A stretch of DNA of 64,000 nt from Panopea generosa (Eukaryota > Mollusca > Bivalvia > Adapedonta > Hiatellidae), in the NCBI GenBank assembly GCA_029582155.1, contig CM055895.1, positions 44,722,578-44,786,577 of the forward strand, in the 5' to 3' direction. Made by a program: the position numbers and the translations under genes. Positions 1 through 64,000 of the stretch are shown here, one piece after another (position 1 is the stretch's first letter; the number at the start of each line of letters is the position of its first letter). Under the pieces are notes generated by a model. It was not told where the DNA came from and did not search any database. It worked only from the letters and a program-made list of their open reading frames with translations.

Positions 1-340
1 ACAACTTGACGACTTAAATTAATTAGTTAAAATCAGATCTCGTAAATCCCGACTTATACTAATATAACAAGGCAACATGAGTTTTGTCCACAAAATGTGT
101 AAATATATGTTTGTTCACAAAAGGTATCCAGCTTTTCAACATAAAACTTCGCGACAAAGCGAGATATTCTAGTCATGAAAACATACTATTGCGCCTTGTA
201 CGAGTTTACTTTAATAGCAAATGGTCAGGCATCGGACTAAATGCACATGCGCATAATAACATGCCTATAAGAATAACAAACCGTTATGATTACCTTCTTA
301 GTGTCATTTTTGTTGTTATACCATATACAAGACTGGTATT
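1..340 (+). repeat. Foldback terminal module U, copy 1 (plus)
   Basis: Starts inside the module at the window edge. Shared landmarks are ACAAGGCAACATGAGTTTTG, CTTCGCGACAAAGCGAGATA and TTGTACGAGTTTAC. It is the reverse complement of 8480-8780 and 17745-18010. An open frame through it is repeated in the other copies but shows no recognisable protein. Confidence 0.75.
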
Positions 341-1500
341 TCCCAAACCATCACATCAAAGTGATGCAATAAATGGTTCGATAGGGTCCAGTAACAAGAA
401 ATACTGACAACAAAGGTGAGTCGTCTTCAAAGTTTCCGGGTTTTTTTCGTGTGTTTAAGAAAGTAATTGAAAAATCGGGGAATCTTGTACGATATATTTA
501 TGAATAACCTGTTCATGTTCTTTTGAGAAACGAAATAGCCGTGGCGAATTTTGCAATTTTTGGGCATGATTTTATTACAAATTGCTCCGAGGATTGTAAC
601 TTAAATTGGCTTTAAATTGCTTATTGCATATGGCCGAGAAGGTCTGTTATCAAATAACAGTACATGCACTTCATTTTTCGAGAGCAAATGGATTTTGTAC
701 ACAGTGTTATAGTTGGTTCGGAAATTGTGTGATGGTTCTGTGAGGCATATTGCATTGAAACCCGCTCGTTTTAAAATATTTTCATTTTTTTCAATTTATA
801 TGATCTTAAGAATAATGAATTGGCAAAGATAAAACTAAATTTCGTTATTATAATCAATATCCTCAACTAACAGAAAGGTATCTTCGGTAGACGTTGTTGC
901 TGCCTCTAGTTCACAACAAAAACTACATATACTATTAGCCGACGTATTATATGTGTCATTGTCCCTGTATTCTGAAACATATTTTGATTTGGTTTAATAT
1001 CCCAATAGCGAGTCCATGACCTTTTAAAGATTTAACTGAATATGTTTTTATTCTAAGAATGGAGACACAGTGTTTGCTTTCTTTAGTAATGCCAATTTAA
1101 ATGGTGTCAAACATTTGTATGGTAAATGCATTTTCCTCGTGAGTTTTGCTGGCGTATTGGTTTTCACCTGAGCATAACTCGAATGAAAGTTTAGCTTCGA
1201 GTTCTTGCATTTGTATACGTTTTTTATGTAAGATAAAATAACTTTTTTTTTGTTTGCCAACTGCAATCTGAAAATGATTTACGTTTAAAGTTATTAAGGC
1301 AAACAATAAACACTTTTATAAATCACGACCAATTGGTATTCGAATGTAAAACTATTTACATGTATTATGCTCAAAGTAAAATATTTTTATCAGAACTGCT
1401 CGACCAGTCTAGTTTGGTCAAAACTTTACAGGTTATAATTGTGAACAATAATTTCATTTTAGCTGAAGTCGTCGTCGGACTGACCACAAGTGCTTTTTAG

Positions 1501-2403
1501 CTCGCCGGGACGAAGTCCAAGGAGAGCTATTGCCATGACCCCAGCGTCGTCGGCGTCGTCGGCGTCGGCGTCTTCTGTAGACACCCAGGTTAAACTTTTG
1601 CGTTTAAGTTTCAGTTATCTATGCAACCACTCATTGGATGTCAATGAAACTTTGCATGTGTGTTGACCATCATCAATGGAACACACAGAAACAAGAACCA
1701 TAACTCTGGATTGCATTTTGGCACAGTTATGGCCTTTTTTGGACTTAGACACCAAGGTTAAACTTTGCGATTAGTTGCATTTAAGTTAAGATATATATGC
1801 AACCACTCATTCGATGTGAATAAAACTTCACATGTGTGTTCACCATCATCAATAGAACACACAGAGATAAGAAACATAACTCTGGATTGCTTTTTGGCAC
1901 AGTTATGGCCTTTTTTTTACTTTGACAACCAGGTTAAACTTTGAGTTTAGTTGCGTTTAAGTTTAAGATATCTATGCAACCACTCATTGGATGTGAATGA
2001 ACCTTCACATGTGTGTTATGTGTGTTCACCATTTTCAATGTAACACACACAGACAAGAACCATAACTCTTGATTGCATTTTGGCACAGATTTGGCCCTTT
2101 TTCGACTTAATTTTTCAGGTTCAAGTTTTTTATCAGGTAAGATATCTATGCAACCACTCATTGGATATGAATGAAACTTTGCATGTGTGTTCACCATCAT
2201 CATTGAAACACACAGAGACAAAACCATAACCCTGGATTGCATTTTAGCAGAGTTATGGCCCTTCAAGTCTTAATTTACACACCCAGGTTAAACTGTTGCG
2301 TTTAGATGCGTTTAAGTTTTGGTGTTTGCCTCCAATCTCAATCTTTGCATTGATGGTGAGTTTTATCCCATCGGCGAGCTTTGTTGTCTTCTGACAACTC
2401 TTG
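1501..2403 (+). mobile_element. 0.9-kb repeat element inserted in the left arm only
   Basis: The left arm reads CACAAGTGCTTTT-TAG, then about 0.9 kb of unrelated sequence, then TTAGGTTTATTTT. The paralogous right arm (7320-7335, reverse complement) reads CACAAGTGCTTTATAGGTTT without interruption, which gives an empty site. The insert begins CTCGCCGGGACGAAGTCC and ends near TCTGACAACTCTTG, flanked on both sides by TTAG (possible short target duplication). AGCTCGCC near the start and GGCGAGCT near 2374 are inverted. A degenerate relative of its first 80 bp lies at 50170-50260. Confidence 0.6.
1586..2315 (+). repeat. Tandem repeat, about 165-185 bp unit, ~4.5 copies
   Basis: Units start with AGGTTAAACTTT at about 1588, 1754, 1932, 2118 and 2286. 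Each contains ATGCAACCACTCATT, a CATGTGTGTT segment, ACACACAGA and GGCACAGTTATGGCC. The array forms the body of the insert at 1501-2403. Minus-strand open frames across it are repeat artefacts. Confidence 0.8.
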
Positions 2404-2964
2404 TTAGGTTTATTTTAATTTACTTATGTCACAATTTGCCTTCATTGAGATATAAGGCTACATCATAAAAACAGTCCACATTAACTATCACCTGCTTTGT
2501 GTTTTTTTATGTAAAATGTGAATTCACCATACAAATGAGTTTTACTTTCGCCAATTCAAGTTTTAAATTATATACATGGGAAAACATAAAACTGTTTTAA
2601 AACGAGCGGATTTTAATGCAACAGAACCATAACATGCCTCACAGAACCATCACATACGTTTCCGAGCCAAAACACCGTGTACAAAAGCTATTTACCCTCG
2701 AAAATGAAATACATGTGGTGTTACTAGTATTTAATACAAGCTCTTCTCGGGCATATACATTATACAATTTATAGCCAATTAAAGTTACATTTCTTGGAAC
2801 TTGTAGTAAAATCACTTGGTAACCACTCGTCTTGCCAAAAACAAAATTCACCACGGCTGTTTCGTTTTTAAAAGTGAAACCAGACAAACAAACAATCGCA
2901 TACATCTGGAAAGATAGCATAGCATGAATTACCCTACATGAAAACGTCATCAGTATGTCCAATA

Positions 2965-3245
2965 TACGCTTCCATAGTCGCCTAATCTCTTGAAAACTTA
3001 TATGTACGCAGGTCGACATACCACAACAGGAATAACCCTACATGAACACGCCATGAGGGTGTCCCATATACGCTTCCATTACTTATTACACGGCAGTCGA
3101 GTTAAATATTCAGCAGTTTCAATAAAAATAATGACATCCAAGTTGCATTCAAGAAGCAGTAATTTTGGAAGCGAATATGGGACACCCTGATGTCGTGTTC
3201 ATGTAGGGTAAACCCTGTTGTTGTATGTCGTGATGTGCACATATA
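2965..3245. repeat. Palindromic junction of foldback ends
   Basis: A left arm (about 3008-3078) with GTCGACATACCACAACAGGA and CCCATATACGCTTCCATTAC faces a right arm (about 3165-3240) with TGGAAGCGAATATGGGAC and GTGTTCATGTAGGGTAAA. A spacer of about 85 bp separates them. The whole structure, spacer included, recurs inverted at 11145-11385. Confidence 0.75.
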
Positions 3246-3389
3246 TATATATATACAAGTTGTCAAGAGATTATGCGACAAGTTTAGATACAAAGCGCCA
3301 TGTTTATGGAATCGTATATGGGACATACTGATGACGTGTTCATGTTGTGTAAATCATGCTATGATATGTCGACATGCTTTGATAGAACA

Positions 3390-3600
3390 TAACATTTAGG
3401 CATACTTTATATTCTCTTGACTATATAATATCACAGTTTCGCTACTTAAATTTTGCGACATACTAACATGTACTTATCTTTGGGACATATATTTTAGCGA
3501 CATTTTCATAATAAGGATATGTCGACATACATAAACACTTCTTTTCGAGAAGAAGTCTCGCGTTTTGTCGATATATAAAGGGTTTCGCGGTATAACTTTT
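3390..3600 (+). repeat. Subterminal repeat preceding transposase remnant
   Basis: Contains TAACATGTACTTATCTTTG and GATATGTCGACATACATAAA and ends near a TATATAAAGGGTTTCGCGGT stretch. Its inverted copy is 17455-17665. Both copies lie outside a transposase remnant pointing inward, as expected for two ends of related elements. Confidence 0.65.
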
Positions 3601-3629
3601 CCCTGATTATTTCAGTTTTGTGTTTTCCA

Positions 3630-4041
3630 GGCACTTTCAATGATTGAACCAGTTACAGTGGCTATTTCAAATGAGTACAAAGATGACGAGCTATCACTAT
3701 ACACAAAGTCATACCTGGAAGAATATTTGTGGATTCATGTTTTTTTTACACAATAAAGCAGTCAGCTTAAGTCATTGAAACGGATCCTCAAACGGTTGGA
3801 ACTTCAGAAACGCAATGTGTCATTTGCATTACCAGATGTTGTAAGTGCCATAAAGGACAGAGTATGAAAGAGGATTTAGTAGTTGTGGTTACGGGATTGT
3901 GTGAAATATTATCAATGTGACAACTAATGTTCGAGTAAATCAAGAAATTGTCAGATGTTTAATAAAAATATTAATCCTGAAGACGTCGTTTGAGAGCTCG
4001 GCATCGATTGCGCCGTCGAACTTACAAAATCGAATTACAGT
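3630..4041 (+). pseudogene. Degenerate transposase N-terminus (integrase-core type), copy 1
   Basis: This stretch aligns along its length with the open frame at 16039-16473 (minus). Shared segments include TTGAACCAGTTACA, CATACCTGGAAG, ATATTTGTGGATTCATG, TTGAAACGGATCCTCAAACG and GTTGTGGTTAC. Frameshifts and stops (for example TAAAG at about 3765 and TATGAAAG at about 3867) destroy the frame. By comparison with the better copy it covers the N-terminal helix-turn-helix region; no catalytic core follows. It is dead and partial. Confidence 0.6.
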
Positions 4042-4619
4042 ATACACACTGATGGTTATGACAAATGACAGATAATTGTATCCAATGTTGGAATGCACGG
4101 TTAAATAACTCAATTTCTATATACATTTTTGTTCCTTTACACTACAACCATATTTATTAAAAATAAATATACACACATTTTGAGTTGCAATGACCAGACT
4201 AAGGGTGTCTTCACATAGACTTTAAGTAAAAAGTGGTAGATGGAAACAACCGAGCACAAATTGCCTAGATAGCTCATGTAAGAGAGCGAATTTGAATTTC
4301 GTTTATATAAGGACTTAAGACCTATATATTTTACAAGTTAATATAATATCAACCCAAGTATGTTTAAAACTATTAAAATTTCACAAACTGATAGCAAATT
4401 ATATGAAACCTGTCTGTTTATTTTATATATACAAAGCGTTTAAACTGAAAATCAAGTATTTGGTCATTGATAGAAATCAATTTTCAATCAAATGAAATCG
4501 TCATCTAATGTATATTTGTAAAAATATTATTCTGAAATGTTTGATCACGGATCATAATGACCTATTTCAAATTATGTTGTACAATGTACTATATTAAGAA
4601 ATACAAGATGTTCTGTTCT

Positions 4620-5290
4620 TTATCACTGTTGATACATATACCTCCCGTCTCAAGAGTAAGGTAATACTTCCTAATTTTATAGGTTTGATGCGGTACTTAT
4701 GTTTAAAACAACAAGGCCTGTTAAGACATCATCAAAATTGGTTTGAAATAGCCATGAGACTTACAGTCATATTTAGCACCATGTATCAGCGGTGATACAT
4801 AGACCTCCCGTATCCAGAATAAAGCACAGCTTCATAATTTAATAGTTTGATACGGTACTTATATCTAGAGCAACAAGGCAGGTTTAGACAGCATTAAAAT
4901 TTGTTTGAAATAGCCATGGGCCTTACAGTCATAATTATCACCATGTATCAGCGGTGATACATAGACCTCCCATCTCCAGGGTAAAGCACAGTTTCATAAT
5001 TTAGTAGTTTTGATTAAATAGCTGTATCTAGAGCAACACGGCAGGTATAGAGATAATCAAAATTGGTTTGAAATAGCTATGAGCCTTACAGTCATATTTA
5101 GCACCATGTATCAGCGGTGATACATAGACCTCCTTTTTTCAGAGTGAGGCACAGCCTCATAATTTAGTAGTTTATATTATATAGGTATGTCTAGAGTAAC
5201 ACGGCATTTATAGACATAATCAAAATTTGTTTGAAATAGCCATGAGCCTTACAGCCATGATCAGCACCATGTATCACCTGAATCTACAAG
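4620..5290 (+). repeat. Tandem repeat, 163-bp unit, ~4 copies, with palindromic core
   Basis: GATACATAKACCTCC recurs at 4631, 4794, 4956 and 5119, giving spacings of 162-163. Complete units also contain ATGTATCAGCGGTGATACAT, an 8-bp inverted repeat around GCGG, and TTTGAAATAGCCATGAG. No coding potential is seen. Confidence 0.85.
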
Positions 5291-5329
5291 AAAAATGTTA
5301 ACTAATAGGCGGATAATTTACAATGACAC

Positions 5330-5960
5330 AAGCCCTGCTGGCCGTTGGCCAATTGAGCCCCAAATTTGGGGTGCTATCAACCTTTTTAGGGGAACTCTAC
5401 ACAGTGCTAGAAATGAAATATCTAAAGTCTATGATTTGTACTTTCAAAGAAAAGGTTTTGCTTAAACTATGCTTATAAGCCGTGTCGCGGTGGCAGTTGT
5501 GGCCGAATCGCTTATTCAAAAACTCGTCCGAGATCTTGTAGTTTTTTAATTACTGTGAAAGGTGAAAGTTTGTTAAAAAATGGCGATTTGCGTCCCAAAT
5601 TTATCTCCGGGAACCTGATTTCAACAACCCTTTTAGGCGACCTCCATACAAAAAATGTATACATGAAGAAAAATATCTAAGGTTTCCCTAAAAATGTGCT
5701 TATAAGCCCAGTGGCGGGGCATTCGTGATCTCCAAGAACTCCTCCGAGATCTTGCGATTATATATCTACTGTGCAAGTTCTGTTAAGATTCGTTGATAAA
5801 TGGCCTGCTATCGCGTTTACAAAAAAAAATGGTAACAGATGGACGGCAGAGGACGGACGACGAACAATTTACCATTACATAAGAGCTGTTGGCCTTTGGC
5901 CATTGGAGCTACATGTAAACTATCTAAGATTCATGGCTTGAACTTTAAGAGTTTTCTTTA
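5330..5960 (+). repeat. Dispersed-repeat fragments
   Basis: Two related blocks begin GCTGGCCGTTGGCCAATTGAG (5337) and GCTGTTGGCCTTTGGCCATTG (5884). Two more blocks share CTTATAAGCC and TCCGAGATCTTG (5470-5540 and 5700-5760). A short GGACGG-rich stretch is at 5842. This looks like old interspersed repeat; I see no gene. Confidence 0.5.
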
Positions 5961-5989
5961 AAAATGTGCCCTGTGGCGGGGGCATATGT

Positions 5990-6603
5990 GTATCACCAGG
6001 CTGTACGATGTAATCATCTAGCCATGGAATGTAATCACTAATCACTCGACATTCTCATGTGGAACTATCACCGGGCCTTGTGAGGTATTGCCGTGATTCT
6101 ATCGCTTGGCTTTGTGATGATATATCCAGATTAAGTGATGCAATCACCGGGCCTTGTGCGGGCTTCACCGGGCTTTGTGATGCAAGCAACGGGCATTGTC
6201 AGTTTATCACCGGATTTTTGTGATGTAATATTCAGGCCATGGATGTAATCACTCGACATTATAAGGTATCACCGGGTCTTGTAAGGTTATCACCTGGTTT
6301 TGTGATGTAATCACCGGATCTTGTGAGACTATCGCAGTGCTTTGTGAGGATATCAACGGCCGTCTGATGATATTACCGGGCCTTTCAGACTATCCCTGTG
6401 TTTATGAGGATATCACCGGGTCATGTGGAGTTATCATCTGGATTTGTGATGCAATTTACTTTGCAATGTAATCACCGTGTCTTGAGATGTTATCTCCAGA
6501 CCTTGTCATCACCGGGCCTTTCAGACTATCGTCGGGTTTGTAAGGATTTCGCCCGACCTTGAGAGTTTATCATCGGATATCACCGAATTTTGTGATATTA
6601 CAC
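5990..6603 (+). repeat. 21-bp minisatellite, plus polarity (array 1)
   Basis: Degenerate units close to TCACCGGGCCTTGTGAGGATA repeat about 28 times. The unit is 21 bp (7 codons), so reading frames stay open by chance. It abuts E2 at about 6603. Confidence 0.85.
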
Positions 6604-6604
6604 A

Positions 6605-8480
6605 CATCACGACTGGTAATCTCCCAAATCATCACATAAATGTGATGCAATTAAATGTTTGGTAGCATTTCCGATGATGGTGCGGTCACAAAAAATATTG
6701 ACAACAAAGGTGAAGTCATCTTCAATGTTTTCGTTTTTTTTCTTGTGTTTAAGGAAAATGTTGTTGTAGGGAAATGTTGTACGATATATCTATAAAACAC
6801 CTTTTAGACAGACGGGTTCTTTTCAGATGTATGCGATGGTTTGTTTGTCTGTTTTGACTTCTAAAAAGGAAACAGCCGTGGCGAATTTTGGTTTTTGGCA
6901 AGACGAGCGGTTACCAAGTGATTTTGTTACCAAGAAATGTAACTTAAATTGGCTATAAATTGTATATTATATATGCCCGAGAAGATCTTATATTACTAGT
7001 AACATCACATGTACTTCATTTTCGAGGGTAAATGGCTTTTGTACACGGTGTTATGGTTCGTAAATGTGTGTGATGGTTCTGTGAGGCATGTTATGGTTCG
7101 GTTGCATTAAAACCAGCTCGTTTTAAAACAGTTTTATGCTTTCCAATGTATATAATTTAAAACTGATGAAATGGCGAAAGTAAAACTCATTCTTATGGTG
7201 AAATCACATTTTAAACATGATCTAAAAACCACGAAGCAGGTGATAGCTAATGTGCACTGTTTTTATGATGTAGCTTTATATCTCCATGAAGGCGAATTGT
7301 GACATAAGTAAATATAAAATAAACCTATAAAGCACTTGTGATCAGTCTGACGACGACTTCAGCTAAAATGAAATTATTGTTCACAATTATAACCTGTAAA
7401 GTTTTGACCAAACTTTGACTGGTCGAACATTTCTGATAAATATATTTTACTATGAGCATACTACATGTAAATAGTTTCACCCTGTTTACATTCGAATACC
7501 AACTGGACGTGATTAATAAAAGTGTTTATTGTTCGCCTTAATAACTTAAAACGAAAATCATTTTCAGATTGCAGTTGGCAAACAAAACAAAGTTATTTTA
7601 CCACTGCAAGGACTCGAAGTTAAACTTTCATTCAAGTTATGCTCAGGTGAAAACCAATACGCCAGCAAAAACTCACGAGGAAAATGCATTTATCATACAA
7701 ATGTTTGACACCATTTAAATCGGCATTACTAAAGAAAGCAAAAACTGTGTCTCTAATTGCACTGATTCTAAGAATAAAAACATATTCAGTTAAATCTTTA
7801 AAAGGTCATGGACTCGCTATTGGAATATTAAACCAAATCAAAATATGTTTCAGAATACAGGGACAATGGCACATGTAATACGTCGGCTAATAGTATATAT
7901 AGTTTTTGTAGTGAACTAGAGGCAGCAACAACGTCTACCGAAAATACCTTTCTGTTTGTTGAGGATATTGATTATGATAACGAAAATTAGTTTTATCTTT
8001 GCCAATTCATTGATCTTAAGATCATATAAATTGAAAAAAATGAAAATATTTTAATACGAGCGGGTTTCAATGCAATTTGCCTCACAGAACCATCACACAA
8101 TATCCGAACAAACTATAACACCGTGTACAAAATCAATTTGATCTCGAAAATGAAGTACATGTGCTGTTATTTGATAAAAGACCTTCTCGGCCATATGCAA
8201 TAAGCAATTTAAAGCCAATTTAAGTTACAATTCTTGGAGCAATTGGTAATGAAATCATGCCCCAAAATTACAAAATTCGCCACGGCTACTTTGTTTCTGA
8301 AAAAAACATGAACAGGTTATTCATAAATATATCGTACAACATTCACCGAGTTTTCAATTACCTTCTTAAACACACGAAAAAAAAACAGGAAACTTTGAAG
8401 ACGACTCACCTTTGTTGTCAGTATTTCTTGTGACCGGACCCTATCGAACCTTTTATTGCATCACTTTTAAGTGATGGTTT
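6605..8480. repeat. Element E2: M-module inverted repeats, spacer reversed relative to E1
   Basis: M is plus at about 6615-7200 and minus at about 7980-8410. The spacer 7200-7980 is the reverse complement of the E1 spacer and lacks the 1501-2403 insertion. A small open frame at 7684-7878 is shared with E1 but broken there, and no protein family is recognised. Confidence 0.65.
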
Positions 8481-8880
8481 GGGAAATATCAGTCTTGTAT
8501 ATGGTATAACAACAAATAGGACACTAAGAAGGTAATCATAACGGTTTGTTATTCTTATAGGCATGTTATTATGCGCATGTGCATTTAGTCCGATGCCTGA
8601 CCATTTGCTATTAAAGTTAACTCGTACAAGGCGCAATAGTATATGTTTTCATGACTAGAATATCTCGCTTTGTCGCGAAGTTTTATGTTGGAAAGCTGGA
8701 TACCTTTTGTGAACAAACATATATTTACACATTTTGTGGACAAAACTCATGTTGCCTTGTTATATTAGTATAAGTCGAAATTTACAAGATCTGATTTTAT
8801 CTGATTGATTGAAGTCGTCAAGTTGTGTAAATAATACGACAAGTATAGTTATCTTTTGACAACATGATGCGTTGTAACTA
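8480..8880 (-). repeat. Foldback terminal module U, copy 2 (minus)
   Basis: Reverse complement of 1-340, continuing past the window-edge truncation of copy 1 through GACTTGTCGCCTAATCTCTTGA. It is a direct paralogue of 17740-18130. Confidence 0.75.
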
Positions 8881-8924
8881 GACTTGTCGCCTAATCTCTT
8901 GACAACGTGTATACTTTTATGTGC

Positions 8925-9090
8925 ACATGTCGACATACCACAACAGGAATTACCCTACATGAACACGCCATCAAGGTGTCCCATATACGCTTCTATACGT
9001 ACACGGTGCCGTATTGTATGGAAGCGTATATGGGACATACTGATGACGTGTTCATGTAGGGTAAATCCTCTTATGGCATGTCGACATGCA
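8925..9090. repeat. Short head-to-head palindrome of foldback ends
   Basis: The left arm GTCGACATACCACAACAGGA ... CCCATATACGCTTCTAT and right arm ATGGAAGCGTATATGGGACA ... GGCATGTCGACATG are separated by about 20 bp. Two adjoining elements meet here. Confidence 0.7.
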
Positions 9091-9139
9091 CACATAGAAT
9101 ATACAAGTTGTCAAGTAATAAGGTGACATGTCTAGAAAC

Positions 9140-9485
9140 AACGCGTCATGTTGTCAAAAGAGCACTCAACTTGTCGTATTATTTAAATAGACAAAACCAC
9201 ATCTTGTCAATCTCGACATAAACTTATATAACAAGGCAACATATATTTGTCGACAAAGTATTTTAGGATATGTTTGTTTACAAAAAAATTCCAGCTTTCT
9301 TACATAAACTTCGCGACAAAGCCAGATATTCTAGTCATGAAAATATACAGTTTCTTATAATAGCATTTTTAGGCACCAGACTAAATGTACAAACGCACAA
9401 GCTTTTGCGTGTAACCATACCAAACTTTTATGGTAACCTTCTTATTTTTCTATATGTTGCTATACCATATGTGTTACATCACAAA
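9140..9485 (+). repeat. Foldback terminal module U, copy 3 (plus)
   Basis: Contains the AACAAGGCAACATA and ACTTCGCGACAAAGCCAGAT landmarks. It is shorter and more diverged than copy 1, and runs straight into a minus-polarity 21-bp array. Confidence 0.7.
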
Positions 9486-9486
9486 A

Positions 9487-9597
9487 TTCGGTGATATCCT
9501 CACAAGGCCCGGTGAAATCCTCATACGGTATGGTGATATCTTTATAAACCCGACGATAGTTTGAAAAGACCCGGTGGTAACAAGGTCGGAAGATAAC
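9487..9597 (-). repeat. 21-bp minisatellite, minus polarity (array 2a)
   Basis: Units resemble TCCTCACAAGGCCCGGTGATA, the reverse complement of array 1. The array is cut by the MITE at 9599 and continues at 10300. Confidence 0.8.
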
Positions 9598-9598
9598 A

Positions 9599-10292
9599 AG
9601 TAGTGGAAGGCGTCTCTATAGATAGTGAGGTCAGCATGTTTTTAGTATATAGTCTATGTAATGTGGCCATTTTGGATTTTGGAGGAGGGAATTTTCAGTT
9701 AATCTTTTAAGAGGTCATTATATGGGATTCTTAGACAGGAGATAACGCCAGAAATAAACAGGCACCCTTTGGTTAGATTGCTTACTTGTATACCCTATCT
9801 AGTAATACGAGCGGACATATATGCTATATGCATCATGCAGGATGGTACAAATGTAAGAGTTCATTGACATAAAATATATATATTAAGTTTGAGGGAATAC
9901 ATATCCAGTGAGACACTCATTTCTCAAATTAATTAAGGTAACACATCCGCACTCCTCAAGTAAGTTTTGTCATCCGCATATACGTTAACTATAGTTAAAC
10001 ATCATCACCAACTTAATGTGATACGGTATGATGCACTATGTACTATTAGGAATCGGTATAAGTCATCATGACTTGACCATCTATGTCCGCTTGTTATATC
10101 AGTCAGCACTCTAACCAAAGGGTGCCCAAGGGTTTATTTCTGGCGTTATATCCTGTCTAAGAATCACAAATAATGACCTCTTAAAAGATTAACTGAAAAT
10201 TCCCTCTTTCAAAATCCAAAATGGCCACATTACATAGAATATATAGTAAAAACATGCTGACCTCACTATCTATAGAGACGCCTTCCACTACT
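9599..10292. mobile_element. 694-bp MITE with ~180-bp inverted repeats and 6-bp TSD
   Basis: Inverted arms 9599-9785 and 10113-10292 begin AGTAGTGGAAGGCGTCTC and share CACCCTTTGGTTAGA / TAACCAAAGGGTG at their inner ends. The element is flanked by ATAACA at 9593-9598 and 10293-10298. It splits a 21-bp array. The 330-bp loop holds no recognisable coding sequence, so the element is non-autonomous. The superfamily cannot be assigned from the ends alone. Confidence 0.8.
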
Positions 10293-10299
10293 ATAACAT

Positions 10300-10720
10300 C
10301 CCAATACCCGGTGTTTAAATCGCAAAGTACGATGATAAATTCATAAGGCCTGCAGATTGCATCACAAATCCCAGTGATACCCTCACAAGAGGCTAGGGAT
10401 ATCCTAACAAACACGTTGATAGTCTCAAAAAGCCCATTGATAGCAACACAAAGCTCGGTGATATCGTCACAAAGCACGGTGATAGTCTCATAAGGTCCGG
10501 CGATTACACGGTGACAGTATTATTATGCCCGGTGTTTATCTAAAAATGCTCGGTGATAGCCTGGTATTGCTCGGTGATAACTTCACAATTCCTTGTGATC
10601 ATTTTTAAGACTATCGCAGGGCCTTGTGGGGATATTACCTGGCCTTGAGGGGGATATTACCGGGCATTGTGGGAATATCACCGAGCATAGTGGTGCAATT
10701 ACCGAGTGGCTGTCACCTGG
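10300..10720. repeat. 21-bp minisatellite that reverses polarity (array 2b/2c)
   Basis: Units have minus polarity up to about 10590 and plus polarity from about 10596 (CAGGGCCTTGTGGGGATAT onward). The turn-over point is the centre of the 9018-11200 foldback unit. Confidence 0.75.
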
Positions 10721-10779
10721 CATTATAATGCTGTTATATTCATTGATATCGTAATATATAAATGCTATGTTTTATTGAA

Positions 10780-11100
10780 GGATGTCGAAATACCACAACA
10801 GGATTTACCCTACTTTAACACGTCACCAGTGTGTCCTATATACGCTTCCATAGTATTGTATATTTTCATGTCTAGAATATCACGCTTTGCCGCGAAGTTT
10901 TATGTTGGAAAACTGAAAACATTTTTTGTGAACAAATATAGAATTATACACTTTGTGGACAAAACTCGTGTTGCCTTGTTATATTAGTGTAAGTAGAAAT
11001 TTACAAGATGTGACTCTGTCTATTTAATTTAAGTCTTCAAGTTGTGTAAATAATACGACACGTAAGTTCTCTTTTGACAACATGGCGCGTTGTATCTGAA
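10780..11100 (-). repeat. Foldback terminal module U, copy 4 (minus)
   Basis: Contains CGCTTTGCCGCGAAGTTTTA and TGTTGCCTTGTTATATTAG. It pairs with copy 3 as the opposite arm of the same unit. Confidence 0.7.
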
Positions 11101-11144
11101 CTTGTCGCATAATCTCTTGACAACTTGTATATATATATGTATGT

Positions 11145-11385
11145 GCACATCACGACATACAAAAACAGGGTTTACCCTACATGAACACGACATCAGGGTG
11201 TCCCATATATGCTTCCAAAGTTACTGCTTCTTGAATGCAACTTTGATGTCATTATTTTTATTGAAACTGCTGAATATTTAACTCGACTGCCGTGTAATAA
11301 GTTATGGAAGCGTATATGGGACAACCTGATGGCGTGTTCATGTAGGGTAATTCCTGTTGTGGTATGTCGACCTACGCACATACAA
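11145..11385. repeat. Palindromic junction, inverted copy of 2965-3245
   Basis: Both 70-bp arms and the 85-bp spacer (GTTACTGCTTCTTGAATGCA ... CGACTGCCGTGTAATAAG) match the reverse complement of the junction at 2965-3245. Confidence 0.75.
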
Positions 11386-11449
11386 GTTGTCAAGAGATTA
11401 CGCGACAAGTCTAGATACATGTTGTCAAAAGAGAACTATAGTTGTCGTT

Positions 11450-12170
11450 TTATTTACAGAATTTGACGACTTTAATCAAATAGACAAAATCAGATCTTGT
11501 AAATCTCCACTTTTACTAATATAACAAGACATGAATTTTGTCGATAAAGTGTGTTGATCTATGTTTGTCCACAAGACGTTGCCAGTTTTCCAACATAATA
11601 CTTCGCGACAAAGCGAGATATTCTAGTCATGAAAACATACACTACCGCGCCCTGTACCAAGGAGGAGAACCTAACGCTAAATACGGTGCCGGAACGTTGT
11701 TTCAAAAGCAGGTTAAAAGATTTTTCTGTGCATATTTTATAGTTTCACCGACCGTCTGGCTAGAAGAGGAATCTAAGTCCTCGATGTATAGATCAGTGCG
11801 ATTTACACAATTCCAGATCACCTCAAAGCAATTACGATTTTTCTAAATGTAAACATTACCGGAAATGACGCTCAACTGTTTTGTGGTAATTTGGAATTTG
11901 ATAGGTCGCACTGAATTTTATATCAGTTAAATAGATTCCTCTTATTCCCAGACGATCGGTGGGATCTATAAATTCTACAAATGTACCCAAAATCGAAAAC
12001 AAGTAACTAAAACCAGCTTCAGAAACAACGTTCCGGTACCGTTTTTAGCAGGTGTGCGTGAGCGTAGGTTCTCCCCGTTGTGAACGAGTTTACGAAAATA
12101 ATAAATGGTTAGGCATGCGCAAAATTACTTGCCTGTAAGAATAACAAACCTTTATGACCTATCCATTGTC
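11450..12170 (+). repeat. Foldback terminal module U, copy 5 (plus), split by a MITE
   Basis: The module is intact to CCCTGTAC at 11657 and resumes at GAACGAGTTTAC near 12083. A 423-bp palindromic element lies between. Confidence 0.7.
11658..12080. mobile_element. 423-bp palindromic MITE
   Basis: The element folds almost end to end. GGAGAACCTAACGC at 11664 pairs with GCGTAGGTTCTCC at 12062, GCCGGAACGTTGTTTC pairs with GAAACAACGTTCCGG, and CCGACCGTCTGG pairs with CCAGACGATCGG. Flanks are TGTAC (11653-11657) and TGAAC (12081-12085), consistent with a 5-bp duplication, and uninterrupted U copies supply the empty site CTTGTACGAGTTT. It has no coding capacity. Confidence 0.8.
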
Positions 12171-12194
12171 ACCATATGTGTAACATCACAAAGT

Positions 12195-12520
12195 GCAGTG
12201 ATATCATCACAATGCCAGGTGATACCCTTTCAAGATCCGGCGAAATCTTAACAAGACTCGGTGATATCCTCACAAGACCCAGTGATAACAAGGTCGGGAG
12301 ATGATATTCCAAGACCCGATGATTACGTCGCAAATTACGGCGATAGACTCACAAGGCCCGGTGATTACAGCACAAAGCCCACTGATAGCCTAACAAGACC
12401 CTGTGATAGCATCACAAGGCTGGGAGATAGTCTCAAATGGTTTGGTGATTACATAAGAAAGCCCAGTAATATCCTTGATGATAGCTTCACAATACCCGGT
12501 GATAACATAATAATGTCAAT
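12195..12520 (-). repeat. 21-bp minisatellite, minus polarity (array 3a)
   Basis: Units resemble TCCTCACAAGACCCAGTGATA. A 144-aa open frame across it (rich in R-P-G-D repeats) is a by-product of the 21-bp period. Confidence 0.85.
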
Positions 12521-12619
12521 TGACAGACTTTTAATACCAGTTCATAAACCTGCTGGTAGCCTCGCTGGTAGCCAATTTCCTGTATACTTTTTATTTCCTG
12601 ATTCAGTGCTGAATTTAAT

Positions 12620-13420
12620 TTTTAAGAGGCTATCAGACATCTATTACAGTTCGGTGACATTATATGGGACAACTGTTACGAAAAACAATTCTTGACAAAA
12701 TCCAAAACGAAGCTGCATGCATAGTCATCGGATCAACCAAACTACTTTCGCTCCACGACCTTTTCAATAACATAGGGCGGGAATCACTCGAAGCTCGTAG
12801 ACGTAAACACAAACTAATACTGTTTTACGTTTAACAAAATGATACATAATGAAAATCTCCCGTATCTTTTCTCCTTCGTGCCCATTTCAGTAAATGAAGC
12901 ATCAGTCTATAATTTAAGAAATGCATGATTATCAAGTCCAAAATGCTCGTTCTACGTTATATTTTACATTTTTTCATCCTTCTCCCAGCGGTTTTACGAA
13001 ACTGGAATGCCTTTCTAGCGACTACACGAAAAAGTTTTATTACTACTGTTAAACAACACCTTTACCGAAGGAAATCTAAAGTGTCAAACTATTTCTATCG
13101 GGAAATAGGAGAGCTCAAAGAGTACGCTCACACTGTAGTTCTCTTAACCTACATTAATTACATAAAACTATTGTCGTATCTCCACCGTGAATGTAGGGTA
13201 TAGAAAGTATGTACAATTACTTTTTGATTGTCATTTCTATGTCATTTCTATGACAATCAGAGTCGAATAATACATAAATTGAACCCAATATACACTGTGC
13301 CAATAAACACTTAAATAATGTTTGGTGACCCAAACCTTCCAAATAAAACATTATTTGAAGCAGTACCAAAATTGCAATTTTATTCAATAAAATATTTTAA
13401 ATATCCAATATGTGAATGTG
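12620..13420 (+). pseudogene. Dead non-LTR retrotransposon (LINE) fragment, RT C-terminal region
   Basis: Frameshifted blocks recall the 3' end of an invertebrate non-LTR element: IIWDNC (12653), ILDKIQNEAACIV (12684), LSLHDLFNNIGRESLEARRR, NLPYLFSSFVPISVNEASVY (12850), LRNWNAF and, near the end, MFGDPNLPNKTLFEA (13319). Their order matches the C-terminal part of such polymerases. Several frame changes and stops make it non-functional, and no N-terminal RT motifs are present. The family assignment (CR1/L2-like) is tentative. Confidence 0.7.
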
Positions 13421-14104
13421 AGCCGTTATGTTATGTTGTCTCTACACAAGGCACACCACAGTCCATAGTAACCTAGTATTTTATTTGTTTTTTTAAAGAT
13501 TAATTTTCTCTGAATTTCTGCTACTTAAAACATATTTAGCATTGATCTTAAATGTTATAATTTCTTATTTTGGTTTTCAATGACTTTATTAAAACTTATA
13601 GTGCAGTCACATCAACTGTTCAACATATTCAGAAAGTAAATTACCGTTATTTTTATGTTAGTGATTTCACATTTTTGATAAGAACTTTAAAATTTAATCC
13701 TTTTCAAATTGTGTATAAATTTATTGTATTGATGTAATATACGAAATAAAAATATATTTAAACATACAATTTTAAAGCATATGATGGGCGTATTCGTAGA
13801 TCTTCTAACAATTTTACTATTAGGTTTAAACATATGTTTTGTATAGTATAATGTCACCTCATCTTTTTATACTCAATTTAAAACACAATTACGAAGTCAC
13901 ATGTTAATTAAACATATGTTATAATTTATTTTTTGCTGTTTGTTTCCAACTAATTTCATCCCCTAAAGAGGAATAGAAATGAAAGAGAACTTTTCTCGTA
14001 TAGAATATCTAATAAAACAATAAAGTAAATTTCAAATAGTGGTTTAAAACGTTCAAAGGAACATTAAGTATATGTGTATTGTATGGGTATTATAAACAGT
14101 GTAT

Positions 14105-14560
14105 GACATGTTCTTGATAGTTCGTGTATATCAGCGGTATTTTTATTACCAGGCCCTGTGAAGATATCATAGGTTTTTGTAAGGATGTCGTCCGGCTTTG
14201 TGATGATATCACCGCCTAGTGGTGAAATCACCGGACCTTGTGAGAATTTCAACGGGTCTTGTGATACAATCAACGTACTTTGTAAAACTATCGCACGGCA
14301 TTGATATTACCAGGCCGTGGGAGGCTATCAACGGTTATAGTGAAGCAATTACCATGCCTTCCGAGGCTATCATCGGGCATAGTGATGCAATTACCATGCC
14401 TTCCGAGGCTATCATCGGGCTTTCTCATGTAATCACTGGATATAATGATGTTATGACCGAGACTTTCAGACTATTATCGGGCCTTGTGCGGATATCACCT
14501 GGGTTTGTGATGTAACCAACGGTCTCTGTGTGAATATCACGCCTTGTTAGAAAATCAGTT
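14105..14560 (+). repeat. 21-bp minisatellite, plus polarity (array 3b)
   Basis: This is the opposite-polarity partner of 12195-12520. A 42-bp segment (CCATGCCTTCCGAGGCTATC) is duplicated at 14353 and 14395, showing local expansion. Confidence 0.85.
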
Positions 14561-14598
14561 GGCTTTGTGGTGCCAGAGTTTCTGTTCTTTAAGTGATA

Positions 14599-14615
14599 CC
14601 CCCCCCCCCCCCCCC
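14599..14615 (+). repeat. Poly-C tract (17)
   Basis: Seventeen consecutive C immediately after array 3b. Confidence 0.95.
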
Positions 14616-14814
14616 TCAAGGTTTGAGGTCTTGAGTAATAACTAAGTAACTAAATGTGTATCACCATAGTTAGATGGTGCCTGCAGTAGTTGTGTCGTGA
14701 TTGGTTCAGTAATGCATACATTATTGCCCTTGAATGATAATATCATGTATTATATACAGCATTACGACAAATTACTTTTCTGCAAAAGCAGGGTTTGGTA
14801 CCTAGTCATCTAAC

Positions 14815-14990
14815 TTGTTTGTTTATCATCAAATGCCAATTGAGTTTTTGAGTCAAAGATCAAGGTCACAGTGACATTTCCTTAAAAATAGTATATGGCC
14901 ATTAACTTAATAAGGATTTGGTTCCCAGTCCTAAAACGTAGTAAGATATATTAAGTCAATTTGAAGTTTTAATTTACCCTCGCGCTTTGA
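14815..14990 (+). repeat. Dispersed-repeat fragment
   Basis: AAAGATCAAGGTCACAGTGA followed by GTATATGGCCATTAAC and GGTTCCCAGTCC resembles an interspersed motif common in molluscan DNA (recalled, not searched). The rest of 14616-15620 shows nothing recognisable. Confidence 0.35.
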
Positions 14991-15624
14991 ACTGGTCATT
15001 TTAGCTAGCAGGAACAGATGACTTTTTAAAAATAAACTGAGGATTATTGTAAGTCTGTATGAATGAATAATGATGGGTGATTGATGATTTAATTCAATTT
15101 CCTTATTAATTGGAATTTTTACTAATTTACTTAATGGATTCGGTGTTTATACTTTGTTATTTTCGTATTAAATAACGAAGATTATTTTAATTTGTTTGAC
15201 TTAATAGAATATTGATCGTATAATGAAGAGAATATTAACCTTATATAGCCATGTAATATAAGTCAATCACTTAGTACAAGTGTTGAGTTATCCTTATCCG
15301 TCAATCAGGTCTGAGACACTGAAGGCGCTTATGCAACAAAACTTAAATTGTGTTCAACTATGGTTATGTAAAACCAATAAATCAGGCCAAACACCTCCGC
15401 TTATAGCGCAAATAGAATTGCTTAGAAGCGAGACACACATTCTCATTACTCGTATATTGAGACACTCGGTGTAACAGTCATTACCTAGATCGTTAATTAG
15501 TCGTCGGTCTTCATAGCGAACTATTATTAATTAGTGGACGTCTGAAGGCAAATTATATGCCACATATTAAATTGTCAATGCTTTGAACTCTAGTGTGTGG
15601 AAAAAGTACAAAATACTTTTATTT

Positions 15625-15990
15625 TTTAGATCTGCCGGCCTATCTGTACATTGGAGGGGATATTTTTGAACAATTTTAATAGAGGACCACCGAATGATCA
15701 TTTAAAGCTAATTCTTAATCTGTTTTGAATTATGATAGATCTTATAAGCTACAGAGCAGAATCGTTTGAACAAGTTTGATAAAAGACTACCGAGGGAATA
15801 TGCCTTCGGTCAACATTAATGAAGGGGTTAAGGAGGTGATGACATAAATATTTTATTTTTAGTTCTCCCGGTCCCTATGAGCAACGGAGCGGAACCGTTT
15901 GAACATTTTGATATAGGAAAAGGGATCATTCCAGTGAAATTTGGTCAAGGGGTTTGGAAGGAGATGTCATTTATTTTATTTTAAGCTTAT
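15625..15990 (+). repeat. Diverged repeat in two or three tandem copies
   Basis: Blocks beginning ATCTGCCGGCCTATC (15630) and TTCTCCCGGTCCCTATGAGC (15862) share GAACAATTTT/GAACATTTTGATATAGGA and end in GGAGATGTCATTTATTTTAT-like sequence. Old interspersed repeat. Confidence 0.5.
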
Positions 15991-16038
15991 GCAGCCCGTT
16001 GAATACAATTTTATTATATATATAATTACAAACACGTT

Positions 16039-16473
16039 CTACTGCTTGAAAAAACACACGTGACAATATTTGGTCCTTTGTTTACGGACGTTCTGCGGCT
16101 CAATCGATGCAGGGCTCTCAAATCCACGCCTTCGAATCAACATTTTTATTAAGTGCCTGGCTTTTTCTTCGGTTACTCGAACATCAGTTGTAACATTAAT
16201 AATTTTCCACACAGTCCTGTAACCACAACCACAAAATCCTCTATTATATATTGTCATTAGGACACGTATACAATCTGGTAATGCAGATGATACAATACGT
16301 CTCTGAAGTCCCAAACGTTTGAGGATCCGTTTCAACTGACTGAAACTGACTACTGTATTGTGTAAAAAGAGCATGAATCCACAAATATCCTTCCAGGTAT
16401 GACCTTGTATATAGATATCCCTAATCCACAATATCTCTGTGCTAATTTGAAATAACCGATGTAACTGGTTCAA
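16039..16473 (-). pseudogene. Transposase N-terminal fragment (integrase-core type), copy 2
   Basis: A 144-aa open frame. Residues about 22-55 read DIYIQGHTWKDICGFMLF and then FSQLKRILKRLGLQRR, a helix-turn-helix pattern. It is followed by a segment with GYRTVWKIINV and RGFESPASIEPQNVRKQRTK. This order is typical of eukaryotic transposon proteins that carry an integrase-type DDE core after the HTH; the core itself is absent and the frame stops after the RTK basic stretch. Copy 1 (3630-4041) is more decayed. It lies inside the subterminal repeat at 17455-17665, pointing inward. IS3EU-like affinity is a guess. Confidence 0.55.
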
Positions 16474-16746
16474 TCTGTTCGTTTGTAATAGAAGTTAATG
16501 CATTTATATATGTGAATATTATGTCAAAATTTACATGCGTTACATGGATGTATATATTATTCACACTGTGTTACGTAGCCAACGAATAGAAACGGTCATT
16601 TTAGTGGTGGCCACTTAATACAGTGTGAAGACCAATTCAGAAGTAAAATGTTCATCACATAGATCTACATGTGTTTAGGTGTAAGCGACTTGCATGGTAT
16701 TAATATACATTAAGTAATATACTTTAATTTTAACGTTAACGTCTCT

Positions 16747-16855
16747 CATCATCATCATCATCGGTGTTATCGTAATCATCGCCGTTACCATTATCCTTAT
16801 CACCATCATCATCATCATCATCATCATCATCATATTAGCATTATTATCACCATAA
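16747..16855 (+). repeat. ATC/CAT trinucleotide microsatellite
   Basis: Two runs of CAT (16747-16762 and about 16802-16832) are joined by impure CAT/CGT-like triplets. Confidence 0.9.
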
Positions 16856-17454
16856 GCACCAGTGTCTTAAAACGGATGACATGCAATAAGAATGTTTCCT
16901 TGCTAAAATGTTTAAAACAGTGCGTTATAATGATTCGCAAAGAACACAAAAATATTAATAATCAAACATTTTTATTCAATTAGTCTGAATTCCTATTCGG
17001 TCCAGACACTCACATCCCCGTCCACCCAAGTAACTTTTTAACAGACTCCCCACCCACCGTATGTTTCTGCTAAAATAACAAATAGGCAAGTAACAGCACG
17101 AGATAAGGAGAAACGAGTATAAACTTCTGATTACAATATTTTGGCAAGTCAAAACAAATACGTTTGATCCGCAAACAACACGTTTTATCTCAAAAAGATA
17201 AACCAGACGTAATACTATTAATTTTCGACAATGACACATTACTATCAATTTATTGGTAGTGGCTTTGTCTTTACTGTCTGAAAATAATTACTTACCCATA
17301 CAAAGATAAAATTATATCATGACTCTGACAAAAAATATAATACCATTTCAAAAAATAAAATATAATAATAATTTACCATTTCCATTGTGTCTACACCAGC
17401 GTCAAAATGTATGTCAGAATACTATGATTATATAAATAAGCAGTGAAAATATAT

Positions 17455-17665
17455 ACCGCAAAACACTTTATATATCGGCAAAGCGCGTTACTTCTTCTCA
17501 AAAAGATGTGTTTATGTATGTCGACATGTCCTTATTATGAAAATGTCGCCAAAATATGTGTCACAAAGATAAGTACATGTTAGTATGTCGCAAGATTTAA
17601 GAAGCAAAACTGTGATATTATATAGACAAGAGAATATAAAGTATGTATATATGTTGTGTTCTACC
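17455..17665 (-). repeat. Subterminal repeat, inverted copy of 3390-3600
   Basis: Contains TTTATGTATGTCGACATG and AGATAAGTACATGTTAGTA, the reverse complement of the left copy. The stretch 16480-17455 between it and the transposase fragment is AT-rich, with nothing recognisable except the CAT microsatellite. Confidence 0.65.
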
Positions 17666-17739
17666 AAGGCATGTCGGCGTACCACAACATGATTTGCCCT
17701 ACATGAACACGGCATCAGTATGTCCCATATACGCTTCCA

Positions 17740-18130
17740 TAGTTTGTTATTCTTATAGGCATGTTATTATGCGCAAGGCATTTAGTCCGATGCCTGACTA
17801 TTTGCTATTAAAGTAAACTCGTACAAGGCGCAATAGTATGTTTTCATGGCTAGAATATCTCGCTTTGTCGCGAAGTTTTACGTTAAAAAACTGGATACCT
17901 TTTGTGAACAAACATATATTTACACACTTTGTGGACAAAACTCATGTTGCCTTGTTATATTAGTATAAGTTGAGATTTACGAGATCTGATTTTGACTAAT
18001 TAATTTAAGTCGTCAAGTTGTGTAAATAATACGACAAGTATAGTTATCTTTTGACAACATGATGCGTTGTAACTAGACTTGTCGCCTAATCTCTTGACAA
18101 CTTGTATACTTTTATGTGCACATGTCGACA
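17740..18130 (-). repeat. Foldback terminal module U, copy 6 (minus)
   Basis: Near-identical by eye to 8545-8880 and to the reverse complement of 1-275. It is followed by GTCGACATACCACAACAGGA and a duplicated CTACATGAACA before CCCATATACGCTTCCAT at 18178. Confidence 0.75.
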
Positions 18131-18194
18131 TACCACAACAGGAATTACCCTACATGAACACGCCTACATGAACATCCCATATACGCTTCCATAT

Positions 18195-18330
18195 GTACGA
18201 GTTTACGATAGTAGTAAATAGTTAGGCACTGGACTAAATGCACATGCTCAAAATTACTTGCCTAGAAGACTAACAAACCGTTATGATTTCCTTATTTTTG
18301 TTCTTTTTGTTGTTATGCCATAGCAGTGTG
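18195..18330 (+). repeat. Foldback terminal module U, copy 7 (plus, truncated)
   Basis: Starts right after CTTCCATA and stops after TTGTTGTTATGCCATA. It marks the right limit of the cluster. Confidence 0.65.
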
Positions 18331-21300
18331 GAGAAACAGAAAATATCACGTAACCACAAATGATATCGCCGCACCAAATATCTGATGAAAATGGAGGATT
18401 TTAGGTAAGAAATCATTGATAACTTTTTTTATTAATGAAGCAATTTCGAACAATAAAGGGCAAAAAAGAAGTCAGTATTTTTTTCTTTCCAGTAATGTTT
18501 TATATGCGACGAGAATGCTTTCCTTTTTAAGCACACTTCAATATTATTTCCGAAACAGCAGGGATGTAGACCACACTTCCAACATTTGTAGATCTAAAAT
18601 CGTGTCTTAGTTTATCTTTGCTGAGTTTTAAAATGAATTGATTCTTCTTTCAATATTTTAGACCCAATACGACTTTAATTTTTATAAAAAAATGCAAATA
18701 AATCAATTTATAGCTTAAACATAGTAAATATGTCAACCTCACCATTTTAGTAGATTGAAATTAAGATGACGACCACACTCGAAAAAAACATTTCACTGCT
18801 TAATATACAAACGCAGGATCATAGTGATCACCGTAATAACGTTTCATAAATTGCTCGATATTTTCTGCAAACGAAGTTTGGGCGGACCTAGTCGGGATTA
18901 TTTTACAGACTTTTAAACATGGTGACTCTACTCGCACAGTTTGTGTTGGATTCCAATAAAACTTTGTACATGGTAAGCATGAGGTGTAGTTGTGGGTGGC
19001 ATTTTTTGTTGGATTTCAATGACACTTTATATTCTTAGTCAACATAAGTGTTTGTTTTGCTGGAAATGTTTACATTCAGAGCTATTGTCCTTGGACATTT
19101 ATTTTTCTGTTGACTGTCATACTTATACAGAGACTACGTCCACGTTTAAGCTGAGATTTAATAAAATGTTAATTATAAGCAGGAGATGTAATAATAATAA
19201 AAAATGTTTCCATAATTATTTTCTTTTAATGTCAGAGGATTATGACGAGCGGAAGCCGAAATTAGTTTTTTGTAGAAGGAACAACGTAGTGGATATATGT
19301 ATCAAATGATCATCATGAAAATATGCGAATGCCCAATAATACATTTCTTATCTCCCTAAACATCACCTTTCCGGACAAGAATTGGAAAAAGGAAGTTATC
19401 TTCCTTAAAATACATTTATCAAAGCCATTTTGATTGATAGAATACAAAGCATAGCAAAAAATTAAGAAGCTTAAGGGCGATTGCTATAGTTTTTTATACG
19501 CACCCACTCCGCACACAAAGGGAAGCAATCTTGTCGAGACCTGCCAGAGTCACTAAATACCGCTATATACTACAAATGACCCTATTTCGGATGGCACAAT
19601 CGTTTATGGATACGCCTAAAATTGATCTCTTTTATTCAGTTCAATATATGAAATATGCATACTGGTATAAAATACGTGTTTATAGCAATTTAACCTGAAT
19701 TTGAAACAAAATAGAAATCTTAATATTTATACAAATATGCTCTATTAGTATACAAAAATGTAACTGCAGTTTATTTAACGATGGCGTATTTTAAGAGCTA
19801 TTTTCTCTCAAATTACGTGGTAAAGTGTATTTTTTTGTTTTGATTGTCATTAGAATAGGTATCAGAACGTATTTTGTGAGGTTTTAAGCAAAATGTATCC
19901 ATACACTATATCAAAATATTAAAAACACGCTATATTTGTATTACTGTTACAAAATTGAAAGCAATTGATAGTCTGCCGAAATGATTTTGTTTTTAAAAAC
20001 TCTAAACAGTTAAATTCAATCTTATAATTACCATTTCCATGAAAATTAATATGATAAGCATACATATATGTATAGTTTTAATTAAATACTAGATGTAAAC
20101 AAATTTTGATATTTTTTTCGCATTGCTTGTTAAATCTACATTAATTAGCCAACTTTCAAAGACGGGTATGTTTATGAGGAGGTAATAACATACTATATGT
20201 ATGTGTACGGTAACATATGTTTGTTAAATTCTGATTTTGCATGAATATACATTAAACTTAAATCCTGGGAAGTTTCATCAAATTCTATCTATAGGAAAAT
20301 TAGTGCGACATAATGCACGTCTCTATGGAGCCTTTTAATAATTTTTATTTTGCGTCTCCCGAGACGCGAAACCGCGGAAGACAATGTTTCTAACTGGAAG
20401 TTCCCAACGGAATCTGTTGGGAAGGTTTCACGACTTTAAAATCCAAACAAGTGACATATTATGAATGAGTATTAAAACATTAATATTAAATACATCGATC
20501 CGTGTTAAAATTATATGCAGTGCACGCTAAGTATACCGATAAACCGATCACAAACACGAGAAGGGTCCCATTTCAGGTGAATATGTATTGTCCGCCATTA
20601 CCATCTGACATCGAGTTTTCCGAATGAATCATCACCATGTTGTATAACAACAGATGCCTTTATATTATGAAATCGAAGAATGCACGGTGCCGGTCTATTT
20701 TTGTTTAGTTTTAATCGAACATTTTACATACATTTTATGTTGTTGTTCTTTTGTAATACTTGTTAGTATAAGTTATATACGATATGATAAGTTCTGTGTT
20801 TAATATCTTTAAATTGTATAAGGAAAAACAAAAACGGTATTGTGTAGTTGTTTTAACAAAAACATTTTTTCGATGGATGGCAAAAAATTGATATAGATAT
20901 TTAGTGTTTTTTTTTGCTATTTCCTACATTAAAAATGGACTAAAAATGAGAAAATGGTCACACACAAAAACTGTAAGCGTAATCTGAAATGCTTCTGGGT
21001 TGTTTTTTTTTGCTTTTTTCTTTTCATTTAAAAAAAAAAGTTTACCACCCAAAGTCCTTCCTTTTGATACCAAAAGTACAAGCATATTTTGTCAGGGTCA
21101 GTGGGGATCGAGCGCCAAATGTGCCATAAGAAATTTAGACAAGCAAATACAATCACTTATCTCTGTATATGGGTCTCTTATATAGGATATATATTACTTT
21201 CGAAGAATTTAATAAGTGATGCATTACACTGAATTGCACTTCTGCCCAAACCATGCTGATGATATACATTTTATTCTATTTTGGGCAAATCGATTGGGCC

Positions 21301-23490
21301 AGAGACATAATACATTGGGCGTTATTGGGATTATAAAAAATGCTTACCTACCAAACCAATTTTTAAAGAGGGTCGGGTTTTGATAAACAATGTGTTATTA
21401 ATTATCATTCTGGTCAAGTCGTGTTGTAAAGTAATCAAGTTCGATGCCGTAGTCACTTTTTCGGCAGAATATTGAATTATTCTTTATCTGAACAAGTTTT
21501 TGTAATAGCAAGGGTGACTTTTTGAGAGAAAAAAGGGTTTAAAACTGGTTCATAATATCGACGAGTGTGTTGTAAACTTTGGGATGAATTCAGACTTCAC
21601 AACCCTTTTCGGTAAAATGTATGGGTCACTATAAAATGTATATTTTACATTAAAACCATATATACCTAACATAAGTTACCAAAAATAGTTGTGTACACGA
21701 TTTTAATCTTCTCTTTTTCTTTATATTGTTTTCTTTTATGAAAAATGAATACATGTTCATGTTAAAAGACAATATTTAAATCTTTTAACTGACATGACAG
21801 AAGTCGCCTTAAAAATGACAAATATAGACTTATTTTTTTTTACCTTGATTTAGAAGCAATGGCTTACAACAGATCATGCTCGAAGAATTCTTGCGTAGAT
21901 CCAGTACAAAACTTATACGGACAAAGTGTCTTGCTTACGGACACAACAGACCCAACTCTGTATTGTACGGAAGTCCCCATAATGGTTAGATTGATAACTC
22001 GCATAACAACAAACACGACAGTACAAGAAAAAACAACATGTACATGTCGTTTCAAAGACAATTTCGATCCATCATTTAAATTGTGTTTTCAATAAGCTTA
22101 CAACTATGTTGCACGTTTGTGTGTAGTCTTCGTGCTCGACCATTCGCTTTTGTTTTAAAGAAGCTTATGTTAAATGCTTGTTTAACACCTTCATGACAAG
22201 TGGAACCCAGTTTGAGTACAAGCGATTTCAACTATGCACAGTGTGTATTCTTGTCGACCTATTTACTGGCTCATATTAAGTGACCTTTACGGTGCCGCGA
22301 AGCATAGTAACCAAAAACGTTCTTGCCTTCCGTACTTTTTTTGCTATTAGAAATCATTTGTTCGCTTTTTAGATAGCTAATTTCTCAGTGAGTAGATAGG
22401 AGCACAGCAAACAGTGACTTGGTTTTACACACGTACGTCTCTGCGGCACATAGGTATCTATATGTACGATCTTATGTAGTAAGTGTTTGATATCGCACCC
22501 GAGATACTCGAACTACTACTTTTTGAATAGTTTTTGAGGTACTTATTTAATATTGTTTTTGTAGAAATAATATCAAAATGTAAAATCATTACCCAACACA
22601 AAAAGAGTAATACAGTATCATAGACGTGTCATTGCGTGTATCCGTATTTAAGCAATAACCATTTTCTAAATTTACAATCATTAAAACTAGGAATAAGTAA
22701 AGTTTTCTGGGGTATTTAAAATTATGATTCATATAGAAATTATAATTATAAAATAATATTAAAAGTGTAAAAGCACCCACTCCTCAAATTATTATTTTAG
22801 AAGATGTGATACATTCTCAGCACTCGTTTATTCGTATTTCAGCTATATTCCATGCTTATAAAAATAAGAAGAATTTGTCTGGGGTAATTAAATACTAGGT
22901 CCGTATTGTTGTTTTCTATTTAAAAAGGTCAAATGTTAAAACATTTTTTTAGACTGATCCATTATCATGTATGTCAAATACCAAATTCCCGAGGACTTAT
23001 ATCAGTGACCTATCCATTAAGTGTTATTAAGTCACTGCTTAGGCTTTTGATAGATTGCAAATTTCATATAAAAATACATGGTAACTTATTTTATTTTCTT
23101 TATTCATAACCATTTCATAGTATTTGAATCGTAACAACAAAGAATGTTTACTGTGCAGTATGCATCAACTTTCAAGAAAATATAAACTTCTGTGTGTATT
23201 TCGCTTCAACCGTGTGCACATCAAATCTTCTCCGTTATATGTTGTTCACGGTGGACAATTATTCATTTCCGTAACAGGTGCGCGTGACGTCAAAATTTCG
23301 TTCGCGATTATGATTTTGATGGTAACTCATTGTAACTCAATAAAATGATGTATTTTAATAACACCGTTTGATAAATTAATGTTTCATTGATTTATTTCAA
23401 CAGTTTGTTTATCTTGTCAAGCCGTATAACAGCGTTATATGACATACACAGCGAAGCGGTGTCGGTGGATTTTTTTCCAGTACATAAATT
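18331..23490. other. AT-rich intergenic sequence, no supported gene
   Basis: Short open frames (for example 18992-19309 and 21859-22095) have no homology I recognise, no convincing splice context and ordinary AT-rich composition. Two small hairpins lie at 20345-20425 (GCGTCT/AGACGC and TTCCCAAC/GTTGGGAA). Nothing else stands out. Confidence 0.6.
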
Positions 23491-23494
23491 GGTC

Positions 23495-23600
23495 TAGCGC
23501 AATAAGGCGTTATAGACAGCTGATCAGATATCAAAATAATAAAAAAGCTGTCCACTCACGCCTTATTTAATCAGGCTATAGGAACATGTGACACAAATTA
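23495..23600. repeat. Small palindromic repeat
   Basis: AATAAGGCGT...GACAGC at 23500 pairs with GCTGTC...ACGCCTTATT at 23556-23577, followed by TAATCAGGCTATAGG. A second copy of the right half, AAAAAAGC then CCACGCCTTATTTAATCAGG, is at 63355-63410. Likely ends of a MITE family. Confidence 0.5.
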
Positions 23601-26000
23601 TAGCAATCGTCTTTAAGTGTTCATTTTTAAGCTCTCATTTTGATACAGAAACAACTGATGACACTTTATTAGCATGATTTACGGAGCTGCGAAAAATGAA
23701 TTATTAGGTGAATAAATAATTGCTATCATCGGACAACTGTCAAAAGGACACATACATTGTTATACATAACATATACGCGGAGCTATATGAAAATGGCCAT
23801 GAATTATCTACAAACGATTCCAAGGGAGGGACCACTGAAAAACTTATTGAACCTGATATAACGAGAACATTGTCAGAATGTAATAATCTTAATTCGTTCA
23901 AACTGTCATATTTTCCAACAAGTGCAAAATTGACATTTTATTGTGAACAGGTGTGGTCCGGCGGTTTAATTGCACAAACATACTATGTGTATTCAGAATT
24001 CTATTCAAACGAAGATATTTTGGAAAATGGAATGGTGTTTTTGTGCTGGCATATTCGTCAACTTTATTGGAGGTTAAGATAATGATTCACGGACTCGCTG
24101 AAAGCAGTTGAAAGAGATAAGTTGCTGTATCCGACACAACGATACCTCGTTCCTTGATCTTCAAAATGCTAACAGTGAAAGAAAACAGGATCTATTCGGA
24201 TATCATTAAAATAATCTAATTGTCCGACATTTGATATAAAAAAAACAACTTATAGCCTCATTGCACTTTTGAAATGCACACTTTTTGATAATAACAAAAA
24301 TTATTTTAATTAAATGTGTTTTTGTATTGCTAAAACCATTCCTGTATACCTCTTAGTGATTTTTTTTTAAAAAAGTGAGATAATAAATAATGAAATGTGT
24401 ATTTCTTAGACGAGCGGTCCGAGCTTTTAATTAAATTAAATTTTTTTTTTGTAATTCCATAATGACTCGGTTGCTTTCCGACTGTACCTCCGCCAGTGTT
24501 CGGAAGTACACAAATGAATACTGCAGTGGTAGTTAGCGGATTAAGACAGTTAGATAAGGGGTTCATTATCAAGGTTAGAAAAGTAACGGCTTCACTAATA
24601 GTATGTATCGTTATTGGGTTTTCTTTTTCTTTTTTTAATGTCTGCAATAAAATTGTATCGAACGTATTACGCATTATTATTCACACGCACTGAAAAAAAA
24701 AGAGAACGGAATACTAGTTTGGTCTAGTAACTCTTGCTCAGGATCCTCCCTTGCAAATACGCATGATACTATCGCACGCGTTATTTATTTTTTAACCGCA
24801 TCCCCTACAGTTCCCCATACTATATTTGTCTGGTTTCTCTTTGAAGTAAATTGATCATATATTACCGACCGACGCGTTTCCGAACAAGCTGCGTATCTCT
24901 CCGTTTTCTGCCGAAAGTGTTTATTGGAAAGAGACGAACATTTATGTTCTTAATTATGTACGAATAATATGCTTATACTTACTTTTCCGTTTGCAAAGTC
25001 TCTCAGCGATCAAATAAACATGTATTCTATCATCGGTAACAGTAAAATTGACTTTAATTAAAACTATAAAACGACCTTTTCGGAAGTTTAAAGGGATTAT
25101 ATTGGCAAATAACACAAACACGCCTGTATGCAGTGTGCACAAAATAATGCTTATGTATTGACGTATAACCTTTATTTACTTGAAAGTTATCAAATTAACA
25201 CTTACTAAATGTTAGCCAAAACTTTAATACGTTCCGCAATAAAGTATTGCGCAAAGGTTACATTGAACTCCGTAAGCTTCCCGAACAAAGCCTCGAAAAC
25301 GAGATTGGGAACGAGTCTTCACGATGTTATCCGATGATAGATCGGAAACCCGAAAGCGGTTTGTTGGAAATCGCGATTGTAAACAAAAACAGAAACCCGA
25401 TGTTTGTAATAAAGAGGTTATGCAATTAGACACTTTAGCACGTATATCTCTAAGTTATAAGTGTATTTTCATGCTGGGCATGTGTATTTAGGACAGGGAA
25501 TTGAAGATAACATGCCAATATAATCCCTTTAATGAGCTTTTAAGCGTCTTAAAGACAATTCTGGAGACGTTGATTGACTGGTTTCCGAAACTTATTTAGT
25601 TTTTATGCCAGTTTCTCAAGGACTTAATGTTTCAGAGGACAGTTATTTTTCTCAGATACACAAAATACCATTGAACGATAGTAAACTTGATATACATTAA
25701 CACAGATAGTTTGCTTCTGATGTCAACCATATATCTCCAGTGTGTCATTCTAGTGGAAAACGACCTTGATAAGAGACATCGCGCACAATATTTCTCTAAA
25801 ACATGTTGCAATTTGGTAATGCATGATCCCGTCGTAGTATTTATCAGGAAGAACCGTGATATATTGGGTGCTGTTGGCTATGTTTTGTAGTTAGACCTTA
25901 TTCAATTTCTATACTACCAAATAAATATTTGAAAATATCAAAATAATTTTCGTGTATATTATTTATGCGTTTATTTTGCATGTCTAAATCACAGTGCTTC
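23601..26000. other. AT-rich intergenic sequence, no supported gene
   Basis: The longest open frame (23720-24082, 120 aa, plus) starts MLSSDNCQKD and matches nothing I know. No partner exons are evident. Nothing else is recognised. Confidence 0.5.
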
Positions 26001-26004
26001 GATG

Positions 26005-26225
26005 TTGAACGCGTGGTCCAGTGGTAGAGCAACGAATCCATAATCGGAGGACCGTGGGTCCGATTCTCCGCCACAGCTATTTGTGGTGTCCTTGAGCATA
26101 TCTTTTTTCCACATAAGCTTAGTACTGGTTTTACCCATGAAGACTCCGAGCGTGATTTGTCTAAGTTGTAAGAACTTGTTTCACAATCGAAGTAAAAAAA
26201 ATAAGTTTAAACGACTTTGCTTCGA
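26005..26225 (+). repeat. tRNA-derived SINE (family 5)
   Basis: A Pol III promoter-like head has box A-like GTGGTCCAGTGGTAGAGC at 26012 and box B-like GGGTCCGATTC at 26067. The body is CCACAGCTATTTGTGGTGTC and the tail GTCTAAGTTGTAAGAACTTG. The same body or tail occurs at 52790-52910 (minus), 52930-53045 and 60690-60815. It is not a functional tRNA because no acceptor pairing is found. Confidence 0.7.
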
Positions 26226-27359
26226 AATACCTGGCAACTGCCATAGGCAATTACGAGTTGTCGTTTTGCCAACACATTCTGTGACTTCCAAATTCGGTAT
26301 GTAATGAATAACATTTACATCAAATGAAAACTGTTCCGTAAAAGTAAACACACCATTACTTTTAGTCATCCTTCGTCATTGTTTACTCTACATTTTGCTG
26401 TCAGAAATCCTTCGGGAACAATTTGTTTTCGTACGAGGTAAACACAAGTAACGCATTATAAATCATCGTTTTGAGGGCGTGATCCTTTCTAAAGATCTAC
26501 TGACTTAGAATGATAACCAGTCAACTGTTATGGTAGGAGTATATAAGCTATAATAGCGTGTTGCACGAATCATGTATAGAGATGATACCTAATGAAATTT
26601 CTTTTTAAAAATAAAATATAAATACTATATATGCTAAATGTATCAGAAGGTCCGGACGTAACTAATTAATGAACGTATTAAACTCGGTGTTATTGAGTCT
26701 GTATGAATATGAAACTCCCCTGATTAAGTGCAATGATTCCGTGGAATGAATTAGAAAATAATGAAAGTACGGGGCGATTTTTACGGTCACCCGGCCTCTG
26801 TTGTAATAGTCACTAATATAAATCAAAAGTTGGGAGAAATAATAATCGTTGTATAACGAACTTTAGTTACTACACATCAGGTGTTTGATAAGTGGTTCAC
26901 AACTACAATGTTACATGTATACATCTCAGAGAACCATACATTATTAAGATTATACATATTCTTATCATGTTACGACTAAAAAGTTATATGATTTGCATTG
27001 ATTTAAAAGTTTATAAACACATTTCCAAGATAAAGATTAAACACGTATTCCATCCTAATACTTCACATCACCGATTTCAAGCAATCGTGAAACATCGGGT
27101 ATTTCCGTATCCTCCGAAAAATACACCTTGTGTATAGCTCTAGAATACACCAACGCTATTCGCCTGTGTAACATGTCTGTTATCATTCGCATGAAAATAA
27201 CAAATTATGTATCCGTCATTAAGTTGAATATATGGCGCTATTATATCAAAAGGTGGCATAAGGTGCCCGCCATTTTATTTTATCATGTGACTGAAAGAAT
27301 TTCCAAAATGGCGCCTTATTATGTCAGAGGTCTATCATAGATTTAGCATCACTCTCCCT

Positions 27360-27600
27360 TGCGGCGGTGGTTATATAACTGGGTTGTCTCCCTTTGAACT
27401 CTATACTGAGTGTATGGCTTCACGTCGCCCGGTACCGCGATCGTATTCCGACGTCAGGAACGTCAAGTCGTCCATATGACGAATATGTGGGTTGCTGTCC
27501 TATGACTGTACTTCCACCAACTGACTTCCTGTCACGTCTATACGTCGTTATTGACGAAGCGGACACATTTCACGCTTACGCCTAAAAACGGCTACAATAT
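27360..27600 (+). other. Unassigned GC-richer segment with TATA-like motif and short ORFs
   Basis: GGTTATATAACTGGG at 27370 precedes a start ATGGCTTCACGTCGCCC (27414, 21 codons) and an overlapping open frame 27394-27585 (63 aa). Composition is richer in CG dinucleotides than the surroundings. It could be the subterminal region or a broken second ORF of the MULE-like element. No homology recognised. Confidence 0.25.
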
Positions 27601-27606
27601 ATCTTA

Positions 27607-29014
27607 GTGGAAAAAAGAAACTGTGCATGTGTAAAATGTTCATATATCGCTCAATTTTATAAATTAAAGCTTGAAACTTTACACAGGTAAGTTGTGTATC
27701 CCTCTCGGTCATTTACACTGGTCAGTGCATGAGTTGCACGGGTAGTTTGTCTGTCCGGCCAACGTCTTCGTTTTGACGTTTTTTTCGGCCAGCAGTCAAT
27801 CGCAAACACGTTTGTCGCCTAAACCTGTGTAAAAGCATAGTGTTGATACCTGTAAGACACAAGACCAACACAAGACAAGACTGACAGATGTCGCGCCGTA
27901 GGCATGATCGAAGCTGGTGTACGTCAAACTGACGTTACCAGACAATTTGGTGTGCACCGAAATACTGTAAACGCCTTGTGGAGACGGTACCAACAGATTG
28001 GGACCACCAGAGACCGGCCTCGGTCAGGACATCCACGCGTTCATCTCCGTGAACGACTCAGAACTGCTACTTTGATGCCTAGAAGTATTCCTGGCCTAAG
28101 AAGAATTAGTCCCCGAACGGTACGTAATCGACTGCTTGAACGAGGCATACGTCCACGACGTCCAGCCATACGTCCTGTTCTCCAACAACGTCATCGTGTA
28201 GCACTTTTTGCCTGGTGTAGACGACACATACACTTCACGCAACAGGACTGGGCACGTGTTCTTTTCACGGATGAGTCCACGTTTCATCTCGACAGCAGCG
28301 ACGGTCGTTTTAAAGTGTACCGTTGTGTTGGTGAACGTTTCCATGACAGTTGTGTGATTCAACGACGTCCATTCGGCGGAGGTAGTGTCATGGTGTGGGG
28401 TGGCATCTCATCCCGTGGCAGAACAGCTTTTTTGGTTGTGGAAGACACACTTACAGGCATCAGATACCGTAACGAAATCATACGGCCTCACGTCCTTCCA
28501 TTTGTGCAGCAACGTAACGCCACGCTGTAACAGGATAACGCTCGCCCACACGTCGTGCGGGTCGTCACCGACTTCTTGATCCAGTACAATGTGAATGTGC
28601 TGCCCTGGCCTGCAATGTCACCGGATATGTCGCCTATAGAACAGTTGTGGGATGAGATGCAGCGTCGCTTACGTCGCCTCCAAAATCAGCCGTTGACGTT
28701 ACCTGACCTGTCACGTGCGTTTGTGAGACTCTGGAATGGTATTCCCCAGGCACTTGTCGCATCAATGAGGCGTCGTTGCCAAGCATGCATCGATTCCAAT
28801 GGTGGACACACACGGTACTGATGAGATGAACTTTGTTTGGAGAACGTTTCTGAAAACTGATCTCTATCCAAAACGCTGCTGATGCAATAACCATATTAAT
28901 TGAGCTAGTGTTAAATAAAGGTCAGATAAAACCCTGTTGAAATTTTCTTTGCGATTTCTTATATATCTCCAAAGTTATAGCATATTATACCCATGCACAG
29001 TTTCTTTTTTCCGC
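27607..29014 (+). mobile_element. Tc1-like (Tc1/mariner) transposon, nearly complete
   Basis: Terminal inverted repeats of 23 bp (27607-27629 and 28992-29014, one mismatch) begin GYGGAAAAAAGAAACTGTG. Both are flanked by TA (27605-27606 and 29015-29016), the target duplication of the Tc1/mariner superfamily. Total length is 1408 bp, normal for the group. One transposase gene occupies the middle. Clear ends with little decay suggest recent insertion. Confidence 0.93.
27885..28821 (+). pseudogene. Tc1-like transposase, inactivated
   Basis: The original start is probably ATGTCGCGCCGTAGG at 27885. A deletion just after it shifts the frame, so the open part begins MIEAGVRQTDV at 27904. An HTH (VTRQFGVHRNTVNALWRRY) and the GHPR-type linker are followed by DDE motifs: LFTDES (first D), QDNARPH (second D) and SPIEQLWDEM (E), the spacing of a DD34E catalytic triad. 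GGGSVMVWGGIS is the usual conserved block and NGGHTRY the usual C-terminus. Defects: loss of about a dozen residues after SGHPRV, an in-frame TAA at 28528-28530 where a Q codon is expected before QDNARPH, and a small deletion at GIPQALVASM. Mobilisable in trans at best. Confidence 0.92.
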
Positions 29015-29077
29015 TAGTATATATATAAAACTCAGATTTACTAGTTACTCAAATATGTCATGACATGGCGTCTATAA

Positions 29078-29280
29078 CTTACCATCTATCAATTTTCATG
29101 GTATTTTTATCAATATATGATAACAGTGCATTCATCTCTAACCATCTTATAGTTTCATGGTAGATTTATCAACATATTATAACAGTGCATTCAATTTTTA
29201 CCATCTAACAGTTTCATGGTAGATTTATCAATATATGACAACATTTCATTCAACTCTTACTATCTGCAGTTTCATGGCAG
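29078..29280 (+). repeat. Tandem repeat, ~60-bp unit, ~3.5 copies
   Basis: ACCATCT..CAGTTTCATGGTAGATTTATCAA.ATAT..AACA recurs at about 29082, 29142, 29201 and 29260. Confidence 0.8.
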
Positions 29281-30574
29281 TTTAAATAACAACTCATATA
29301 CGATCCTCCGTCACTCTCAACATAGCAAATATATTTCTACATAACTTCTCACCATAATATTAACAATTACAGACCAATTATGTATCTATTCACTTTGTGA
29401 ATATCAGTATAGCATCAACACAATTTAAGTACACTTATCAATCAATTACAACATGGTGAATTTTAATACTTCATTGTAAACACAATATCAACAGCTCAAA
29501 ATACATTCTCAGATTCCTCGGCCTATATTCTAACAAAACGCTTCTCAATACCGTGGATGTGTATTTAAAAAAACATACATTATCATCGGCCTGAATATGA
29601 ACCATTTATGCAACTTTACTTAGATCTGATTATGTCAAAAATATATATATCAGACATTCAAATATAACATAATATAAAATTCACATACATTCATATGCCG
29701 TTATGTACTGGAAAAGTAACATGCTCAATCTTTCTCGTCACAACTACACCTAAAGATGATTCTGCTAACTGGACCTTGCATTCCTAACAGAGTTAGCATT
29801 TATAGCAAAATCGTCCACATACCTTAGTGAATTTCGTGTAAATCATGAAAAACAATTCTCAAATATCGTACGATGCCAATTTTACGCTATTAGGCCAATG
29901 TAAACCTAAATTAGTTTTATGACAAATAAACCCGTTTAATTATTCTAACTTTCTTAATACCTAACGGAATTTGATGAACTAAACTTCAAAATGATTTATT
30001 CTTTAATAAAAGAATGAAAATGTAAACATGTCTTAAAAACGTTGCTCCTATCGATCTATCAATACGTTTTAACAATTCCACGCTACCTGACCTAAATATA
30101 GCCTATATCCCTATAATGGACACGTATTAGCTGACACTACTAAATTAGGCCACAACAACCTAACTATTGTGTTACAGTAGCTGAGTGTTTACAAAAAAAA
30201 TGTTATGTGCTGAAACATTGCGTGTTATGTCCAGAGTAATATTTTATACAGAAACTTCCATAAAAATGAGTAAACACCAGACAAAGATCTACAAGGTTGA
30301 TAGGTTTGGTATGAACTATTTTATATTTATTGTTTATTTTTATGTTTATGTTTTTTGTGGTGGAATCCACGTACCCTTTGAATGCCACGTCACCTGTTGG
30401 ACATATAGTTTCTTTTTTCTTATCTCATATCACATTTATAGTTAAAAGGCATATCACAACACGGAGACGTCGATTTCTAAGCATGTCTAACCTGTCTCAC
30501 AACGTATATTTAATCATTTTGGTCCTACGTGGTCGATAGGTTTAAGGCGCTGTCGTGTAATGATCACTTACATC
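29281..30574. other. AT-rich sequence, no supported gene
   Basis: Short frames around 30185-30540 are hydrophobic AT-rich translations on both strands with no recognised homology. Confidence 0.5.
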
Positions 30575-31385
30575 TTATTGACGAGTGTCGTCAACAGCGC
30601 GATCATCCAAACACGAATGTCTTTAACAGCGCGATCATCCAAACACGAGTGTCTTCAACAGCGTGATCATCTAAACACGAGAGTCTTCAACAGCATGATC
30701 ATCCAAACACGAATATCTTTAACAGCGCGATCATCCAAACACGAGTGTCTTCGACAGAGTGATCATCCAAACACGAGTGTCTTCAACAGCGCGATCATCC
30801 AAACACGAGTGTCTTCAACAGCATGATCATCCAAACACTAGTGTCTTCAATAGCGCGATCATCCAAACACGCGTGTCTTCAACAGCACGATCATCCAAAC
30901 ACGAGTGTCTTCAACAGCGTTATCATCCAAACACGAGTGTCTTCAACAGCGTTATCATCCAAACACGAGTGTTGTCAACAGTGCGATCATCCAAACACGA
31001 GTGTCGTCAACAGCGAGATCATCCAAATACGAGTGTCGTAAACAGCGCGATCATCCAAACACGAGTGTCTTCAACAGCGGGATCATCAAAACTTGAGTGT
31101 CGTCAACAGCGTGATCATCCAAACATGAGTGTCTTCAACAGCAGGATCATCCAAACTTGAGTGTCGTCAACAGCGAGATCATCCAAATACGAGTGTCGTA
31201 AACAGCGCGATCATCCAAACACGAGTGTCTTCAACAGCGGGATCATCAAAACTTGAGTGTCGTCAACAGCGTGATCATCCAAACATGAGTGTCTTCAACA
31301 GCAGGATCATCCAAACTTGAGTGTCGTCAACAGCGCGATCATCCAAACACGAGTGTCGTCAACAGCGTGATCATCCAAACCTGAC
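30575..31385 (+). repeat. 30-bp minisatellite, ~27 copies
   Basis: The unit is close to GCGATCATCCAAACACGAGTG + TCTTCAACA (30 bp). Variants alternate TCTTCAACA with TCGTCAACA and GCGATC with GTGATC. A block of about 120 bp (about 31015-31135 and 31165-31285) is duplicated as a higher-order repeat. Several frames stay open because 30 is a multiple of 3. Confidence 0.95.
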
Positions 31386-31397
31386 AATTCAGTTGCT

Positions 31398-31525
31398 CAC
31401 CCTGTTTACATTGGAATACCACTTGGTCGTAATTTATAAGTTTGTTTATTGTTTGCCTTAATAACTTAAAACGTAAATCATATTCAGATTGCAGTTGGCA
31501 GAGCGAAAATGTTATTTTATCTTAC
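31398..31525 (+). repeat. Detached fragment of the E2 foldback spacer
   Basis: CACCCTGTTTACATTGGAATACCA... and TCAGATTGCAGTTGGCA match 7476-7605 in the same orientation. It directly abuts the end of the 30-bp array, which shows the foldback family is dispersed beyond the cluster. Confidence 0.75.
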
Positions 31526-32429
31526 AGAAAAGAAGTAGAGTGAAAGCAGAGACGAAACCAGTTTATTCAGCTTTTTCATACAGGAGTATTATTCGTACGT
31601 AGTAATGAAGCGTCTTGATAATCAAGATCATGCACAAAATGTCGAAGTGAGAACGAAAATCTCAGCTTGCAAAGGAAACAACATGGTTTAAAATCAAAAT
31701 ACAGTTTTAGTTACTTTCCACCCCCAACAACCATTTCTTCAATAAGTATTTAAACCAATATTATTTGACAAATAGACTAGTTTAATCAAAGTAAGGCATT
31801 TGAACTACATGTACTTTTATTTAGACAATACCCCATGCTTCACTGAATTATTGAAAACTTATTGAGTGAAAATCACCAAAACAGTTAGATATTACTCAAT
31901 CAATTTATTTTGAAAAGTTTTCACCCTATTCAGTCAATTATTATCTGGAGCACTGATACTATGTTGTTTGTTTCTATATGTCAACCACTGTCTAGGTTGT
32001 TGGTTTATTATAAAATAAATTGCATCTGTCTTAAATATTTTGTTGCACGTAACATAACAACTATGATCATATGTTGATAGGTCCTTCATTCATGAATGTG
32101 TTGGTTTTTCAAAAAGACATACAATAAAGAAATAATCAAAACTGTTACGTCATTGCCTACTAGAAAATTTGAAAATATCTAATTTTTTTTTCATTATTAT
32201 TACAAAATTTTTTCTATGTCTTGAGATGTATGGGGTGCTTTCTGTGCGGGAAAATGGAAAAATGAGTGTCCACAGAGAAATACAAATAATAAAGTAAGTA
32301 GTTCTATTTTTGTAATAATACGGTAGGGAGTGTAGATCATATAGAACGATTGTACAGCACAGTTGACCTTGATACAGATCATCAGACAGGTAAAGTCACG
32401 TGGTCAAAAACAAATAATACAAATCACTC
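31526..32429. other. AT-rich sequence, no supported gene
   Basis: No open frame of note and no recognised repeat. Confidence 0.5.
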
Positions 32430-33290
32430 GAGCGTGACACTTGGTCAGAACAAAGTAGTATTAACTCAAGTTGGTAGTTTACTAAAATGAAAAGATGTAT
32501 CGAATAGTAGATTTATTATAGATGCTGTTGAAGATGGTTAAAGGTTAACATTTAAAACTACCACTTCAAGTATTCAAGTATTTGGAGAATCAAATTTATT
32601 TTGAAAAGGAAATACAATCATTATTGGATAAGGAAGTTTTGACGAGAGTTGAAGACAAACCAAAGATCATGAATCAAGAATTGTTTTAGATTGGATTATA
32701 TGCATATAATTATATACATCCTCATTTACATACATTCAAAATAAAATTTGAAGACATCAAAGTAGCAGAATATTTATTTAATAATTCAAGCTACGAGTTA
32801 AATTTTGATTTTGAAAAGTGCATATCATCACATTGATATTTTCACAAGATATATTATGTTTTGTGTTGGGATCACAAAGGTGAAGAAAAATATTATGTTT
32901 TCAATTCATCGACTTTTTTAATAAAAACAGCAGTACACATATTTACCAAGACATTAAAAAGTGTAAAATATTGTAGATGTAAAGGGAATGGACTTAAACT
33001 GTTTTAAGATGGCGGTATTGAAGTTCATGTCGGTCACGAACACGCAATTTACTCTTAGATTTTGGTTTCATATTGGCTGATTGATGCAAATTGACACCGA
33101 TAAGAATCTCTTGGTGGTTAGGTCATTTATTAGATTTTGAGCATAATCGATGTTTAATTAAAACCAAAAAAAGGATAATTTTAAAGATTAGGACTGGTTT
33201 TGAATACATGATTAGTTTAATCGTAACAGATAAATATATCAGAGTGTATTTAAAAAGTTGGCTTCAGTTGTTGGTCAAATTGCATCTTTA
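32430..33290 (+). pseudogene. Eroded DIRS-like reverse transcriptase fragment
   Basis: Broken frames translate in order to pieces typical of DIRS/YR-retrotransposon polymerases: FIIDAVEDG (about 32510), EKEIQSLLDKEVLTRVEDKP (32600), FKIKFEDIKVAEYLFNNSSY (32739), FDFEKCISSH, CWDHKGEEKYYVFNSS (32865), IFTKTLKS.KYCRCKGNGLK, a decayed YLDDG-like site (LF.DGGIEVH, 33000), and WWLGHLLDFEHNRCLI (33112). The catalytic YxDD is damaged and there are several stops. The 3' end runs into the 30-bp array at 33290. The assignment rests on order and spacing of motifs recalled from the family; a search was not possible. Confidence 0.65.
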
Positions 33291-33885
33291 CACTCCCGGA
33301 AGTGAGTTATGGTTATGTACAACTCCCAAAAGTGAGTGATAGATTTGTACAACTCCCAAAAGTGAGATATAGTAATGTTCAACTCCCGGAAGTGAGTTAT
33401 AGTTATGTACAACTCCTGGAAGTGAGTTATAGTTATGTACAACTACAAAATGTGAGTTATAGTTATGTACAACTCCTGGAAGTGAGTTATAGTTATGTAC
33501 AATTCCTGGAAGTGAGTTATAGTTATGTACAACTACCAAATGTGAGTTACAGTTATGTACAACTCCTGGAAGTGAGTTATAGTTATGTACAACTCCTGGA
33601 AGTGAGTTATAGTTATGTACAACTCCTGGAAGTGAGTTATAGTTATGTACAACTACCAAATGTGAGTTATAGTTATGTACAACTCCTGGAAGTGAGTTAT
33701 AGTTATGTACAACTACCAAATGTGAGTTACAGTTATGTACAACTACCAAATGTGAGTTATAATTATGTACAACTCCTGGAAGTGAGTTATAGTTATGTAC
33801 AACTACCAAATGTGAGTTACAGTTATGTACAACTCCTGGAAGTGAGTTATATTATTGTTATGGTTATGTGCAACACCGTAAAGTG
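33290..33885 (+). repeat. 30-bp minisatellite with two unit types, ~19 copies
   Basis: Unit AGTGAGTTATAGTTATGTAC plus AA and an 8-nt variable part, which is mostly CTCCTGGA (type A) or CTACCAAA (type B). The two types are interspersed rather than blocked. Open frames on both strands (173 aa minus, 194 aa plus) follow from the period and are not genes. Confidence 0.95.
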
Positions 33886-33889
33886 AACA

Positions 33890-34770
33890 TTTACCTTTAA
33901 TAAATACGGCTGTTGTTTAAAGGAAGAAAAATTCTATAGAATATTGCTTTGCTCGAGTCATTTAACAGTGCATTCCAAGATTAGAAAGAGTTATCTCTCA
34001 ATCTCATTTTAAGGTTTAATAAAAACAATCAGTGTTTCCAACTCTTTGACATACATAGTTAAATGGTAAGTTATAAAGTTTGTCTGACAAGAGAAACCCA
34101 ATTTGCTTTATTTGGATAAGTATCAATATCTGATAACATAGACTTATATGTTATTTCTATTTTCTACTTCCTGAGATTATTTTAAGCCAAAATGTTATAG
34201 CATTCAAATTATTGTTCTCAAAAGTCAGTTCTGCCAAATTCCCCATATACAAAATCGTTTTGACTAGAACCTAAATCTTATCCCCCAGTATCGTTCATTT
34301 GATTTGAAGTTGGCCTTCCATTCAGGTAACTTTTCTCCTTCACAGTTACCGAAATGTAGATCAAAAAGCGTGATAACACGTTATATTCAATAAATGTTTT
34401 GTCTCTATTAAATAACTTTGATCATTTCAAAAGTAAAATATGTTAATTTATTGGAAAAATGTAGGAAAAGTAAGTTTTTGAACATTTTATATAAAATCGG
34501 TGCATCGATTCGCGCGATGTGAGAAATGCTTTTCCATAAGAAATACATTTATTTTTTATTGCTTATACTAGCATATGAAAATTATATAATAGAAATGAGA
34601 AAAAACAAGAATCTCAAAGGTTTAATAAAATTTATTATGAAATATTGTCAAATCTCCCTCTGTACATTTAACATTTAAGCAAAAAATCACAATTTTTTTT
34701 TTTTTGTATTCCAATACATTACAATATCAAAATACATACAAAATTCACAAATTACTTGGCCAGGGGTGTT
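33890..34770. other. AT-rich sequence, no supported gene
   Basis: No recognisable coding or repeat structure before the CT tract. Confidence 0.5.
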
Positions 34771-34923
<153 letters not shown>

Positions 34924-35049
34924 AAGGACATACATGTACCATAAATAAACATTCATGTAAAAGAACATTATAATTTATATGTAAATATGTTATCACATTA
35001 ACTGATGTTATTAATAATATGTATAGTAATGAAGTTATAAGAGAACACA

Positions 35050-35330
35050 TGTAAACGAATTGTAAATAGCTGGGGTTTTTTAAACAAAAACATACAACAT
35101 TAACGGGTATGTAAATAAAATATGTGTTTAAAGTATATCACAGAACTATAAACAGAGTACATGTATAGCAATCGAAAGCGGCGATATGGTTATAAGACAG
35201 TATGTAAACAAATTGTAAATAGTTTTTAAAAAAAAATTAGCAGGTATTTAAATAAAATAAAATGTGTGCTAAAGTACATCACAGAACCATGCATATATAG
35301 AATAGCAATCGAAAGCGGTATTATCGTAAA
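35050..35330 (+). repeat. ~150-bp sequence in two tandem copies
   Basis: GTAAACGAATTGTAAATAG ... AGCAATCGAAAGCGGCGAT at 35052-35190 is repeated, diverged, at 35206-35325. Confidence 0.65.
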
Positions 35331-35664
35331 GTAAAATACAAAAGTAAATTATATGTACATGAAAATTATAATGTAAATTCAAATAAAAGATTAGCAAGGT
35401 ACTGTAAATAGATCATTAAAACAAATATTGATAAAATGGAGGTTATATAACAATTAATATACACGAGTAAATGGCAAGTCCAGACATACACAGAGCCACC
35501 TCAATAATGAGGCTTCCACAAGGAATTCTCGGCGGGTGCAATGCGTGGACGAACGCATCTTCGTGTAAAAGACATACATTACAGGTGTATTATATAGAAA
35601 AGATATGGGACGACAGTCACACAATATTTAATACCAACTACATGTCGTCAAAGCGTTTGCTGCG

Positions 35665-37086
35665 TTAGTCGTGCTCGGACTTGGGCTTTTTTGTCAACGT
35701 TGTTGTCTTTATATTGACCTTGCGCTTTCTTGCGCCGGGTTTTTTACCATTCGTCCTCGGTGCCACCACAGTAGACAGTCCGTCGCTGGATATAACCAGT
35801 CTGCTGCTAGTAACTTTATATTGCCTGAACGTTTTAAAAAGATTCTGGCGTTGGGGCAGTGTCATGGAAAGCCATTCAGTTTTTGTTCTTTTGAATTGTG
35901 AATGACTGTCAGCAATTCAGAAGTCACCCGTGCCAATGAGTGCACTTTTTAGCTCCGCAGTTTGTCCATCAACCAGCTCTTGAGCAAGTTGTGCAAATGT
36001 CGTCAGTCCTTTCGATTTCCAGTCTACCGTCTGTTTTAGGACATGGTTAATGTACTTGCAATTGTTGTTTGTCCAGTTGGAGTCGATCAATCCATGCCTA
36101 AATGGATTAACCTTGGCTTTCAAATTGGATTTCAGTCTGGTCTGGAAGTAATTGACGAATTTGTCTGAAATGTCTGAGCATACATTTTCAAAGTCGTCGC
36201 ATCGATGCTCGAAACAGATACTGTCATCTGCAGAGGCAATTCCGTCTGGACCAAAGATCTGACCCAGTAGCTTTAACCTATCCTTTATGTTTACAGCGTC
36301 GTCCGTCAGTTGTTGGCGGGCATTTAGCTGTAAATGCCGTGTGCACAGGACATGGGATGCTTCTGGGAATGTAGTGGTGATAGCCTTGACCAGCGATTTT
36401 TTGTCATCAGTTCCAATGACCAGTTTGGACATGTTTGTATCGGCCAATTTAAGTTTTAAATGGTGGAAAAAATGACTATACGTTTCATAATCACTATTAT
36501 CATGGACAAACATGGGTCCAATAAAGATCGGGGCATCGTCTGTCGTGTGGCGTGTTACCGAAAACTGTTTATAACATGTGACTGTAACATGCAGTTTACA
36601 CAGCATAAACGTTTTGTCAATGCCTAAAACAGTTTGACCAGTACAGCATAAATTCCGAATGTCTGTCAATTGTGTATCATTGTACATAATGATACATGGA
36701 GGTTTTCCACTATTTCTTATTATGGAACGGACAAAGGGGTGACTCTCAGAAACCATGTTTTCCAACTGTGTAAACTGGTCTGCTATATTTGAGTGTTGAC
36801 CATGTTGTTGTTGTTGTTTTGACCTTTGTCGATGTTGTTTGTTGTGTATGACATGGAGATTGGAAGGTCGAGTAGTCTCGTCATATTTTGTCTTTAGTTT
36901 ATTGTAAATTTGGTGGGGCTTCAGTTTTGTCGCCAGTTCCGTTACTTCGTCCATGACATAACCTGGGACTCTGGTGTATTCTTTGTGATGACTGCCATCC
37001 CCATATGGACCAAGACCAGGAAATTTTCCAGTGTACTCGACGATTGCAAGTGAACTTTGAACGCCGCCACTGCCAAGCCACGTCAT
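35665..37086 (-). pseudogene. MULE-type transposase, one internal stop
   Basis: The frame is open from ATG at 37086 for 389 codons, meets TGA at 35917-35919, and continues in the same frame for 83 codons to a stop at 35665. The whole product would be about 473 aa. After an N-terminal region with GPYGDGSHHKEYTRVPG (about 27-43), the MULE DDE core shows VLGIDKTF (first D, about 154), HDNSDYETYSHFFHHLK, LVIGTDDKKSLVKA (second D), FPEASHVLCTRHLQLN (C..H motif) and SNWTNNNCKYINHVLKQ. The tail is K/R-rich (KKPGARKRKVN). The TGA could be a CGA changed by CpG decay (inference). It lies next to the right 40-bp inverted repeat, antisense to and upstream of DNAAF5. Confidence 0.85.
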
Positions 37087-37181
37087 GCATATCGAATTCG
37101 ACTACCCGTGACACAGTCTATTTTAGTCTTGATCATCAATCTGATCACCTCGGCCTTTATGCTACGCAATAGTGTATTCTA

Positions 37182-37221
37182 CGGAGGATACGGAAATACC
37201 CGATGTTTCACGATTGCTTGA
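37182..37221 (-). repeat. Right 40-bp inverted repeat (partner of 27077-27116)
   Basis: Perfect reverse complement of 27077-27116. It lies 84 bp before the DNAAF5 start codon. Confidence 0.85.
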
Positions 37222-37263
37222 TCATATGCAAAAAAAAAAAAGCAAGCGTCACATATGATCAAG
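37217..37263. promoter_or_regulatory. 12-bp inverted repeat with A-tract in DNAAF5 proximal upstream region
   Basis: CTTGATCATATG (37217-37228) and CATATGATCAAG (37252-37263) form a perfect 12-bp stem around a loop containing an A-tract. It straddles the MULE-type end and lies 41 bp before the start codon. No TATA box is evident between here and the ATG. A role in DNAAF5 transcription is possible but unsupported. Confidence 0.4.
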
Positions 37264-37304
37264 ACTAAGTCTATTTTCAAAACGAGGCGTTGTGATCAAC
37301 AAAA

Positions 37305-37935
37305 ATGGCTGCTACCGATCAAAATTCCAATGCGGTCCTTCAAGGATTGGCGAGGCATATCAATTGCTTAGGAGAAGATGATAAAATGGCGAGGCGAAGA
37401 GCGCTGGAAAGTATTCGGAAAGACACAGTTTGCCGAAAACCAGCATTAGATAACACAGAATTAAAACCAATTCTAAATGAACTGTTGAAACCTCTTCTGA
37501 AAGCATTTTCTGATCCAGTTGAAAAGTGCAGAGAATTGTCTTTAGATATAATGAAAAGTTTTTTTCAAGTGGTAGAAACACCTGACGATTATTTCCCTTA
37601 CATCATTCCAGTTATTGTTCAAAGGCTTGGCCAGCAGGAAACTGTTGAACAGTCTGAAGAAATAAGACTGATGATGGTAGAATTTCTTGCTCAGATTCTG
37701 GAATGTTCTGGGAAGAATATAGCAGTGTATTTAGATGATTTAGTGAAAATACTTCAGAAAACAATTATTGATCCATATGCAGAGGTTAAGAAAGTCAGTT
37801 GTCACAACGCATCGTCTCTTGCAAAGAAAATTCCAGAATATTTTATCAACCAGTCAGAATCTTTAATAAAGCCACTTTTGATGTCCATTTCTCACCAGCA
37901 TTCTAAAGTCAGATCACTTGTCATTTACACAATAG
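37305..37935 (+). CDS. DNAAF5: DNAAF5 coding exon 1
   Basis: 631 nt, ends in phase 1 (ACA ATA G / GTTCGT). Encodes the first 210 residues from MAATDQ to VIYTIG. In intron 1 a 25-bp sequence (ATTAGAGGTGTCAAAAGGAG) is repeated three times at 38165-38240. Confidence 0.93.
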
Positions 37936-40900
37936 GTTCGTATATTTATCTTTTAATAATCATTTTAATTAAATAGTACAGATTCATATAAATCAGGGTT
38001 TTAAATTTCTTAAAAAAGCTGCTCATCCTCCCATTATTTTAAATTGCTCTAGTTAGATGACTTTCTGATTTATCCCCGTAACGAGCAATCTGAACACTTC
38101 CTGCACTGTTTCCCACTCTGTCAGTTAATATATACATAACTCACCCAATAATTTTAAAGCCTTCAATATTAGAGGTGTCAAAAGGAGTCTATATTAGAGG
38201 TGTCAAAAGGAGTCTATATTAGAGGTGCCCAAAGGAGTCTATATGAAGTAAAGGGTTATAGCTATTGGCCGACAATCAAAGTAATATAAAGATCACTTAG
38301 TTTGTTAAGTCTTACTCGTCCTATCCAAATGTTCAGACATATGAAATTTTCCAGCCCTATAAATGCCTTTTCAACTAGAAATCTATATTTTAAATCAAGG
38401 TCTCAAATTTTTTCCAGGTGCAATGTTTTTTAAAGATGCCACTTCTTCCCCACCCCCCACTCATCCCATCATATTTTTAAAAGGACAAGTAACAATTTAT
38501 TAAGGCAAGTATGTTTTATTATTTGCATCTCATGATGAGCAGTCCTTTAAAAAAAATTCACACCCCTTAATCTCCTAGCCAACATTTGATGGTTCCAAAT
38601 TTCTCATACATTCTTTGAATATATTCAGGTGATGTGATCCAGTATGGAAGTGGTAAATCAGTAGAGACCGTCGTCTCTCATCTGGCACAGAGATTATTTG
38701 ACCAGACACCATCTGTGAGAATGGCTGTTACGAAAGTTGTAGGAAACTGGTTGTTAGATCTCATGGACAGGTATTCATTCTGGAACAAACTCATCCCTCT
38801 TCTGCTCACCAGCCTTTCTGATGAGCAGCCAGAGATAAAAGTTGTGGCAGATTCTCTTTGGCATGATGTGGGTATGTGATGCATTTTTTTTATGGTATTT
38901 TCTCTAGTTTTAAGTTGTTACACTTTTATTTTTCTATCCATTCATTCGTTCACAGCCATCTATTCATCCGAAGCAACCCACATCCACTCTTTTACATGTT
39001 ACAGAATACAAAACTATGGTGCAGTTTTAATTTTATCACAAATTTAAGCAGGATGGTATTGCAGTGGATAGTGTTGACTGCTTGCGCAGGAGGTTACAGG
39101 TTTGATCTGTATCTCAACATTATGCCTCTCATAAGATAGTGCTCAGTACTGTTTCTGCCCAGGAAGCAGACTTGAGAGCTGTTTATTTAAAGCATTTAAC
39201 TTTCTTCGCAATAAAAACTAAAATAAATTAATCTATACAATCTTTCAATACCTTGCAATATACATTTATAAACATGATTTCAAGATCAACATGTGCATTT
39301 TATTGCTCTGAAACTATTTGTTCTTTCCAAATGAAACCCTTAATTTATTAAGAAAGTTGATATTTGTACAGGTTTGAAGTATGAAAGAGAAAATGAAGAT
39401 GATTTAAAAGATAAGCAGGACTTCCCCAGAGCAGAATTGACACATTATCCAAAGGATGGTAAGTTTTAATATTTTCCTTAATATAATTGACTTATAGTTT
39501 TTAGTGAACTTGGACTTCATAAACTTGACTTTTGGAATGTGTCATCTGCCCAATCAGTTTGCGCATATTTCCCTTTTTTGCTATAAAGTATTCAATACTT
39601 ATTCATAAATATAAATGGTTAATATTGGTGTGATAACTGAAATCAGTTCAGAATACCAATCAAATATCATCATCATTGCACCATACCCCATTTAAACCAT
39701 TTTAAATGTTTTTCAGGAGGCAGTTCTATTTAATTGTTTTATATATAGCAAGCATTAGTTACTGCCTGCATACATTATCATATTTTCAACTTCAATCCAC
39801 AAATTTAAAAAAAACAACATTTTTGTAAAACAAATATATTAATTCAGGTATTGTATTGACACAATGACATGTACATTAATTTTTTGAACCCTTGGATACA
39901 GTTACATACTAAACTTGGAAATTTTGATTACGTAAAAAGTATTAATTTAAGAAGATAATTATTAACAATCGCATATAAATCACTTCTTTTCTTATTGCTT
40001 TCTGTCATTTACATATAATATTTTATTGGTATTAAATAAAATCTCTTTTTGCATACAATTCATATTGACTATTTTAGTGTATATTTTATGCAATCAAGGG
40101 CTAACATATGATCAGTTATGCTAACCACTGTTTCCTGGGACCCTGAAAGGTTAACCAGTACTCAAGCACACCCAATCTCCACAAGTAACTGACAACTTTC
40201 CCACTTGAATTAGCAATGAGAGATGAATAGAAGTGAGACACAAGGTCATCATGGAGACTGACTGGATAGGGATTTCCACCCCTACTGAGCTAACTGTGCC
40301 TGGTTCGGGACAAATTAAACATATAAATTGGTGTAAGCTGAGTGTTGATAAATCTTGTGCAAGTAATAAGCACTCCCCAAATAAATGATGCCATTGGGGA
40401 TTTGTGAAGAAAATCATTTTTAAATGACATTTTTTTTAATGGGGGTTTAACAAAAAAGTTGATGGTTTACTTTTTTTTAATAAAACAGATGAAAAGTACT
40501 TTTTAATAAGGTTTGACACCATTTTCTACACATGACAGGTTATATATATAGCATATCCAGTTTCACTGGAGAAGGAATACGCCAGAATAAGCCTGTTAGG
40601 GTAGAACCACTGTCCTTCCACAAGTAACTGGATAACTCTCACATGGTGTTTGAACATGGCTGGGCTTGAACATACGGCCTCAACAGTGAGAAGTGGTCAT
40701 TAGACAACACAGCTGTAGAGCACTCGGGCCATGGAGGACCTGCTGAAAATGACAAATGGAGTTCAATGTTAACATTGATAAACCGGGTGGCAAGGCCAAT
40801 TAAAAGTCGGCTAGTCATGGAAAAAATAAAATTTTGTACCAGAATAAAAATGGCTAGAATTTAATTAATAGCCAAACAAAGGTATTGTTCACATACTCTA

Positions 40901-43900
40901 AATATTATCATGTATGTATTTTCTATCTCTCCACATATATTTGTGAATCAGCTGTTAAAAATTAAATCATCATATTCTTCCATAAAAGCTAGATTACAAG
41001 ATTATGACATGGATGTATATTCCAGTTGAGCGGCCCAACCTTGGATGTCGTACATTGATGTTTCGTAACATGTCACGAATACTACCTGGTCTGATGCGTG
41101 ACGTGATTGACTGGGTGCCAGATACCCGCCGGAAGTCAGCCTCCTTATTGTACTACATGCTGCTAAATGGAGAGGAGTACATCACACAGCATATGGAACT
41201 TCTCACATCTGGCATGTTCCGGGCTTGTGCTGATGAAGAAAAGACAGTAGTGAAAGATGTAAGCAGAATTAAAAAAGATTACAATTTAGCACCAAAAAAA
41301 ATGCACACATTTATTTGCATTACTTAATTTAATACTATTTCATTGCAAACTTCATTGTACAATACACACAAATATATATACTTATAAAGAGTGTATAAAA
41401 AGCACAAAAAAAAGTGTTTGAGTTGGACTACCGGTACAAGTTATTCCAACATTTTTAAGTCTTTCCCACGTTGTCATATGTTACGTTTATTAAACTAAAA
41501 TGGCAGGTTGACAAATAGATAAATAAATAATTTGAATTAAAGAAAGCAAAAAGGGGAAAAAAAGAATATGAAAACATCGTTACAATCACAGATGTCTCGA
41601 CCCAACATCCTTGCCTGGTTCCAACCCTCGCCACCCCTGCACCACCTTTGCATTACTTGGACATATTTGTCACTCATTGTGTTGGGGTTGACAACTTCTT
41701 TTTTTAATGGAGAATATCCATTAATAACAAATTCACTGACTCCCAGTTGTGATTTGTTGACATGCTTGTAACTGCTGTACAGCCATTCGGAATGAATTTG
41801 TGAAATGTTATGCAAGTCCTCCTTTATGTTTGAATATATAAGTGTCATTTTTGCCATTGAGGGCTTACAGACAATCAGTCAACATATCCACTGTTTCCTG
41901 GGATTCCAGAAGGTTTGCAAATACTCCAGCACATCCATATCCATGAGTGACTAATAACTTTCCCACTTGAATTAGCAGTGAGGGACAGATAACAATGCGA
42001 TACAAAGTCGTATATCAGAGACTATGGCTGGGATTCATACTTAAACCCCCGCATTGATACTCAAGATGCACAAATGACTGAGATCAGTTCTCTTTTATGT
42101 ATTTAAGACAATCTTATATTACTTTAAAGCTGCAGTAGTGGTTTACGGGGAGAGCGTTTGCTTGCATGCGGAAGGTTGTTGGTTTGATCACTGACCAGGT
42201 CATACCAAATACTTGAAAAATGGTACTAGCAGCTTCCTCGCTTGACGCTAAGCATTTAGAGGATAGTGATGGATCTGGTCAGCACGGTGTCAGTATCATG
42301 TGACTCAAGAAGACACTGTCAGCATATTACTGGAAAATTGTTGAAAGCAACACCAAACACCATACAACAACATATTACTTGAACTGACATTGCACGGAAT
42401 AACCAGTCATTTATCTGACTGACACATTTGCTACAATTATTTCAAAATTTAAATGCGTGCTTTTATTTTTAACTTTTAGAAGATTTCATAAGAAACAAAG
42501 AATCCATATTTTCTATACATATTTTTAATAATTATTCCGACATTACTGGTACATGTATATTTATGTAAACGGAAGTGATAAGTTACATGGATAAAGATAT
42601 ATTTCATCACTAATAAACGATATGCATGTATTTCTTTAAATTCAATATGTGTAGACTATAAACATTGTATCTATGTTTGATGCTGAAATAAAAATTCATA
42701 TTCATAACAGATCCAGAGATCAGCAGAGCTAATAGGATATTTTGTAGAAGTTGAGGTTTGGACAAATCTTATCTTAAAGAGTGTTCGTACCACCCAGTCA
42801 TATACGAGTCTTATGGTGTTGTCTTCTGTAATCAGGGGTACAGAACAATCCACTCTGAAACCCTACCGTGACGTAATCCTCGACACTATAAATATACCAG
42901 ATGTTTGTCACAGTGTTCAGGTTAGTTGATTTTTGTGTAAAAGACACATTGATCTGTTTTATTGTATATGTAGTATATATATATATCTTGAGTGATACCT
43001 ATCAAATTTTTTAGTGTGATTTTTCTTTCAATATCAATCCATGATGTCGGGTCATATGAAAGGGCAATAGTCATGAGCTGTGAAGGGTCAAATAATATTG
43101 AAAGGTTTTTTTCTCTTTCAAATAAATGTATAGAAACTTATAGCTTTAAAATAAGAACTGCCTTTCCGAATAAAGTTGTTTGATAACATAAAATAATTAT
43201 AAATATAATATTGAAAAGCCAATGTCGTGTAAAAATAAAATTTGATATTAAAGTGTATATCTTTCCTGTTCAATAAGTAGACTATAATGACAAGGGCTCT
43301 CATATAAGTTAACCATCAGCCAAACCCCTGTTTCAATCCTAAGATTTTAATTTTGACTTTTGGAATATAATTAAAATACAGATCACATTGTTTTATTTCA
43401 GAATTTTATTGAATAAAGCCATGGTTCAAATCCTCGTGTAAGCTTTGAATGTTTACAAGTTAGTCTAGACAGTGATGGCCCAATAATAGAGTTTTATGTT
43501 TTCCTACTGACATCAAATTATCCCACTAAGACAGACAACAGTGTAGTGGATATAGTGTTTGCCTGTTACGCCAGAGATTGTGGGTTTCAACCTCAGCTTT
43601 ATCCAGTCAAAAAGCAACACTCAGTATTGGTCTTATCCAGGAAGCAAGACTCGAGAGCATTTTATATAAGCTCTGAGCTTTCATTACAATGTAGTTGAAA
43701 TAAAATGTAGACTTACATCTCACCAATGTTTTTATCTGCACAAAAATGAGAATATAAATGTGTCTTGCTTTGTTAACAGTGTAATATTACATTTTATATT
43801 TCATCTTTCACAGATAGCTGTGCAGGTACAGCTACTGTCATGTGTAGAATCTTTGCTGTCAGTATGTCAGACTGACATGACAGACACACCACAGTCCAGT

Positions 43901-46900
43901 CAGACTGTCTTCAACCTTCTACACACGGTTTTAGCTCAGCAACAAGGAGAAATAATATCAAACAAGGTAGGTTCACACAAATTGTACATGTTTCGGGTTA
44001 TTATGCCCCCACCATTGAAAGAATGATGATGCCATCATGGAGCATTAAGCATTACCAATGTCTGTCTGTCCACGGACAAATTAAAATATAATACAAATCA
44101 AAATCGATGTATGTCAACATCCATCAAATTATTAAGGTGTTGAGGGCTCTGTTTAATTTCATTTTCAGTAGAATAGTAATTTCAGATAAATAACTTTTTG
44201 AATGGTCCATGTATTTAATTAATAATAGTTGTATTCACATAATTATAAAAGTTAGATGATTGTCTTTTTTAGTCAAATTTTAGGATATTTTTTAACAGAA
44301 TGTTTGGTCAAATTTACAGCTAGGGCATCCAGTGACCTCTAAAAAAGAGGCTCCAGCAGTGCATTCTGGTCCAAGTCACCTGATAATTTTATGTTAATTT
44401 TAGTTTTAGAACATCTATTTTAGGAACTGGACATGTGACAATCATGTGAGTGTCACATGACTAAATATTTGCACAACTGAAAGCCACCAAGGTAAACTGT
44501 GAATACTGTGCAATGCACTATCCAGCTTTAACAAATAAAAATGGCATAACTACCACTAGGTATTGCCAATTTACTACATGTCTTATTGTCGGTGTTTGTA
44601 GAATGATTGTACAATCTATTTGTAGCTCAAACTCAGACAAATAAACCTAAATGCAAGACTCACATTAAGAAAAGAGAGAATTACTTACCTCTGTAGAAAT
44701 TATTTCATAGAAACCTTGGTTCTGACATTAGCAGTACACATTTTTATTCTTTGTAGACATTTGATCATACCTTATTGTATTGCACCAGTAAATGAAACCA
44801 AAATGTGATACTAGTTATTGGATATTTTTTTTAGGTTTATGAGTTACTTGACATACTCGCCAGTTTGGAGGGATTAGAAAGTCGCAAATTCCTGTACCAG
44901 ATACATACAAAACCATTGCTGAGTACTTTTGAAGACACCTACCCTGTCTGGGGAACGCACTCAACAGAGAGACTCATCTTTGATGTACTTATCATTGAAG
45001 CAGGTAAACAGAAGCATTAACTGTTTATGTAGTTTGTGTATGAATATGATACAATTGACCAGCAATTTATAAATAATATTGCCTGGCCCGGTTAGCTCAG
45101 TTGGTAGTGTGTCTGACTTTAAATCCAAGGGTCTCATGTGTGAATCCCCGCCCATCCACCATCTCCGTGATGATCGATATACAACATTGCATCTAACTGT
45201 CATTTGTGTCTAGCTGCAGTTTTAAGTGGGATAGCTATCAGTTATTTGCAGAGATGGGTGTGCTCAAGTACTTGTTAACCTTCCAGGAAAAATTGGTCAG
45301 GTTAACTGATCGTCTGTTATCACTCGATGGCATAAAGATGTTGCAACATATACAAACAAACAAAATAACCAATAGTGTCAAACCTGGGTCAGCAGCCACT
45401 TGTCTTAAGCTAAGCTGCCACATTTCCTTTTTCTCATGTCTATGCTTTCAGAGCAAATTAACCTGTATTTAACAGCAACCAGTTTTGAAAGCCACTTTTG
45501 CTCCTTTCCTTGGACATGTTTGACTACAGAATTAGCAATAATACACTAACTAGCCTATTAAGTCTCTTAATGATTTTGTTAATTAGTTGATATTGGGTGT
45601 CAATAATGGAGTGTAAAAAACAATGATATGACATAATTTTTTAACCATATTTGCAGGTCCTGTTGTGGGAGACCTACTTGAAGAGGTCATTCCCATTCTG
45701 GCCGCCAATTTCAATCCAGAAAAAGAGCCGGAAGTCCGTCTGAAATTCTTCTCCCTTTTGTCCAACTTGATGATGAACTGTAAGGACACGCTCGACTCTA
45801 ACAACAAGTTTGCAGATTTTGCCGGGATTGTTGTTAAAGATATCATACTGCCCAATTGCGTGTGGAAGGCTGGCCGGGTGGCTGGGGCCATAAGAACAAC
45901 TGCAGTTTCGTGTGCCTGGGCTCTTTTGCAGAGTGGGGTGCTCACAAAGGAAAAGGTATGTAATTGTTCCAACATGTACACAAAAAACAATATATGAAAT
46001 TGTTTTAACAACTTCACAATATTTTGTAATTGTTTTCACAAGTTCTGTAATAGTTTGATTAAAGCAAACAAGGATGGCTGGAACATCACAGATGGCATGA
46101 ACATGGTCCCAGCAAATTTTTTTTTAATTTAAAACCACAATGGCTAAAACAGTCGAACTAGAAATTAAATCCAGCCAAAACATTTACAGATATTCAAAGA
46201 TAAAGAAAATCAGACTGTCATTTTAATAATTCATGTACTCGAAGACATGAAGTAATTTCTGCACGTCGTAATTTCCATCTTGTATTAAAGTGCAAGAAAG
46301 TTGTTATGATAATTAGGTGTTTGACTTTAAACACAGGTGCTCATAACAATCAACAATCAAGGACTTCTTTTAAGAAGGTTTACAAAGTCTATATTTTTAC
46401 AGATTAATAATATTATGCTATGTGTACATGTACCTATGTTTTACTGGTCACCATAAGATAAATACTTTTTGGAAAAACTATGCTTATTCTCATTTTAATC
46501 TGTTAATCTTAGCTATTTTGTTATTCTATTGTTTTTTTGTTCATAGTAAACGATTTTGAATAGCTATATATACAAATTTCAGTTGTTATTTGTGTTGTAT
46601 ATGGATGTATATATATATAATTATGTGTATGAAGGATATGTTTAAATTTAAAACATTTAAATTACTTAAAATGTATACTGTTGATTGGTTTATGATATGT
46701 CACTCTATGCTTGCTGTAGGATGAATGTCCTTGTGGTATTAAGAACTTCTAGTAATGTGAAAAATTAAACTTTGAAAATTAACCTATGTTACAGCTCGAG
46801 CCAGTTTTGGACAAATTCGTCACCCAAATGCTGTCCTGTATGGATGACGACAACAAGGGAACTAGACTAGTGGCTTGCCGGGTCATGACTCGAACCTTTG

Positions 46901-48920
46901 ACCTGGCTGGCACGACAATTGACCAGGACAGATTGCACAATATGTACCTTGAACTTCTAAAGAGACTTGATGACAGTAGTGATGAAGTGAGGGTCACCGT
47001 CGCTAAAACATTTCTGGCATACTTGGATAATTTTGAGTCGGCGTACGATGTGAATTTATACAGAGCTCATATTGAAGCCATCTATAAAGGTCTGCTTGTG
47101 CACTTAGATGATCCAGATGAGCATATTCAAGAAGCTATACTTGGTTTGTATATGAATTTAAATTCTGAACTTATTTAAAGGAAATATAGCAGGGAATTTT
47201 CAAAATTCTAGAGTTGGCAAAAAAAAAAAAAATTTCCCCAACATACCATGCCTTTAAGCTGTTATTGCGATAAGAATATCTATTTAAACAAACAAGTCAA
47301 AATAATACATTGAAAATCAATTTCCTAACTTGGCCTACACACCCAGGGTAAATAAAAACATATTTCCCACTTAAAATTGTTAACACTTAAAAATGAGTCA
47401 TGTGATTAAATTTTGATTTTGATTTGATAGATCACAATGGTTACATCACATTATATTGTTGAATTTGGTTTATCATTGAAAGAGTTGAAAAGGTGAAGGT
47501 AATCAAGTATATACATGTACATGATATTGTATATTTTAAGAATAACGATTTCTTTTCAGTATTACCACTTTTATTAAAATATCAATATTGCAAACCATTC
47601 CTATTTTTATCTCCCATCGCATAGCAGGAAGTGGGATATACGTCCCACACCACTTTAACTTTTCCCATAGGGCACCTTTGTAACATGAAAACACAATGAA
47701 AAAAACAAAATCTGCAGCATGTGTCTAGGCTCAAATTCTTTACTGGTTTAAGATATGCAATTATAAAGGAAAAAAAGCATACCATGACCAGGAAGGATTT
47801 TTTTTAATTTAGTGGTTTTGTATTAACGTATCAATTTCGAGATTTTAATATGTCAACTAGGCCATCCTTAAAAAAGATTTTTGTTTGCTGTGCTCCAGTC
47901 CAGTATTTTAAATGTGGATACGTATGTAGCTTCTTTTTTTTTTTTTGGCTAGATTTTAATTTTTTGTAGTCATTTTTGATAAAAAATGGACAGAATTCAT
48001 GAAAAAAAATAAAAATAATAAGCTGCAATTTTGAGTGAGTATGCAAATAAATATTTTTTTAAAGGACAACCCTATGCGCATATGATGCACTTCTAGCCAA
48101 CAATTCTGAAATGACACAGAACATCCCAAAATTCTGGTATCTGCATCATATTTTCAGTGGTATTTTTGATATACCGACCATTTAACACATGCTAGGAATA
48201 GAAAAATAACCGCAATACAAAGACCTGAAAAAAGAAGGAAAAAGAGCACTAAAATTTTATTTCTGCCTCCTTCATCTGTGGGTCCGGAGTACTCAAGGGA
48301 GTTAGAGATGGTATGTACTTCATCTTTCCGACCTTCAATGATTTCACGTCTGCTCTGAATCTCCTAAATCCCATGAAGGATATTCACATAACTTGAATCA
48401 GGTGTTCATATCTTCTGAGTGTTGGCTGCTCACGCCAGAAACGGGTCAAATCCCCAGCTGATCCAGTACTCTCAGCACTGGTTCTACCCAGGAAGCGGAC
48501 TCGAGAGCGGTTCATATAAGTTCTGAGCTTACATCGCAATCAAGCTAAAATAAATTAGTATAAACTAACAATGTTGGTTTAAAATCACACACAGTGCAAG
48601 GTCAAATAATTTCAACCTTTATTTCATCAGAATGACCTCTGTATCTCCCAAGCCCCTTAAAGGCTTTTCACTCGACTCCAGTGCTCATCCCATTGAAACT
48701 ATGTGAAGAACCACATTTCAACAATGTTTGGTCATGGTCTTTAAGAATGCTAATGTACATGTATTATTGGTATATTACAGGTGTTCTGAAGAAAGCTGGC
48801 AGTTTGATGCCCGGAATGCTGATACAGGAAGTAGAGACCAGTAAACATAAGCACAGGTCCCGCAAATATTGTGAGGAATTGGTCACATATTTACAGAAAC
48901 TGTCCACTCAGTCATCATAG
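37305..48920 (+). CDS. DNAAF5: Dynein axonemal assembly factor 5 (HEAT-repeat protein 2), complete, 10 coding exons
   Basis: Coding exons are 37305-37935, 38629-38871, 39372-39458, 41026-41258, 42711-42920, 43814-43966, 44835-45003, 45657-45955, 46795-47143 and 48781-48920. All introns are GT-AG and phases match at every junction; the sum is 2514 nt, or 837 aa (human DNAAF5 is about 855). The product is a chain of HEAT repeats with recognisable DNAAF5 blocks: [95 protein letters not shown] and [12 protein letters not shown]. In animals this cytoplasmic protein helps preassemble outer and inner dynein arms before transport into cilia and flagella. The start at MAATDQNSN is the only ATG that keeps the conserved N-terminus, and it follows AACAAAA. 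No inactivating lesion is seen. Its last codons lie in a 42-bp tandem array. Confidence 0.95.
38629..38871 (+). CDS. DNAAF5: DNAAF5 coding exon 2
   Basis: 243 nt; acceptor ATATTCAG, donor G/GTATGT. Encodes [15 protein letters not shown] through LWHDVG. Confidence 0.93.
39050..39240 (+). repeat. SINE (family 4) in DNAAF5 intron 2
   Basis: The tRNA-like head has GCAGTGGATAGTGTTGACTG and box B-like AGGTTTGATCT, followed by CCCAGGAAGCAGACTTGAGAG and a tail with ACTAAAATAAATTA. Relatives are at 43540-43705, 48405-48560 and 51545-51715 (minus). Confidence 0.65.
39372..39458 (+). CDS. DNAAF5: DNAAF5 coding exon 3
   Basis: 87 nt, too short to stand out as an ORF. Acceptor TTTGTACAG, donor ATG/GTAAGT. 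Encodes [17 protein letters not shown] and AELTHYPKD, matching the human segment QKENEEDLKDKLDF. Confidence 0.93.
40120..40320 (-). repeat. SINE (family 2) in DNAAF5 intron 3
   Basis: AAAGGTTAACCAGTACTCAA, TTTCCCACTTGAATTAGCAA and a terminal GAGCTAACTG read as a reversed tRNA-like head. The same order occurs at 41885-42085, 51235-51480 and 61605-61805. Confidence 0.65.
40510..40740 (-). repeat. SINE (family 3) in DNAAF5 intron 3
   Basis: Shares CACCATTTTC.ACACAT, GTAGAACCACTGTCCTTCC, GCTTGAACATACGGCCT and TAGAGCACT with 62075-62265 and 63820-64000. Confidence 0.6.
41026..41258 (+). CDS. DNAAF5: DNAAF5 coding exon 4
   Basis: 233 nt; acceptor ATTCCAG, donor GAT/GTAAGC. Encodes [19 protein letters not shown] through EEKTVVKD. 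Confidence 0.93.
41885..42085 (-). repeat. SINE (family 2) in DNAAF5 intron 4
   Basis: Second copy of the TTTCCCACTTGAATTAGCAG family, diverged at the tRNA-like end. Confidence 0.6.
42130..42320 (+). repeat. SINE (family 1) in DNAAF5 intron 4
   Basis: The head GTGGTTTACGGGGAGAGCG ... TTGCATGCGGAAGGTTG and body TTCCTCGCTTGACGCTAAGC, GGATCTGGTCAGCACGGTGT match 60125-60310. Confidence 0.7.
42711..42920 (+). CDS. DNAAF5: DNAAF5 coding exon 5
   Basis: 210 nt, phase 0 at both ends; acceptor TCATAACAG, donor CAG/GTTAGT. Encodes [17 protein letters not shown] through PDVCHSVQ. Confidence 0.92.
43540..43705 (+). repeat. SINE (family 4) in DNAAF5 intron 5
   Basis: GTAGTGGATATAGTGTTTGC head, TCCAGGAAGCAAGACTCGAG body, AAGCTCTGAGCTTTCATTAC tail. 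Confidence 0.65.
43814..43966 (+). CDS. DNAAF5: DNAAF5 coding exon 6
   Basis: 153 nt, phase 0 at both ends; acceptor CTTTCACAG, donor AAG/GTAGGT. Encodes [19 protein letters not shown] through EIISNK. Confidence 0.92.
44835..45003 (+). CDS. DNAAF5: DNAAF5 coding exon 7
   Basis: 169 nt; acceptor TTTTTTAG, donor CAG/GTAAAC. Encodes [19 protein letters not shown] through DVLIIEA. Confidence 0.92.
45078..45190 (+). repeat. tRNA-derived SINE (family 6) in DNAAF5 intron 7
   Basis: Box A GTTAGCTCAGTTGG and box B-like GTGTGAATCCCC occur in tRNA order, but the acceptor and T arms do not pair, so it is a SINE head rather than a tRNA. It is followed by CCATCTCCGTGATGATCGAT. Confidence 0.65.
45657..45955 (+). 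CDS. DNAAF5: DNAAF5 coding exon 8
   Basis: 299 nt; acceptor ATTTGCAG, donor AAG/GTATGT. Encodes [18 protein letters not shown] through SGVLTKEK, including the strongly conserved [15 protein letters not shown]. Confidence 0.93.
46795..47143 (+). CDS. DNAAF5: DNAAF5 coding exon 9
   Basis: 349 nt; acceptor GTTACAG, donor TTG/GTTTGT. Encodes [15 protein letters not shown] through [17 protein letters not shown]. Confidence 0.93.
47160..48110. repeat. Dispersed repeat in DNAAF5 intron 9
   Basis: 47225-47510 resembles 54750-55000 (TTTCCTAACTTGG.CTAC.CACC.AGG, AATGAGTC..ATGATT). 47855-48000 resembles 54622-54760 (AGGCCATCCTTAAAA, TTTGTTTGCTGT). The two halves are in swapped order relative to the downstream copy. 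Confidence 0.5.
48405..48560 (+). repeat. SINE (family 4) in DNAAF5 intron 9
   Basis: ACGGGTCAAATCCCC box B-like, TACCCAGGAAGCGGACTCGA body, AAGTTCTGAGCTTACATCGC tail. Confidence 0.65.
48781..48920 (+). CDS. DNAAF5: DNAAF5 coding exon 10 (terminal)
   Basis: 140 nt including TAG at 48918-48920; acceptor ATATTACAG. Encodes [37 protein letters not shown] and the end LSTQSS. From 48893 the exon is the first unit of a 42-bp tandem array. Confidence 0.93.
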
Positions 48921-49128
48921 CAGAGCAAATATTGACAGAAACTATCCTCTCAGTCATTCATCATTGACGGAAACTATCCACTCATTTGTCATAGAAGAGC
49001 AGATCTCTACAAAAACTATCCACTCATTTGTTCCAGAAGAACTGATTTCCGCGAAAACTATTCACTCATTTGTCATAGGAGAGCAGATCTTTTCGGAAAC
49101 TATCCATTCAGTCATCCTGGTAGCATAG
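48893..49128 (+). repeat. 42-bp tandem array spanning the DNAAF5 stop codon
   Basis: Six units start at 48893, 48935, 48967, 49009, 49051 and 49093. Units 1, 3, 4 and 5 are exactly 42 bp, unit 2 is 32 bp and unit 6 is 36 bp. The core is ACAGAAACTATCCACTCATT, then a GTCATAG.AGAGCAGAT part. Unit 1 encodes the last DNAAF5 residues and the stop; the others lie in the 3' UTR. A second frame is open through units 3-6 with the repeated residues TIHSFVIEEQIS. Confidence 0.85.
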
Positions 49129-49247
49129 CTATCAACTGCTTTTTGTTCTATTTATTATTTTTTTAATTAAAATTACAAGGTTCCAGCGAAAAGTAAAAAA
49201 CCCAGACCTAGGACTTGCTCTTTTGTTTTTTTAACAAGTATGTAGAA

Positions 49248-49253
49248 AATAAA
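49248..49253 (+). terminator. Candidate DNAAF5 polyadenylation signal AATAAA
   Basis: First canonical AATAAA downstream of the stop codon, 328 bp beyond it. No transcript evidence. Confidence 0.35.
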
Positions 49254-49374
49254 CAATTTATATTGACTATTGAAGTAATCTTGGTCAGACACAACTAATC
49301 TTACTGACTTGATTATGAAAATGTCTCAAGTGATGAATGACTTACAATTAATAGAACTGACCATTGAAATTGAA

Positions 49375-49750
49375 CAGGAAAACATGTGTTTTGATATAGC
49401 AAGGCCAAGATATGTTTTTGAGATAGAGAGACAAGAATATGTGTTACGAGATAGAATGGCCATAATTTGTGATTTGAGATAAAGACCACCAGAACGTTTT
49501 TAGATATAAATGAGGCCAAAATTATTATCTGAAAATATAGAGGCCAGACTGTGTGTTTTGAGGTAGACAGATTAAGTGGTTTGAGATAGAGGTCAAATAT
49601 GTGTTTTGAGATAGACAGAATATGGGGTTTGAGATAGAGGCCAGAATATGTGTTTTGAGATAGACAGAATTTTGGGTTTGAGATAAGAGGCCAGAAAATG
49701 TGTCTTGAACGTATTTTGAGATAGCGGTCAGAACATTTGTTTTGAGATGT
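49375..49750 (+). repeat. Degenerate minisatellite, ~25-34 bp unit
   Basis: Units based on TTTTGAGATAGAGGCCAGAA + TATGTG repeat about a dozen times with many indels. Confidence 0.8.
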
Positions 49751-50169
49751 TTATTTTCTATTTGAACTTCTCTCTCACTGCTAATGTGTATGAAATATTA
49801 AAAGTTGAAATGTGTGTTGGTCTGTATATACAGATAGCTGTTATAGGTGACCATGTATTTATATAAAAATTATGAATTAAATAATTGCTTTAATATTAAA
49901 TGTGATATTTGATGTGAGTGTGTATTTTATTTAAACCAAAGGTCCTCAATAACCAAGTAGATTTATGTAACAACCAATTGTCTACCATCACTGGGGTCGT
50001 GAGTGAGAAAATATGCCAGTTGTGTTTGGGTAAGACAATGATTCTTCTCAGATTAATTCCGAGGTTAACCTACAGCAATAAAACTGGAAGTATCATATCT
50101 AACCTTTCATGTATTGAATATGGTGTAAAACCCTATTACAAATTATGTAAATTTCTTTAAACCTAAAAA

Positions 50170-50260
50170 GTGCATTTTAGCTCTCTTTTTTTGGGTGAAA
50201 AAAAAACAAAGAGCTATTGTCATGAATGTGGCGCTGGCGATGTTGTCTGCTAGTTAATGT
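50170..50260 (+). repeat. Fragment related to the 1501-2403 element
   Basis: TTTTAGCTCTC... then GAGCTATTGTCATGAATGTG parallels TTTTAGCTCGCCGGG... GAGAGCTATTGCCATGACC at 1496-1541. Confidence 0.45.
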
Positions 50261-50449
50261 TTTGAACTCGGCCTTTCCTCTGTTTGTGAACAACTTGTGT
50301 TACATATACTCAACTTTAAAAATACATTCATATGTTATGCAAACAATGTATATAGCTGAGTACAGTTTACAAAGCATAAGGAAAGTCACAATGACTAAGT
50401 AATGTCCTCTAAATGCTGAGCGCCAAGCGGGGAAGCTTTTTGTGCCATT

Positions 50450-50530
50450 CTTCAATTCCTTGTATTATCCTGGCCAGAAAACGAACCCACAATCTTCCAC
50501 AGATGCTCTACCACTAGACCACTGCTGTGG
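50450..50530 (-). repeat. tRNA-like SINE head (minus)
   Basis: AACGAACCCACAATCTTCC and GCTCTACCACTAGACCACTG are reversed box B and box A sequences related to families 1 and 5. Confidence 0.55.
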
Positions 50531-50769
50531 TTCATTCAGTGTGTGAATATTGATGTGATACATTTACGTAGTAAAATCCATTTCTACATTGCATTAAGTC
50601 CCTTTAATGCAATAAGCAGTAAGCTCCTGTGTGCTAATGAATGCTTATTCATTATCACACCAGAAATACCAGCATATCGAAATGTTTTCTGTATCCCTGA
50701 CTTTCAATTATCTCTTCATGATATGATTCATGCTGAGTGCTGAACTGTGATTTTTGTATAAAAACAATT

Positions 50770-51157
50770 TTGTTGTTGAAAACAGAGACATGGCTCATGA
50801 TTTGAAAGCAAACGCCTGTCTTATGATCAAGAAAGATGACACAAAGTCTTATGATTTTGAAAACAGACACATGTCTAATATTTTTGAAAACACACATTTA
50901 ATGTTTTTGAAAGCAGACACCTGTCTAGCGATTTTGAAAGTGGACACTTATCTAATGATTTTGAAAACATGTTTAATGATTTTGGAAGTGGATCCATGTC
51001 TAACGATTTTGAAAGCAGACATCTGTCTAGCGATTTTGAAAGCGGACATGCATCTTATGATTTTGAAAGCAGACACTTGTTTAACAATTTTGAAAGCAGA
51101 CATGCATCTATTGATTGTGAAAGCAGACACAAGCCTAATGATTTTGAAAGCCTATAA
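50770..51157 (+). repeat. 27-bp minisatellite, ~14 copies
   Basis: Unit GATTTTGAAAGCAGACAC + TGTCTAATG (27 bp, 9 codons). The first third is less regular. Frames are open on both strands (136 aa plus) because of the period. Confidence 0.9.
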
Positions 51158-51234
51158 AATATGAATAGGAGTGAATGTCAACATTTCTTGATTGATTGAT
51201 TGACTATTTAGTGTCAGTTAAATTTCATCGAGGG

Positions 51235-51480
51235 TTAACAGACGATCAATTAATCCAACCATGTTTTCCTGGGATCCTGAAAGGTTAACCAGTACCCGAG
51301 CATACCCCATCTCTGCAAGTAACTGATAACTTTCCCACTTGAATCAGCAGTGGGAGACGAATGATAATGAGACGCAATGTCGTATATCAATCATCATGGA
51401 GACTGTTGTCGGACAGGGATTTAAACTTACGACCCCTTGATTGATAGATGCATTACCGACTGAGCTAATCAGACCTGACA
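51235..51480 (-). repeat. SINE (family 2)
   Basis: The fullest copy of the family here: GATCCTGAAAGGTTAACCAG, TTTCCCACTTGAATCAGCAG, ACTTACGACCCC, ACTGAGCTAATC (reversed box B and box A). Confidence 0.7.
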
Positions 51481-51544
51481 ACATTATTTTCTTGGAAAAA
51501 AGAGATTCATAATATGTAAAAAATACTTCAGTTTATACAAGTTT

Positions 51545-51715
51545 GTTTCAGTGAAGAAAGCTCAAAGCCTATTTGACCGCTTTTGAGTCTGCTTCCTGGG
51601 TAGAACCAGTATTGAGTGTTTTTTAGAGGTTTGAGCTAGGAATCAAACCCATAACTTCAGGCATGAGTAGACAATACTCTGTCCACTACACTACTGCTCA
51701 TAACAGAAAACTTCT
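51545..51715 (-). repeat. SINE (family 4, minus)
   Basis: GAGTCTGCTTCCTGGGTAGA, AATCAAACCCATAACTTCAG and TCCACTACACTACTGC are the reverse complement of the intronic family 4 order. Confidence 0.65.
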
Positions 51716-52261
51716 TTTAAATACTAGTTGACTGAAAATTTAGACTTGTTTTATGATGAATTTATGGTCAGATGTATTAAAGGTTTCAATGTATTCTTAC
51801 ACATAGCAAAATTGCTATATTTAATTAAACTAAAGTACTAGTGAAATGTTCATATATATTTTTTTTATAACATCTGTACAATATACCAAGCTGAACTTTG
51901 TCTTTTAATAAACACTCTAGTAAACTGAATAATATAGATTTGCCATCTGGTGTAAAAAGCAATAGACAGGCATACCAAAATGTAGGCAATATAAACAGTA
52001 TCTAAAAATTAATATGGTACTTTTTTGCCTGGGCCGCTAAATCGTTATTCTGTGTGTAATCATGTACAACATCTTCAAGTTTTATATGAGTTTGTTGCCT
52101 ATTTGACAAGCAATGTATGTATCATCTTAATAACAATGTTGGTGGGCACACCTCGTATTATATATGAATCAAGATACATAGATTGAATTTTATGTGTAAA
52201 AAAGTTTGCCAGCTACTTGCTGAAAGATGGTGGTTTTTCCTCCAAAATAACTGGTTATAAA

Positions 52262-52650
52262 ATATACAGGGTCCTCTGATAGGAGACACATACAAACCAA
52301 GGTACTGATAGGAGACATGTACAAACCAAGGAACTGATAGGAGACCGTACAAACCAAGGTACTGATAGGAGATACATACAAACCAAGGTACTGATATGAG
52401 ATGCATACAAAACAAGATACTGATAGACACATACAATCCAAGATACTGATAGAAGACACATGCAAAACAAGATATCAATATGCACATACAAACTAAGATA
52501 CTGATAGACACATATGTTTACCAAGATTCTGAAAGGAGACACGTACAAAATAAGATACTGATAGACACATACAAAACAAGATACTGATAGACACATACAA
52601 ACCAAGACACTGATAGACAGATACAAAACAAGATACTGAAAGACACAGAA
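52262..52650 (+). repeat. Minisatellite, 24-29 bp units, ~15 copies
   Basis: Units such as GGTACTGATAGGAGACATGT + ACAAACCAA and a shorter form AGATACTGATAGACACATAC + AAAAC. Minus-strand open frames up to 140 aa are artefacts. Confidence 0.9.
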
Positions 52651-52789
52651 CAGTTCATATAAATATCCTCTTCTCAAACATTTTTAAAACAAAGATTGGG
52701 TAAACAGGACTGGACAGTTATTTTTATTTATTTCACATGGATTGTGACACAAGTTCATACAACCTAGGCAAATCTTGTTTTAAGTCTTC

Positions 52790-53045
52790 TTAGGTAAAAC
52801 CAGTCGTAAGCATATGCGGATAAAGCATTTTGTTCAAGCACACTACAGATATTTGTGGTGGAGGATCTGACCCACGATTCCCCAAATACTGGATACAATG
52901 TTGAACCACAGGAATACTCACTCATAATTCACATATGCCTTGTACTACTTCTATTATGAAGATGGTCGGTGTTATTAAATTTAAATTTGTCTAAGTTGCA
53001 ATAATTTGTTTCATAATTGATGTAAAATAACTAATTTTAAACTAA
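52790..53045. repeat. SINE (family 5) pieces in two orientations
   Basis: 52790-52910 is the reverse of the family 5 body and head (TTTGTGGTGGAGGATCTGACC). 52930-53045 carries the family 5 tail in plus orientation (TTTGTCTAAGTTGCAATAAT). Confidence 0.5.
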
Positions 53046-53124
53046 GGATATAAGTGGATATACACGGTTGTGATACAACATAAAAAGGCATCTGATGTAA
53101 ACAATTACCTGGGACATCAAGAAC

Positions 53125-54195
53125 TAATTGTAAAACTCTGTACGGTAAATTACTTTATTTAAACATTTAATTTGCCTTTATTGTCAATTCGAAATTGAAA
53201 TAAGCTAGAAAATATTAACAAAATTTGATAACAATTTTTCGTACTAAGACAATGCAAACACATCAAGACAATATGATGGTAATGACTCTTTTTAAATATC
53301 TTTAAAAAACACTCTTTTTTGTCATTTACAAATCCTAACTCGAAATTGAAATAAGCTAGAAAATATTAACAAAATATGATAACAGTTACTCATACTAAGA
53401 CAATGTGAACACATCAAGACAATATGATGGTAAAGACTCTTTTCCAATATCTTTAAAAAAACACTCTTTATTGTTAATCACAAATCCTAACTCGAAATTA
53501 AAATACGCTAGAAAATATTAACAAAATATGTAATAAAATTATTCATACTAAGACAATGTGAACACATCAAGACAATATGATGGTAAAGACTCTTTTTAAA
53601 CATCTTTAAAAAAAAAACACTCTTTATTGTGAATCACAAATCCTAACTCGAAATCGTAATAAGCTAGAAAATATTAACAAAATATGATAACAAAATTATT
53701 CATACTAAGACAATGTGAATACATGAAGACAATATGATGGTAAAGACTCTTTTTAAATATCTTTAAAAAAAAAAAAACACTCTTTATTGTGAATCACAAA
53801 TCATAACTCGAAATCGAAATAAGCTAGAAAATATTAACAAAATATGATAACAAAATTATTCATACTAAGACAATGTGAACACATGAAGACAATATGGTGG
53901 TAAAGACTCTTTTAATATCTTTAAAAAAATACTCTATATTGTGTATCGCAAATCCTAACTCGAAATCGAAATAAGCTAGAAAAATATTAACAAAATATGA
54001 TAACAATTATTCATACTAAGACAATGTGAACACATGAAGACAATATGGTGGTAAAGACTCTTTTAATATCTTTAAAAAAATACTCTTTATTGTCAATTAC
54101 AAATCCTAACTCGAAATCAAAATAAGCTAGAAAATATTAACAAAATATGATAACAATTATTCATACTGAGACAATGCGAACACATCAAGACAATA
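53125..54195 (+). repeat. ~154-bp tandem repeat, ~7 copies
   Basis: AGACAATG landmarks fall at about 53248, 53398, 53551, 53708, 53868, 54019 and 54169 (spacing 150-160). Each unit includes GAACACAT.AAGACAATATG, an A-tract of variable length and AATAAGCTAGAAAATATTAA. No coding potential. Confidence 0.92.
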
Positions 54196-54619
54196 ATTAT
54201 GAGGGTAAAGAAATTGTTGACTTCATTCCTGGAAACTGTTAGTTGTGCAACTAGTACTAGGCACACTTTATTCACCATGTATGTACAATTTAACAACACA
54301 CATGTTAAGTTTGAACAAAAAAACAAGAAAAAGATATACAGTATTGCAACTTTTGATATGTCCCAATAGCCGTAGTTAGCATGTTATCATTCATTCCACT
54401 CAATAATTCATTGCAAGTTTAAGCTTTCCCATTGTCCGATTGAGGTAAAGTTTTTATGTTTTGCAGCAATATATGTAAATACAAAGCTTGGAAACATTCT
54501 GCAATTTTGCACTGGTTGACCTAAAATAATCATAGACTGAATGGACTAATTAATGTTAACCTATACCATAAGTGCTTGAAGGTCATGGTGTTTTCCAGTA
54601 TCAGTACATAAAGTTTTCC

Positions 54620-55030
54620 ATCAGGCCATCCTTAAAAGTATGTTTGTTTGCTGTCACAGGCTGTGTTTTTCATGTGAAAAGGTAGATAACCAAAAGGTTT
54701 TTGCCAGATTACTTAAGTGTCATTTTGAACAAAATATGGTCAGGCTAAAAACTGTTTTTTAACCAATATATCATGTCTATTGCCAAACGGATTTATATTG
54801 AAATATGCCAAAATAATATATTGAAAAGGGTTTTCCTAACTTGGGCTACGCACCTAGGTAGGACTAAAAGAGATTCCCAGTTAAAACTGCAACATATTTT
54901 GTGACATTAAATGAGTCGCATGATTTCATTTTTATTTCAGTTTGATCCATCATATATGTTTACACGTTGTAAAATTTGTTTCATCTTAAATAGAGTTTGA
55001 ATGGCAATGTGATGATCTTCAAGCAATATT
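54620..55030 (+). repeat. Dispersed repeat shared with DNAAF5 intron 9
   Basis: See 47160-48110. Contains AGGCCATCCTTAAAAGTATG and CCTAACTTGGGCTACGCACC. Confidence 0.5.
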
Positions 55031-55039
55031 TTAGTTGTT

Positions 55040-57020
55040 GTGCATTATATATACTTCACACATCTTGTATTGTAGAATCTGTACTGTAGGACACACACTT
55101 TGTGTGTTGTACCTCAGGAACACTTCACACAGCATGTATTGTAGAATATGTACTGTGGGACACATCCTTTGTGTGTTGTACCTCAGGAACACTTCAAACA
55201 CCTTGTATTGTAGAATCTGTACTGTGGGACACACCCTTTGTGTGTTGTACCTCAGGAATACTTCACACACCTTGTATTGTAGAATCTGTACTGTGGGACA
55301 CACCCTTTAATTGTTGTGCCTTAGATATACTTCACACACCTTCTATTGTAGAATCTGTACTGTGGGACACATCCTTTGTGTGCTGTGCCTTAGATATACT
55401 TCACACACCTTGTATTGTAGAATCTGTACTGTGTGACACACCCTTTGTGTGTTGTGCCTTAGCTATACTTCACACACCTTGTATTGTAGAATCTGTACTG
55501 TGGGACACACCCTTTGTGTGTTGTGCCTTAGATATACTTCACACACCTTGTATTGTAGAATCTGTACTGTCAGACACACCCTTTGTGTGTTGTGCCTTAG
55601 ATATACTTCACACACCTTGTATTGTAGAATCTGTACTGTGGGACACACTCTTTGTGTGTTGTGCCTTAGAAAACTTCACACACCAAGTATTGTAGAATCT
55701 GTACTGTGACACACATCCATTGTGTGTTGTACCTCAAGAACACTTCACACACCTTGTATTGTAGAATCTGTACTGTGGGACACACCCTTTGATCGTTGTG
55801 CCTTAGAAAACTTCACACACCTTGTATTGTAGAATCTGTACCGTAAAACACACCCTTTGGGTGTTGTACCTCAGGAATACTTCACACACCTTGTATTGTA
55901 GAATCTGTACTGTGGGACACACCCTTTGTGTGTTGTACCTCAGGAATACTTCACACACCTTGTATTGTAGAATCTGTACTGTGGGACACACCCTTTGTGT
56001 GTTGTACCTCAGGAATACTTCACACACCTTGTATTGTAGAATCTGTACTGTGGGACACACCCTTTGTGTGTTGTGCCTTAGAAAACTTCACACAACTTGT
56101 ATTGTAGAATCTGTACTGTGGGACACATCCTTTGTGTGTTGTACCTCAGGAATATTTCACACACCTTGTATTGTAGAATCTGTACTGTGGGACACACCCT
56201 TTGTGTGTTGTACCTCAGGAATACTTCACACACCTTGTATTGTAGAATCTGTACTGTGGGACACACCCTTTGTGTGTTGTGCCTTAGAAAAACTTCACAC
56301 ACCATGTATTGTAGAATATGTACTGTGGGACATATCCTTTGTGTGTTGTACCTCAGGAATACTTCACACACCTTGTATTATAGAATCTGTACTGTGGGAC
56401 ACACCCTTTGTGTGTTTTGCCTCAGGACATTTTCACACACCTTCTATTGTAGAATCTGTACTGTGGGATACATCCTTTGTGTGTTGTACCTCAGAAATAC
56501 ATCACACACCTTATATTGTAAAATCTGTACTGTGGGACACATCCTTTGTTTGATGTACCTCAGGAATACTTCACACACCTTGTATTGTAGAATATGTACC
56601 ATGGGACACAGCCTTTTTGTGTTGTGCCTCAGGAATACTTCATACACTTTGTATTATAGAATATGTACCATGGGACACACCTTTTGTGTGTTGTACCTCA
56701 GGAATACTTCACACACCTTGTATTGTAGAATATGTACCATGGGACACACCCTTTGTGTGTTGTACCTCAGGAATACTTCACACACTTTGTATTGTAGAAT
56801 CTGTACCGTGGGACACACCCTTTGTGTGTTATGCCTCAGGAATACTTCACACACTTTGTATTGTAGAATATGTACCATGGGACACACCCTTTGTGTGTTG
56901 TACGACAGGAATACTTCACACACTTTGTATTGTAGAATCTGTACTGTAGGACACACCATTTGTGTGTTGTATTGTTTTACCTCAGAAATACTCAACGCAT
57001 CTTATATTGTAAAATCCGAA
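55040..57020 (+). repeat. 69-bp satellite-like tandem array, ~28 copies
   Basis: Unit: CTTGTATTGTAGAATCTGTA + CTGTGGGACACACCCTTTGT + GTGTTGTACCTCAGGAATAC + TTCACACAC (69 bp). Variants fall in patches: TGCCTTAGATATAC near 55310-55640, TACCTCAGGAATAC elsewhere, and ATATGTACCATG near 56590-56880. As 69 is 23 codons, frames stay open for long runs on both strands (up to 325 aa plus); Cys-rich translations are products of the period. No flanking gene structure. Confidence 0.95.
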
Positions 57021-57532
57021 CTGTGGAACACTTTTAATAGTTTTACGACCGTCACCAAATGCCCAGCCTTTTGATGTTGGGGGAATCAACTCTGTTATTT
57101 TCATCCCTGGAATTTCAAATTCACAATTTTAAAGCAACTGACCATGATATTCTTTTTATCATAACATTATGTATAATTCAACATGATAAAACAGGGGTAA
57201 GATAAATATTCGCTTTATCGGCAGTGAAGGTTTATCTTGCAGCAACTAAAAAAATGATGATATCATTGATTTTGCGTTGTGTTTACACATGTTTTTAACC
57301 ATTGGTAAATTGTTAGTTATCTCAATAAATATCAATTAATAATCCTAACTGAGTCTAACAGTTTCCATAAAAAGTACATTTGTTTTTTTTTTTAATTTTA
57401 TTAATCAAATTTGGAACATTTTTTGGGCGCAACACACATGCGTGTGTTTGCTGGACTAAGATTAATTGTTGCTTTTGTAAACAAAATAAATAAAACATGG
57501 AAATATTGATAAGTTACATGCTTTATTTTTTT

Positions 57533-57585
57533 CTCTATCTCTATCTCTATCTCTATATCAATATCTATATCAATATTAGACTATC
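57533..57585 (+). repeat. CTCTAT/ATCTAT microsatellite
   Basis: TCTCTATCTCTATCTCTATC followed by TATCAATATCTATATCAATA. Confidence 0.9.
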
Positions 57586-57689
57586 AGGCACTTATGTGGT
57601 ATTTTCAATATACCAGATTCACAATATTGTATTGTAAAAATGTAACATTTATATGATTTCTAACTCTGTTTACTAAATCTTCCCAAATT

Positions 57690-58060
57690 ACACTGAGCCA
57701 AAGGCTCAAGTGAGCTATTCTGATCAGGGTTGTTTCAATTGTCTTTTCATATGTCTGTCTTTGGCTTCTCTAAACTACTTAGTCCTCTGAAACTGTTTGA
57801 CAGATTTCAAATCGACTGACTCATGGAATTATCAGGTTTTTTTCTTCGAAATTTCAAAAATCTTCTCCAAAAGTTCAAGGCCTTGAGTTTTGATATTTTG
57901 TGTATAGTGTTACAATCATGTACTTAATGAATTTCTTTCAGGCTTGTTCAGTTATATTTGTGGGTCAAATTTTATCCCTGCCCTATGGGGTTATTCGGTT
58001 TTTTTTCTTCAAATAACTGTCTGATTTATACTTTCCCATAAAAACTGTAGTAAAATATAG
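57690..58060 (+). repeat. Dispersed-repeat fragment
   Basis: Begins ACTGAGCCAAAGGCTCAAGT + GAGCTATTCTGATC, containing a small hairpin (GAGCC..GGCTC). It resembles a widespread molluscan interspersed repeat (recalled, not searched). Confidence 0.45.
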
Positions 58061-58084
58061 CGGAGTATTCAACTTTGAATATAC

Positions 58085-58192
58085 AATGTTATGTACCTTT
58101 CTTTAGAGACAAACATATACAGAGTTACACACCTTTCTTTAGAGACAAGCATGTACAGAGTAACATACCTTTCTTTAGAGACAAACAGTGCT
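58085..58192 (-). repeat. 36-bp tandem triplication of an exon-intron boundary
   Basis: Unit on the minus strand: TTTGTCTCTAAAGAAAG/GT followed by ATGTTACTCTGTACATG, three copies. Each copy contains the 3' end of the exon and a GT donor. Confidence 0.8.
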
Positions 58193-58252
58193 GACTTGTT
58201 GCCTTGAATGGCCTTGTAACGTAACATTGTTTCACTAATCTTAAATCGTAAC
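58169..58252 (-). CDS. Minus-strand gene, putative exon e with three tandem splice donors
   Basis: Acceptor TTTTTTTCAG; first donor AAAG/GTATGT at 58169. Entered in phase 2 it reads LRFKISETMLRYKAIQGNKS ALFVSKE; entered in phase 1 (as exon d predicts) it reads GYDLRLVKQCYVTRPFK. The former looks more protein-like and stays open through all three repeat units. Two further donors, AAAG/GTGTGT at 58133 and AAAG/GTACAT at 58097, follow at exact 36-bp steps. Confidence 0.45.
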
Positions 58253-61200
58253 CTGAAAAAAATATGAAACAAAATAAAAGCTGAACAAAAATACACAAAC
58301 AAAAATTACCGGCCATCTGTTTTACCTCACGTCAAAACACACAGTTGTTCCCCTTTTATGCAACAGTAACATGATTCTTGCACTAAAAATAGTCCTGCGT
58401 AATTTGGCTCGAAATATTTTCAAAATGATTTACAGGGGCTGTGATTTTTGCTGTAGATGAGTAGAGCAAAAGCTGGCTTAGCATATACTATAATAAGACA
58501 TTATTGTTGTTAAAAACGTCACTTTTAAAGGATTTCAACAGACAGGTGTATTTATGAGCATTGAGGACTTTATTTTAATAAAAACTTAGGGGTGTCACTG
58601 CACGGTCTTTCAAAAATAACAAGCGGTTCAATTAACCAGTTATTGTTCATTTTTATGTCCGGATACATTTCTTGTTACTATGGAAATACCTACTTTATCT
58701 AACATAAAACAAAGAGCGAAATTAAACTATGTAGTGAGATCTTTACCGTTACTGTATTTGACTGGTTGTTTCACCATTCTGTAATCATTGTTGATAAAAC
58801 TATTTTGTAAATGTAGCGGAACTGTTCGAAGGTACATTTCTAAGATGATCTTTTAAGTATATACGTTAACTTCATGTCAGATAGAAAATGAGTTGTCATT
58901 AATAAACGTATAAGTATCAATTTGCGGCTCATTCATTCGGCAATGCTCCTTTTTTACTTTGCATTTCCCTCCTCTGTTGTGCTTGACACGGGATACTATG
59001 AATTATCAATAATTCTCTGGCCCCAGTTTCACTAAATACATAGCTGTCAAGGCTCAAATGAACCTTAGAGTGAGAATATATTCAAGAGGGTTTCGGGGGC
59101 ATGCCACACCCCTTCCCCCCCCCCCCCCCCCCCCAATTTTGTTTTATTCCTAGATCGTCTGTGCTGTGTTTTGGGGTGTTTTCTACAACAGTTTCAGTCA
59201 ATTATTTTACCAAAATGTTCATTAAATTTGTATGATTTTTTTTCAAAATTTTGGTGTAATAAATTTACAGTTATTCAGCTACAGCAATACTAACACCGGT
59301 TCCGGTGGCTGACATGAGGTCAGACACAACTAATAGGCGAACCAATGTTTTAACCGATTTATTCATAAAACCATAGTATTTATTTTCGTGAATTTTGTTT
59401 TAATTGAAATGCCTGAGAAATTCCATAGTCAGCGTGAGACAGTGATTTCATTGCCAAATTCGTGAGACTCACGGCGACAGGTATGTTAAATATCTCAATT
59501 TGAGATTTTCCTCAACTAAAATGTTTGCAATGCTATAACTTCGTTTGAAACATGATTGCTCATCTTCACCACTGAGTAAAGATTTACTATTACTTTAATT
59601 ATATATTTCGTTTAATGTGCAATACGTTCTGGTAATCATTTGGAGAATTTCAACTTTTCGAGTTAAGGAAAATCTCAACTTTAGATGATTAGTGGAACAT
59701 ACCAGTATAAAAATATGGCTCATTCACTCGGCAATACTATTTATTATTACTTTGCATTTCCCTTCCCGGCTGGGTTTGAATTATACAAGGTGTTTTCAAT
59801 GTATTGTGGTTATAGTAAGAGAGCAAAATGGAGTTCTCGACGTTTCAGAATTGTTTGATCAAGGCGATAGCAGTATTGCAGTTAGTGGCAAATATTGCAC
59901 GCGTCCAATGAGCAGTTTGACAGTTTTTTTTATTTGACATATTCTGAGATACCAAGTGAAAATCCAAATGGTAGAAAAGCTGACAAGTTTAATCGGGTAA
60001 TTAATGCAATATGTTCTTCAGATTTTTAAAAAAAAAATATTTGTTTTACAACAAATTAAAGTTTTCCCGTGTATAAATACTAATTCAGCATATGCATAAC
60101 AAGTGTTTTACTCAGGGACACACCATAGCGTGGTCTAGTGGTAGAGCGTCCGCCTCGCATGCGGAAGGTCGTGGGTTCGTTCCCTGACCGGATGCTACCA
60201 AGGACTCTAAATATGGTACTAGAAGCTTCCTCGCTTGACGCTCAGCATTAAGAGGAGAGTTCTAGGTCTGGTCAGCCCTGTGTCAGTATAATGTGACTGG
60301 GTGGGGTATCATACCATGTGTACCATGATCGCATAATCTAGGGTCCAATGTTCTACAACTGGACCACATGCACATATTTCCTACCATGTATGCAATAATT
60401 AATATTTCTTGTATTTGTACAATACCTGACTGTTCAGACATGCCTGTTCCGTCTTTACAAACTATTTGTTTGTTGAGCTTAGACTTGACCAACTTTAACA
60501 TAGGTTTCTTGTATTCCTGAAGAGACAATGTTTGTTTTCATATATACTGGTATATGAGCTGTGTTTAACAACAGAAATGTAGAAGAACAAAGAAAATAAT
60601 ATAAAGGTGACGTACGAAGTTATTTTATCTATATTATATAAATATTCATTTTTTAAAAAATATTAAATTTCCAACAGGAGCTTCTGTGCGGTATTGGGTG
60701 TTTGATCTGAATTCCAGGGGTTGTGATCAAGTTCTACCCAGGAAGACTTTAAGCCTGATATGTCCAAGTTGTAATAACTTGATACACAATCGAAGTAAAA
60801 AGTTTAAACTAAATCTAAAACATACGCAGCTTTAGTCATTTAAAGGAAAAGGAATAGGATGAAACTCGCTTTCCTTGACAATTAAGCTAAGGTATTAAAT
60901 ATAAAAAGAAGAGGAGAAAAGACTGATGACCCATGCAAACCTTTTATTGTGAAAATGGATCACCACAATGAAAACAAAACAGTAGTATATCATTTTAAAT
61001 TTTACCTCAAATTCAAAAGCAGGAATATATTCCTTGTGTTCAAGGTCGGCCACCATGGTTTGGATGTCGATGTTTCCGTGCGCATTAAATCTAAAATTCA
61101 CAAACAATTCAGTTAGGTTGTCTTAGTATGTTTTATTATTCCATTGCAAAGCATGGTATGAGCGTAGTATTACATAACCTATAAACTGGCAGTACAATTA

Positions 61201-62681
61201 CACCTGGCAGTTTTGATAATTTTACAATTAACACTTTTTCCGAAAATGACATGAAATTATAATACCCCAGTTTGCATACAGACCCTTAATTCCGTTTCTG
61301 TTTTAAGGCGGATGATTAAAAAATTGAAAGACGTCCTATTTTTCGGATTTGGAGTCTTTGACAAAAACTGCTTTAGCATATGTTACCATCAGTATGCATG
61401 TTAGAACAATTGCATAGAAAAAACAAACATTTTGCGTCGATGTTTTTTGGTGTTTTTTTACACCACAGTTTAATGATGTTCCAGGGTGAGCCATTGCTGT
61501 ATCAGAATATCAGGAGGAATTCTAATCCGAGCAGCCGTTCTAATTGCTTGCATATAGAGATTCTGTATGGGCCATTTTATTGTACTATTATAGTGTTTGT
61601 TTGAATATTTAGCATCCTTGGAAGGTTAACCAATACTCGAGCACACCTATCTTAGCAAGTAATTTCCCACTTGAATCAGCGGTGAAAGACGAATAACAAC
61701 GTCAAAGTCGTAAATCATCAGTGAGATTGTGGCCGGTCGGGTATTCAAACTTACGACCCCTGGATTGATAGTCAGACGCGCTTAAGACTGAGCTAAGAGG
61801 TCGACTCATCTAAAATAAAAGAAGCTACAGAAAAGAACTACTTACTGCAACGTGTCACCATTCTTGCTGGAGTTTGTCTGTAAATAGTTATCCATTGTTT
61901 CCATGACAACAGCCACGGCCTTTATTTCCGCCTGTCTCCAAGCATCTTGATATTGTTTTGCCGCCTGGGGACAAACAACGTTAAAACATATGTATGAGAT
62001 GGTATATTCTTTAATACACATACTTACATATGTTTTGCAATACATGATACATACATTATTTTGAATTTAACACCATTTTCAACACATTTCAGGTATACAT
62101 CGCATATCCAGTTTTACTGTTGGAAGGAGACATCAGAATGAATCTGAGTAGAGCCACCGTCCTTCCGCAAGTAACTGGCATCACATAAAGTGATTGTTGC
62201 GAGCGGGACACGAACTTACGACCTTAGCGGTGAGAGTCAAGTGATCTTGAAACAGCGCCTAAGACCATTTGCTCCATAGCATTAGGTCACGTGTGTGCGA
62301 CACCGTGATACCAATCTCTTCAATCATCGTATGTACCACGCCTACTCACTGTTACATCTCATCCAATCTGCCTATCGAATATATGGGATTTCAAAAAAAG
62401 GGGGGTGGGGATCCACTGTCAAGAATGAAAAACATATGCTTTGATCCGGAATGTGATATTTTCGTATGCTAGTTAACAAGTCACATTGTTCTTACCGATT
62501 TTAAAAGAATCAGTTGGTTTTCTGCTTTTCTGATGGAATCTTTGTACGTGGCAGCTGACTCCTGGGCCTTCAATTCCGCTTTCCTCAGTTGAGCCTGTAG
62601 CTGTGGCAGGCTGGTGTGCTTGCTACCAACAAGTATGTGTAATTCCAATGATTCTGTTTTCAACATAGCCTCGTTGTATGT
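58169..62681 (-). CDS. Partial gene on minus strand, coiled-coil/F-BAR-like protein (internal exons only)
   Basis: Exons in transcription order are 62496-62681, 61846-61964, 61006-61090, 60426-60516 and 58169-58252. The first four have GT-AG borders and compatible phases and encode about 160 aa: TYNEAMLKTESLELHILVG, QAQLRKAELKAQESAATYKD and AAKQYQDAWRQAEIKAVAV in helical heptad-like sequence, then HGNIDIQTMVADLEHKEYI, PAFEFE and EYKKPMLKLVKSKLNKQ. A long amphipathic helix ending in a D-I-x-x-x-V ... P-x-F-E-F-E stretch resembles the distal end of F-BAR domains. That is an inference from pattern and I could not name the protein. The 5' exons lie beyond the window. Exon 58169-58252 is less certain because the frame that looks most protein-like needs an extra small exon before it. 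Convergent with DNAAF5. Confidence 0.55.
58921..59790 (+). repeat. Pair of short direct repeats (58921-58995, 59715-59790)
   Basis: GGCTCATTCATTCGGCAATG ... ACTTTGCATTTCCCT is repeated as GGCTCATTCACTCGGCAATA ... ACTTTGCATTTCCCT about 790 bp later. No gene is evident between them. Confidence 0.6.
59115..59134 (+). repeat. Poly-C tract (20)
   Basis: Twenty consecutive C. Confidence 0.95.
60125..60310 (+). repeat. tRNA-derived SINE (family 1), best-preserved copy
   Basis: Box A TGGTCTAGTGGTAGAGCG at 60131, anticodon-like stem CCGC..GCGG, box B GGGTTCGTTCC at 60173. Body TTCCTCGCTTGACGCTCAGC and GGTCTGGTCAGCCCTGTGTC. The acceptor stem does not close, so it is not scored as a tRNA gene. Confidence 0.75.
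60426..60516 (-). CDS. Minus-strand gene, internal exon d
   Basis: 91 nt; acceptor TCTCTTCAG, donor TCAG/GTATTG, phase 0 to phase 1. Encodes EYKKPMLKLVKSKLNKQIVC and KDGTGMSEQS. Confidence 0.65.
60690..60815 (+). repeat. SINE tail (families 4/5)
   Basis: TCTACCCAGGAAGACTTTAAGC then GTCCAAGTTGTAATAACTTG and ACAATCGAAGTAAAAAGTTT. Confidence 0.5.
61006..61090 (-). CDS. Minus-strand gene, internal exon c
   Basis: 85 nt; acceptor GAATTTTAG, donor GAG/GTAAAA. Encodes FNAHGNIDIQTMVADLEHK and EYIPAFEFE. Confidence 0.75.
61605..61805 (-). repeat. SINE (family 2) in intron of the minus-strand gene
   Basis: GGAAGGTTAACCAATACTCG, TTCCCACTTGAATCAGCGG, ACTTACGACCCCTGG and ACTGAGCTAAGAGG (reversed boxes B and A). 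Confidence 0.7.
61846..61964 (-). CDS. Minus-strand gene, internal exon b
   Basis: 119 nt; acceptor TTTGTCCCCAG, donor CA/GTAAGTAG, ends in phase 2. Encodes AAKQYQDAWRQAEIKAVAV and VMETMDNYLQTNSSKNGDTL. Confidence 0.75.
62075..62265 (-). repeat. SINE (family 3) in intron of the minus-strand gene
   Basis: ACACCATTTTCAACACATTT, CCGTCCTTCCGCAAGTAACT, CACGAACTTACGACCTTAGC and CGCCTAAGACC. Confidence 0.65.
62496..62681 (-). CDS. Minus-strand gene, internal exon a
   Basis: 186 nt, phase 0 at both ends; acceptor TATATCACAG, donor TCG/GTAAGAAC. Encodes TYNEAMLKTESLELHILVG through AENQLILLKS. Confidence 0.75.
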
Positions 62682-62699
62682 CTGTGATATAGATAGAAA

Positions 62700-63815
62700 G
62701 TTTAATAAACTTGTTAAAGTTATCATTGGTTATGAAACAATATTCATATATATTTATTTATTGAGCTCGTGCCAGTCACTGTCAATGGTGCGAAAGTGAT
62801 TAGCCCCCGGAGAATCGTTTGGAATTTAACCACATGTCCGAGTGCACAACAGTCACGGTACCTTCTTGTACAATTTACAGGACAGTGGCTTAGATTCATC
62901 GAACTTTTGAATCTAACTTTCAGGCGCAAACTCAATATTGACGATTTTTAAATACTTTTAATAGTAAAATAATTAACGAAAATATTTTTTTTATATTTTA
63001 TTATAAGGTTTCGTTGAATTTGACTGTTTTTTTTTAAGGAGAATGCTTTTCATTTTATGTACAATTGTTTTTAATGTAAATTACAAAAGTTCAGATTTTT
63101 TAGTTTGAAGCTGAGTTTTAGACTGAACTCCTTAATAAATTTATGTCATGATTCAAGCCATTTTAGATTGCTACTAACATCGCTAACCAAATACGGCTGA
63201 TGTGAACACCAGTGGTAGGCACCAGTTGTCATGGGGATACGCAGATCCCCTAGCTAGTGTAACGGTCCAGGTTAGTGCGGCATATTATTGTACGTCTCCG
63301 GAGGCATTTTACAGGTTTTTTTATGTTGCGACATCCTCGACAGCATATCCTCATGATAAAAAAGCGGTACAAGCCACGCCTTATTTAATCAGGCTACAGT
63401 CCAGATGCCCGTTTCACTAACGTTCGTAAGTTTTCGTGGTTAGTGTACAATTTGAAGTTATGAAAAAAGGTCGGGAAATCAAGGCTAGTGAAAAGGGCCC
63501 CCAGGTATGTTTGACACACTGGCACATGGGCGACATCTTTTTGGTGACTTTTTTTGTTTTGTTTTTAATCTAATACTTATCGCGAAGTGCATTATTGCAG
63601 AAACCTGAATAAATAAATAACTTGTTTTGACTCAAGGTCGACTATAACACCTTTTTATGTGTGGGATAAAACAAATATAAAAGAAAAGAAAAATAAATAG
63701 CGTTGCTTGTCGTCATCCCGCAACGGTATATCATGTAAATAAGGTCTTAATCACAAAAGCACACATGCGTTATTTTTGTTATTTTGTTCCATATTTATAT
63801 AAAAAAAAATTGAAT
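62700..63815. other. Upstream intron/intergenic sequence, no supported exon
   Basis: Expected to be intronic for the minus-strand gene. Contains the repeat end CACGCCTTATTTAATCAGGC at 63380 shared with 23565. Open frames here show no recognised homology. Confidence 0.4.
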
Positions 63816-63819
63816 GGGG

Positions 63820-64000
63820 TTTAATGCCATTTTAAACACATTTCAGGTTATACAGGTGGAGGAAGATCTTAGACTGAGTAGAACCATTGTCCTTCCGCAA
63901 GTATGGACACTTTCTCATATATATTTTAGGAGCGAATGGAACTCGAACCTACGACCTTAGCGGTGAGAGGTAATTGATCTTGAGATGGCGTCTTAGGCCA
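63820..64000 (-). repeat. SINE (family 3), cut by window end
   Basis: Same order as 62075-62265: AACACATTTCAGGTTATACA, ACCATTGTCCTTCCGCAAGT, CGAACCTACGACCTTAGCGG. Confidence 0.7.

Follow-up and report, generated by a model that had tools for sequence, protein, structure and literature searches.

Nested, defective DNA transposons with IS3EU-type features, a Maverick remnant and a probable later inversion in Panopea generosa

The window analysed here is a stretch of 64,000 nucleotides from Panopea generosa, and sequence comparison within it confirmed that the repeated DNA in its first 18 kb (positions 1-18330) is real. The window contains five exact copies of the 15-mer CATATACGCTTCCAT; a further one lies just upstream, and the genome has 154 (88 + 66), while the reversed 15-mer, used as a control, had no match in the genome search. 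Allowing at most five mismatches, we located 12 termini from 171 bp before the window start to position 18193, in the order L(-170), R2976, R3080, L3164, L3305, R8997, L9017, R10852, R11219, L11303, R17741 and R18193. A terminal module common to both orientations and long inverted repeats are both present in the window; the original prediction had counted the module seven times in alternating orientation, whereas the 12 termini do not alternate. Its 21-bp arrays of mirror polarity were borne out. A hand-typed 21-bp unit, scanned over 1-18400 with up to seven mismatches, matched 34 times forward and 27 times in reverse, versus 0-4 times for 20 single-base shuffles; a stray single reverse unit starts at 14142. 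Neither Rfam models nor a tRNA scan gave a match in the window.

The elements have two unlike ends, which we named “X” and “Y”. The features are as follows, with the strands of elements set by transposase sense and the 21-bp arrays taken from the unit scan.

-170 to 2976 (window 1 to 2976), minus strand: e1, Y end to short X end, about 3.15 kb, TATGG end at -170 and CCATA end at 2976
1 to 8997, no strand: putative composite of e1, 328 bp and e2, Y to Y, 9.17 kb from -170, with 1.67-kb arms of 92% identity
2977 to 3304, plus strand: 328-bp captured junction (right Y-end stub, spacer, left Y-end stub), a 95% inverted copy of 11079-11406
3305 to 8997, plus strand: e2 (5.69 kb, X to Y), mostly collinear with L016, a free copy
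3644 to 4045, plus strand: decayed 5' part of a transposase gene in e2, from transposase comparison
4621 to 5276, plus strand: 163-bp tandem repeat, four units, within e2, common also to L016, L011 and L019
6067 to 6599, plus strand: 21-bp array of e2, forward polarity
8998 to 9003, plus strand: CGTACA, copy of the composite's target site duplication (TSD), inverted relative to 18194-18199 (6/6 match)
8998 to 9016, minus strand: inner piece of the left Y end of element T (inverted), from the alignment of the joined T pieces to intact Y ends
9017 to 10852, minus strand: e3, Y to X, 1.84 kb, inside T, with TSD GTATTG at 9011-9016 and 10853-10858 (6/6)
9475 to 9578, minus strand: 21-bp array, Y side of e3, reverse polarity
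9599 to 10292, no strand: deleted Maverick/Polinton, 694 bp, AGTAGTGG..CCACTACT, with TSD ATAACA at 9593-9598 and 10293-10298
10295 to 10599, minus strand: 21-bp array of e3, reverse polarity
10582 to 10732, plus strand: 21-bp array, X side of e3, forward polarity
10859 to 11219, minus strand: outer piece of the left Y end of T (inverted), from alignment of element copies
11220 to 11302, no strand: spacer between T and U, with an inverted copy at 3081-3163
11303 to 17741, minus strand: U, Y to X, 6.44 kb, with terminal inverted repeats (TIRs) of 69 bp at 88%
11658 to 12080, no strand: unrelated small inverted-repeat insertion in U, limits approximate and from our own reading
12182 to 12503, minus strand: 21-bp array, Y side of U, reverse polarity
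14145 to 14535, plus strand: 21-bp array, X side of U, forward polarity
16039 to 16494, minus strand: transposase relic, an open frame of 151 aa covering the N-terminal HTH region, sharing 79% identity with the L050 transposase across 97 aa
17401 to 17741, minus strand: X end of U, 341 bp, with 47 matches in the genome
17742 to 18193, minus strand: Y arm, 452 bp, from arm comparison; its presumed recombination partner is -170 to 281
18194 to 18322, plus strand: right-hand part of T, beginning with the TSD copy TGTACG (18194-18199), from alignment and end pairing

The TIRs of single elements are about 70 bp long (69-74 bp) and 82-88% identical in all eight elements examined; in L012 they are offset by 24 bp on one side. 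Element e1, 94% identical to L011 over -170 to 1782, is a deletion derivative. Blocks of e2 match L016, which carries the TSD CTTATG, at 77-90% identity, and the best match to 4632-5991 is L019 (86%). The limits of the 328-bp junction are the ends of e1 and e2; we read its copy inside the composite as a local pick-up, with gap-repair copying just as possible. In U, matches to element copies end at 11656 and restart at 12081. The composite appears to have moved into T as a single unit, and its right flank CGTACA pairs with TGTACG at 18194. Joining 8998-9016, 10859-11217 and 18200-18322, with both insertions omitted, yields a sequence that aligns to intact Y ends and leaves the T flanks seamless; no right-hand end of T turned up in 18323-64000. 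The differing X/Y make-up and the separate TSDs ruled out an origin by simple tandem duplication from a single element.

Two of the 66 end pairs in the window carry a TSD, namely 9017/10852 (GTATTG) and 8997/18193 (CGTACA/TGTACG), and none was found for e1, e2 or U taken singly. For L(-170)/L11303, the pair formed by U and the arm that would have adjoined it prior to the inversion, an ACTTAT comes after the U end and another lies two bases ahead of the -170 end; this is suggestive but no true match and was not counted. Across the genome, we scanned 14 fetched end pairs for TSDs of 3 to 10 bp, with 182 cross-locus pairs as a control. Perfect 6-bp duplications flanked five of the 14 pairs and none of the controls, and no other length in this range occurred in the 14 pairs (7 bp, 0/14). 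Nine of these pairs, as well as the one at L029 (0/1), lack a TSD, and many pairs are therefore chimeric or wrongly paired. Mini copies in L027/L028 had 6-bp TSDs in four of four cases, possibly from one event. The genome search proposed with the original prediction thus recovered discrete copies with target duplications, rather than only unlinked fragments of the modules.

IS3EU is a little-described transposon superfamily. As defined in Repbase, where it stands with GingerRoot, it shares with our elements TA..TA ends, a 6-bp TSD, TIRs longer than 30 bp and an integrase-type transposase. The original prediction had left the family without a name; by their ends, TIRs, TSDs and transposase domains, the outer elements match the IS3EU type. 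Their ends, TATGG..CCATA, fit both the TA..TA termini that define IS3EU (PMC12730594, PMC10045372) and the TAYGG..CCRTA ends described, with 6-bp TSDs, for fungal families (PMC12730594). The TIRs exceed 30 bp in all eight elements, and the relics and L050 point to an IS3-like DDE integrase-type transposase. Fourteen of the 25 transposase candidates scored at E <= 1, with PF24764 (integrase core) in 13 of those 14, and relatives of the outer transposase showed rva_4 with an IS3-like HTH (HTH_21), the HTH falling below the curated cut-off. The untouched window ORF, which also matches L050 as listed above, was 39% identical to P0121 over 87 aa; a protein search with the window relic as single query gave five candidates, none of which scored. 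L050 encodes a fuller but broken transposase, with an exact X end 888 bp before the frame. Of its two pieces compared with PF24764, the second lies far above the curated cut-off and the first just below; we read in them three putative catalytic motifs. L050 also continues into LINE-like ORFs. No fetched copy had both ends together with an undamaged transposase frame, and stop-free transposase matches lie elsewhere in the genome, outside the fetched set (for example, on C14 and C4). Unlike IS3EU as defined, the fetched copies are defective and differ between their two subterminal ends; they also carry 21-bp mirror arrays, arrays of 163- and 176-bp units, and a captive Maverick.

The inner unit of e3 ends in AGTAGT..ACTACT and has a 6-bp TSD, and Maverick termini are described as (AGT)2..(ACT)2 or AG..CT (PMC8097293). 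The empty site is a single ATAACA in L014 and L017, and ATAATA in L022. Having its own TSD and an empty site, the inner unit is therefore a separate insertion. Viral-type polymerase fragments occur in longer copies (L012, L013, L015, L018-L021 and L025) and were not found in the window; in the copies read (L013, L019 and L020) they lie between the inner TIRs, adjoining the TIR in L020. Judging by the relatives of these fragments, which include 12 PF03175 proteins among the 120 listed, they probably represent a protein-primed family B polymerase. The fragments themselves had no polymerase match in Pfam or PDB, viral-contig searches with them were of no help, and the best match in a phage collection was a phage DNA polymerase at E = 0.7. 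The inner unit thus resembles Mavericks/Polintons in its ends, 6-bp TSD, TIRs and polymerase fragment (L020). It differs from them in being shrunken to 0.7-4 kb, in having one common target site in the fetched copies (slightly altered in L012 and L024), and in occurring on contigs C1-C11 almost only near IS3EU-type ends, 22 of the 24 Maverick tips there being at most 10 kb from one. This Maverick lineage is almost captive in the IS3EU-type element. Teratorn likewise is a DNA transposon carrying a viral genome (PMC10175614), but it is a 180-kb fusion of piggyBac with a herpesvirus, whereas only a shrunken remnant is carried here.

We consider it likely that the 18-kb region as a whole consists of nested, defective IS3EU-type DNA transposons, mobilised in trans and later inverted. 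The ends, duplications, transposase relics, e3 in T and the Maverick in e3 were read from the sequence; the order of events is one that we infer. An integrase-type transposase acting in trans would cut and paste TATGG..CCATA elements, generating 6-bp target duplications. U and T would have started as neighbours. With the Maverick remnant already inside, e3 would have inserted in T at GTATTG, and, before or after this, the two-element composite with its copied 328-bp junction would have entered T at TGTACG as one unit. Finally, the inverted Y arms would have recombined, flipping about -170 to 18193 and leaving the duplication inverted. The Maverick lineage would have spread mainly as IS3EU-type cargo rather than through its own integrase.

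The inverted duplication (CGTACA at 8998, TGTACG at 18194), the seamless flanks and a switch of similarity along the arms together point to an inversion of about 18 kb through recombination between Y arms, and the inverted duplication supports the suggestion that this is a rearrangement site. Over arm sites 57-220, it is the right arm that agrees with the far arm of the composite (seven of eight cases), and over sites 222-418 it is the left arm (nine of nine); the contrary sites are 199 and the block 20-28, nearest the tip, which matches the left arm. With this clustered block counted once or dropped, and sites 453-461 beyond the arm left out, permutation gave p values of 0.0018 to 0.022, depending on the counting rule. 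The switch is moderate evidence for recombination. Aberrant transposition joining ends of different elements, or gene conversion, might have produced the inverted arrangement instead of crossing-over between Y arms, and several breakpoints do fall exactly on element ends (2976, 3305 and 17741). However, the switch lies inside the arms rather than at their tips and the TGTACG target flanks rejoin exactly, and we regard such an origin as rather unlikely.

Most of the foldback appearance arises because the elements sit in opposite orientation. The 1.67-kb “foldback arms” (-170 to 1500 versus 7325 to 8997, 92% identity) are the Y ends of two separate, oppositely oriented elements. True foldback elements (Foldback/Galileo/Tetris-like), each unit a palindrome with its own long, recombining arms, would account for long inverted arms carrying tandem arrays and for the 2.2-kb imperfect internal palindrome in L022 (73%). 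Galileo likewise has tandem repeats near its ends, chimeric copies whose mismatched flanks resemble ours, and arm-mediated inversions (PMC3573991). Yet it belongs to the P superfamily, with long TIRs inside one element and a 7-bp TSD (PMC3573991), whereas our TSDs are 6 bp, the TIRs of the eight single elements examined reach only about 70 bp between two unlike ends, the TSD-bearing L014, L015, L016 and L022 have short TIRs, and the transposase relics are of the integrase type. We hold the foldback reading to be improbable; TSD length, TIR length and transposase ruled out the P superfamily/Galileo and other foldback kinds. The prediction of tandem or nested foldback transposons therefore stands as regards nesting, for which there are insertion footprints, and gives way as regards foldback, since each unit is an ordinary TIR transposon whose two ends differ. 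Three adjoining simple foldbacks are replaced by a nest of defective transposons.

Inverted repeats of 1-2 kb and high identity assemble poorly, and collapsed haplotypes or repeats could in principle have produced a local misassembly. Assessed from the assembly alone, this is very improbable: the window sits on a 100-Mb contig, misassembly would not be expected to leave exact TSDs and an ancestral junction without a seam, and most components recur in independent copies elsewhere. That the outer element itself derives from a Polinton/Maverick is hardly credible. In favour of it, a 6-bp TSD suits both kinds (PMC10045372) and several copies hold a polymerase relic. Against it, rva_4 and the sub-threshold IS3-like HTH appear in relatives of the outer transposase, and that identity is ruled out by the outer TA..TA rather than AG..CT ends and by the position of the polymerase, in the copies read, within the inner TIRs of a separate insertion.

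The nested IS3EU-type reading has several implications. The locus gives likely animal IS3EU members a clear anatomy of two unlike ends, mirror arrays and mini copies, and would offer a worked example of IS3EU-type arms causing an inversion, comparable to Galileo in flies. With the captive Maverick, one mobile element is spread by another. In a bolder form, which we think improbable, it would have changed its mode of spreading, multiplying almost only as IS3EU-type cargo of 0.7-4 kb that keeps its TIRs and, in several of the copies, a piece of polymerase; at its boldest, the Maverick TIRs would benefit the carrier, for example, as second recombining arms or replication ends. The Maverick empty site and the conserved 6-bp footprint make the history of the captive Maverick testable in sister species.

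The repeats predicted for the first ~18 kb of the window are real: the 15-mer CATATACGCTTCCAT, searched exactly across the 1.47-Gb genome (39 contigs), occurs at 154 sites, compared with none for its reversed control. Among the first 100 sites listed, 28 neighbouring pairs lay less than 10 kb apart, of which 16 read - then +, seven ++, three +- and two --; the - then + order is the layout of element ends. Under a 20-kb limit, these 100 sites fell into 70 clusters, of which 50 were singletons; the biggest were the window's own and one on contig C4, with six sites each. Window coordinates below 1 denote upstream bases (0 is the last base preceding the window, and -170 lies 171 bp ahead of base 1).

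Features of the nest, and mini copies in two fetched regions
Window: C2:44722578-44786577
-170 to 2976: element e1
3305-8997: element e2
9017-10852: element e3
9599-10292: Maverick remnant inside e3, start AGTAGTGG, end CCACTACT, ATAACA flanking each side
11303-17741: element U
8998-9016, 10859-11217 and 18200-18322: pieces of element T
L027, 2963-3028 and 8926-8996: mini copies
L028, 3196-3261 and 8943-9013: mini copies

Discrete copies with target site duplications (TSDs), which the original prediction had sought elsewhere in the genome, do exist. A - ... + pair of ends was present in 14 of 17 fetched regions, representing about 12 independent loci, since L009/L010 and L020/L021 are copies with identical flanks. 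Five of the 14 pairs (L012, L014, L015, L016 and L022) showed a perfect 6-bp duplication directly outside TATGG..CCATA, as did 0 of 182 cross-locus control pairings, and duplications of other lengths from 3 to 10 bp were absent from all 14; an additional pair, L029, had no TSD. Mini copies of 66-71 bp, almost nothing but both TIRs, occur twice per locus in L027 and L028, ~5.7-6.0 kb apart within a repeated context; all four carry a 6-bp duplication, possibly from a single event.

The TIR measures 69-74 bp (eight elements), and inwards the two ends diverge into X (~341 bp; at least 47 genome matches at 80-100% identity, with 40 of 186 candidates scored) and Y (at least 500 bp). Both ends are common to a long form with 163-bp arrays (L016, L011) and a short form (for example L014, L015, L017, L018, L020). 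In e3 and U, Y-side arrays of 21-bp units have reverse polarity and X-side arrays forward polarity; in e2, placed oppositely to those elements, the units are forward only. In L011 (5343-5556), four copies of the right-end motif lie 66 bp apart, the terminus itself having been amplified in tandem. An oyster satellite study assigns two satellites to IS3EU (PMC8268682).

Allowing up to six mismatches, element ends were absent from 18301-64000 of the window. The window was also screened for repeats and tandem repeats, and the nest lies upstream of a host gene.

Other features of the window
37296-37976 (+): host-gene exon, dynein axonemal assembly factor 5 match (PF25757, E 5e-73)
46783-47178 (+): host-gene exon with HEAT repeats, may share a gene with 37296-37976
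35917-37101 (-): open frame of 394 aa, MULE transposase domain
27856-28530 (+): open frame of 224 aa, weak Tc1/IS630-type transposase HTH matches
~26006-26212 and 52724-52877: array sequence of the 21-bp type (85% and 77% to L017)
30581-31380: tandem array, 32 bp, 25 copies
33292-33855: tandem repeat, 30/90 bp
34774-34921: (CT)74
55051-56971: tandem array, 69 bp, 28 copies

A decayed transposase gene lies inwards of the X end (window 16039-16494, minus strand, and 3644-4045, plus strand) and recurs in L011, L016, L019 and L025. Reading through one relic yielded 14 of 25 protein candidates at E <= 1 (best 1.2e-17), 13 of which carry PF24764 (integrase core); the best relative, P0121, additionally shows HTH_21 and rve, both under curated cut-offs. 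The untouched window ORF, with 61 matches genome-wide, is 39% identical to P0121 over 87 aa, and P0121 itself has 134, some stop-free. In L050, an exact X end at 484 is accompanied by a two-piece open transposase from 1372 to 2454, a frame-broken gene whose first piece shares 79% identity over 97 aa with the window relic and matches PF24764 at 4.7e-5 (23.6 bits, under the cut-off of 26), the second doing so at 2.8e-21. We read the downstream ORFs as LINE-like; L050 and L051, paralogous copies ~130 kb apart on C22 (a 5.1-Mb contig), both have the transposase followed by such ORFs. Ends, TSD and enzyme fit the IS3EU features given in two reports (PMC12730594, PMC10045372).

The insert in e3 has its empty site in L014 and L017, where matching carrier sequence holds a single ATAACA (L022 has ATAATA there). 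Maverick spans in other copies are 1393, 2357 and 4006 bp, and L013, L019 and L020 retain a polymerase fragment close to a TIR. The fragments themselves gave no polymerase match in Pfam or PDB; their profile drew 1061 of 2667 candidates at E <= 0.01, and among 120 relatives listed, 12 carry PF03175 (DNA_pol_B_2; confirmed in two of three tested) and those named to species are bivalves: Mytilus species, Mizuhopecten and Mya arenaria (73% over 62% of the query), which makes it likely that the host, too, is a bivalve. In vertebrate Mavericks, the end motifs include (AGT)2..(ACT)2 and the TSDs are 6 bp long (PMC8097293). The Maverick tip occurs at 36 genome sites with up to two mismatches (reversed control, 0). 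On C1-C11, where IS3EU-type end sites were listed, 22 of 24 tips are no more than 10 kb from an exact end, against a chance expectation of ~0.2% assuming ~950 Mb for these contigs; the other 12 tips, on contigs with incomplete lists of end sites, fall outside this score. Among the papers listed, titles and abstract openings yielded no description of an IS3EU element with a Maverick as cargo.

Twelve element ends were placed in the nest, and matching 6-bp flanks appeared in two of 66 pairings: 9017/10852 (GTATTG) and 8997/18193, the latter agreeing solely with one flank inverted. Once e3 and the intervening DNA are removed, the T pieces rejoin into a continuous Y end. Between e1 and e2, 2977-3304 (328 bp) is an inverted copy of 11079-11406 (95%); because it stops exactly at the e1 and e2 ends, we read e1, junction and e2 as a composite. 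We infer that this 9.17-kb Y..Y unit moved as one, and likewise the order of events.

The Y arms at -170..281 and 18193..17742 are inverted, at 94% identity, and may have recombined. If so, the arm that resembles the composite's far arm should be the right one close to the tip and the left one at sites further inward. Such a switch appears largely present in the sequence: the right arm is favoured at seven of eight sites in 57-220 and the left at nine of nine in 222-418, but a clustered block at 20-28, closest to the tip, favours the left arm, contrary to this prediction. With sites 453-461, outside the arm, excluded and the breakpoint free, permutation gave p = 0.0092 with that block counted once, 0.0018 with it dropped and 0.022 with it counted once and sites 153/154 merged. 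The nest's behaviour resembles that of Galileo (PMC3573991).
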